Positions 1 through 64,000 of a DNA stretch of 64,000 bases are shown piece by piece. The number at the start of each line of letters is the position of its first letter. Positions within the stretch are counted from its first letter, which is position 1. Both the position numbers and the translations under genes were made by a program. Under the pieces are notes generated by a model, which searched no databases, was not told the DNA's origin, and saw only the letters and a list, made by a program, of their open reading frames with translations. Source of the stretch: Chrysomallon squamiferum (lineage: Eukaryota > Mollusca > Gastropoda > Neomphalida > Peltospiridae); the NCBI GenBank assembly GCA_012295275.1, contig CM022672.1:27835972-27899971 (forward strand). Reading direction: 5' to 3'.

Positions 1-382
1 AGTGAAATATTTGAGTGAGTTGATGAATCAGTGAGTGATATAATTATGAGATTCCAATTTGTTGTATCATAAAATAAAATAATAACTTATAAAATGAGCT
101 ATGTACAAAGGCGTATGCTTAAAGACCAGTGGTCTAAAATTGACAATGAATGAATAGTATAGTAGGAATTTTAAAAACCTTTCTAGTATAATTAACGAAA
201 TTAAAAAAAAAAGAAAAAAGAAATGAACAAAGAAAATGGTGTGTTTGTATAGTAAATAAAAATGTAATAATAGCAATACAATAAATCTTAAAACAAACTG
301 GCAGTGTTACTTTACAAACTAAAATAAATGCGTACAAGTATATAAATTGTAATTAAAAGTGCATAAATAGAGAAATGCCTCT

Positions 383-414
<32 letters not shown>

Positions 415-752
415 AATGCCTACTCATGTTACAAACTTGAATAATTTCATATAAATATAAAGCTTGGATGTTCAATAAATAAGACAATATCATATTTACA
501 GATAAAAAGGTGGCCTGGCCACATACACTGCCTGGATTAACGTAATCCTACTATAATATAGGTTTTTGGGTTGTGTGTTTTTTCACTTTAACATAATTTC
601 CTCTAGATACATTTACTTAGATATCTTTTAAATTATGTCAAGCTGAATGTACTATAGTTATATATCCATTTGTCCTGTGCGTAATCATATACAAAAAATA
701 TATAAAAAATCGGTTTACGCGATTAACGCAGGGATTTAGAAAATACTGTTTT
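1..752. other. Non-coding, possible 3' UTR of the cytokine-like gene
   Basis: AT-rich sequence with stops in all frames and only short low-complexity ORFs. The part from about 380 to 752 may be 3' UTR of the minus-strand gene. Nothing else recognised. Confidence 0.5.
384..416 (-). promoter_or_regulatory. Candidate AU-rich element: seven overlapping ATTTA
   Basis: The plus-strand (TAAA)n tract reads as seven overlapping ATTTA pentamers on the strand of the cytokine-like gene, about 340 bases past its stop codon. Overlapping ATTTA runs are the classic mRNA-destabilising element of cytokine 3' UTRs. It could equally be a plain microsatellite: no clear AATAAA was found to place the 3' end. Confidence 0.35.
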
Positions 753-1104
753 TTATGACAAATACTGGGCTTCCATTGCAAAGTACTGGATTTCCAGAGA
801 GTCCAAGAAGGCAGACGTGTCCTTGTTGATAATAAAGTCTCGCTGGTACGTCTGTGCTATGGACAGTTTTCGGTATTTGTCGGGCATCGCCGAGCGAGTC
901 ACGTGAACATCCACTGATGAGTTCAGGCTTTGGAGAGCGATATCGATCTTACAAAGCATGGCGTAAATATTTACTTCCACTCTGCTGACGTCATCAAGGA
1001 ACTCGGATGCATGGTGCCCAATCTCGTCTAGGCGAACTTGTTCTAGCCAGACGGCGATTTTTGAAAGAGAACTGTAGTCTTTCTTCAGTGTCAAGATGGT
1101 CTGG

Positions 1105-1136
<32 letters not shown>

Positions 1137-1576
1137 TGGCGTTCGTCTGTTATGCTGAAAGTTACATTAAATGACTAGATGGTCAGTACCTTGTACAAAT
1201 ACTAGTTCCGACAGTATGAGTAATGGAATGATAAAATTATAAGAAACTTGACGTCCTGATTCCATGGTAACTAGTAAATCATTGACAACAATTGAAGAAA
1301 TTTTGTTATCTTTATAATTAATAAATTTCTTTCTTTCATTTTTATTTTTTTATTATATTTTTATGGTGGTTACAAAGTATATGAGACAGACGCTATCTAA
1401 GAAATAGTTATATGTAATGAACATACGTCTGTTTCCGCATCTGACATGGCCTCATCGGGATTTTTTTTTGTAGGAAATTCCTCCAGATGTACATTTTTCA
1501 GAAAATCCGCAACGTCTGAACTTAAGATTCGGTGCATCCGCTAAAAAATGGAAGCAAAAAATATTGTTCTTGATAA

Positions 1577-1617
<41 letters not shown>

Positions 1618-2175
1618 TTACCCCCCCCACAAAAACAACAACAACAACATTTAATTAAAATTAATGAATGACAGACATGCACACATACACCACAAACATA
1701 CATACATGCAAACATCCATCCATGAATTCATCGATCCATACACATATACAATCATCAAATGTGAGGGATGATTGAACTACCTTATTCAGATTAGCAACAT
1801 TAAGAATATTAATATAACCATACCCTGTACCTAAACCTTCACCGGGCTCCATTCATTAATTTCTGGATGTTATATCCGACGTTACATGAACGAGCCTCTC
1901 CCGACACCCATGCTAAGAAATGATGAGATACTAACGTTATAACTTACGTATTGTTCCTGCAACTGTTTTGAGTAATCCACTCCATTTTGAGTCAAATTAG
2001 CTATCTGACCTAAAGTCTTGTTAAGAGGCGGGAGAGGCAATGGATTCGTCCCCTCGATTTCTGTTGGCCCACAAGGGTGGGTCCATCTCGCAGTGGAGCG
2101 TCTTATGATCGGAGAGGAAAATACTGGCAGGACGAAGACAGCAATAGTTGCAATGAGTTTAATGCAGGAGTTCAT
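753..2175 (-). CDS. Secreted four-helix cytokine-like protein, 229 aa, three coding exons
   Basis: Exons 2175-1948, 1540-1427 and 1100-753 (TAA) join in frame with GT-AG introns, all phase 0. The product has a signal peptide (about residues 1-21, hydrophobic core IAVFVLPVF), a Pro-rich N-terminal arm with Cys35, then four predicted amphipathic helices: A about 51-93, B 115-139, C 144-174, D 201-227, with a long acidic A-B loop and a long C-D loop. Mature cysteines are only Cys35 and Cys164 (helix C). N-glycosylation sequons lie at Asn52, Asn60 and Asn174. Length, long helices, A-B and C-D crossovers and phase-0 introns are those of long-chain class I cytokines (IL-6/LIF/CNTF type); a disulfide from N-terminal arm to helix C is known in LIF and OSM. 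Family assignment is inference from layout, not detectable identity. It could instead be another small helical secreted protein. Gene model confidence is high, function moderate. Confidence 0.72.
1105..1133. repeat. (AAT)n microsatellite forming the 3' splice-site tract of exon 3
   Basis: On the gene strand this is (TTA)n running almost directly into the acceptor ATTCCAG of the last cytokine-like exon, in place of an ordinary pyrimidine tract. Confidence 0.85.
1586..1629. repeat. Poly(A) then poly(C) homopolymer tract
   Basis: About 30 A, a short spacer, then 8 C, inside intron 1 of the coding part of the cytokine-like gene. Confidence 0.9.
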
Positions 2176-2182
2176 TTTTAGT
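2176..2182 (-). other. 5' UTR part of the first coding exon and its 3' splice site
   Basis: A pyrimidine-rich tract ending in CAG at 2185-2183 sits 7 bases before the ATG at 2175. This implies that the coding exon is preceded by a separate untranslated leader exon. The context before the ATG is CTAAAA, acceptable for initiation. Confidence 0.6.
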
Positions 2183-3516
2183 CTGAAAAAAGAAGAAGAA
2201 GAAAAAAGTAATAATAATAATAATAATAATAATTTGCATTTCCCATTAGATTTATTGTTTGTATTTTGTCTGCCTGTACAATGATAAGATCTCAATCAAT
2301 GTAACCATGGACTGAATTTTTTAAAAGTATGAGGTAAATGAAGGACATCATATGATTAGGAGAGAAATAAAAATAATACAAAATAAAAAAATTATATATA
2401 AAAATAATAATAACAATAATAATAACAAAATAAAAAAACTTTAAATAAAATAAATAAATAAAAGAAGAAAAAGAATGTTACTACTAGTCAATAAAATTTA
2501 ACGATTACATTAGTGAATATTTCGTTTAAAAAAAAGAAAAATATAAGAATAACTTCAAATAATCAAATATAATTAATTCATTAATAATAATAATAATAAT
2601 AATTACGAATTCGAAACGTCATCTCATAGTGCTAATGAGAAACTGAATGATAAATGTATCAAAGATTAAATAATTATATATTTATTATTATTATTATTAT
2701 TATTATTGATCTACATGATAAATTGCCCATTGCAATAAATAAATAAATAAATAAATAATATGAATTAGGCTTTTACCTACGCAAAGAAATTCACTATATA
2801 TGTCTTAATAGTTAATATGTACAAAGTTAAACTGTTTGGAGTTTTCTTTTTCTTTCTATTTATATAGAAAAATCAGGGGAAGTCTATTTTTATAAATGGA
2901 ATAAGTAGTGAAAGAAACCAAAATTATCCAACGGAAGGGGTGCCCCCACTTTATGACCAATTGTAACAGTGCACAACCGGACTAAAAGTTTCTGTAGTGA
3001 AAGGATTTGGGGTTTTCAGCTTTGGACTATGACTAACTTAAGGTTATTTCATACAGCCCGTTATGTCGGAAACGAGGCACGTCGGGATATACCATGACAC
3101 ATAGTTACGTCTGCTCTTGGTTTCATGTTTACCAAGTTTTTTCGGGAACACAAAAGTCAAATTAATTTCTATGTTTCGTTTAGGATGTTAACAAGGAATT
3201 GATATTTATCATCAAGAAATCTGTTTGTAACTTTAACTTTCTGGATATGTGGATACTGATTAAAATATATATATACAAATTTCTTCGTTTTATTCGAAAT
3301 GAGATAAGGAAGTATTCAATACAGTTTAGAGATAAGTTAGGTTAAATAGGTCACGAAGTTACTTTCGGCTATTTTCGGAACGTTACCGCAAAACTGAAAG
3401 TTTAATGCAAATACATTACAGTCGTCTTATTCCTATTGGTCCCTACTTTTTTTACTTTTTTGCTTTCCTTGTCATTTTTTCCTCTCAATATTATATTTTC
3501 TTCTTACTAGTCTTTT

Positions 3517-3579
<63 letters not shown>

Positions 3580-3655
3580 TTAGTTTTTTACAATATTGAT
3601 GTTATCTTTTACTTTAAAGGGATAAATGTTGTATACCAAACGTAATAAATGTACA

Positions 3656-3713
<58 letters not shown>

Positions 3714-3827
3714 CAACATAAAATAAATAATAAAAATTAAGTAGTCTGATAGTTTCCTTAATTTTTTCTGAATGATGAAATTATTACATAATTAATATTT
3801 ATTTATTTATTTATTTATTTTTTAAAT

Positions 3828-3899
<72 letters not shown>
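3517..3899. repeat. Cluster of trinucleotide microsatellites
   Basis: (ATC)n followed by (ATT)n at 3517-3580, (AAT)n at 3656-3711 and (AAT)n at 3830-3899, with a (TTTA)n tract near 3800. All lie inside the presumed 5' intron of the cytokine-like gene. Confidence 0.9.
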
Positions 3900-4062
3900 C
3901 CACTAACGGCGACTATAACATGAACATTACAAGACTATTCGGACGAAATACATGATATATAAGTTTGATGTACCCAGCAAAAATGATTTTTTTTTTTTTT
4001 TTAAATGTATATTAATAGGCATACTTAAGTAATAATGCACAAAACACACACACGATCCAAAA

Positions 4063-4093
<31 letters not shown>

Positions 4094-4261
4094 ATGAAGA
4101 GATAGAAATAATAAAATAAAACAAAACAAAATAAATAAATAATAAAAAATAATTATATGTAATTTAATAAAGTATACTTAAATACATACATAAATGCATA
4201 CGAACGTACATACATGTACATTATACAAATATACACATACACATATAGAATAAATACTTAC

Positions 4262-4306
4262 CTTTAGATTCTCGGTTGCTCTAGATTAAATTTTTCAAAC
4301 GATATC
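4262..4306 (-). other. Candidate 5' untranslated leader exon of the cytokine-like gene
   Basis: On the minus strand a perfect-looking 5' splice site (AAAG then GTAAGTATTT, donor at 4261-4260) lies about 70 bases downstream of a TATA box. The stretch between contains no ATG, as expected for a leader. Splicing to the acceptor at 2183 would remove a 2.1 kb intron. The transcription start near 4306 is an estimate from the TATA spacing; the link to the gene is inference. Confidence 0.5.
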
Positions 4307-4327
4307 TTCCTATTAATCAACGAAGGT

Positions 4328-4336
4328 CTTTTTATA
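4328..4336 (-). promoter_or_regulatory. TATA box (TATAAAAAG)
   Basis: TATAAAAAG on the minus strand, about 70 bases before the leader-exon splice donor. It is a close match to the metazoan TATA consensus and correctly placed for a start site near 4306. Confidence 0.5.
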
Positions 4337-4423
4337 TTCCTTAAACGCGTGGGTTTTTCTATTTTTGTGCTAAGAAAATCCAAGCTTCGTTCCATTTTTA
4401 AATCTGGTGGTGATTTTGTGTAA

Positions 4424-4436
4424 CAGTTTCAGTTTT
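4424..4436 (-). promoter_or_regulatory. IRF/ISRE-like element
   Basis: Reads AAAACTGAAACTG on the minus strand, about 90 bases upstream of the TATA box. It contains the IRF core AANNGAAA and differs from the ISRE consensus GAAANNGAAACT at one base. Such short motifs occur by chance; position relative to the TATA box is the reason to list it. Confidence 0.35.
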
Positions 4437-6113
4437 AATTTGAAAGTCATCTCGCAGTTTTGTATGATGGGCATTTCTTATCTTCATTTATGAAGAGTTA
4501 CTGTTGCTTTCTGCTTGCCTTTCTGTTTGATTAGTAAAAATTGTTTATCACATAACACACATACACACACAGACAAACATGTATAAACAATATAATTATA
4601 ATTGTATTTGTGTATATATACATATATTTATTATTATTTTGTTTATATTATTATGATAATTTTATTTATTGGTGTCTTCATTCATAAATTGATTGATTGA
4701 TTCATTCGTTCATTTATTAATTTATTCACGCATATAACTAATGGAATTTTTATTCTAAACTAGACAGATAAAAAATATTTTCCTAAAATAAATTACAAAG
4801 TCAATCTGTTATTACTTCCCCCCCCCATATGGATAAGCATGTGCGTGATATAACCATTCGCGCCATGTTTTCTCACTCTCATATTTTAGCTAGTTTTTAG
4901 TGATTCATTCTTGATTTTTTCATTTTTTCGCTCATTTTATTCTTTCAGTTCTCCATATTTCAGTCATATCTATAAATGGTTCACATAACCTTACATCCGT
5001 ATTTACCTTTATCATTGTCTTATTTTTGAAAAAGGTAATGTTTACGGATATAAAATATTATTTTATATGTCAATCCCATTTCCTGCCTATTTCATCATTT
5101 TGATAACGTAAGAAGTATATTTTAACGCATTATACTTTACTTCGATTAAGCAATAATTGAATTAAAACGATGGATTGAATACTTCGTGTTAATCAGTGCA
5201 CACTATTATGAAGCATATCCGTAAAGCTGCGGTAGAAGTTCCCGGCCAGTGGGTTCTTTCCAGAGTTATAGGAAGGTATTAACTCGTTTCTAGGATCGAC
5301 CCCACACAGTTAATTTGCAGTTCCAACCAATAGCCCTCACTTGGCATAAGTAGCCGAGCTAAGCACATTTAGATGTATGAGAAGATGCACACAGGAGATT
5401 TTAAATAAAATTTTACCTAATATTTGATCTCCGTTAATTGCGACTACAAGGTAGAGTCTATTTAAATAGAGATATAAGTAGAATAAATATGTGGTTAAAA
5501 TTATATTGCCGACCAAATTTAAGACTGATTTCTTTGCGCGGATTTAACAACTTACCTGTCAGCTTTAGTAATTAATTTTTAACTATAATAATAATAATAA
5601 TAATATAATTTGTCGTTCTAACCAGCACCTTTTTAGTTTCTAGATACAATACCTTGATTTTTTATGTCGCAATAATTTTATTTGACTTTTGAATTATCAA
5701 CCTTAATTTATTTTCATCATTTAACAGAAATTTAATTTCATCTTTCAAAAACTCAGTTTAAATTTGTAAATATCTTTATGTTGATTTAACAATAGTTTCA
5801 TTTGATCTTCTTATGTGAGCTTTAATTTGTAAATATCACAGATTAATTTATTTACATGATTTAACAATAATATAATCTGATATTTATGGCTGACAACTTT
5901 ATATATCTGATGGTTTTTACCTTTACAAAGCTTTACTTGTTCACATTAATAAACATAATTTAATTTGGCTTTTCTGTTAATTTTCGTATGTATATTTAAT
6001 ACCGTCATTTGCATGTGTTGATTTAACAATTATATTACATAAATAAAATTTAATGTGCAGCCTGCTGGGCATATATTTGTATGCAGTAGGTATAATTCTC
6101 CATTACGTGTATA

Positions 6114-6229
<116 letters not shown>

Positions 6230-6424
6230 CATAAATCAAAAAATGTAGTGGGACACATACACACATATATGAAACGGACCCTCACATACATAATGTTTAC
6301 ATGTTTGTGTGTGTGCTAATTAGGTATACCTTTCATTTATTTATCGTAGTAGTATTATAAAAATATATGTAACTGATAATTAAGTGTTAATTAGTTAAAG
6401 TAATGATTCAAAGGTATAATTAAC

Positions 6425-6426
<2 letters not shown>

Positions 6427-6450
<24 letters not shown>
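6427..6450. repeat. (AT)n microsatellite
   Basis: About 12 uninterrupted AT units. Confidence 0.9.
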
Positions 6451-6456
<6 letters not shown>

Positions 6457-7892
6457 GGTAATTGATAATGAATTACTAATTCCTTTACTTCATTATCTTA
6501 AATAAAAAAATAATAAAAAGATAAATAAAATTAAATTAAAATTAAAATATGATAATAATTGAATATTGTTTTAAACATTAATAACGTTTTAATATTATAT
6601 ATGAACAAATATACATACATGGATATTCAAGCAGATACACATATAGCAACTCGCACATAATTAGAAACATACACCTACACATAGACGTACATACATACAT
6701 ACAAATACACACACACACACCTACACACACACACACACATTCACACGTCGACTTTTGAATCATAAAACACAAAGGTGGTTTCTTATTTAAAAGCCGGTTT
6801 CAAATTTGTTTTCCTTTTGTTTGTTTTTCTTTGGGTTTCCTTGTTAAATTTCCTTTATAAAATTTCCTTTCCAATATAATTTATGGTCCGAAAATTTTAT
6901 TTTTCTCCAAAAAGAAAGAGCAAATGTAATAATCTAGGAAGAAATGGGTGGTCGGATGTCGGGCGGAAAACATGTATAAAATGATTATTCATTTTATTAC
7001 TGTTCATTAAGTTACCATTTTCTAACAACAACAACACCAAAAGAAAAAATAAATCAATAAAAGAGATCAATATATAATTAAAATAAAATAAAATAGCAAT
7101 AAATAAATAACATACAACATGGATACTCGAACAATATGAATCTCGAAAAAAAAAAAAAAAAAAAAAAAATATATTAATAATAATAATAATAATAAATAAA
7201 ATAAAATAAAATAAATATAAAAAATAAAAAAATAAAACAGATCATTAGTTGTAGTATTGCTAGTATTAGCGAACTAACTAATGGAGTAAAGAGAAAATAG
7301 AATACAAACCAAAAGGCCAGTAATTATATGAATGAATGAATGAATAAAATCTAATAATAACAACCACATTAACTGATATCAAATCAATTCTCGATTAACA
7401 TATTTTATAAATGAATATATACATGCGTGCGAGCGTGTCTTTTTAGGAATTCATTTTATTTCATAAATGCATAAATGCGCTAGTACACGAGCTCAGAATT
7501 CTTCATTGTTATTACTTCATAGAGGTCGAAATCCGATTTAAATAAATATACCAACGTCACCCTCCCACAGCAATGTACTCTAACATTTAAATCACCTACT
7601 GACCTAGATGAAAGCCATTCTTTCTGCTTTACTGTAGTCTGCTGGTCAACTATTTTTAGCAGACGGGGATTCCCCGGTAAGATGTGTTATAAACCATTAT
7701 TACAGCTAAATTCTTCGTTTAATTTATAGTCATTATTTCTTGTTTCTGTCACAAAATAAAAAGACAAAGTCAATCGGGTATTGTTATAGTTAAATCGTCG
7801 GCGTCATCATCATCAGCAGCTATATTACTATTGTTGTTGTTGTTATTGGTTAAAAAAGTAGAAAAACAATACTCCAATTAATGCTGCCTCTG

Positions 7893-7958
<66 letters not shown>

Positions 7959-7996
7959 ATAATAATAATAAGAAGAAGAAGAAGAAGAAGAAGACG
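7893..7996. repeat. Compound (CTA)n-(AAT)n-(AAG)n microsatellite
   Basis: About 21 CTA units pass directly into AAT and then AAG units. The open frame through it is poly-Leu/Ile/Arg and not a gene. Confidence 0.95.
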
Positions 7997-8008
7997 AATA
8001 AACATAGC

Positions 8009-8106
8009 TATTATTTCAATATATATATATATATATATATATAAAACCGAGTCGTTTCATATTATTTCAATATATATATATATATAAAAACCGAGTTGTT
8101 TCATAT
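8009..8106. repeat. Tandem duplication of about 50 bp around an (AT)n core
   Basis: Two successive copies of a unit with TATTTCA, an AT run, AAAACCGAG and TTGTTTCAT or TCGTTTCAT. The copies differ in AT length and one base. Confidence 0.8.
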
Positions 8107-8256
8107 TCGCGAAAAGTGTAACAATTATTGTCGTTTCGTGACTGACAATGTGCAATAGTTTCAGAACCTAGTAATTGGGATGGGCCTGGGTACAACTGTC
8201 TCTTTGACAACAGCGCTCTTTTTCGGCAATAAGCCCAGCAACCGTAAAGAAACGTA

Positions 8257-8264
8257 TGACGTCA
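8257..8264. promoter_or_regulatory. Perfect CRE palindrome TGACGTCA
   Basis: A full CREB/ATF site in otherwise gene-poor DNA. No start site or gene could be tied to it, so activity is unknown. Confidence 0.25.
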
Positions 8265-10066
8265 AAAGGGACCAATTTAAGTTAATTTTAGCTACATGTG
8301 TAACGTTGAAAAAGATAGTTTTACTAATACACGTATAACAGAATAAAACACATAGTAACTATTCCTATGACAACAGGGATTGCCTTTTTCTAATAATAGC
8401 TATGATATGATAAAAATTATTTTTAGATATTATCTGAAAGGAATAAAAATAATCTTCGATCTAGTATTTATTTATTTTATTGTCATTATTTTTATTTTTA
8501 AAAATTTATTTATTTATTTATCACCTTCAAAAAAAAAAAAAAAATGTTTTTATTTTATTATTATTCTTACTATAATTATATATAGTTTTTAATTATTAAT
8601 TTATATCAAAATCATCGTCGAAATTTTTTGGCAAAACTAACATATTTGTATGAAGAGAAGTGAGTAAAATCGGATATGATAAAATTGTAAGATAACAGGT
8701 TTTTCCAGGAAAAGCATAGGAAAGCTTTAGGAAATTTTCATATAAACCTCTAAATTAATCTTGGTTCAACTAACGCAATCGATTGTGTTAACTGAGTTCG
8801 TCAGCTTTACAAGATGAGAAGCGGTTAGTTTTGTATTTTTACTGATTATTTATTTTAAATAGACTGCTAATGTGGAAACATTTTATCCATGACTGATAGA
8901 ATGTCTGTCCAGATGTGTGTGTGGGGTGGGTGGGTGTGTATCTGTTTATGAGTGTGTTTATGAGTGTGTTTATTTCCATTAAGTAATATTCGAAGCATAC
9001 AACACCGGCCAGATAGTAAGCGGAACATAATGTTCTGATAAGCTAAACATTATGTACATACAACAGCCATTTCACATAAAACTTTTATAGTTTTTCACTT
9101 ACTCTATAGCGTTCAGTGCACGAACTTTTTAGTAACTTATCCAATGTACAGCTAGTAAGACTATATTTATGGGTTTATATATAACAGTGATTTTACTAAT
9201 ATACGTGTACGTACAACTGTGTATGTGTTAATGAAAATATTCGAATATTCGAGAAAACTGTATCACTTCTTACTTCAATATAAGTAAAATTGACTCCACG
9301 TGGTTGAGTTTCTTCATAATTCTGTAGTGTCCTAAAGGTAAGTATATTGAGATAAGTACATTATGGGTGAGACGACTGAAAATATAATTGTTTATACATT
9401 CTTCTGTGACGCTTTCGGTAGTAAATCAGTTTTTCTCTCAACATCTTTTTAAGTAAAAATGTATTGTTAATGCTAATTTGTAAATATCTTTTACGGATTC
9501 ATACTCCAAACTCTGTTTTTCCCGGTTCGTGTCTTTGCCCCACCCCGCGCGGCTCTGTATTGTCGTTGTTTGTCTGGCCCGTCCGAAACCTGCGAACCGA
9601 GATTACAAAATACGTTTCTTTTCACTGAATCTAAGCTTGCAATGGTCACGTGACGTTGTATGTAAAAGAGAGGAGATTTGTAAATGTATATATACACCTA
9701 TGAGTATATGTGTCATGAACTTATCTATAGCCCCAAACTGTCCCACTTTCATTAGATGAAATTATTTTTCACTTTCATCTTCGACAGTATTCGAATGGTT
9801 CCGTGAAATTAGTGACCTAAGACAAATTCCTGCCTTCAGCAAGATATAGCTTTACGGAAAATAGTTATTAACGATGGAATGCATAGCTGTGTCATTTAAT
9901 CTTATAGATATATTAGTTTTCCGGGAAAACTACGAATTTTCACTAAACCTGTATTAAAGTGTCTATAGCTTTACATCTACATGTTTGAAGACTTTTCGAA
10001 AATTGCTTAACAACAAAACCGAAACACAAACTGAAACTAAATTTGAAATAAAGTAAGAATATAAAA

Positions 10067-10226
<160 letters not shown>

Positions 10227-10815
10227 GCATCCCTGTATCGTTAGAAAAATATTGGCTTTAATTTGTGTTGATATGTTATAACAGGCCATTTAAGAAGCAT
10301 TATATATAATTATGAATATTCTTTAATGCTTGAAAAATGATATGATGTATCTCAAGGTTTTCGTTTTGTTAAATATCTGAACGAGACTGGGTATATATGT
10401 TGAACAAACCATTCTCTATTTGCTCTCATTCCTTTCAGTTTTTTTCTTGTTTAATTTCCAAACACACGCTTATATTTTTATTTTTTAATTAGCTTATTTT
10501 TTTTATTTCGTTTCTTTTTTTTATTTTTTATTTATTTATCAAACGCCCATCCATTGATTTCCAAATATGAACGTGCAGTCGACGCGCTAGTCGGTGATGG
10601 TGTGTCGACATATGTCAATACATCACGAAAATTACGAAAATTAATTTTTCTCTCTGTTCTTGTGGTCAGCTGAGTAACAGCCACAACTTGAAAATGGGAT
10701 GGATTTGACCATCCCGTGCTTCCTGTTTTTCAAAACAGCAAAGAGGTTTTTTAGTTCCGGTCAGTAGTGTTCTATTAATAACTGGCATACAGAAAATATT
10801 TATTCAGTAATAATG

Positions 10816-10865
10816 ATAATAATAATAATAATAATAATAAATAATAATAATAATAATAATAATAA
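10816..10865. repeat. (AAT)n microsatellite
   Basis: About 16 near-perfect AAT units. Confidence 0.9.
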
Positions 10866-11048
10866 ATCATATCAAATAAAAAAAATCAAATATAAAAAAA
10901 GATTCGTCTGGCTTAAATAGAAACTCTTGTTAGCGACATGTGTGTCTGCAATCATAACATTTTTTTACTTGGAACAACAAAAACTATAATAAAATAATAT
11001 TATTTAGTCTCAACAACCAATTTTACACGCACATATGCACAGGCAGAG

Positions 11049-11051
<3 letters not shown>

Positions 11052-11132
<81 letters not shown>
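11052..11132. repeat. (GA)n microsatellite, about 80 bp
   Basis: Uninterrupted GA dinucleotides; third long GA tract within 5 kb. Confidence 0.95.
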
Positions 11133-11134
<2 letters not shown>

Positions 11135-13284
11135 TAATCTGCATCCAAATATAAAACGTTGACGATATTTTGTCCTAATAACTACATTTAACATAATTAT
11201 AATTTTCGTTTCTTGAATGGTTTGACCATAACTTATCCTAATACATGTTTTTAACACAGTATATACATATACGTTTGTTGTTATTGTTGCTAATTTAACT
11301 GGTCGTTTTTCTATAACAGGAGATTTTATATATATATATGTATGTATATATATGTATATACATTTCTATATATGTATATACTATTATTATTATTATTATT
11401 ATTATAATTATTATTATTATTATTAGTGCAGCGGCTATAAAAGTTGTTGTTGTTATTATTATTAAATAATATTCTTGTTTCTATGTAATACATAACCTTT
11501 AGATAACCGAAAGGAATATTTTATAACATTTCCCTCATTTCATTTTCTCTCATGACTTTATTTTATTATTATCTAATTTTATTATTTTACACTTGGAATG
11601 TTTGTGTCGAATTAGTAGATTATTAATAACATCATATCTTTGGATGTAGTATAAAGAAATGAAACTCTTAGTTTCGTTTCATAATTAGACGTCGAATTTT
11701 ATAAAACTGAATAATGTAAATATTCCAAAGCAACGCGTCTCGCGCCAGAAAGGTTAAAAATAGCTAGACATTTCGAGCACCTGAAAACCGCAGTGACCAA
11801 TAACGAAACGATAAATAACTGAAATACTTCTTTCTTGTTCAGTTATAGGTATACAAATATAGAATGAAGTATTGTTTGGCTAAGACATGACGGCTGAGGG
11901 TTCGACACACCGCGGACTATTTTCCGTATAGCTATAACGTGCCGTGTCTGGTTTATTCGAGGTCGCAGTTTTTGAACTGTAGACAGGTGCAGTTTAAACG
12001 TATCATACTAACCTAATGAGCGCTAATAGCAATTTTCCTTTCTTGTGATTAAAAGAAACTCACAAACTTGACATATAACCAGTGATAATAAAATGTATCA
12101 ACCATCATAGAGATATTTTACACGTTTTTATTAATTTACATTGCATATTCACAGAACTGCCAGCAAGATCTAGAAACGTACAGGAATCTTAAAATGGACT
12201 CGTATAACAGAAATCACCGATTTAAGCGCCCATCTCTCTATCTCTCTCTCTCTCTCTCTGACACACACACACATACACACAGTACAGATAAATCATTTTA
12301 TGTCGATAAAAGTTTGGTTTCGTGATACAACAAATTAATCAAGTTTTAAACTGATTTGTTTCACGTTCTAGCACATTATTAAGAGTCGACAGGCTTAATT
12401 TTGTTGAATTTAATTATTTTCTCAACATTCAAAAGATCACTAAAATCGTAATATTATGAAGAATTTGTTAAAAAAAAAAAAAGGAATTATAATTAAGTAA
12501 AAAAAAAGAAGAAGAAGAAAAAAGAAACCTATTAAACTATTTTTCACACGTCATACATTTTCTCTTTATATGTGTATACATACATACATACATACATACA
12601 CACATATTGTACCAATTAAATTATCTCATCGCCTCTGAACTATGGGTGACTCATAAGCAACGTGTGTAAATACGAAATGACCACTGAAATACTATTCTGT
12701 TAAAGAACAGGTGAAAAATACTTTGAATGCATTAAATCCTTGGAAACCTTTTTTTTAAATAATTCCCCCCCCCCCCATAAATCAATACATATTTATCATC
12801 ATGTTTCGCAGCCCTGGAGATAAAGTTATTTATTTAGTAGTAATCTTGCATCTTTTATTGAATATTTTGTGACGATTTCTTGTTCTGCTGCTAATACAAG
12901 TATTAAAAGTTTGTTAAATTAACCAATGTCTTCTATTCGTCATGGTGAAACTTGGTGTTCATCGCGTTAATTCCTCATTTTTAAAAGATCATAATTACAC
13001 TAGTAAAATATGGAAACAAAATCATCGTGAAAAACTACAACAATTAAACTGAAACACGAAATGTGAAAAGAAAACTGGCAGAAGGTACAAAAATAAATAA
13101 ATAAAAATATAAATAAAAAATCTGAATAAGAAAGAAACAATATAATGGTTTCAATTAATTTATTTATTATCTCCCTTGTTACGAATTCTTGTCTGAATAA
13201 TAACAGTAAAAAATGTATCAAAGTGTATCGGTGCACTGGACTTCGGTTTTACGTGTCACATATGATTTCATTTTTTTATTTTAA

Positions 13285-16037
13285 ATGCCACTGAAAAAAG
13301 TTCCGAAAGTCTTATCCCCTGATCTGCTTCATGTACTTAGTTCAATGGGTCATGGGGATGAGATAGGTTAGTGTTAAGGTTAAACCTAATATACCTTTAT
13401 TAATAAGTGGGTGGATGTCATGATATAAATTATAATCATATAATCATATAATGATATATCGATGTCGTACGAGTTTATTTTATGTTCTCTCGGACCTAAT
13501 AATTATAATAACACTGAAATCTTCTTCCCGTACCAATGCGATAAATTACAAATTATGTGTTATTGTTTCATGACTAACTATGTGGATAATTTATCTTGTA
13601 ATCAATTTGCAGTCTTTTTCTTTTCTTTTCTTATCACTTTTAATTGTGGATTTTTGACCAGAAGATTTAACAATGGAGTTGCATTCTTACTCTCTTTCTC
13701 TCTGCCTCTCTTTCCTATACAACTACAGCATTACAATGTACTTTTCACTTTAATTTAAAGTTTTTAATATAAATTTATTTATTTTTAGTTTTAGCAGATA
13801 CACATTTTCCAACATCATCTGTCTGTCAAAATGGACCTAAAGAAGTTCGTGCGGATGGTATTTATTAACTGTAACAGTGATTTTGTATTGAGAATGTGCA
13901 TTCGTTTAATGAACTTAACAACAGCAAAAATAATTATGTTTCAGTATTATCAGGGGTTTTTGTTTTCTTCCAAAACAAATGATTTCACATCATTTGTAAT
14001 GTTTTTTAAGTTGTCTTCTTTTTGGTGGGTTTTTCAAATTTTTAAAGTTTTTTTATTTATTAGATTTTTTTTGGATTTTTTTAAAGTATTGTCAGTGATA
14101 TGTATTGACACCACATTTAAAATAAAATCCTTATTATTAATTAAGGTTAAATATTTGTCCTATATGACACGTATTTTCATTTCATCATTACAGAAAAAGT
14201 AAATTAATGATTTTTAAAATGAGTAAAACTTACATTAACATTTCAGGACTTGACATTCCTACTTTACTTAAAGCAATTATGAAATTACTGCCTCTTGATC
14301 AGTATGTACAAACACCAGTAAGTTCTTAAAAATACCTTTATTTTGAGTATTGTTTAAAATAAGTCTTCATGTCCTCATATATTTCAAATAATATCTGATT
14401 ATAACTGCTTCAGAAATACATTTGATTTACACCAAATACACAAGTCTTAAAAGAATTTTCTTTTTTTTTATTTAATATGCAGTCTGTTCATGAGTCTGCC
14501 TTTTAAAATTTCACAATCTCACAACAATTATTTAACACACTCATATATTTAATATACAGTGTGTTTTTATCTTGTCAAATTTAATAAAATCTGCAGCAGT
14601 TATTTCTCACATTCATTTATTTAATATACAGTTTCTTTAGGAGTGTATGTCTTGTCATATTTAACAGTTATTTTACATCAAGGCTCTACATTTGTTTGAA
14701 AACATTTTAATACAGTACCTTATTTTTGTTTTTTTTACAATGAAAATCATTTCCATACATACTTAATTTATAATAATTTTAAAAGATTTACCAAACAGTA
14801 ATTTACATATTCAAACGGCATAAATCATGTAAGAGTTTATGGTTTGTAATAAATATTAAAAAAAATTCAAAGCAGTAATTTGAACTTTTATGACAAGTCT
14901 AAGTTTCCTATGAAGGGGTTACACATTACACACAGAACAGTTTAGTCAGTAGGAGCAAACCTATTGGTATGTTCAGCATCTAAAACTGTTAGAATAAAAA
15001 TCTATAGATATGTTATAAAAATTCCTTCCTTCATTTACACATTTATTTATGCATTAATCAGAGGTGAATCTAACAGAGCACATATTTGGTGTTAAATTCT
15101 TTTTTTCTCTTTTTGTTTTCATTAGGTTGCAGTCATGGAGTTAGTACCTTCAGATAAAGCAAAAAACTTCCCTACACCAGTTTTGGATACATATCAGCAG
15201 ATCATAGACGAAGCTGAAGGAAAAAAAGTGAATTGATATTTTTTCTCTCTCTCTCTCATATTTTGTAATAATATATAGTAAGAAATATAATTGGAGACAG
15301 TTTCTGAAATGTGTGAATAGTGAACTGTGTGTATTTTTGTTTTTTCTTTAATAAAAATCTGCATGCTTTGTGTGCATTACTAATTTGGGTAAAAATCAAT
15401 TGTAACAAACATGTTAAAACTGAATAAACATGTTCTTCACTACTATATAAAAATAATTTTTATAATTTATTTTTCAGATCCAGTTTGACAAAGTGGAAAG
15501 GTTTAAATTTTATGATCGTGCTAAACAAGCTTTTGCTGTTGTGCATACAGGGTAAGGTGATCCTTACTAAAAGGGAAATTACTATAATTTGTTGGTTTTT
15601 GTTTTTGGTAGTGTTTTTTTTATAATGAAAGGTATTTTTATGTTACAGAACATTTTTTCATTAATTTTTGAAGTCATAAATTAATAGCAAAAATACTGTG
15701 TTAGTAATTCTAAAATTGATAATAATGATAATAATAAACAGTAATAAAATATCAAAGAAAAAAAAATTAAAATACTAAATATTTTTCAGAATTAAATTAA
15801 CTAAGTAAACCAAATGTTAAAATGTATTACAATTAATTCTGCATTTGTTTAAATAACAATATGTCAGGAAAACAAAATTTATAAAGTGGCACATAATAAG
15901 ATCTTTGTTAATTCGTGGAAATTATTTTGTAAAATTTAGAAAAACCTGAAAATGTTTTTTATTTTTTTTATTTTAGGGAAACTGCTCAATATGGTAACAT
16001 AATTCTGAAGAAAGGAATCTGCACTGAATTAGATTAG
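13285..16037 (+). CDS. FUOM: L-fucose mutarotase, 152 aa, six exons
   Basis: Exons 13285-13366, 13789-13857, 14247-14317, 15126-15227, 15478-15551 and 15977-16037 (TAG). It interconverts alpha and beta anomers of L-fucose in the cytosol, feeding the salvage route to GDP-fucose. The product fits the FucU/RbsD family over its whole length (the vertebrate enzyme is about 154 aa). Landmarks are MGHGDEIVLAD (the His-Asp region conserved near the active site in this family), the LLPLD helix, AVMELVPSDK, and the C-terminal ERFKFYDRAKQAF and TGETAQYGN motifs. Start chosen at the first ATG of exon 1 because the product then begins with the short family-typical lead MPLKKVP. The tail after YGNIILKKG is slightly shorter than in vertebrates. 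Exon 2 has tandem acceptors (see findings). The next gene, STX18, converges on it. Confidence 0.95.
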
Positions 16038-17604
16038 TCGGTGTTTGTATTGTTATTTCAAAAATGTTAAAAGTTTATATTAAAATGGCATCTTAAAGCC
16101 ATGTAAGTCTTATTTGATATATCAGTATTTATAAGATTTTGGCAATTTTTTTTTTAATTATTATTATAAATATATAAAACATCATGTACTTGTATATGCA
16201 TGCAGGCATACACATATGAATGTACTTAAGATACTTATGCAGAGATTTACAAATAATTCTATTAATAGATTTTACATCTTGAAATGAAAAAAAAAGTGTT
16301 TAATTTTTTACTTATGTAATGACACTTATTTATAATTTGATTATTATTTTTCTTCAGTGCTATAAATTAATTCAAGATAATTTTGTAATATAATTTTTTC
16401 ATATTTCAAAATTTTTCTTTAAACTCATTCTGTAATTAAATTAATTTTATACTAATTTTTATAGAATGGTGAACTGTATACCAGTAAATATTGTAATAAT
16501 TAAAAATAAATTAAAAAATAATAATAATAATTTTATTTTACCTCTGGCTGTTTTATTCATTTATGTAAATTAGAATTTAATCAAGTAACTGCAGCATCAT
16601 GAAATATCTCCTAAAATCAACAAGTATTAAATATATTTAATAAAATGAACTTTCCGAAACAGCATATAGAGGGAATATAGAGAAAGTCATGTGAAAGTTT
16701 CTATTTTATCATTTTCATAATATATAAATAATTATGATAAAAGGAAATCATTCCTTTTTACTTTTCTGTTTTTGTCTTCTAAGATATTAGCCAATAAATT
16801 GTTATCTGTATTTTTATTTTTATTTACAATGTGGCTGTCAAACTGACAATGCAGTTGTCCTTAAGAGGGCAAATTAATGGTATTTTCTTGCAATGTATAA
16901 TTATATAAAGAAAAATATTTTAATATTTTTTTACTGAATCTTATCATAAATATAATTGGACAGTAATAAAACATTTATAACTCAATTAAATCTTATTTCA
17001 GTATTTTTAAATATTTAAACCAGATCAGTGAACATTTTATGATGATTTACATAGAAATGCACTTCACTGATGCTGTTAATGTAAGTATACTGATGTAAAT
17101 TTTATTTATGTAAAAGTTCATTGGTTTCATTTAGAAACAGTCCATTTTACTACAGTTAGCAGATCATTTATGTGGCAAACTTTGACCAGAGCTGATTTCG
17201 GGATTTTTTATACCACAAGATTTAATATATACTTAGAATATAAATGTAAATAATAAAAAGAAAAGAATGAAATTATATTTAATGCAAATTAATACACTTC
17301 TAAAGTTTGATAAATAGTCTGGTAACTGTAGTAAGATTTATTTGAAAATACACTTCACTAATATGATATAAGTTAAGTTTATGCACATAACAAGTTAACA
17401 AAATTACAGAAACACTGGATCTTACCATAAATGAATTGTAATCTTTTCACATAACTTATGTAAAGCGAAACAAAAATAAAAACAGCTTCAATTAAATCTT
17501 GCAGAATAATTTTTTTACAGCACTTTTTAAACTTTATTTGTGTTGGTAATTCCATAACCATTTATTGTCAAAATATACATTTTGAATTTTAATTGTGTAT
17601 GTTC
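16038..17604. other. Convergent intergenic spacer, FUOM and STX18 3' UTRs
   Basis: AT-rich, no coding exon. AATAAA-like signals for FUOM occur near 16506. For STX18, minus-strand AATAAA lies at 17566-17561 and 17538-17533, 39 and 67 bases after its stop codon. Confidence 0.6.
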
Positions 17605-20600
17605 TTAACCATTGTACCAGTCTAGGAACAGCAGTGAAAAAGTACACATAACTATGAAGAATAAAATCCACACTCTAAATTCAGCTTTCTTCTTTATTGC
17701 CTGAAATAATAGTAATAATAATAACAGTAATAGTAGTAGTAACAACAGGATTTTAATAATAATAACAACATTTATTATGAGGATATTGATCTTGTTAGTA
17801 ACATACATACATGAAAATACAGTTTTATTATTTTTCTTAAGCAGTTATTTTAGAAGTATTAGAGAAAAAAACCTTAACATCATCACCCATTTTTATTCTT
17901 AATCATTAACCTTGCATATGGCTTTTTATCAATTTTAAAACTGAAAATAAATTACAAGGTTTTTTAAAAAAATAAAAAAAATAAAAATCGTATAGTTGGC
18001 TACAAGTACCACCACAGAGTTTTTTCTCTTTTTTTTACTATACGTTATTGTTGGCAAAGGCTGTGTTCCTAAAAAACATTTAAGCTGCATGCAAATAATT
18101 AAAATGTATTTAGTCCTTTCAATTCATATCACGAAGAATGACAAACATACAAAAATGAAATTTGGAATACCTCTCGAATATCTTCATTTGCATCTTTTAT
18201 GTTTTCTGTTGTACCAACAGTTGTACCAGCTATCCTGTCTATATCTTTTTCCTGTACAACAGAAAATTAAAAAAAAATAATTAAAAAGTGTGGATTAATT
18301 TATTACACAATTTATTTAATTTTAGGTAAATAGTATATCTCTCTTTATTTTCGATATTTGAAAAATGTAAAACACCAAAAACAAATAATTTTTTAATACT
18401 GACTTCGGTTTATGGCATTAATATAGGAAACTAAGACATATTACATGTACTGAATCTCTAAGCTGTAATGTACTGCAAAAATGCTCTTTTCCTTCAGGCT
18501 TTAAACAATTCTGTAAATATGACCTTTGACATCTGGTCTCTTAAATACTGCTGATGCTGAAGTGAAATACTTAAAAATAATTATGTTACCTGCTCCAAAA
18601 CCTTTTCCGCAAATATCTCCTGAAGTTTAGCAACTTCAATAACCTTTCCTTCAATTTGCCTTTAAAATATATAAACACAAAAAAGAGGTAATGAATTAAA
18701 ATTAAAAGACAGTTGTATCCATTTGTGCTGGTTAAATGCATTAATGAGAAAGAAATGCAGATAAAAATGAAATGAAGAGAAGAAAGTACAGATATAAAAA
18801 AAAATATTTTGAGATCTTGATTAGAAAATAAAATAGCCAAATTGGTGTACCTAGGAGACAATGAGATACAGATGTTCTTTTATTAAAGATCTTATTTTTA
18901 CTAAAGCTTACCTAACTTCATCAGACATACTGTTCATTTCTTCATAAAGTGACTGGTTTTCTTGTTCAAACTGAAAAACAGCAATGAAAACAATGATACG
19001 GGATTTGTTCAACCTCTTTACAACATATTGTGTAGCTTGTTTCTAGAGCAGCTGTGTGCCTATATAATAACAGTGAGGAAAGCTACTGCTGAAGACATAC
19101 TAGTCAAATTAGCAAGATCTTTCCGAAGACAGGAATCTCATATTGATGTTACATTGTCACACCATTACATAGCATCAACTTGTGAAGAAAATATTTGACA
19201 CACATTCAACAATATTTATTCTCTAGTTATATGAATCATGAATATGGTTACGGATCACATTTATGACATCATTCATTTGAATAATGACCACAGAGTGGAA
19301 AGAACATATCACAGTGTTGAGATGGGAAATGTTTCAAAGAGTTGATTCTGGAGGATCAGGCCATCAATTACTTTGCACAGAACAAGGGGTATGGCACACT
19401 TGACATAACTATATAACATACTAGGACTCTACTAATAAGATTGCTTCATGAATGTAAAACAAAAACGCAGAATATTCTATTTAACAGAATCTATAATGAA
19501 ATACATAGAAATAGAATATTTTCACAATTGTACTTACTTCCTCTTAGAGCTACACAAAATCTCTTTTAATAGGCAATGATTTTCTTTTTCTCTCCTCTTT
19601 TTTATTAATACTTCAGTGACCAACAGACAACATATGAAGAAATTAAGAAGATAGTGAAAAACAAGACTAATAAGTTTGAAAACTAAACAGTAATATGAAA
19701 AAAAGAAAGAAAGAAAAATATTTACCATTTGGGCCTCTTCTGGTGAAATGTCTTCTTCTTCTAAAGAGTTTATTTTTAATTCAAGATCTTGTGGGGGGTT
19801 AGCAGGCTTCTTTTCTGGAACTGTTTTAAAAAAAAAAAAAAAAAAAAGAATAATAATACTTAAAAACAGTTTTAAAAACTATGCATATCTATCAATCTGT
19901 TCATCCACACAGCTATACAAGTGAATGTGTATGATTGCCTGTATATATTTTTGTATATAAAAATGTACATTATATGTGTGTATGTTAAGATAATTTACAA
20001 CTATAAATAAAACTAAGAAATAAATGAGGGTTTTTTAATGTCATTCTTATGATAAAAGTTTTTTCATGATAAGATAAAATTAGATAACTCTGAACCCCAT
20101 GCTTCCTGCTCTTCCCAGGCAAAATAGCACAAACTGCTGAATATCAAAAGAGCATGGCATTATTAATATAAAACAACACATGATGGTAAAAATATTAACT
20201 TGGGTTCAAATAATAATTAATAATTAATTTAACAGAACCTGGTGCTTTTATTCCATGTTCTTGGTTTTTATCATTGCGTTCCATCTGTAGTAAGTTTGAT
20301 ACATGGGTTTTTCTCTTTTCTGGCTGTAAGCGAGATCTGCAAATAAAATGAATGAATAACTGAAGAAATTAATGAATGCAACAATGAACAGATATTTGTT
20401 GACTTAGTTACTAAGTATTTTTTAATTCTAAATAAATAAATAAAAATGAAAGTCTCAGTCTGAAACAAAAAGGTTTACGTATCCATGATATTAAAGAAAT
20501 GATATACAACTGGGATTTGTTTTTCTGAATTCTTAAGTTTGTTCTACATCCTTCTGCAATATTCTATATCAACTATTAATAACTGTCGTATATAAGTATA

Positions 20601-23600
20601 ATTTTTGAAAGATCTGAGAGAATTCCACTAACATTATTTTATCTGCACCTTCAAACAAATTAAAAAAATCAACAACCAAAAACCTCAAGAGCTATGGTAA
20701 ATCAAAGATCACAAATTGGAACTGGAAAGAGCCCACTTGGCACACAAATGAGGTCTGATCCTGTATGATACATCATGCCTCCAGCCACTCCTCCATACAG
20801 AAACATATGAAATATTAGAAGATTCAATACTTCATTTCAAGAAACATGCAATCAACATGGCAAGGCAGGATCGCACAGAAGTTCTACAATATGTACCACA
20901 CTGAATCAGAAGGAGTCAATAAAGGCTATAACTCCAGACAAAGGCGTTATAATAATTTGTAAGCTGCAGACCTCTGTCCATGAAAAGATGAAGAAACCCT
21001 AACCCTGTACACTTTACAAAACCAATTTATTTCTTTACATTCTCTTTTATTTTGTTTATTATACATACATTTTTCTTATTTAAAAACACATTACAAAACA
21101 TTGGGGTTGTTTTTGGGGTGCTGGAACAGATTAAATGTATTTCAATTAATTTCATTTGGGAAAATTGATTTGATAATTGAGTTACATGCTCAGTGACAGA
21201 ACAAATTAAACTTGTAAGACAAGGTACCATTGTCTATATATTCAGAAATGTATATATATATAATGGCTTTGAATATTCTACATGGTGGCAATTGGGAAAC
21301 AGTTATCATCCTACAATAATAGTTTTCATTGGTGAATATCTGTTTATTCTTAATAGGTGTTTTATGAGTGAAATAAAGAATGATTGGTGTATTATGAGTG
21401 AATTAAAAATGAACAGGTATATTATGAGAGATAAAAAATTCTGTTATGAACGAGATAAAAAAAATGAATAGGTGTACAAGTAAGATAAAAATGAATAGCT
21501 GTAGTGAGATAATAATAAATAGGTATATTATGAGTGAGATAAAAATGAACAGATATATTATGAGTGAGATAAAGAAAAATGTGTGTATTATGAGTGAGAT
21601 AAAAATGAGCAGGTGTATGAGTGAAATAAAGAAAAATTGGTGTTATGAGTGAGATAAAAATGCTTACATTCTTTTTCTGTCAACAACTCTCTTTACTCGC
21701 ACAGCTCTCTGTTCACTGTAAAGTTTACAAACAACTGAAAAACAACAGCAAAAAAAAATAAAAAATAATATTTTTAACAAAAATCTGTGTAATACTTGAT
21801 TAAACTGGAGCAGTTATATATTATTTCTGAAATAAATAAACCCAAAATGACATTGCAAAGTTAAAAACCAATCTGAGAAGAAACCCATTAGATTTACACA
21901 AGGATATGTAATGATTTAATATAACTACTGATGTTTTTTTCTAAATATTTAATTAAAGTTTATTTATGAAGTACAGTGATAACAAGCATATTAGTATTTT
22001 ATTTCACCCTACTGTATTCAGTTTAGGGATTGATACATACATGTATATATAATTCTTTTCTTCTTTTTTCTTTTTTAAATATGACAGAAGTGATTCCCCC
22101 CACCCCCTTTGTAATGAAAAATCTTTAATGTTGAAAAGTAAATCCGTATCAGTGATGGTTCTCCCATTTGCACTGCAGTCAGAGAAACAGGAAAACTTTT
22201 GTCCCTCACTAAAATTAAATTATTCTATCTGGTTATCAAGATGCCTAAAGACAGATAATATTAATGTATCAGACCAATATTTATTACCTTTAAACAGTAT
22301 TTTATATAAATAACAACAAAACAAAACCCTGTGATATCCCTGTTAAGAATCAACAGATACAAATTGAAAAATGAATAGGATAAGATAAAACGTTTTGAAT
22401 GGCAGACCTTTCAACTTTGAAATGTAAATAAGTTACTGAAAATATCTCAAAGATAGTCTACTACTAAAAACACTAAAGAAAAATTGAAGACATTCTATTC
22501 TCTCAGCTCTGTTGATTGCTACAAACAATTTCATTAACTTTAATAGGGATATTTTAATTATATAAATATTTCAGAACATTTTACCTTTAAGGTAAGTTTC
22601 TATCAACGCCATAACAACTTCACGATGTTCCCTCACTTGTGGATGTACACGTGAAGCATTGGCCTCTCTGCGGAAATTTGTGATTGTCTCTCTACACATC
22701 TTGATAATCTGTTCAGCTTCTGTGTCAATCTGATCTCTCTGAGCATCCGACATTGTCAGTGTCTCTAATACTAAGTGACTGAAAAAATAACAATCAACCT
22801 GTCAGTTATTTATAACATTATCATGTTTACAGTAAAAAGAATAGAAGAAATGAATGAACTGACGAGCACACAAACAAATGAATGAACAATAATTACCATA
22901 ATTTCATATCCTTTTCTTGACAGTATTAAGTGTTTTCATAAAACAAAAATAAAACACATGTAAAGTATTTTTACAGCAAGACTGATACACGTTTTCTTAA
23001 TAAGGTGATATAGTAATTACTGAAAATCTCTTTATGGTTATCTCTTTATACAGAAAATGTATATAATTAAACTGAATAACATTCCTAACAAACACACCAC
23101 CAATCCATCCCTGGATGGAGAGAAATTTGATCATTACTGCCTTTTCTTTAGCATAAGAAAAATGTTCAATAATTTTCGGTAAAACTTTCAAATTAGAAAT
23201 GGCCTTGAAAACCCAGATGGATTGGCAGATGTAGTTTGTTTTTGAAAACATTGAAAGACAAATACTTTGCCAGCAAAACAAGCTGAAAATAAATTATGTC
23301 TGACATGCTTTCTGTTTAATAGTCAGTGAATTAGCTAATGTACATAATTCAAATACAAATTTGCCAAGATGTTTCTCTTTTTAGTATTTTAGGTAATTAT
23401 TATAGAATGAAAATTAAAATCTTTAATAAAAGATTTCATAATATTTCTTGATGAATAGTAATTACAAATTATTATTTTAGTCAATATGTTTTTGTTATGG
23501 ATATAATTGCTGCAGTTGTTGGTGGTGGTGGTAGGGATTTGGGGGCAATGCAGAAAGTATACTAAAAAAACAAAAACCCAGAAAGTTCAAATGTTTTTAT

Positions 23601-25070
23601 CCTCAAATTTTAATAACAGCTAACAATTTTTAAGTCAAATATCTTTAAATTTAGCAGCATACATAAATCACACATAGTCATACATACACACACACAGATA
23701 TTTGTATATCTGTTGGTGAAATTTAAAGAAATTGATGAACACAAAAATACACTCACACACATATACTGGAGATTGAAAAATTATTTTTTCTTTTCTTTTC
23801 TTCAGGTCTTCTTCACCCAGTGTTTATATATAGAAACAACAAATTCTGTGACTTCGCCAAAAGACTGGAAGCTATCTGTCTTGATATTTTTAAAATTACC
23901 AAATTGTACAGGTTTGTTTGAGGACAAAGGATGTGCTTTCTTTACACTCTTTGTAACCATTATACAAGTCAAGTTTTCAACTTTCCTTTATTTTTAATGG
24001 ACAAGATTTTGACCTTTGATGACTGACTTCCCTGTATCTTTAGTGACTATTATGACTGTAACAGTTTTGACTTCCCTGAATATTTAGTGACTGTTATAAA
24101 GAGTCAAAAAAATTTGACCTCACTGTATCTTTAGTGACAATCATAATAACAAAATTTTAACCACTACATCTTTAATAACTTTTATAATTTCTGTTTATTT
24201 ATTTATTAATCAATCAATCAATCAATTTATTGTTGAATTATCAAAAATCAATTCAAGGGAAATCAAATGTTTCTGAGAATCCATAATTATGTCATAACTG
24301 TTAATCATTAAAACGTCATAATTTACTTATCCTAATCTTTGAACATTGTAAAATGCCTAGCTAGAACATAAAACAATTAAAATATTAGAGATTGGTGTAC
24401 CAATTTACCAGTAAGTTAAATAGCTTAGAAATTTTCTGAAGAAATATTTTATTATTGAATGTCTCTATTTTAAGTATTTACCTTCCAGCATTGATATATT
24501 CTTTACGATTTTCAAGAAGAAAATCCCTTAATTTTGTCACAGTTGTTACCTAAAAAGATAAAACAAATACTGATCCTAATTATGGATAAATAATAATAAT
24601 TAATATATAATATATAATTCAATAACTAAACTTAATTAATTTAAAAAAAATAATAATCCCACACACACACACACAAATATCTGAGGGGTTTTCACGTTTT
24701 TGGGTGGGTTTTTTGTTGGTTTTTTAATTACATTTTTAATTATTTATTTTCAGGGTGTGATAAACTGGAGTTTTTTTCCACTACATTATTACTTTATCTT
24801 TTTATTATTATTACAATTTAAAATTTTATTTTATATATTTACTTATTTATTTAAGGACTAGCTTCAAATAAAATAAATTTATTCATCAAATCGACAAATG
24901 ATTAAAGCTGGTAAGCTCTTTTATACCACATCTTTTGCCTTAGTTTCGAAATCACCCTTCTGTCTAGCAGTAGTGAGCATATTAGATTTGTCATTGTTTG
25001 TTTCACCCAAAGCTTTATTTCTCGATTTTACAGCTTTCACTGTCGCTTTGAATACGTTTGTAACATCCAT
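17605..25070 (-). CDS. STX18: Syntaxin-18, ER t-SNARE, 323 aa, ten exons
   Basis: Exons (5' to 3') 25070-24927, 24549-24482, 22778-22585, 21734-21668, 20336-20239, 19820-19726, 18970-18912, 18659-18590, 18251-18171, 17700-17605. This Qa-SNARE sits in the ER membrane and receives retrograde COPI vesicles with SEC22B, BNIP1 and USE1. The N-terminal half carries the syntaxin-18 N-domain: [37 protein letters not shown], then [16 protein letters not shown] variable charged linker is followed by SPEEAQMFEQENQ, the SNARE helix over exons 7-9 ([25 protein letters not shown]) and a tail anchor at residues 301-319 ending FLDWYNG. Length is close to the 335 aa human protein. The start was chosen by the match of MDVTNVFKA to the family N-terminus; an in-frame upstream ATG at 25136 would add 22 unrelated residues. 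Confidence 0.96.
18971..19725. other. STX18 intron 6, 755 bp
   Basis: Has a less AT-rich stretch at about 19000-19480 with a 78-codon open frame on the plus strand. No family was recognised; it may be a decayed mobile element. Confidence 0.3.
21355..21660. repeat. Minisatellite in STX18 intron 4, about 27-32 bp units
   Basis: Ten or so imperfect copies of a unit around TTATGAGTGAGATAAAAATG with variable spacers, next to exon 4 (21734-21668) on its 3' side. The plus-strand open frames with repeated MSEIKMN peptides are read-through of the repeat, not a gene. Confidence 0.85.
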
Positions 25071-25243
25071 GTCTTCATATAATAAAATAGAACTGGATTC
25101 AGGAAGTGAAGACAGTAGCGAGTAACAACAAAGCACCTAAACAATTACGCTTCTATTTATAAACACAGTAGGATTAGTATATGACCGAGCAAAGCTTGCA
25201 TGATAGTCTACTTGTGTTTAGATACAATAGGAGTAATGTCAAA
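25071..25243. promoter_or_regulatory. Shared bidirectional promoter region of STX18 and TM2D2
   Basis: Only 173 bp separate the STX18 ATG (minus) from the TM2D2 ATG (plus), so both 5' UTRs and core promoters must lie here or overlap. No TATA box is obvious, as expected for housekeeping genes. Confidence 0.7.
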
Positions 25244-27566
25244 ATGAAATGTTTTTGTTCTTTGAAACTACTTTGTTTATGCCTTTTGTATACAGTTTTA
25301 TATAATTGTTTCACCATCGTCAGTTGTGGCAATGGCGCTCCACCATTGGATGGTGATTATTTAATGGATGAAACAAATGGATTTCAGTATGTTCCTCATG
25401 CAGCCCTAGTAAATTGTTCTTATCTGTAAGTGTAAGTTAAGTCCTACCTAGCTGAGCAGCTGTTTCTGCACTTGCTGTTAGTGTTACTAGTCTGTGTAAC
25501 ATAATTCATAAATAGTGAATCACGAAATGTAATGATCATCGTTATGTCAGTGTTTGGATATACTACAGATTATTAGTATAAATGTGACATTAAAATTATA
25601 TCAAAATAATTTCTTATTCAATAAATTATTATTTCATTACTTTATAATTATTTTGTCTTATCAGTTGAACAGTGTTCTGGGTACAGGGTAATTGGACAAA
25701 ATGTTTGACAGTTCATTAAAAAATTATATCTCTGGCATTTGTTTCTATGGAGAAGCATATTATTTTTGCGTTATATTACATTGACAATAGGAAACAAAAG
25801 TTGTATTCAGCTTCAAGAACTGGTTTCAGTAATTTAATTTTAATTCATAAAAATACATGATTAATTATATTTTCTTTTAGACCATTAGAGTTTCTTAACT
25901 GCAGTGAACCTGAGGATTTGAAAGGAAATGTAACTGAACGAAGAATACTTGGTTATGGCTGTACAGAAGTGAGCTTTATTTTAAGTAATATATAGAGATA
26001 CATCAAGTCATTTTTTTGTTTAGATATTAGGATTATATTTTGGTTCCAGCTGCCATAAATATCATCTCCTGATCATCGGAATAGCCCTAAAGTAATATTA
26101 CATTTAACAGCTTCTTTTACACTTGAAGAGTTGCAGGCTCAGTTCTCATCAGTTTACTCACAGGGCTTTCTCCCAGTCCCGCCTGTGCCTTACAACCAAA
26201 TTATCAAAAAGGATATATTATCATTATGTTTTATTCTGTCTGTGAGAAGGTACATATGTAAAAGATATCTAGCTGTTAAGCACTAAGAATAACCAGTGGC
26301 GATATATTAATGAATCATTTCTAATATCATCAGTATTGAAGAAATAAATAAGTGACACATAGCCACTAAGCAAATTTGTTGATAAGACGCTAAATAAATA
26401 AATATTCTCTTTGTAATAGTGGGGTAACGAGCGATATGAAGAGGTGCAGAAAACCAGTGTATGGTGTACAGTTCTTCCAGGAATAGAGTGCTATGGCAAC
26501 AGAACATTCCTTAAAGATGGCTTCCCTTGTATTAGGTAACTATCTGATATGTAATTTTGGTTGTGTGTGATAATGGCCTAAATACATTTACAACTTCCAT
26601 GTTACTGGTTTGTTTCTGACTAAGCTTTTCTAGTTATGAACCTCTTTTGATGATAATAAAGTAAGAAAGTCCCATAAGTTTAGAAGACATCATTTTTAAT
26701 TTTATACTAACAAAATATTTTTTTAAAAGTGATTGTTTATAAATTAAATTCTGAAAATATCCTTTCTCTGCTGTGGTTTGTTTCACCTGTCTGCATCTCA
26801 GGAAAAGGGGGAAATGACAGCTTCAGTGAATATCTTCATTTTGTTGCTATTTTATTATCATTGTCATGATTGTGAAAGTTTATTCATATTCTTACTCTAA
26901 GTTTTTTATCAGTTTTGTCCATTTGATTTCTTCAATATAAAGAAACCAGTCTGGTCTGAAAAACAACATTTAGATATTATTATTAATAAATTTTAGTTTC
27001 ATTTTATTACACAATAAATAAATAAAATCTAATTTTAACTTTATTCCAGGTACAATGGTCATTACTTTGTCACTACACTAATGTATTCTGTTCTGTTGGG
27101 ATTTCTAGGAATGGATCGTTTTTGTTTGGGTCATACAGGCAAGTTATTTTTTTTAATACAAATTCAGTAGTCATATACTCTCTTATACTGTAATTGAAAC
27201 ATGACTGGAACCAATTTACAGTTAATATAAAAAATACTGAGATGTATTAAGCATTCTTTCATTTTTATAAGTTACGGGTAAAATTAACCAAATGAATTTT
27301 TGAATTAATATTTTCCCAATGATTACTATTAAATTTCAGTTAAATTTATAATTATAGTACAACTATTTTTATTTTATAAGATTAAATATTTATTATGTCT
27401 TTGTAATATGTAAATAATACAGTAAACTTTGTTCTGTTCAGGTACAGCTGTGGGAAAACTCCTGACAATTGGAGGAGTAGGCATTTGGTGGATTATAGAT
27501 GTCATCCTGTTGGTTACTGGCATGTTGAAACCTGCCGATGACAGCAATTGGGTTCCATATTTCTGA
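25244..27566 (+). CDS. TM2D2: TM2 domain-containing protein 2, 199 aa, five exons
   Basis: Exons 25244-25425, 25881-25968, 26420-26535, 27050-27138 and 27442-27566 (TGA). TM2D proteins are conserved two-pass endomembrane/surface proteins; the fly orthologues modulate Notch signalling and phagocytosis. The product has a signal peptide (core [14 protein letters not shown]), a Cys-rich lumenal region (NCSYLPLEFLNC, GYGC, SVWC, GIEC, FPCIR), then the TM2 domain: [17 protein letters not shown], the DRF motif in [23 protein letters not shown] and the end DSNWVPYF. The pattern CSYLPxEFxxC and GIEC separates TM2D2 from TM2D1 and TM2D3. Start at 25244 gives a clean signal peptide; an in-frame ATG at 25181 would bury it. 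Intron 4 (27139-27441) has a GC-AG boundary. Confidence 0.96.
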
Positions 27567-30431
27567 ATAAAACAAAATCTGAAATAAATCTGGTTATCCA
27601 GATACAAAGCTATTTTGATCAAAATTCAGAGACATCCATGTTGAAAGGTAACCAACTGCAATTAGAAGTATTTTCTACATCAGATGACATCACTATTGCC
27701 TTGTGGTAAAATTTTGAGGAAGTGGAGGATTCAGAAAGTCAAAAAAGGGGAAGCACTATCACTGTGATAACTTCTATGATGAAAAATATTTCATTGATGA
27801 TATAAAAAAAATATTGGACAAAAATGGATAGGAATTGCTTTCCAGGAGTGATCCTAACATCTGCTTTTAATATGTCTTTTTAATTCTAAAGTACATGTAT
27901 GAAATGGTGAATTACGAACTATTATATTTATACTATTATTGAAGAGAAAATTTGTGAATTTTTAAAGTATGGAAAATTTATCCCTGTTCAGAAATGGAAA
28001 TTTGTTTTATGTTGTCCATTTTTATCAGGTTTTCTGTGAATGGTTAAAGTGATAAAAAAAATATATATCTCAAGTTATCACCGACTGTAAACTCTACACT
28101 GAAAAGTTGAAACAATTTTGATAGTCTGTTGGAAGAACATTTTTACATTTACATCTAAACTAGAAACAGAATTTTGATTCTGTATAATGGGTATGGATAC
28201 AATATACAGATAAAAATTATTTTGTTAACAGGAATATGAACAATCTGTTCGAGAGAAATGAAAAAGAAACAAATTAATAAAAGGATGTAAAACAATTATT
28301 TACGCAGCTTCAAAGGATGGACTTAAAAGATAAAATACTCAGCCGGGTGACATGAAATCAAGTATCAGTTCAGAAATCTTTTTTTGCTAAAGCACCCAGG
28401 TTTTTGCTGGTTTTTTAGGGTGATGTTACTGAAAGAATGCGTCAGTGCAATCTTACAGAACTCCTACTCTGCAAGAGTTGATCATGTTCATCTGATCTCA
28501 TTTACAGACATTTTATTTACTGTGATACTGTATTTAAATTCAAACTGAATTAAATGTTTTCAAAATAAGTATTTTGCTTGTTTAATAATTGTTCTTCATC
28601 TACATTTAGATTAATCTAAGGTCATTTAATTAAATTATTATATTATTTAACAATAAAGCATCTTTACCAGTTTTAGTTTACTCTGAACTGTTTACCTTCT
28701 TCACATGTTGTACATAGTGAATTTTTAATATTTCATATTCTGATTTTACCTCTGAATTATCAACAAAGAACAGAAGACAATTTAGCAGTTTTTTTTAATT
28801 TATTATCTTTATTCATTTCTTCTGTACCACCACCATATAATTTTTTTTATTTTTTTATATAAATCTTAATATATTATATTTCAGGCAACATTTTAAAATT
28901 GGGTATACATGTATATAAAAATACCATTATAAATACATTATCAAATATAAATTATGTAAAAATAAAGTATATTGAGCTTTTTGTATAACAAACTTACGAC
29001 AATGCATAGCCAAATGTAATGGAGCATAAATCACTAGCATACTAGTATCCGTTTCGTTTTTTCTAGCATAAAGTATTTTTAACTTACAGACAATATAAGA
29101 AAATGCACATCAAATAGTTAAAAGAACAAAAGTTACTTTATTTTTATTATTTTATGTCACAGCACCTGTCAATCTGGCCAAGTTGATTATTAAACATAAG
29201 ACAAAGATTTACAGTTCTGTCCTGATCAGAAACTTAGGTTTAAAAAAAGAAAAAAAGAAAGTTAAATAAATGATAAAGTCATATTTGTTCTAACTTTAAA
29301 TTATAGTTGTTGCCTTACAAAGAAAATGTCACTTGTCACATATTAATTTGGGGGAGAGTTTTTAACTTGTGTGTGCATCTCAATCAGTTCCAGCCAACCA
29401 ATAAAAAATTTAAGTATTTTGAAATATAAAAAATAATACAGTGCCCTTCTTTTAAAAGCAAATATATCAAAATATGCTATTACAAAAAAGAAGAGAAACG
29501 TATAAGGCAAAATCTAGTGGAATTCTGTGAAGAATTGGTTCTGTAATACTTAAGGTGCCTTTAATAAGTAATGTTTGTTTGTGCTAAGGTACTAATGGTA
29601 ATAAAAGAAGAAACAGATAAGCATTACATTTAATGTAATAAAATATAATTGGTTATGATGTAAATAGATGCAAATTTAAAAAAAAAACAAAAAAAAAACA
29701 ACTGTAAAATTCCTCAATATATTGGAATATAAAATTTCAAAGCACTTGGTAAATGTTTTACAATATTAAATCATTCAAAACAGTTGACCATTTTTTAGAA
29801 ATACAAAGTGCAAGTGGATATATTTTAATATAGCTGTGACTGCAAATTGTTTTGTGTGGAGATTAAGATGTTGGGATTTGTGTAATTTCATTTGATACAT
29901 ACATACCCATTATGCATAAAGTGATATGCATTTGCTAGAAAAATGTGTATGTTTGCCTCTATCTGTTGTATGTTCATGCACTTAAGATGGGTTAAACATC
30001 ATTTAACAAGTGTCTGAATAAAATGATAGATAATTATAAAAAAATATTCTGGTTACTCTGATAAATGTTAACATTGATCAAATTCAGAACCACAAAAATT
30101 AAAATAATAAATAAACTACTACAGGATTTCTACAAACATAACTGTTCTTATCTTCAGTGATTACATATACTGTAAAATGATTGACAATTTGCAAATAATA
30201 TAACAATTGAAAAAAGTATAAATAATTTGTTCCTCAACCTAATTATGTAACATATTTAACAGACCTGCTGATAAAATATTTTATTATACCAAATCAAGCT
30301 CAGTTTTTGTTCAAATATATAACAAAGTGTTACATATTAAGTTCATTTTCTGTGAACATTTTTTTCACAGAAGTCCATTTCTCTTGAACAGAAAAACAGC
30401 TAGTTTAGTTTTTCAGTTTTAACAATGTATT
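27567..30431. other. Spacer between convergent TM2D2 and PGM3
   Basis: 2.9 kb of AT-rich non-coding DNA, presumably holding both 3' UTRs. AATAAA occurs near 27567 and at 28652-28657 for TM2D2; minus-strand AATAAA at 30284-30279 suits PGM3. No further gene seen. Confidence 0.6.
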
Positions 30432-31026
30432 TTAGCATGGCACTGATGGCTTTTCTCCAACACCACCTGCAAGTTCATAAACTGTAACAGCAACCTCTCC
30501 AGCCAGTCGGTCAGCTGAATCCTTTGAAAAAACAGAGCATTTTACATGTAACATATTTTGTTAAGCCTCACATTACTGAAAATGTATGTAAATGTTTAGG
30601 TGTCTGCAGGGGTGTTACAAGATGAAGGAATTTATAAAATGTTTATGCATCCCTCAGACCCGTATTAACACAATATATAATTAAGCAAATGTGATCAATT
30701 TTTGGTATAGAATTAGTTTAACAGTGTAACATCAACAGAGTAAATTTGTATAATTCTTAGTTGTTATATGCATTAACGTTACTATTTAACGCATCTTCAC
30801 TCATAGACAATGTAACTGCTGTACCCATCTTTACCCACAAGGCAGATGTGGTCCATCTTACCTGAGTGTCAGCTTCAGCATAAACTCTAACTATGTCCTC
30901 TGTCCCAGAAGGTCTGCATAACAATAAGAAAAAAAATACATTTTGGGAATTGTGTAAATTTCATTATGAATTAAATGCTAACAAATAGTAATAATTTGAA
31001 AAATAATTAATTTCTGCAAAAATGAA

Positions 31027-31073
<47 letters not shown>

Positions 31074-34000
31074 AAAGAATGTATCCCCACAAAAAATTGT
31101 CATCAAAGTAATATTTATGCCAATTCTACTGTTAACACTCCAACTGCAAATTGTAAAAATAATCTATAAAAAATTATGATGCTCCCAAATTCTACAGGTA
31201 ACTGGATAAGTAGAATTATAAATTTCACTTATGAATCTAATTTTTACTTGAAGAATTTCAAAGTACATTAGTAAATGAAATGAAACTAAGTGGAAGATTT
31301 TCATTAAGAATATTAACAAATCAACAAATCCTTTCAAAGTGAAACATCTCATAACATTAGGCATATTGAACAATTTCAACTTCAATTATAACCCATCAGT
31401 GCACAATACCATGTAAGAAGTCAAAAATATTTCACATTATCCTACCTAACAAATGAACGTCCATTATTAAACTTTTTCACAGTGATATCAATGGCTGCTT
31501 GAAGACCTTTGGGAGTTACCACTTTCCTTTCAGCATCAGTTGTTGTAATTACAGTTCGATCTTTAACCTAAAATTTTAATAACATTATCCTGACTGAATT
31601 ATGCATTTTAATAAGGCTTTTGGTAAACTTTAAAACATATCTCAAAAGTGGATATAAAATAATTTGATAGATGAAGCTGAAAAATGGTTGACTTTTGTCA
31701 TACTGGATGAAGTTTGGTTAAATTACTGTCTTAAGGTACATTTTTTAGATTATTGTTAATAAAATAATAATAAAAGATAAAAATATATTTTACACTTAGT
31801 AAGGAAATGATAAAAACTTAATCCAGAAGATCAGTGTTAATGTACTATCATTTAAACATTTTTTTTTTATTATCATCTGTTACCAAGCAGGCATGCAGTA
31901 TGTCATAATTTTAGAAATTTTATTAAAAAATCTATCAAAATCTATTACTAGGCAAATATACAGTATATGATGATTTTTTATTTTTTTTATTAGAAAGTCT
32001 ATAAAAATCTGTTTAACACACATAGTACAAAATGTTTTTCAAATTTAGAGTAACTGCATTAGAAAAATCTAAAAAAAATTCACAGCATCTAAAATCTAAA
32101 AAATACATTACAGTAATATTATCTCAATCAGACAAAATCTACAAAATATATTACAGTAATATTATCTCAATCAGACAAAATCTACAAAATATATTACAGT
32201 AATATTATCTCAATCAGAAAAATTTACAAATTTATTACAGTAACATTAATTCAGTCAGAAAAATCAATTAAATCACATTAAAATCTATAGAAAATCTATT
32301 TAATACTTTAGTTACAGAGACATACTTTGACTTTAAGCTGTCTGTTGGGAAGATCTGTGTATGTAGCATTCCACTTATCCATGCTCCATCCTCGTACATA
32401 CAGAATAGTTTCAACTATCAGCATGTCTGACATAGCATCACCCACAGCCTTTAAAACACATTTAATAGTCAAAGTAGTAGTTGCTGTTGCTAGTGATAAA
32501 ATGTTGCTGTGGTTACTAGGTGGTTGTAGATGTTTCTGATGATAAAATGTGATCACTGGTGTTCCTGTTGTTGGCAAAAATGTTGTCATAGATATTGATG
32601 TTGTAGTTACAACAAACAGTCATAAATGTTGCTGTTGTTAGTGATAAAATATGGTAGATGTTTCTGTTGTTGGTCATAATGTGGTCATAGTTTTTGCTGT
32701 TGTTAATGAATGAATGAATGAATGAATGTTTAACAACACACCTGCTGTTGTTAGTGATAAAATTTGTTGGTGGAAGTTGGCAGATGCTGCTCTTGTTGGT
32801 GGTGGTTGTAGATGTTGCTACTGGTAATAACAGAACATTAAAGTATACATTTGGCTGAACAAATATATATTTTCTATACTTCATAATAACTTTTTTATTT
32901 GTCGAAACATGAAAAAATACAAAGGTGGGTATCTTTTATACCATACTTCTATTTACAAAATGATGTCACAATAAAAATGAAATAATATTGGCTATTTTGG
33001 TTTCAAGCAGTATTAAGTTTTAGATTCTTTGCTAAAAATTAGTATTTATCTCAGTTATCTGCATTTACATACCTGATTAATAAGATCCATGAGGACAGAC
33101 AATTTGACTGCAGCCTGTCGTTTCTCTAACTGCACACTAAAATAACAAATCCATTTATATTTTTAAAACAATGCATGTAATCTTAAATTATATCTAAGTA
33201 AAATGGTGATCTTAGAAATCTTTAGAAGTAATAGTTTTATACACTGTAATAAAACCTTTTAAAAATAAAATTATAATATGACCAATTTAAATATGTTATA
33301 ATAAAATATAAGTGGTAAGACAAATACAATTCTGTAATTATACTGTTAATGTTCATGTATTGATTCAGTTCAAACTTTTATATTTTAACATTATATTTAT
33401 TGTATTAATGTTGGTATTATACCTATTTACCTATACCAAGATTATTACCGATTCATTTTAAACTTAATCTATTCTAACAGGGCATATTTTATTATTACTT
33501 TCTTAAATTTATGACAGTTAGTCTAAAGAACTTTCAATTACATTCATATACAGATTTTATTTTTATAGATATATTCTGAATAAACACAGAAAATTAAAAT
33601 AATTCTGTTTTTAAAATAAACAATAAAAGTACATAAATAAATAAATAGAAAATAAAATAAAATCAATCAACCATCCATCTTTCCATCCACTCATCCATCC
33701 ATAGTAAAAAAAAAAAAAAATGAAAGCAGCCCTAACAAGTTGTGCACTGGTTTACTGTGACTTCATGATACGCACCTTGTATCACTACTGACATCAAGAA
33801 TGATATCAGATGCATGATCACTGAACAGAACCTAAAGAAAAAACACCATTTTATTAAAAAAACAAACAGTTTATCAATTTATTTAGAAAAGCAGTAAAGC
33901 AAGTGGAAATATTTTATTACATATCATAATCAAATATCTACAGATTTTATACAGGTGAAATCCTTCAAAAGAGTATACTGAGATACTTTCAGAAGGAGCA

Positions 34001-37000
34001 TCTTCAAATCAATAGAGAAATAAATGAGTTTATGGAGTCTACACTCTCATTTTACCCAACCTCAGTCTCAGAGACGACAATGTAACCCATAGTTCCTATA
34101 ATACATGCTTACTGTTCCATGTCCATTAGCCTCAAAGTAGATACCAATGTCAAACTCTTGTGCTTTGTGATGTAAATGTTTTACTCCTGTTGGTACACAG
34201 ACTACAGGAACTTTCTAGAATTATAAAACCAATAATTTTTAAAATGCTTGTACACATAAACATATATATTAGATTACATTTATAAACCAGTAATGGAAAG
34301 GAGTTTTTTCTTAATTATTATATATTAAAATAAAAATGAATATTTTAAAGACACTTTCATATATCAACATAATAAACATATTTTTTATCTTAACAGATAT
34401 GTGTTTTGATGTTACGATCACTTTATAAATGCATTACACTAATACTGATTACTTTTGCTTAAGATATTTTTACAAATGAAATATTTATAAAAACTGAGAA
34501 GTTATATTAAAACCTACTTATGTTATTGATTTCCACCAGTTATTTTTCAAAAATATTTTCTCAAGTATATCCGTGAGTGTATTTTTATACCAAGGAAAAT
34601 AAACTTGCCAGTTCCTGTGTTATGTAATTAGTTGAGCTTCCATTAGCATATGCTGTTTGCACAAGCCCAAGTTTTACGTTGATACCACTTTTAGAAACCA
34701 GCTCTTGAAGATACCCAGCTATCTGTAAAATATACTTAAAAATATTATCCAGTACAGATAACTACAGATGCAGAAAGACACAGAGATAGAGTGACAGACA
34801 CACACAGAAACACACAGAGAGAGGGTATCTAGACATATTCAAACACACACACACACAGACAGCATAATGATACTTATACATGCCCAAATACACTAATACA
34901 ATAAGAGTACTCACTAAAGTAGCTATTTTATCTCCATCTACTAAATGGAATCTTCCATCTGAAATGTAAAGAAAAATTAATAATTAAACAGTTATAGTAA
35001 AAAATTAAAAAATACAAAACACACCCAGCCCCAAATTCCTGTCTTTCATTTTCCCTAAATATCACCAAATATATTTATATAACATATGTACACCTCAAAA
35101 ATATACCTATGTCTGTGCATTTTTGTATTTATATGTCACATACATTTATATATCATAATGTTATGTTAGGTTTTATATAATTTATATATAAATATACACA
35201 AACTCACATGCATGCATGAACACGTACACAATGTGTTCATGCATGCATGTGAATTTGTGTACATGTGACATATAAACACAAAAATTAAAGGTAGAGGTTA
35301 GTGAAAATTAGGAAGCAGAGGGCTTTGATGCATTTTATATACATATACATTGTGTGTGTGTGTATTTTCTGTTACTTATTTAGAAAGTCAATACTAATAT
35401 TTAAATTATAATTACCTTCTCCAATATAGAAATACACAATTCTATCAGCGTCTCCATCAAAAGAGACACACTTCATTCCAGACTTTACATTCAAGCCTGC
35501 AGTGAAATAGTTAAAACAATAAATCAATAATTAAATGTGAATGAATATATTTAATTTGTGAAAATGAATGAGTATATAATTTTAATTTGCAAAAGTGTTT
35601 TAATAAATATATGTTACAGTGGTTCTTATTATTCACTCTGTGTGCAAGTTTCTGCGTACTGTATTTTTCTGTTTATGTCTCTCAGTAAATATATACATAT
35701 TATACAAAAACTACAAGAATCAAAATACATGCCCTTTAATTTTGCATAAACTTTTGTATAATCAATTTAAAATTCAAGACAAAATGAAAAGCCTGTAGAA
35801 AGACGTTTCTTATTCTGAAGGTAACTTATCACATTATATATGTCACAGTAATGTAAAAACGTAATGTGAGAAATGAATAGAAAGGTCAAAGAAAATTGGA
35901 AATTACCTAGTGGAGCTTTCTGTGTGATTTTAACAAAATCAGCACCACACTGCAAAAGATAAGATACTGTTGATATAACAATTATTCCTAATAAGTTTAA
36001 CTTACAGGTTTTTCAAACAAAACAAAAAACACAACAATTTCACAGCTTTAGAAATGTACAGTAACCTGTAAATAAATTATTACTTAAAATATCAGTGTCC
36101 ATAATATTAATTAAACAAAACAGTAAATATGAAACATTAAATCTAGTTTTTATTCTTAAGAAAAAAACCATTTAAATACTGTATTTGATCTAAATTAATA
36201 AATCAAATTTATTTTCAATAAATTGTATTAATAATAGGCAACACCTGAAAATTCAGTTTTCCCTCTGTGCCATTGTTGTAAATCTTTATGTATAAATTAT
36301 CATTTAGTTGCTTTCCCAGCATTTCCACCTTCAAAGCCCCAACTCCATTAGCAGCATCTACATGTACTGTTGTCTGATAGTCACCACATTTGGAATTCTG
36401 GATTTAGTTGTTAATGGTTTTATCAGTCACAAAAAAACAAAAAATATTATAGACTCTATCAACCATCTGGCAATAAAGAAAAATGATAAAAGCAAACTGC
36501 CCTGGATATAAACTGTATCAGTGGCACTTTCCAAGATCATTTCAGATGTAGACATATATCTTCCAATATGTTAAAAGTTAAAAAGTAATATACATATATA
36601 TTTGAAACCAAAAATATACAAAAAAAAAAAACTGTCTTAACAAAACTTGCTATGGAGACTTTGAATGGATTATTATGCTTTAAAGTTTGCTTTATTTGTT
36701 TCTCTGATATTAATAAAATAAACAGCTTATTATTTATGTGAATTCAAATTTGGTTCCTTTTGAAAAGCTTTCACAAAATATACCATTTTCTTTATACAAA
36801 AATTGTTGACTGCTTTTTGCAAAAAAATCTATACATATGTATGTAACTTTTCTTTCTTAAATCTCTTTAAAAAAAACAAAAACAACAATATTGCATGTAA
36901 TAATTAAATTTCAACACACTAAAAATGAAAAGAAAACACTGATTAGTACCAGATCTCTCAATTTAATAAATGCTTGAGACAACTTCATATAGTAACCATC

Positions 37001-37514
37001 TTCTGATGCTACTCCATAATGACCATTTGTATTGTCACAGACCACCATGTAATGAAGCTGTGGCGTAGTCAACAACCCTGAAATCCAACACAATAAACAA
37101 ACACCAGTTCAATTTATTTTAACATTATGAAGTTTTAATAACATATTTCATATACTTTCTCTATAATGATGACAAGAAACAATCATCACTAGTGGGCTGC
37201 ACAGATGAAATAACAGTGAGAAATATTTTATATTAATAGACAGAAAAACACAATGATAAATCTCTGATAACTAAAAATGGTGATGCATCTGACTGGAGGA
37301 AAAAACCATAACATACAATAAAATATTAGATATCAGAATATACACCAAATGTGTGATATAAGGAATGTTAGTTATGGAATACTTTTAAAGAAGGAAATAC
37401 TGAGTTTGTTTTGATATAATACATCTTTGCACAAGTAACTAATCCTATTTTCTTAAAAATAAAATAATTTTAAAAATCAATAATGCCTGAAAAAACCAAC
37501 AAAGTCCCAAACAA

Positions 37515-37553
<39 letters not shown>

Positions 37554-40552
37554 TACTGGTGTCAAAACGTAGTTAAGATATTCAACAGTTAAAACAGAGA
37601 AACAGTAATCCAAAGAAAGATATGAACAATAAAATGCAGGAACTTAAGAAAACAACAAGTAACTAAACGTCAGTGCAGTCCTTCATTTGCATGTAATAAA
37701 ACCATCCTCCACAGCAAATGGAAGATGTCAAGTATTTTAATTTTGAGTGGCACAGATCTATATTTAAAATATTAGAAAAATTATAAAGAAATTCAATATA
37801 AAATACATTATCTGTTTTAAATCCTCCAAAATAAGGGACAATGAACTGTCTTGAATTTTGTTTTTAATTAATAATATATTCACCATACTCAATAATTTAC
37901 TGTAGTGAAATACTAAAAGTCTATCAATAAGAGTAACAATGTCTCACCATAGTCATGAAAGTTCCCCTCTAGAGCCTTAATACCGCTAAGTAATGCCTGA
38001 GCTAATGATGGACTGCTTGGCCTATTACAAATACAATGTTTTAAGGTTTAGTTGTAAGAACAAATAAAAACAATAAAGAGACACAGAAAGAGAGAGAGTG
38101 GTACAGTGTTCCTTATTAATTATTAACCAAATTAATTAACATAACTGTGATTTAATTGATTTTGTTAAGAATTAATGAGAGGTTCTCTTTCTCAGATATA
38201 TCAACTTCATCTTAACCACAGACTCAGTGCAGATATTAAATAATACAAACAATTATGTATATAATTATGGTTAGTGCAGTTTGCTAGATTTAGTGTAATT
38301 AGTAGAAAGAAAATGATAATAATATATTAAAATAGAAAAATTAGTTAAAATATATTAATTAAAAACTACAACAATAAAAAACATTTAAAACAAAAATGTA
38401 TGGTCTTTAAATAAAATCCAATTAATGTACCTTTTCAAAATTTGATTCAAAACGAACATATTTCATATAATAACTAACACATTTCAAAACTAAAATAAGA
38501 AAAACAACAACAAATACACACCAACAGTTAATGCACAATTTATCATAATGATAATATGATAATGTATACCTTGTATCCCTTGCAAAAAAAACTTTAGCTT
38601 TCTGAGATATTTCTATATTTTCAGACTTAATAACTTTCCTAAGGATTTCTGGAATATTTTCATCACTGCAAAATAGAATAAAATTAAATGTTTTAAAAAT
38701 GTGTCTAACTGTACATAACAAACATCAAATAAATATTTACACACACACACACACACACATGTATACATAATATAATATTTAGATTCATATATATCAAATA
38801 TAACATATACATCATCAGAATTCCATTTGAAACATATCATATCCACTAAAGAACTTCTAATTTGGCAGCCTAGACAGGCCAACTCTGTCAGTGTTTATAT
38901 TATATGCATATACTATAGAGAAAGTTCTAAAAACTAAATAGTGGCAAGACCAAGTTAGTGAGTTCCACTGTACATTTCTCTTAGTTAATCAGTTAGATTT
39001 ATTATCTTGGTACTTACTCCATATTAGCAAGCTCTGTTGCATATTTCTCCCAGGTCAGTGGCATCATCTCTCCAAGTTTGTCAACCAGTTTGACACCATT
39101 GTCATCCTCAGGATTGTGAGAAGCTGTGATCATCACGCCAATAGTTGCTGGAATAAACCACACTAAAATGAATTAGATTTGAAAATTCATATTTTTTATT
39201 TTTTATTTTATTAATAACTTCTGTAAAAAATATTGAATTAAATATTATAAAGGTTTCAAATTTAAAATAGAATATAGATGTTTATTATGTTTACTGATGA
39301 TTAATTATCATAAATCTCTATAAATATATATATCAAGTGTCATACTTATAAGTCTATGGGAAGTTCATATAAAAAATAAAGTTTTATAATGTTATAAGGT
39401 AAAAGTGTTTTCTCTTATTTTTGTTGTAAAATCATACACATGACAGCTATTTATTATTAATATAAAAGATATGCTGAGTGAACTGAAACACTTTTAACTT
39501 TATATCTTTTCACACAAATACACACACAAACACAATTCAAATTATTTTGATCAATTATAATTATATATATATATATATATATATAGTTAAATGTTTATAA
39601 ATGTATTAGTAAAAGAAAATTTCTTATCAAAATACTTTGGGGAATGTAATGTAACACTTGGTTTACCTTTTCTGCACTTTGATGCTAAAACAGCCAGCAA
39701 TCCCATTCGATAAATAACATGATCCAAGAACTCTGCTCTAAAAATAATGTTTTATATCTATTTAACAGTATATATAGCCAATTTTTTTTTTTTTTTAAAA
39801 GATGTCTGTTTAAAACCCATAGCATTATGATTATTTGTTTCATTATTTTATAACTTTTTAAACTTGTCTTGTATTCCTTTTTTCTTTTCTGTTGTTCTTA
39901 AATATAATACAACTGTTTCATATAGCAAAATGAAATATATTTTAAAATTTGCTTTTGCAAATTAATCTGGGAAGCCAATAGTTACATAGTATCAGTATGA
40001 CATGCACACGGTTAAGGAAATAATATTTATTTGATTCATTTTTTTGTTACCATTACACAGTAACATTACTCTAGTGTTTATCCTTACATGCACGGATATT
40101 GATAGTATTTTAGAATAATAAATAATTATCATAATATTAAAATCAGTTAATGTTATATAAAATGTTTCAAATACTTCAATTACCAACTGCTTATAAACAT
40201 AACAATAATTATAATTCCTGCGATTTAATTTACAGATTGAGATTACCTATAAAGACACTACTTGACATTACAGATATACTTTTAAAATCACCTAAGAATG
40301 GCAACATTCTTATTATACTTATAGTTACATCTCTCATCCTAAAACGTCACACGTGATATTTAGCACCAATTATTAAACCTAAAACCATTTTTACTTCATC
40401 AATTTGTCTAAATATTTGTTCAGAACTGCGTAACAAAATATTATATTAAACCTGCAACGGAAGCCGGCTGTTCCATACTGTATTGTAATTTCTTGTTTCC
40501 GTGGGTGTTTCTTACAAGCAATATCTTTCGCTCTCTCGAACTGCTCGTCCAT
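30432..40552 (-). CDS. PGM3: Phosphoacetylglucosamine mutase, 547 aa, 18 exons
   Basis: Exons (5' to 3') 40552-40452, 39737-39667, 39147-39018, 38665-38570, 38021-37948, 37077-36950, 36397-36245, 35949-35907, 35496-35416, 34958-34915, 34722-34609, 34214-34113, 33831-33776, 33136-33073, 32448-32326, 31567-31446, 30913-30862, 30521-30432. The cytosolic enzyme converts GlcNAc-6-phosphate to GlcNAc-1-phosphate on the route to UDP-GlcNAc. All catalytic elements are present: QYGTAGFR near the N-terminus, the phosphoserine loop [13 protein letters not shown] (Ser67), ARDTRPSS, the Mg loop DGDADR (279-284), the sugar-binding EANGHGT (373-379) and the phosphate-binding [16 protein letters not shown] (from 501). 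Length matches the 542 aa human enzyme. The exon joins keep frame throughout; intron 11 appears to be GC-AG. The first ATG in exon 1 is the start. Confidence 0.97.
31029..31067. repeat. (AT)n microsatellite in PGM3 intron 16
   Basis: About 19 AT units. Confidence 0.9.
32107..32275. repeat. Minisatellite, 43-bp period, four copies, PGM3 intron 15
   Basis: ATTACAGTAA starts copies at 32107, 32150, 32193 and about 32233. The first three are nearly identical (TATCTCAATCAGACAAAATC) and the fourth is diverged. Confidence 0.85.
32460..32835. repeat. Diverged GTTGCTGTTG-rich repeats, PGM3 intron 14
   Basis: Imperfect, irregular copies containing GTTGTTAGTGATAAAAT at about 32480, 32637 and 32745 with a (GAAT)n patch near 32710. 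Open frames across it are repeat-driven. Confidence 0.65.
35118..35288. repeat. Nested inverted repeat (foldback) in PGM3 intron 9
   Basis: Inner arms 35196-35223 and 35233-35260 are reverse complements over 28 bp with one mismatch and a 9 bp loop; they contain ATGCATGCATG. Outer arms at about 35118-35144 and 35262-35288 also pair (core TTATATGTCACAT). The shape suggests a foldback or MITE-like element; no transposase or target duplication was identified. Confidence 0.7.
37517..37551. repeat. (GT)n microsatellite in PGM3 intron 5
   Basis: About 17 GT units. Confidence 0.9.
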
Positions 40553-41215
40553 TCCTATCGTTAACTGTTTCCTAATAGCTAATTACGCTCGTTCTAATTA
40601 TGTTATTGAAGATTCAAAATATATGAATTTTAACCAATCTATTTGAACTATATTTATCTTTTATTAGAGATTTATGATAACGGGGAAATAACCGTTCAGT
40701 GTAACTACGATTTGGCTATCGTTATTAAGAACAACTTGTAACGAGAAGCAATGTGAATGTCACAGCGTAAACAAAAGAAGAACATAACTAGCCTCCTTTT
40801 GTTCTTTTATACTGTTATATTATAATGTTCGAAAAACATGACGGCACTTGCTTTTCGTTATCATATGACATATTTTATTATTATTTTTATGTAGTGGTAA
40901 AACTCAGGTATTCAGCTTGAATTATCATTATGCTACATCCGGATAAGCTTCCTGAATTAGCCAGTTACATAATTATGGGATAGTGCACCATGGATGTGTA
41001 CTGATACAGGCAATATATATATAAACGCATTAAAAATAATAATTATTATTTATTTTATTTTATTTTATTTGCAAAAACAGTAAAATAATAAGAACTAAAT
41101 TTACAGTATAAGGCTACACAATAATGTTATATTATGAAACAGTGCATGGACAAGACCCAAAATACGATTTTTTTTTCTTTCTTCATTAAAAAAAAAAAAA
41201 AAATGTTTTATTTTA

Positions 41216-41255
<40 letters not shown>

Positions 41256-42682
41256 TATGGTTGTCTGTTACACAGTTGTTATTCAGGATTAAGTACTGCG
41301 CAGTAATACACAATGTGTATCTATTCAGTTTTACAATTATCTTAACATCTCTTGTGTGTTCTGTTGGTTTGGGTGCTAGTCATGAACACAGGAACAACAT
41401 AACAGGCAACATTTACCTAACGTAATAAGGCAATTAAATTTTTTTTTTTTTTTTTTTTTTATAAACATGGGCCGTGTCTCGATTAATTCAGTATCTAATT
41501 TTATATTTATAGATACGTCGTGCCAACTTTCTGAATATCTTACTCAGTGAATACACGGACATAATGTATTGCCATTCAAGTAAAAAGCTTTCCTGTTTAA
41601 ATTATTTTTGCGTTCTTTTTATGTATATCAGTATCGATTCATCCATGAGTATAATTTTATATGTATCATATATATTTCGTGAATGTGTCTTTATGCAAAC
41701 TATGAAAATCATTATAAATATATATATCTTTCTTGCTTGAGGTGAATAAAAAAGAAAACGATCAGACTGTCTGACATACAGCTAGATAATATCGCTCACT
41801 TATTAAATAATTATTTCTAAAGTATTATATTTAAATAAACAAACAAACAAAATAAATAAACAGAAAAGAACGAAACGAAACGAAACTTGCTTGATCGAAA
41901 TCAAAAATCGTTTTTTATTTATATGTCATTATTATTATTATTTTTTTTTTTTAATAATTTGAATTTTTCTTCTTTAGACACCCACACTGGAAGTTTTCTG
42001 TAGGTAATGTAAACAGTGATTCAAAAGAGTGTCCCTCTATCTATTTTTATCTAAGCACACCTCCTATGACGTAGATAAATAAACCTGATAGGATAAAAGA
42101 ATGTCGCCCACCGGTAATACAGGTATAGAATTCCCTCAATAGGCCAACCTAAGGTGGGTTTGCCACATTTATTTATTCATAAAATGACCGCACCTTACGA
42201 TCACGACGACGATAGAATCCTTTGTGGTAAACAAGGGTGTGAAACATTTCTTGTTACTTCACTTCTGGGGGAAAGACATTTATATAAATCTCAGAGGTTT
42301 ATATTTTTAATTTTTTCCCCCAGTTTGGTTTGATATTAATAACAGAGTGTCTGAGAATGTTTTAAACATACCAACATCAGATTAAAATGATTCGATTCAG
42401 TTACTGATACAGAATCTGAGTCTTACAAAATACAGATAAAAAAAGAAGTTATACGTGTAAAAAGATACTGCGACTTGTAAGTTGTTCTGTGAGGAGTTTT
42501 GTTGTTTACCATCTGAATTTTATTTTTGACAGTGTTGTTTATTTTAATAAGCTTTCAGTGTAAAAAAACGGACTGGATAAGAGGACATTATAACTGTAAC
42601 AGCATTTTTTTGATAACTAAAGCGTTAGTGTTAAGATAATTAACTGTCAAAAAAAAGAAAAGAAAAAAAGACAGCAACCAGA
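40553..42682. other. Divergent intergenic region, PGM3 / dispanin-like gene
   Basis: No coding exon seen. Holds (ATT)n at 41219-41254, several poly(A/T) runs, and the promoters of both flanking genes. A less AT-rich stretch at 42040-42260 is the best candidate for the dispanin-like promoter, but no core element stands out. Confidence 0.5.
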
Positions 42683-43279
42683 ATGAAAGAACGAGAAATC
42701 AGCAGGCATCCTTCTTACCACAACAGATTTAGATCAAGTCTTGATTCTGTGGGAACTAGCCCTACTTCAGATCGTCCCCAAAATCTGTCTGTCTCTGGTC
42801 TCACACCTGACAAAGAAACAACTCTGGTTTGGCCAGGATCTGCAAAACGTCATCAGAGGACCAGGACTTCAGTTTCTTCTACAGTAAGGTCGATCTCTTT
42901 CGAATCCAACCCCGATGACGTGTTCGTGGACGTTGAACATCAGGATGACACTAACGTGAATGGCAAAATATTCATTAGAGCGACTCAATCAACTGCATCA
43001 ACGACATCGATGTTACCCAACCCTTACAATAAATTTAATCATATTATGCATTCTGTGGTGTGGTGTGCTTGCTGTTTGTATTTTGTTTTAATCTGCTGCA
43101 TGCCTGCTGTACATTATATGGAAAAATCTGACACGGCGTTTCGAAGCGGAAATGACATGAAAGCGAAAAGAACAGCCAGAATGTCTACCCTTATGTTTGT
43201 AGCAGGAACAATCATAGCTGTTGCTGTCTATGCGGCCATTTTGTTTCTTGTGATATTTTTTACGGCATACAATACCTGA
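42683..43279 (+). CDS. CD225/dispanin-family (IFITM superfamily) two-pass membrane protein, 198 aa
   Basis: A single uninterrupted ORF. Residues 1-115 are polar, Ser/Thr/Arg-rich and probably disordered and cytosolic. The C-terminal part has two membrane segments (about 120-143 and 167-193) joined by a short basic loop. The layout fits CD225: a Cys cluster CACC (128-131) in segment 1, likely palmitoylated in this family; then KSDTAFRSGNDMKAKRTARMS, where the G-D-x-x-A spacing matches the conserved intracellular loop; and a Gly in segment 2. The family includes IFITM antiviral restriction factors, PRRT2 and TRARG1-like trafficking proteins; which role applies here cannot be told. Unlike most vertebrate members, the coding region lacks the intron usually found within the CD225 domain. 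A 5' UTR intron is not excluded. Moderately sure of family. Confidence 0.75.
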   Translation: MKEREISRHPSYHNRFRSSLDSVGTSPTSDRPQNLSVSGLTPDKETTLVWPGSAKRHQRTRTSVSSTVRSISFESNPDDVFVDVEHQDDTNVNGKIFIRATQSTASTTSMLPNPYNKFNHIMHSVVWCACCLYFVLICCMPAVHYMEKSDTAFRSGNDMKAKRTARMSTLMFVAGTIIAVAVYAAILFLVIFFTAYNT

Positions 43280-43567
43280 TTCAAGTAAAAATTAATTTTG
43301 TTTCTGTTTTCTCTGATTTGTTTGACATTTCATGATGAACCACTAATGGATACCATTCAGTTGTTGCTTCGGTAATTATGTATGTGGCAAATGGATGCAA
43401 TATATAATTATGATTTATGTAATATTTATATATATTTTTGTGCGCGATGTATATATAAAGACTTAAGACAGAATAGGAAAAAATATGTTTTATCGGCTTT
43501 ATTTCACAAGATATTTGACATTTATATGAAATAGTGTCACCACTATTTGACAGGGAATGTAACAAAT

Positions 43568-43626
<59 letters not shown>

Positions 43627-43883
43627 AAATTAAATATAATAATAATAATATAATGTGGAAAATGTATAAAACTTTAACCTAGAATTAAACTGATCAGTAC
43701 TTAGTGTTTTCAAACTCTTAATATACAGCGTAAACTGTATATCGATTACTGGGCATTAAGTGCAATGCTATTATTAAACATAATATGCCTGTTTGTGTCT
43801 GTATGTGTATATGTGTGTACGTATGTATGCATGTATATATTACATGTATGTATAGGTGTGACTGTGTGTATGTAGGTACATAG

Positions 43884-43914
<31 letters not shown>

Positions 43915-45746
43915 TGTATGTATATATGTATGTATGTGTGTGTGTGTATGTATATATGTATGTATATATGTGAGAGTAGAGTAAACTTAATTTTTTTTTT
44001 TTTAATTATTCATTCGTAAAATAATAAATTAATAATTGCCCCAAAGAAAATCACACCAAAAAATAATAATAATGAGTGATAATAGATAGACAGATAGATA
44101 CATAAATAAAGCATTCATCGTCAAGAAATTATGGTGATGGTGGTGGTATACATCGATGAGAGAAACAAGTGATGCTATTGTCCAAAATTATTCAAATAAC
44201 GAGTGTTTGACACCGGTAAAATGAAGTGACCGTACTTCACATCGGAAGTGATTCACTTAGTGAATCAGATCTTATAATATTATAAATTTAAATTTTTTTT
44301 TTTTTTCCTTAGCCTCTATTTTTGTCAAAACAATTGAGTCAGATAATATGACGAATACAAAATAGCACTGATTAAATGAGAAATAGAGAGAAATAATTTT
44401 TAAAATTTAAGAGAGAGAGAGAAAGAACGTATATTTTACATATCAAAATACAATAGCATTTTACTGATCAGAAATTGCAAGTAAAGCAAAGTTTTTATAT
44501 TTTGAAGACAATCAGAATTTTATTTCGTAAGTAAATTGTGGATAATCGTTTCATTGACTAATTTTCGACATTAATAATTATAACATCCCAAAAAAATTCT
44601 TTATGAAACTATTTTAGTAACTAACCAAACAATGACAATTACGAAATAAACACGAAAGAATTAATAACAGATATGATTAATACAGAGAAAACGTGTATTT
44701 AACTGTTTAGTTTTGTAAATATAATGTAATATATTTATTTTTTGTGGGCTACATTAATACATAGATAATTTGTATATAACTTATACTATTATTGTATGTT
44801 TATATGTATGTAGATGTACATATCTGTATGTATGTTTCAGTAATTCGAGAGACCGTTATTTTTGCTTGATGATTCCAGTTAAGATTCAGTTTTTACACTA
44901 ACTTTTTTAATTATTTTTATTTATTTATTTATTTGTCTTATTTTTCAGTCAGTTAATTCGTTTTCACCCATTTTTATTGTTTGCAGTGATGTTAAGAAAG
45001 TCTTTTGTTACACCGATATTTAGTTTCAGTTTAAAACTTTTGTATTGGATTTTTGAATTTGTTTTTATCAATAAAGGCTAATATATTGCTGTTTTATGCG
45101 TCTACATAATATAGCATAAGAAGACTAAATAATTAAACATTTATATGAATTTCATTTGTGATCTCAAAAATATGATTAAAAACAGCAATTATCTGATAGT
45201 TTCTTTTCTGCAGATGGAAATATTATAAGAAATTTTATTTCACATTTATTTAATGAAATGTAATTAGCAGTAATATTTTAAAAATGTATAAGCTTTAAAA
45301 ATATCAGATTATAAGCTGTCTTTACTTTTCAGCGAAGACCACATCTAGCTGACTCAGTTTATAAAGATCAGAAAAACTCCATAATAATAACAATTAATTG
45401 TAATAATAATTAAGAAGATAAACTAACGAAAAAAGGCGATAAAAGAAACAATTTCGAAATAAATAAATAAGTTAATAAATGAATTTAAAACAAAAGAAAA
45501 AAGGAAATAATAACAAACATTATAGAATAACTGAAGTAACTATGTTGTGGAATAGGTATCATAGAAATATATGTGCTTTTCACATAATCGTAGTTGTTTG
45601 AGCACATTTTTATTTCTGTCTCTGGTGAAATGATTCGTGGATATTCGATGTAAATGATTTCGGCCTGGTTACAGCTTCGCCTCTATTGTATAACTCTATT
45701 CTATACGTCATCAAACGTTTATTCGCCAGAAAAATTAATTGGACAA

Positions 45747-45779
<33 letters not shown>

Positions 45780-45974
45780 CCGTAAATATTTAGCTGATTA
45801 AAAAATAACAAAAATAAAAATAAAAATAATATTAATAAAACAGTTTACCTCTTTACAACCAGAGTGGTGATATCATTGGGTACATGACGAAAACCAGCGA
45901 GAGTATTTTATCCAATAATATTAGCTAGAAAAATGTGGCCGCCTAGGATTTTGAAATTTTTTATTTATTAATTA

Positions 45975-46010
<36 letters not shown>

Positions 46011-46965
46011 TACTATTATTATTATTATTATTATTATTTTTATTTTAAACTATTATACTCTTCTTTATTAACTTAGCTAAAACGTCAATAATATACTTTT
46101 GGCAGAAACATCAAAAGAGCTGTTTTCTTTTCTGTACTTCTTTCTTTTCTTTTTTCTTTTGTCTTATTTTTCTTTCCATTTGTTTTATATTTTTTATATT
46201 TTTTAACTTTTTATCACTAACTGGCTTCTGGAAACACGGATTTGTATAGCCTGTAAACACAAAGGATTTTCAAGAAAAGTTTATTAAGATATTTGTTCGT
46301 GTCTTTTGACATTCAAACGTTATGTTTATTTTGAGTGACTTGTACGCTAAGCACGTTTTCCATCATGACGTTTTTACAACTACAAACAAAAACTTTTTTT
46401 CTCGCTGTTACTTTATTCACAACTGTATCATAATAAAAAACATTATCACTTTTATTTTCATTTTCTAGTTGACACAACTTTCATATATTTTTCTTACTCA
46501 CAATTTCAAGTTAATAAAATAAAAATTTTGGGAAGGACTGACTGGTATGCCAATAATTTCGGTAATTTATCCATTTTAGTATTTATCAGGTTAATAATAT
46601 CATTTTTTCAGAGAAAATTAGAAGAAAGAACACATTTAACAACCTACAAAATAAAGTGCAATAGATTTTATTATTTCTACAGCTTATTGAAAAAGATAAA
46701 ATAATACTTCAAACTGTTTGTAATTAAAATGTGATTTCTAAAACAAATGACCATTTCTTGCTTAAAACCAGCTATACATATATAAAAACACATGCAGAGT
46801 ATATCAAAGAAATATAAAGACAATTATATGTAAGATCAGTGTTATTTCATAAACTTTGTTAATATATATAAAATTAGTAAAAAGGATTTAATAAAGATAA
46901 TAATGTTTGTTAAAAATATATATAATTATGGGGCTGTTTGCATTTTGCTGTTGTAAAAGAAATTT

Positions 46966-47031
<66 letters not shown>

Positions 47032-47037
47032 CTAAAA
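43280..47037. other. Intergenic, 3.8 kb
   Basis: No gene found. Contains (AAT)n at 43569-43624, (ATGT)n at 43887-43922, poly(A) at 45749-45777 and (ATT)n at 45979-46036. The right end should hold the 3' UTR of the minus-strand Cys-module gene (AATAAA on the minus strand at 46672-46667). Confidence 0.6.
46964..47031. repeat. (CT)n(CA)n compound microsatellite in a 3' UTR
   Basis: On the gene strand it is (TG)n then (AG)n, beginning 7 bases after the stop codon of the minus-strand gene. Confidence 0.9.
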
Positions 47038-50000
47038 CTATACACAGTTTGTAATATTAAAATCTCCTGCAATATTAGGTGAAAGTGCTATCAAATCCAT
47101 CACATCTTCACTTGTACATTGATACTTTGTGAGTTTCTTAACTGTACAGTTTATCTTCTCTTTGTAAAATCTAGAAAAAAAAGAAGTAAAAAACATGAAT
47201 GAAATAATAATAACAATGATGATAATGATGATGAAAAAAGGAATAATAATAAGAATAATAATAACAATCATAGTACAACAACAACAATAGTTATTATTAT
47301 TATTAAATGGATTTTAAGTACATATCACAATTTAATTATATCTTTTTTAATTCCTACATAAATCAAATTCAAAGTTTTATTTACATATTTCAGTTATTTA
47401 ATTCCAATAAATTAAACTGATCTTTTTATTTATATATTTTAATTTAGTTCCTACACTAAATAAATGATACTTTTATAATCATATTACAATTTAATTCCAA
47501 GATAAATTAAACTGATATTTATAATTTTGTGTTTAATTATGTTTCTAGATTAACTAAATTCATATTTTCATTTATATATTTTAAATTAATTCCTAGATTA
47601 AATTCATATATTTATTTATATATTTTAAATTAATTCTTTGAAAAATTAATTTCTAATTATTTATTTTAATTTTATTCCTAGATAAACTGAATTCATATTT
47701 TTATTTACATATTTTAGTTCTAATAAATTAACTGATATTTGTATTTACACTTACTCGCAACTGATGATGTTACTTGTTGTAGGACACTTGACATCATAAC
47801 AAAGATAAGCATTAACATCTTCACACGGATTTGGAAATGTGTCTGAAAAATGGAAACATTAAAACACTACAAAACATATAGAGCTTTAGTTAGTACTGTT
47901 CAGGTGCAGTTAATTACTAAACTTTTAATATTCATTGCAGCCAATTTAATCTTTTATATATTTATTACTAATGTCAAAGTTTCTGAGGCTATTTATTATG
48001 ACAATAATATATATATTTAAAAATCCTAAACAGCTAGTGATTCATTACAAAATAAATAAATAAATAAATAAATAAAATAAAATAAAAATAAATTTTAACA
48101 AAATCTCAAAACACAACATTTGAAATCATTTTTACATATTAATATCAATTTTGATCTTTTTAAATCAACTGATAATAATGTTCATTTACATACATCATTA
48201 TATGATTGATATTAATTTACATTATATTTGTTAACATTCATTCACAAATCATATTAATATATAACATAAATATTATTTACATATATCAATATTCAATACA
48301 TATTATCAATCATCAAACTGATAATATCTACCTACAAATTACTTACCATTATATATATGAATGTCCAGTGTTTAGAATGTTATTATTTAATACTTTCATA
48401 AATTATAATTACTGACTTTACAAAATATTTACAATAACATTTTAATATAATTCATTACTTATTACTATTATTAGTAATTACTATTTATTATCAGGTGTAT
48501 AATTAACAATGTACATCAAAATGCCAGTTACAATTCACTTATTGTAATACTAGCAATCATATTTACTATTAAAAATAATATATTCATTAAAAATAATTTG
48601 TTATTTACTTCCAAATATATCACAAACCATTTACATAATAATCATTTAAATATTGTCACAAACACTTATGTTAAAATATATTAAAATTGTCAAATATAAC
48701 TACCTAAATACATTATAAACTATTTACATAATAATGTCAATATCTGTTATATCTCACATCCAAAATTCAACTATTATATTTGCTAAAAATAACTAACTAA
48801 ATATATTATAAACTATTAACATAATGTCAATAATAATTCACTTACTGTTACAAACACTAACATCCAGATTTAATATTGCCTGGACTTTTTCTTTATTGTC
48901 TTGAAACAGTGTGAAGAAATCTGCTGCAGGACAATAGACACCATTTGAACAAAGATCAGTGGAAATACAACTGAATAAACCATCTAGAAAACTGAGAGTA
49001 AAATTGTACAAATTAAAAAAGAAAAAAATGAACAAAATAATAATAATAATGATAATGACAATGATGATGAAAAAGGAACACTAATAAAAATGTATGATTA
49101 TATTCAGCTTAAAATGTACAAAGATCATTACACAAATACTTTTTATTTTTACATATATTATTAGTCTTCTATTATCAAATATATGACTTTCATCTAAATC
49201 TTGCTTTCTTTAATATTACCCCAGTATAACATATTGTTTATTGTGTATTTATGTAAATATTTTCTAAGATAAAGATACTGTATAAATGTGGTGTGTGAGA
49301 GAAAGGGATTGAACAGAGAGTCAGAGAGAGAAGAAGAGTTAAAGGGAGAGAAATAGAGAAAAAGGAAGAAAAAGAGAGAGGCAGAGAAGGAAAGCAAGAG
49401 AAAGAGAGAGATTACCTGCAAGACGGTGATGCTATCAGTTGACTAACATGATTACTACAGGACTTCAGAGCTATTTGGGAAAGAGCATCAAGATCTGAAC
49501 AAACATCACTACTATCTACAATGTCACCTTCACCTGGAATGAATGAAAGTGTTCAGTGATGGTGTTTACAATCAACCACTTTAATGACTAAATAAGGAAA
49601 TAAGTTAAAAATTTATTAGAAATAATAATAATAATACATTGTTACTCAAAATGAAAACATACAATACATAAACTAGTATGACTAATAAATGTTAATAGTT
49701 ATTTGTTTAAGAAATGATAAAAATCTAGCATGCTGGATGCATTTTGAAAAACAAACATATAGACTACATATCAAGACTGAAACTAGTGCTCAAACCAGTA
49801 AGCTGAAGTTGTTTTATTTAATGACAAATAAAAATAATCAAGATACATACCACAATGAGGTAAAGTAGATACAAAGAGTTTGGTGTTTTCAAGAGCTTTG
49901 ATTCTCTCTGATTCATTACACTGGCCTTGTTCTGATTCCAGACATGTACGATGATTCACAAGTTGACTGAAAGACAAAAAATAACAAAATTTTATATAGA

Positions 50001-52603
50001 TCTAATAAGCAAATGTCCTACAATTACAGCAAAAAAAAAAATTAAAAATCAACATTCTACATATCTCATTTTGTTTTGGTAATAAACATATAAATCATTG
50101 AGCAAAACTTCAGGGGTCTAGTATTGCATATAGAAATATGTATATATAGGTAGGTCATAAGAAACAGTTATGAAAATATATACAGTGACTATGGTCTTTG
50201 ATAAACCACTTGAAAGGCAATACTTGCAGACGTTTAACACTGAGCTATTGTTATTCTGATTATCACAACAATGACAACAACGACATAAACCACAATGACA
50301 ACAACAACAACTATAATACAGTAAACATAATAGCAATAACAACAGTCAATGTAATAATAAAGATCATAATGAAAAAAAAAAAAATTGTATGTGTATTTGT
50401 GCCCTCATACACTAATTTAAGTTGTTTTTTATTAGTTTTGAAGAAAACATGAAATAACAATAACATATTCTATGGAGACTGAAATATAGAAAAAAAGAAA
50501 AAGTTAATAATTAAAAAAAAAGAAGACAAAATTTGATTATTAAGATTAAAGATAGATACACCTAACAGAAAACTAACCTGCAGAAATCTGTGGAATTGTG
50601 TAGGTCAGTTATTGTCTTTGAACATGCACATGCATTTATCATTCCTGAATTAAAGATTGTAAGTATTTGAAATACAACACAAAATAAATGCATAAAGAGA
50701 AATCTGTAATAAAATGTACTAATTAAATATATATTTGAAAAGAAGATAAAAAAACAATTACAAAGTGAATAAATATTTTAGAAAGAAAAGTGAAATATTA
50801 TATAAACATTTTTATAAGTGTATGAATGAATTGATTAATATTGTTAATAATAATAATACAAAGAAGAATAATGTAAGTTAAAAAAAGATGCAGGAATTTA
50901 AATAAAATAAAACACTAAGGTATCAAAGAAGTATCAATGTTATTTAATAAACTATTAATATATATATATAAATTTTAATTTAAATAGATATAATTATAAA
51001 TTAAGAAAAAAGAAAGAAAAGAAAAAAAACGAAGAGAGCAAAACACTTTGAAACAATAAACTGACTTCAGTTAGAACAATATTTTTTACCTAGGCACATA
51101 CTGATGTTGGGCAGAATTCTGGAAATTTTGGTGTGATTTACAAAACTTGTCAAAGCTTCAAACATTTCCTGAATAGTACAGTCTTCTCCACTTTCAGTTA
51201 AACTTTTCTTCATACAGGTAAAAGCTTCAAAATAAACACTGAAATTAAAACAACAATTAATTAGAAAAACATGAAGCAAATGAAAACACTGGTGCTGTCT
51301 GTTGATGTAGAAATAAATTATTGTTAACTAGATTTCGAACAGATGAAAAACACTTAAAAAAGAGACCACACCTTTATTTTTTCACATATTCAAGTATTTC
51401 AGTTAATATTTACCTGCAGACTGTTTGATCAGAAGCAGAAATAACATGAAAGATGTTGTTGAAACAAGATGAACCACCACCTACAGTCATCACTGGGCAG
51501 ATTTTTATATTTCCATTCTCATCTGAAAATAAAATACATCATCATCTGATATGTCAGTTATGATTATATATTTCTTTGTAAAAATCACAGACAAATACAT
51601 ACACACATACATACATACATACATACATACATACATACATACATAGACACACATACCACCCACAAACAAATACAAATACATATACATATGTAAATGTGTA
51701 CACAAACTCAGAAAGATGTAGACTTTTTCTTCCACTAACATGGACTAAAGAAATTAGTAAATAAAAATAGCAGTTTACCAGCACACTGACTAAGGTCAAG
51801 GTTAGGTTGTATTGCAGTAATGTCACTGCTATGTTCAACCAGAGCAGACGTGATTTTCTCTTCTTCACACTTTATTCCAGAAATATTCATAATCACTTTG
51901 ATTTGCTTTTTTAGCGAAGGCCAGTTCAAGCTGAAATAATCAAATTTGAGTGTATATTCTTTAAAATATTGTTTTGGAAAACGTTGGCATAAACTTCATT
52001 TAAAAAATACAATGCATTAATTAAGTAAAATACAAAACTGTTTTCCTTATGTCTTCAAACTGCCATATTTTCTAGTGAATTGGAAAATATATAGCTTTTA
52101 ATAGTCTGCAATATTATTTATTTTCATTTGATTTATTAAATATTTTTATGAATGTATGTTTGGAACATTTAAAGTGTTGATGAGTTTTTCCCTAGTTAAT
52201 AAATATGGCTCTTGGTTTATCAAGTGAATTTGTCCAATCAAAGGATCTGTCAGAATTTCATTCTTAGAAAGTTGAATTATATGTTTACGAATATTTAAAA
52301 AAAATAAATCAGCTGCTATGGTAACTGAACTTACTAGCAAGTTTCAAACAGAGATGAAGACTGAATGTTTAGTTTAGACGCAACATCCACTGCAATCTTG
52401 ATGATGCTCGCTGAACTGTCACACACTGAACGAATACTTGAAACATTGCTCACACCTGACAACTTGGCTAAAATAGCATAACAGTATTATTATCATTATC
52501 ATCATCATCATCATCATCATCATCACAACTTGTTATTTTTAAATCTTTGTAATCAGAATGGTATTAAGGACTACAGAAACATTATTTACTATTATTACTG
52601 TAG

Positions 52604-52649
<46 letters not shown>

Positions 52650-53475
52650 CATTATCATCATTGTTACATTATTTTCATATTGTTATAATAAACATTATAA
52701 TTATCATCATCATTATTGTTATCATTATCATCATCTTTATTATTATGATACTCCATGTATTACCATTTACTGGAGAGGCAAATATTTCTTCACAAATGTT
52801 TTAAATATTTATTGAAAGCAACCTGTGAATCAGTATAAAGGATGTTATTCCATTATGAAATTTGACTTTTGCAACACCAAGCGTTAAGAAATTGTTACAT
52901 TTTTAAATCTCATTCATTTTTCTACTCTGTTGCAAATGGAAAGAATTCTGATTGATTTAAAATATTCTGATTGCTCTGTTGAGAATAGATTCTTTTTTTC
53001 TTTTACAAACCTTTAATAAAATTTTAAAAAGTATTGCATTTATAAAGTAATTTTAATTTAAATATTTCAATATATGTGTTATTCATAATAATAATTTAAA
53101 GACACGTGATTAGAGATTTGTTATAGTATGTTACCATGGCAATCCTTCAATCCTTTTAAACTGTCTTTCATTGTTGGAGGAAAAAAGGCAACTGCAAGAT
53201 GAAAAACCTGCTCTAAGAGACCACTCAGATACTGTAAACTGCAGTTTTGATCTGGGTTCTGTTTTAGAATACATCTTAGACTTTCAACGTAAAGTTCTAG
53301 ATTCCTACAAATTAAATTTTTAAATCATTATTTAAAATATTAAAAAGTCCATTTCAAAATTATGTTTTGAATTAGGATATAAAATATAACATTTCAGGCT
53401 AATTATGAAAAAAAAAAAAAAAAAAAAAAAAAACTAAATAAATAAAAAATTTTTTTTTAAACAAATACACAAAAC

Positions 53476-53514
<39 letters not shown>

Positions 53515-55298
53515 TCTAAAAAACAATAAAAAATAAATGTATATGCAAATGAAAGATAAATAAATATATAAATTACCCAATAGTCAATATATTCTTATTA
53601 TATATTCATTCATTCATAAAACATGATTTAAAACACGTTAATGCTGGTATGATAGTCATTATTAATTCTTTTAAAGTTTTACTGTTGAAAGAAACATATG
53701 TATTTGACTGACAAACAGAAGAATTAAACCAAAACTGTGAAATAACAATTAAAATATTTTTTTCTGGTTAATCTCACCCACAAACTGAAGAATTAATTTT
53801 TGTCACTGAAAGCAAAAGTCCTTGAAGACAGCTTCCAAAACTTGTAAATGATGATGATAAAACATTGAAACATTTATCACTCATCAGTCTAAATGTTTTA
53901 TCTGAAAATAAAAAAACAACAGTAACAAATTTTACATTTAATTTTTTTTTATTATGTAAATGGGACTTAAAATGAAACTTGCAAACGCTAATGACAAAAT
54001 GTTGTTGTGTTTTCGGTGGTGTTTTTCTTTTTTCCTTTACTGTTAATCTGGACTGACATCTCATCATTTAGACCCAATAACTTTAGTTTTCATCGGAATA
54101 TGTTTTTTTTAAATCTAACAAAGTTTATCTCACATTAAGTAAGATTTTACAAAACAACAACATTAAACATTTATAGATTCATTATGTTCTATTTAAAAAC
54201 AATAATAATAATAAAAAATAACAATTTACTTGAATATTCTACCAGTTCTGGTGAGAAACCGTCTGGTTGAAACATCACTGTTTTAAGAAAATCAAGATGG
54301 CCGCAGTACGTTTTCAGTGTGTATGATGCATTGTTAACACATGCAGCCAGAGACGAGAAACTGAAACAAAATCAGTCAGTAATAAAATGTCTGCCATGAC
54401 TTTGAAAACTATTTATAAAATATGTAACAAAATATGTTTTCATTAATGATGACCAAAAGAAATTAAACCAAACCATAATTCTGATGTTACTCTAGTAACA
54501 TTTTAAAGATAATTTTTGACATTATCAATTTAATTTTCTATTTTGACATTAACAGGATGTTCATCTTTTTATAGAAGTATAAATTATTAAATATTTTCCA
54601 AATATTTCATTCTTGCAGTTGTCAATATCAAAATCATAGAGAGATTTTCATTAATACAGTTATATTTTAAATTAACAACGTAATTAAAGTTATAAAGAAT
54701 TAGTAATTACTAACCTGTTAGAGATATTTTCACTAATATAAGTACACTTTAAATAAATAACGTAATTAAAGTTATAAAGAATTAGTAATTACTAACCTGT
54801 TAGAGATATTTTCACTAATATAAGTACACTTTAAATTAATAACGTAATTAAAGTTATAAAGAATTAGTAATTACTAACCTGTTAGAGATATTTTATTTTC
54901 ACTAATACTAACCTGTTAGAGATATTTTCACTAATATAAGTACACTTTAAATAACAATGTAATTAAAGTAATACAGAACTAGTAATTACTAACCTGTTAG
55001 AGATATTTTCACTAATATAAGTACACTTTAAATAAACAATGTAATTAAAGTAATATAGAATTAGTAATTACCAACCTGTTAGAGATATTTTCACTAACTG
55101 TCTTGCAGTGATATTTCAGGATGAATTTGTAATAAGATGGAGACTCACACACATTTACATTTGTCTCTGTAGGAATATCTGAAATTACAAAATAGAAGTA
55201 AAAATGACTGGCTATTTTTGGTAAACATTCAATGTTTCATACATACATGCATACAGATATTCACACTCACACAAAAATGCTCATACACGTGGTCACAA

Positions 55299-55352
<54 letters not shown>

Positions 55353-58173
55353 ACATAAAATGAACTATAAACTGAGTGATCAAATTTTGAGGTTTAAACT
55401 GATATACTGCTTAACATGTTCATCATATTTTTTTATTTAAAACTGTTGTAGGTAACAGTACGGTACCACAAAGAGATGGGTCATTTTGTTGAAAATCTTT
55501 CTTGAAGTCATTAAGATTGAAAAGTGTAATCTGATGTAAATCTTTTACAAAGCAGTTCCTGGTTTCATGCAATACTTAACACAATGAGTTTAATTTTGAA
55601 ACATCTCAAAAGAGAAATTTTCCATTAACTATATACTTAGTACATATTACATGCAGTGATGAAGATGGGTTTTGAAAGGGTATGTTAACGTCAGTTAAGT
55701 TAAGATTTGGGAGAAGGAGGGAGTAGCTTTATAATGTATTCTTACAGGCATACATTGTTCTGAAATTTACATATTTGCTTTAATGTACAATATATATTTC
55801 CACTTGCACTATTGCTCTGCTACAAAAACATCTCTGACACCATACCAGCATAGAAAGTGAACATAAACTGGAAACAAAAAATTAGGGGAATGCCATCCCT
55901 CTGTATACCCCACCTTTCTTTCACTGATCAGAACACAACTAATTTTAAAGATTTTCAAATAGTCCATAAAATCAGCCTTTATGTCAGTTGCAATTATTTT
56001 TCTCTGCAGTATGTATTATAGTACCATTTCAAATCACAAAAGCCTTGCTCTCCATTCAGATTATGCTGCTATATATTACATATTTTTAGACATTTTTCTT
56101 TTCAGTTATCATATTTTGTTATTGCTATTATATCACACAAAATGATAAAATACTTTATTGTTAGCAAATATTAATGTTATAAAAATGTCACTTGAAAACA
56201 TACAAATTATATTCTGATTTTTTTTTTAAATTTCTGTCACTATATATAAACTTTAAAAATGGTGTAAAAGTTTTAATAAAATAATGAAGTATAGATGTAA
56301 AAATAAATGCTACATTACCACAAAGAGATGGGTCATTTTGTTGAAAATCTTTCTTGAAGTCATTAAGATTGAGAAGTGTAATATGATGTAAATCTTTTAC
56401 AGAGCAGTTCCTGGTTTCATTCAACTGTGAATACTTAACACAATAAGCAAGATCACTGTAGTAACTGAAAAACAAACAAACAAACAAATAAATAAATAAA
56501 TTAACAAATAAATAAATAAATATAAATCAAATAAATAGATAAATGAAATGAACTGAAATGATAGAAAAAAACTGTAATAATAAATAAAAAAAAATAAAAA
56601 AAATAAAATAAAATAAATATTAAAATTATAACAATAATTATTTTTTAAAACTCAAAGATTACATACTTTTGAGGTAAAAATCAATTCATAGAAGTTGAAA
56701 TTTTCATATTTAGAGCTTTCTGTTTGACTAAAGCCTGTTTTTCAGAATTGTAAAATTATACTTTACTCATGTTCAAAGCTTAATTTAAGTTAAAATTCTA
56801 GCATTTTAGATTTATTTCCATTTCGTTAAATGATGATGACCTTCATCTTGAAGATGTTCTACATTTTTGTTGGAACTGTTCATTGATTTATTGAAATCTA
56901 TAGTGTCACTATGAGAATGGCTAAATAAATAAATAAAAATAGATTTGACGCTTGATATCCTTCAAATATTTTATAAAATATAATTAAAAAATATATTTAT
57001 ATAATTATAAATGTTGAGAAGAACAAATCTGAGAAAATAATGATTAATTCTACACAAAAATTGTAGTTAAAGAAAAAGTATTTTCAGTACCAATTTGTTT
57101 ATAAATTAAATTTTACCTGCATTTATCACTTAAAGAAATTTGTGTTCTGTTAAAAAGATCAACTGGGCCTTTGCAGTTTTGAACATAAATTTCTTTTATT
57201 TTGTACCAAGAAGGACATGCTTCATTGATTTCATATTCTGTGAAGAAAAATATCTGATGATTTAATTTTTGTAAAATAGGATTCATAATAATAATGATAA
57301 TAATAATAATAAAGATTATGATGATGATGTTAATAACAATAGTAATAATAAAAATAATAAATATAATAAAATTTCCACATATACTAATATTAATGATAAT
57401 CAGATCATTAATGATCCCAAAACAATAAAAATACAATTAATACCAGCTCTACCAAAATAATTATAAAACAACAACAGTAAATAAATAAATATAATTAAAG
57501 AAATATGTCAGGTTAGTGTATGAAAAAATAAACGAAAACAACAAATTCTAAAGATTACACTGTTTCTGTATTTATTAGCAACATCTGAGCTGACATTGAT
57601 ACCTTCACAAGATGTTGGTGCTGTATTGCCAAACAAAGTCATCACATACATCTTAGCAACATCAGCCACTTCTTGATGAGTGCATTTCAAACCAATTCTT
57701 GTAAGCAAGTTGTAAATGCAATTAGTTTTTGACAAAATGGTGCTACAAAAAATACAAAAATAAATATTAAAAAAGAAACTTTATTGACATGTCTGGAAAT
57801 AATTAGTATAATTAAATGAAGTTTTACAAAATTTAATCAATATGATTATCATATGTAACATAGTAGTAGTAAATAACCTGCAGTTAATTTTTGTTGGTTG
57901 TATCTCTTGCCCTGGTCTGTCATTGCAAATATAAAGGAGAGCATATTTGTATGCTGAAGGATCTCTGCATGGCAAAGGAGCAGGAAAAGGAGCAACTGTA
58001 GGAAGGATAACTTCATCTTGTACTGATAAGACAAAATATAAAATATTACAACAATAATAGAATATATCTTTTATTAAAATAAAAAAAACAACAACAACAA
58101 AACAAAAGGAAAAGCAAATAAACAAAGAAAACAGAAAAACAAAAACAAATTTAAAATAAAAAGAAAGAAAGAA

Positions 58174-58204
<31 letters not shown>

Positions 58205-58727
58205 TAATAATAAATAAGTAAATAAATAAATGAATAAAATTATTACTTGTGTATTTAAAATTATTATTTGTTTAAATAAAGTGATTTTAATACATTCTAC
58301 ATTGTGTTATATGTCCCTGAAAAGTAGTCTTTACTAATAGTAAAGTATGTATAATAAATTTGTAAAATTGCAGGTATATAAGGCAACTTTATAATTATTT
58401 ATTCTATTTTAGATGTTTCTATTTTATCTTTCGTTTTGTAGAACAATGTCATTTTACAATAGACAATTATTTTATTATCATACACTTTTATTAATACAGC
58501 CTGATGTCTGAAACAAAAAAAAATATGTTACCAGTGAAAATTCTAGATCCCACTAATAATAATAACAACAAAAACAATAAATAAATAACTAAAGAAATAA
58601 AATAAAATATAATAAAATTAGCAGTTTAAGTAAATAAATAAATAGATAAGTAAATAAATAAATAAAAAAGTAGTTAAATAATAATTTAAAATTCAATAAA
58701 AAGTAAAATGTAATAAAATTCACAATG

Positions 58728-58761
<34 letters not shown>

Positions 58762-61700
58762 AAAATTAAATAAACAAATTAATACATATGCACAAATTCT
58801 TAGTTTGATAAATAAGTATATCAACACTCACCCAAAAATGATGATACATCCCACCCAGCCAGTGCTTCTTGTATTGTTTTTTTCAAACTCAGAATTTGTC
58901 TGCTTATCATGTTTACTGAGCATTTGTATGGAGTTAATCCATTCAGTGTATATGTCAGACAGCCCATAAAGTATCCAAAGTGTCTAATAATAAACGAAAA
59001 TCAATAATAGCGACAATAACAAAATAGGAATAATATGAAAGAAAATAATAACTGATAATGGTGATGAAAATGATAATTATAATAACAAATACAAAATAAT
59101 AATAATAATAATAATAAATAAATAAATACTGTTTTAAGAATTATTATTATTTTTAATGATGGTAACAATAATAATGTTTATAAAGTGTTATTAATAATAT
59201 TAATATGCTTATAATAATAATTATTAAATAACTGATAACAATGCTTATAATAATAATTATAAAAAAAGAAAGTAAATTTACTTTCTAAAGTTACCAAAGT
59301 TACAGAATTAATTGAGATTTGGCATTTGAAATTACAAACCTCCATTTGTCAGCCGTTTTATCTTCCAGGATCTGCTGAATAGGCTCCATGCAGTAACTCT
59401 GTCCATGAGACCAGATATAGTCCCTATCTGGACACGCTTCCTCATGCAACCCTGGAAAAAAAGTTCATAAACATTAAATGTGTGTCTGTGTGTGTGTCAT
59501 AATGAGTGAGTGTATATATGTATACGTGTTGTTTGTGTATATATGGTGATAAAAGTAGTAATAGTATAAGCAGTAGTAGTAGTAATAGTAGCAGAAGTAG
59601 TAAGTAGTGACTGTTGCAATAGATGTAATTGTGATAGTGAGAGATGTATTAGTAGTAATAGTAGAGCTAGTAGTGCTAGTGATAGTGGTAGTGTAGTCGT
59701 AGTAATAATAACAGTAGTAGTAGTAATAGTAGTAATAAGGATAGTGGTATTATAGTAGCAGTAGTAGAATTAACAATATTGACAGTTATAGTATAGTGAT
59801 AGTATAGTAATTGTGGTAGTATAATAGTAGTATAAGTTGTTGTAGTAGTAGTAATGATAATCACAATTAGGTGGTTGTAAGTAACAGTGGGGCTAATATC
59901 AGTAGCAACAACAGAACAATAATAATAATGTTAATATCTTGTGACTGTTATTGTGTATTGTTATGTGTAGATAACATTTGTGTATCACAGATATAAAATG
60001 TTACCTAGGCATGATGGAGGTACTGCAGAACCAAGAAGCATGTGTTTGTAAATTCGAAATGTCTCTACAAAATCTGACGAAGAACACTGAAGATCTTTTG
60101 TAGCAGATGCAAAATGCATATATGCTTTTTGTAAACACTCCATTAAATTTCCCAAAGGTCTGAATAAGAAAAGAAAATTTTTGAAAAAAAGTATAATTTG
60201 TAAAGGAACAGTAAATAATAATTTTGTATAATATATGTAGGTATTTGATTATATTATATTTATAATTGCTAGTTTTTAATATACATTTTTACACACAAAT
60301 ACATACATATTTTCAGGAATATAATTAAGCTATTTTGAAAGTAAACATGATTTTCAGTATCAGAAATATAAATATTTTTATAGTTTTCTTAATCAGTATT
60401 GAACAAATAATTAGATATGGTTTGAAATATGTTTTAAACACACACAGACACACACCCAAACACACACACAGACACACACACAGGCATGCTGATAATGTTA
60501 GGGTAATGTGTTTGTTATTGTTTTTTAAAGATAAACAAGGCCTAGGTTAACATGATCTATTATCACTCAGCAAAGTTGGCCCTATAACAATAATGCTATT
60601 GCAAAACATTTGAATTCTGACATTTGACCTCTTTAGAACTACAGATGTAACCCCAGAATGCATATTTTCTAACTCTAGAAGAAACTTCAACAAAGATATA
60701 AATTTTTTTACTTGCATCCCTCCATTTGTGTCTGCAGTTTTACAGCATTGAGGTCATCTTTGCAATCAAAAACAGAGATGTAGTGTACAATGTTAGGATC
60801 CTGACAGACATTGCTGTAGTTGGGTGGACCAATAAATGTGTCCAAATCTGTATGGATAAATACAGGAGTATGTATTTATTAGATGTTGTTAAATGTTAAA
60901 ATGAGTAATGATAATAATAATAATAAGAAAAAAAGGAAGTAATAATAATAATAATAAAAATTATAATAATGATAAAGAATAATAGTAAATGTAGTTGTAG
61001 TAATAATAATTATTATAAATAATAATAATAATAATAATAATAATTGCAATAATAATAATAAATAATAATGATGATGATGTTGATGATGATTTCGATGATA
61101 GTAGTGGCAGTGATGATATTTATATTAATTAAAAATAATAATAATATTAATGAAATAATAATAATAACATCAATAACAGTAATGATAATTCTCAATAATA
61201 ATAACAATTAATAATAACAATAATCATTTTAATAATAAAAAATAATAATAAACTTGTTCATCTGTTTATCTGTCTCTCATTGTTTCATTGTACTTATATC
61301 TGTGTATTTTAGAAATATAGTATAAACCGTTCTATTAAAATAACCAATGTGCATGCATGTGTTAATATTCAGTTTCTGTATTTTAATTTCAAAAATTAAC
61401 CTACATGGACAAGTACTTGGATTCCATTGTTCTTCATCAACTCTTTTTTCAAAATATTTTATTGCAGCTTTTGGAATATAGTAGGGATGACAGTCTTTGT
61501 GTAAGTAACTCACCATAAACTGAACACACGATACAAAATAATAATATGTGCTGAAAGGAAACAAACAAAATAATAATATGTGCTGAAAGGAAACAAACAA
61601 AATGATAATATGTGCTGAAAGGAAACAAACAAAATAATAATATGTGCTGAAAGGAAACAAACAAAATAATAATATGTGCTGAAAGGAAACAAACAAAATA

Positions 61701-63616
61701 ATAATATGTGCTGAAAGGAAACAAACAAAATAATAATATGTGCTGAAAGGAAACAAACAAAATAATATGTGCTGAAAGGAAACAAACAAAATAATAATAA
61801 TGATAATGTAAACTAAAACATTGTAATACTATTCCTGTGTTAATTTTCTTGGCACCATTAGCTTTCTTTACATATTTTTTAATATGTTCAAAAACATACA
61901 TAAAATAATAATTGGATTTTAATAAATCTATGTTCTGTAATGAACTGAAATGTATATATATAAACTAAAGGGGCAGTAAGAAAAGGATTATTCAAAATAT
62001 AAAGAAATTTCATCCATGGTGAACAAAATTATAAGATAAAGACTTGAGACAAAATGAAAATGAAATAATTTTTCTGATGGTCGTTGATACACAATTATTC
62101 AGTATTAAAAATATCATAGTTTAATATGATGCTATTCTTTTGCAATTTTAGTTTATACATTAGAGCTATTTACCATTTCAGCCAATTCCCCATGACAGCT
62201 TTATAAAATATCACATTGTGCTTTACTGTATGTGGCAAGGTGTATATGAAAATCCCTTGCTTCTAATTATAGCAGCATCAGGCCTCATCTCATTACCTAT
62301 GAAGTCCTTGACTTTATATGTGATATTATATAATTTTCAACCGAAGTTAATAACTGTCTGAATCCTTTAATGAAGTTACACCTATTCTATAACTACATAT
62401 ATGCCTGATATTAAAAGCTACATAAACAATATAAATAAATACTACTTACTTGCAAGCTTTCTTCTGGTCTACATTCATATACCTCTCCAAGACACTGAGA
62501 GAACTGTTACAGTAGGCTGAAACATCTCTGAATGCCAGGTCACATTTCGTAGGTTTTGGTTTCTCTTTAATAACAATTGTACTGAAATCTATTTTAATAA
62601 TCAGGGCTGCCTCTTCACCATGTAGCTTCTTAATGACATTTGAAATTCCTTCAGACAGAAACCTCTGACACTGCTCTTCTGGGTTGGATTGGATTAGCTG
62701 AATAGTGGCTTGAACTTCTGGTGAATCTTGCTTTGGTTTATCAAGAAATGAAATAATAATGTTGACAATCAGGCTTCCAGCACTGAAACAAATAACAAAT
62801 AGAAACTGAATGTTGCTGTTGTTGTTGCCACTGCTACTGCTACTAACACCACTATTAATACTAAGTTTATTATGATTATTATTATTACTTCTGTTACTAA
62901 TAATATATACAATTACTATCACTCTGTTACTACTAATATTACTACCCTGTTCCTCATACCACTGCTATTACTAGCTTACTTATTAACAAAACTACCACCA
63001 TTACTACAAACAATTCTATTACTATTACTACTATTATTATTACTATTAATAATACTACTCCTCATAATCTACTGCTTTTAACACCACAAACACTACTTCT
63101 ACCACTATTGCTATATTTACTATTCTGATATAATTACCACAAACTCTAGTATCAGTCTTACTATTATTCCAACTACTACTGCTATTACCACCATTACTAA
63201 GTCTACTATGAATAACATTATCACTACTACTATTATCAGTACTATTACTATTACCACTACAACAACTACTACTATTGCTACTACCACTACATGACTACTA
63301 ATATCAGATATTAGAACTAACAATAAAATGATTACAGCTATTAAGAACATAACTACTACCACTCCTGCTATTACAGTGTTATTTTCTTATTCCTTTCATA
63401 TAAATATCATTAATCTCAATGGTCATCAATGGTCACTACCACCAAAAAAAATAAAAAAAATAAAATAAAATAAATAATAATTTTTTTATAAGACTACACT
63501 TTGATATATATTTTCTGTAACAGATTTGTAAATAAAATATATCTTTACCTGAATCCAACAACTTTACTTCCATTGTAAAGACTGGCTGCATCACTGTTCA
63601 TATAAAACATGTCTGT
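47038..63616 (-). CDS. Large secreted protein: SEA-like segment plus 12 tandem six-Cys modules (5' partial, 1130 aa)
   Basis: Exons 5' to 3': 63616-63549, 62782-62450, 61550-61405, 60847-60712, 60159-60005, 59451-59340, 58983-58832, 58022-57878, 57742-57603, 57237-57117, 56464-56319, 55178-55076, 54360-54230, 53901-53778, 53304-53135, 52467-52335, 51930-51779, 51522-51414, 51238-51090, 50644-50578, 49966-49851, 49533-49416, 48991-48846, 47842-47755, 47170-47038 (TAG). All joins keep frame. The first two exons encode a SEA-like fold (YNGSKVVGFSAGSLIVN). From residue about 105 twelve modules follow, each with an A exon (typically C-x13-16-C-x15-20-C) and a B exon (typically C-x8-14-C-x25-30-C); some modules lack a Cys. 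Introns alternate phase 2 inside a module and phase 1 between modules. Many N-glycosylation sequons; no terminal membrane segment, so the C-terminus is extracellular or secreted. The 5' exons lie beyond the window. Family not recognised. Confidence 0.85.
51606..51644. repeat. (ACAT)n microsatellite
   Basis: About 10 ACAT units inside an intron of the Cys-module gene; open frames across it are artefacts. Confidence 0.9.
52497..52650. repeat. (ATC)n and (ATT)n microsatellites
   Basis: (ATC)n at 52497-52525 and (ATT)n at 52606-52650 in the intron before exon 52467-52335. Confidence 0.9.
53409..53513. repeat. Poly(A) and (AAT)n tracts
   Basis: About 24 A at 53409-53432 and about 13 AAT units at 53476-53513, intronic. 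Confidence 0.9.
54634..55096 (-). repeat. Minisatellite containing a 5' splice site, about 82-bp period, six copies
   Basis: Copies of the exon end TGAAAATATCTCTAACAG plus donor GTTAGT or GTTGGT recur at about 54715, 54797, 54878, 54911, 54993 and 55075 (plus-strand CCTGTTAGAGATATTTT), with a further decayed copy near 54640. The rightmost is the functional end of exon 55178-55076; the rest lie in the following intron, one after a truncated 33-bp step. Confidence 0.9.
55301..55345. repeat. (CA)n microsatellite
   Basis: About 22 CA units in the intron between exons 56464-56319 and 55178-55076. Confidence 0.9.
55465..55587 (-). pseudogene. Decayed duplicate of exon 56464-56319
   Basis: Highly similar to 56316-56450 over about 120 bp, including the donor GT after CTTTGTG. 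It lacks the 5' part and acceptor of the exon and has a net 7-base deletion near its 5' end, so it cannot encode the module in frame. It lies in the intron just after the parent exon. Confidence 0.85.
58728..58760. repeat. Poly(A) tract
   Basis: About 32 A, intronic, within a longer stretch of AAAT-type repeats (about 58560-58760). Confidence 0.9.
59560..59870. repeat. Degenerate (AGT/AAT)n trinucleotide tract, 300 bp
   Basis: Irregular AGTAGTAATAGTAG-type sequence filling much of the intron between exons 60159-60005 and 59451-59340. Confidence 0.8.
60900..61260. repeat. Degenerate (AAT)n tract
   Basis: Mostly AAT with GAT/GATG interruptions in the intron after exon 61550-61405. No coding content. 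Confidence 0.8.
61535..61795 (-). repeat. Minisatellite of 3' splice sites, 32-bp period, eight copies
   Basis: Each unit carries on the gene strand TTTGTTTCCTTTCAG followed by CACATATTATTATTT. The CAG (written CTG on the plus strand) recurs at 61551, 61583, 61615, 61647, 61679, 61711, 61743 and 61772: six steps of 32 bp, the last of 29 bp. The copy at 61551 is the acceptor of exon 61550-61405: starting there gives the phase-2 join and restores the module spacing S/N-x7-C-x11-C seen in the other B exons. Confidence 0.9.
62450..63616 (-). other. SEA-like domain and first A-type half module (two exons)
   Basis: The exons 63616-63549 and 62782-62450 join in phase 2. GSKVVGFSAGSLIVNIIISF has the beta-strand and turn layout of a SEA domain, but the GSVVV autoproteolysis site is absent, so self-cleavage is not expected. 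The same second exon then carries TKCDLAFRDVSAYC, an A-type cysteine half-module fused on without an intron. Confidence 0.5.
62815..63370. repeat. Degenerate (ACT/ATT)n trinucleotide tract, about 550 bp
   Basis: Irregular CTACTATTACTATTACC-type sequence just 5' of exon 62782-62450. The Val/Ile-rich open frames in it are artefacts. Confidence 0.8.
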
Positions 63617-64000
63617 CTGAAAAATAAAAAACAAAAAATAAACAATAATTTTTCTACAGTTAAACAATCTATTTAAATAATAATGATAATAATAGTATTA
63701 ACATATTATACATCAGAAAATACTGATATAAGTTCTGGAGTATGTGAAAAATGAAGAAACATGAAATGTGAAATTAGTGGAATATGTAAGTATATGAGAA
63801 TGTAGGTGAAGAAGAAACAAATGGCTTATTTAATGACATAGTCAAAGCATTTCTAATCTGTAGTTATAGACAGTAGCATGCACATTGTTAAGGATGATGA
63901 TGACAGTGAGAAAAAGCACTTCCTTCAGAAAACAACATCTATGGAAACCACTGCATTAGAAACTGCTCAGGTGGCCTCCAGGGCACATGCATCACCTCAC
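63617..64000. other. Intron sequence upstream of the first visible exon of the Cys-module gene
   Basis: No further exon could be supported. The first visible exon begins at a 3' splice site in phase 0, so more 5' exons, including the signal peptide, must lie beyond the window. Confidence 0.5.

Follow-up and report, generated by a model that had tools for sequence, protein, structure and literature searches.

A gene on the minus strand at 753..2175 of the window (the whole stretch of 64,000 nucleotides of Chrysomallon squamiferum DNA that was analysed) encodes a product that may be, at roughly even odds, a secreted and glycosylated helical cytokine, apparently single-copy and evolving fast, in a gastropod that branches deeply; that the product is a cytokine-like four-helix protein is given about the same odds. 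The analysis shows the gene itself, the consistency of its splicing, its conservation, a secretion-type N-terminus and a cytokine-like exon layout, along with an apparent weak co-linear similarity to long-chain class I cytokines. More tentative is the suggestion that the protein is a homologous class I ligand that acts via a gp130/Domeless-type receptor. Equally tentatively, it may supply the molluscan gp130/Domeless-like receptor with its missing ligand, that is, a protostome long-chain class I cytokine of common stock with G-CSF, IL-6 and growth hormone, whose phase-0 A-B loop exon gene would have existed before the protostome/deuterostome split. The chief rival, a sizeable minority reading, takes the product for a lineage-specific non-cytokine, secreted and all-helical, which neomphaline snails might use, for example, in reproduction, in the digestive gland or towards symbionts, and which would function by binding a partner and not through JAK-STAT.

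Gene structure and the Gigantopelta aegis orthologue

The gene comprises the following segments, with helix and loop names being putative assignments:

1948..2175, minus strand: coding exon 1 (76 codons, 228 nt), with the ATG at 2175 and a GTAAGT donor after 1948; it encodes a predicted signal peptide (residues ~1-20), an N-terminal arm that carries Cys35 and a short RR site, a stretch rich in proline and most of putative helix A, and sequons N52 and N60 fall here
1541..1947, minus strand: intron 1, phase 0, GT-AG; junction QY/RM contiguous in the G. aegis protein
1427..1540, minus strand: coding exon 2 (38 codons, 114 nt), preceded by TTTTTTAG, then GTATGT; it covers the last part of putative helix A and, after it, the A-B loop
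1101..1426, minus strand: intron 2, phase 0, GT-AG; junction TD/TI contiguous in the G. aegis protein
753..1100, minus strand: coding exon 3 (348 nt: 115 codons, then the stop TAA), which opens shortly ahead of putative helix B and encodes that helix, putative helix C with Cys164, the C-D loop with sequon N174 and putative helix D

This model agrees with the three coding exons, phase-0 introns and 229 aa of the initial annotation, and the two mature cysteines (35 and 164) and three N-glycosylation sequons (52, 60 and 174) were likewise confirmed. The third cysteine, Cys4, lies in the signal peptide, and the mature chain has a computed mass of ~23.8 kDa and a pI of 5.4. The exons have a GC content of 43-46%, whereas that of the introns is 26-32% and that of the whole window 27%. 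This contrast, together with an alignment to a G. aegis protein that is 64% identical and crosses both exon junctions, places the gene beyond chance, and for practical purposes it is certain to be real. When exon 3 was used to search the snail's own genome (404.6 Mb, 22 contigs, E up to 0.001), only the exon itself was found.

Among ~5.8 billion proteins, the sole relative found is LOC121384604, an uncharacterized protein of 229 aa from the vent snail Gigantopelta aegis, which is 64% identical at 97% coverage, and 66.5% identical over the 209 residues of the mature part. Alignment gaps are confined to the signal peptide and the extreme C-terminus, where the G. aegis protein has four more residues. 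The first 20 residues are hydrophobic in both orthologues though the sequences there differ, consistent with a signal-peptide-like N-terminus. Both mature cysteines and two of the three sequons (52 and 174) are kept in the G. aegis protein, which has one additional mature cysteine five residues past the second. With putative segment borders, identical residues number 24/32 in the N-terminal arm, 23/40 in A, 13/22 in A-B, 16/24 in B, 20/35 in C, 17/24 in C-D and 26/32 in D, the region of putative helix D thus being the most conserved segment. Searches with the snail/G. aegis pair, or with the G. aegis last-exon region alone, added no further homologues; because exact shared 5-residue words were required, very diverged relatives may escape such searches.

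The pattern of conservation also bears on whether the protein is a prohormone that is cleaved at basic pairs into short peptides. Basic pairs are present at 25-26, 101-102, 120-121 and 191-192 of the snail protein, and in the G. aegis protein too, but conservation extends across the whole mature chain (57-81% per segment) and is not limited to a few short peptides, and by eye there is no repeated or amidated peptide motif, making this explanation improbable.

Resemblance to helical cytokines

Phase-0 introns flank the exon that would encode the A-B loop, a match of exon 2 to the loop that depends on the predicted helices, and the 3' boundary of exon 1 lies close to where putative helix A stops. 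The order of signal peptide and helix A, A-B loop, then helices B and C, with phase-0 introns, is the same plan as that of IL-2. In an alignment with G-CSF, the snail introns are ~4 and ~1 residues from what we take to be the human intron sites, and in an alignment with growth hormone (GH) they are ~4 (first) and ~8 (second) residues from the presumed human sites. Since the later intron is absent from the snail gene, helices B, C and D would reside on one exon. Phase-0 introns are common to the snail gene and the IL-4/13 genes, the latter having four coding exons and three such introns to the snail's two (PMC4905449, available excerpt), and human IL-6 has five coding exons (PMC1660534, available excerpt).

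At the level of sequence, likeness to G-CSF, IL-6, LIF and OSM was first noticed by eye and controls were built later, and a mild end-gap cost was picked after a good G-CSF alignment had appeared. With that proviso, the snail protein has an apparent similarity, weak, co-linear and full-length, to long-chain class I cytokines, for instance G-CSF. Using BLOSUM62 without an end-gap cost, the Z-score for GH held at 4.0, that for G-CSF came down to 1.9, and those for LIF and IL-11 fell to 1.0 and 0.3. A class II helical cytokine of the interferon/IL-10-like type is very unlikely, as the one class II sequence compared scored no higher than G-CSF and GH.

Members of the LIF/OSM/CNTF group have an F-x-x-K motif opening helix D. 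In the snail protein, this motif is absent from the start of helix D, where Y-Q-R-D is found in its place, and the only [FY]xxK is at residue 98, in the A-B loop. In LIF and OSM, a disulfide joins the N-terminal arm to the late part of helix C, and the snail protein likewise has a conserved cysteine in the arm (35) and another towards the end of putative helix C (164). The PROSITE signature of the IL-6/G-CSF/MGF family, C-x9-C-x6-G-L-x2-[FY]-x3-L (as worded in the excerpt of PMC1660534), is absent from the snail protein. With both the signature and FxxK missing, the protein is placed in neither the IL-6/G-CSF/MGF nor the LIF group, and its best label is that of a candidate long-chain cytokine, class-I-like but belonging to none of the vertebrate subfamilies. 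The original suggestion of an IL-6/LIF/CNTF-type ligand is supported in part. The closest known systems are the vertebrate long-chain cytokines G-CSF (CSF3) and IL-6, the growth hormone/prolactin group, the LIF/OSM/CNTF/CLCF1 group, which was the choice of the initial annotation, the short-chain class I cytokines IL-2 and IL-4/13, and the insect Unpaired ligands of Domeless.

Four amphipathic helices had been predicted, which the analysis did not bear out in that form. In a test for amphipathic helices run on the averaged snail/G. aegis pair, p was 0.04 for the end of A and 0.002 for C, and it was 0.10 for the start of A, 0.43 for B and 0.87 for D. Applied to the known cytokines G-CSF, GH, LIF and IL-6, the same test also overlooked their helices B and D (8/8 with p >0.05, borders set by us), so the values for B and D in the snail protein count neither way. 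AlphaFold2 gave a pLDDT of 40.7 and a pTM of 0.24 for the G. aegis chain with the three snail exons as extra rows (the exon 1 row being five codons shorter), and a pLDDT of 49.3 and a pTM of 0.28 for snail exon 3 with the G. aegis protein. Both models are mostly helix at low confidence, without a trustworthy topology. Low confidence is expected with only two related sequences as input, and speaks neither way. No match to the protein was found in Pfam or NCBIfam, and no significant match among PDB sequences. The protein is probably all-helical.

Proposed signalling role

If the protein is a cytokine, its path would begin with removal of the signal peptide, for which the hydrophobic N-terminus is the evidence, and the short arm may be trimmed at the RR site. 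The chain would then form the four helices A, B, C and D, with A and B joined by a long loop that a separate exon encodes and C and D by another long connection, and a bond between the conserved Cys35 and Cys164 would brace the N-terminal arm to helix C. The secreted ligand, as is expected of this kind of protein, would bridge two copies of a gp130/Domeless-type receptor, thereby switching on JAK and STAT, a pathway present in molluscs according to the available part of PMC13203501. The very conserved helix D and the N-terminal arm may represent the receptor-contact surfaces.

In that survey of 18 phyla/subphyla (PMC13203501, 2026, available part), IL6 is reported in vertebrates only, IL6R, JAK and STAT occur together in molluscs, and alternative ligands are proposed. 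The survey, which as excerpted used BLAST at >=30% identity, would be expected to miss the snail gene. Among the matches listed, the titles and abstract openings of the invertebrate and molluscan helical-cytokine literature mention no class I ligand from molluscs; in oyster, an interferon-like protein and a receptor for it are reported (PMC8218723, excerpt). Insect Unpaired (Upd) ligands of Domeless share with the snail protein the proposed role of an invertebrate JAK-STAT ligand (excerpts of PMC13203501 and PMC7378365); homologue searches, which gave nothing but the G. aegis protein, returned no Upd protein. The IL6R-binding Pfam family had two matches in the snail's own genome, both of them scoring under the cut-off and interrupted by stops. 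This argues weakly against a receptor that is easy to recognise, exon splitting being a limit of that search. With a conserved candidate whose coding sequence is defined, the molluscan ligand gap becomes directly testable, and if the class I assignment is true, the long-chain cytokine gene layout would date to early bilaterians, and the overlooking of such ligands by ordinary sequence searches would be explained.

Flanking sequence and other features of the window

Upstream of the ATG, the following putative elements can be identified:

2176..2182, minus strand: short 5' leader that separates the ATG from a putative acceptor, TTTTTTCAG, whose last base is 2183
4262..4306, minus strand: putative 5' untranslated exon, with a strong donor AAAG/GTAAGT at 4262 and its start estimated from the TATA-like TATAAAAAG
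4336-4328, minus strand: TATA-like TATAAAAAG
4436-4425, minus strand: ISRE-like AAAACTGAAACT, in a possible promoter spanning 4262-4436

The AAAACTGAAACT element could mean control by an interferon-regulatory factor, the motif having been picked post hoc. As an interferon-response-like site it was discounted, with one found versus 0.06 expected but the pattern chosen after sight, and a looser pattern gave 18 versus 9 expected. STAT sites (6 versus 4.7 expected, none near the gene) were also rejected, as was an AU-rich 3' element, since the window has 11 TTTA microsatellite arrays, and the ATTTA repeats 340-370 nt past the stop (384-415) are one of them. No poly(A) signal occurs within 752 bases of the stop, and further out a listing is uninformative, the flank having masked bases.

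Elsewhere in the window, a 211-aa open frame at 42644-43279 on the plus strand has, by eye, two hydrophobic membrane-span-like stretches near its end, with a chance-level match only in Pfam. On the minus strand, several cysteine-bearing open stretches at ~56188-62964 may together encode a single secreted or membrane protein as its exons; Pfam gave no match over the cut-off for three pieces of this region. Also on the minus strand, open stretches at 39001-39170 and ~30391-40580 are presumably phosphoacetylglucosamine mutase exons, and that at 22571-22780 we take to be a syntaxin-18-type SNARE exon. Bases 1-60 of the window recur ~7.7 kb to the left (L002, ~1271), pointing to a repeat there.
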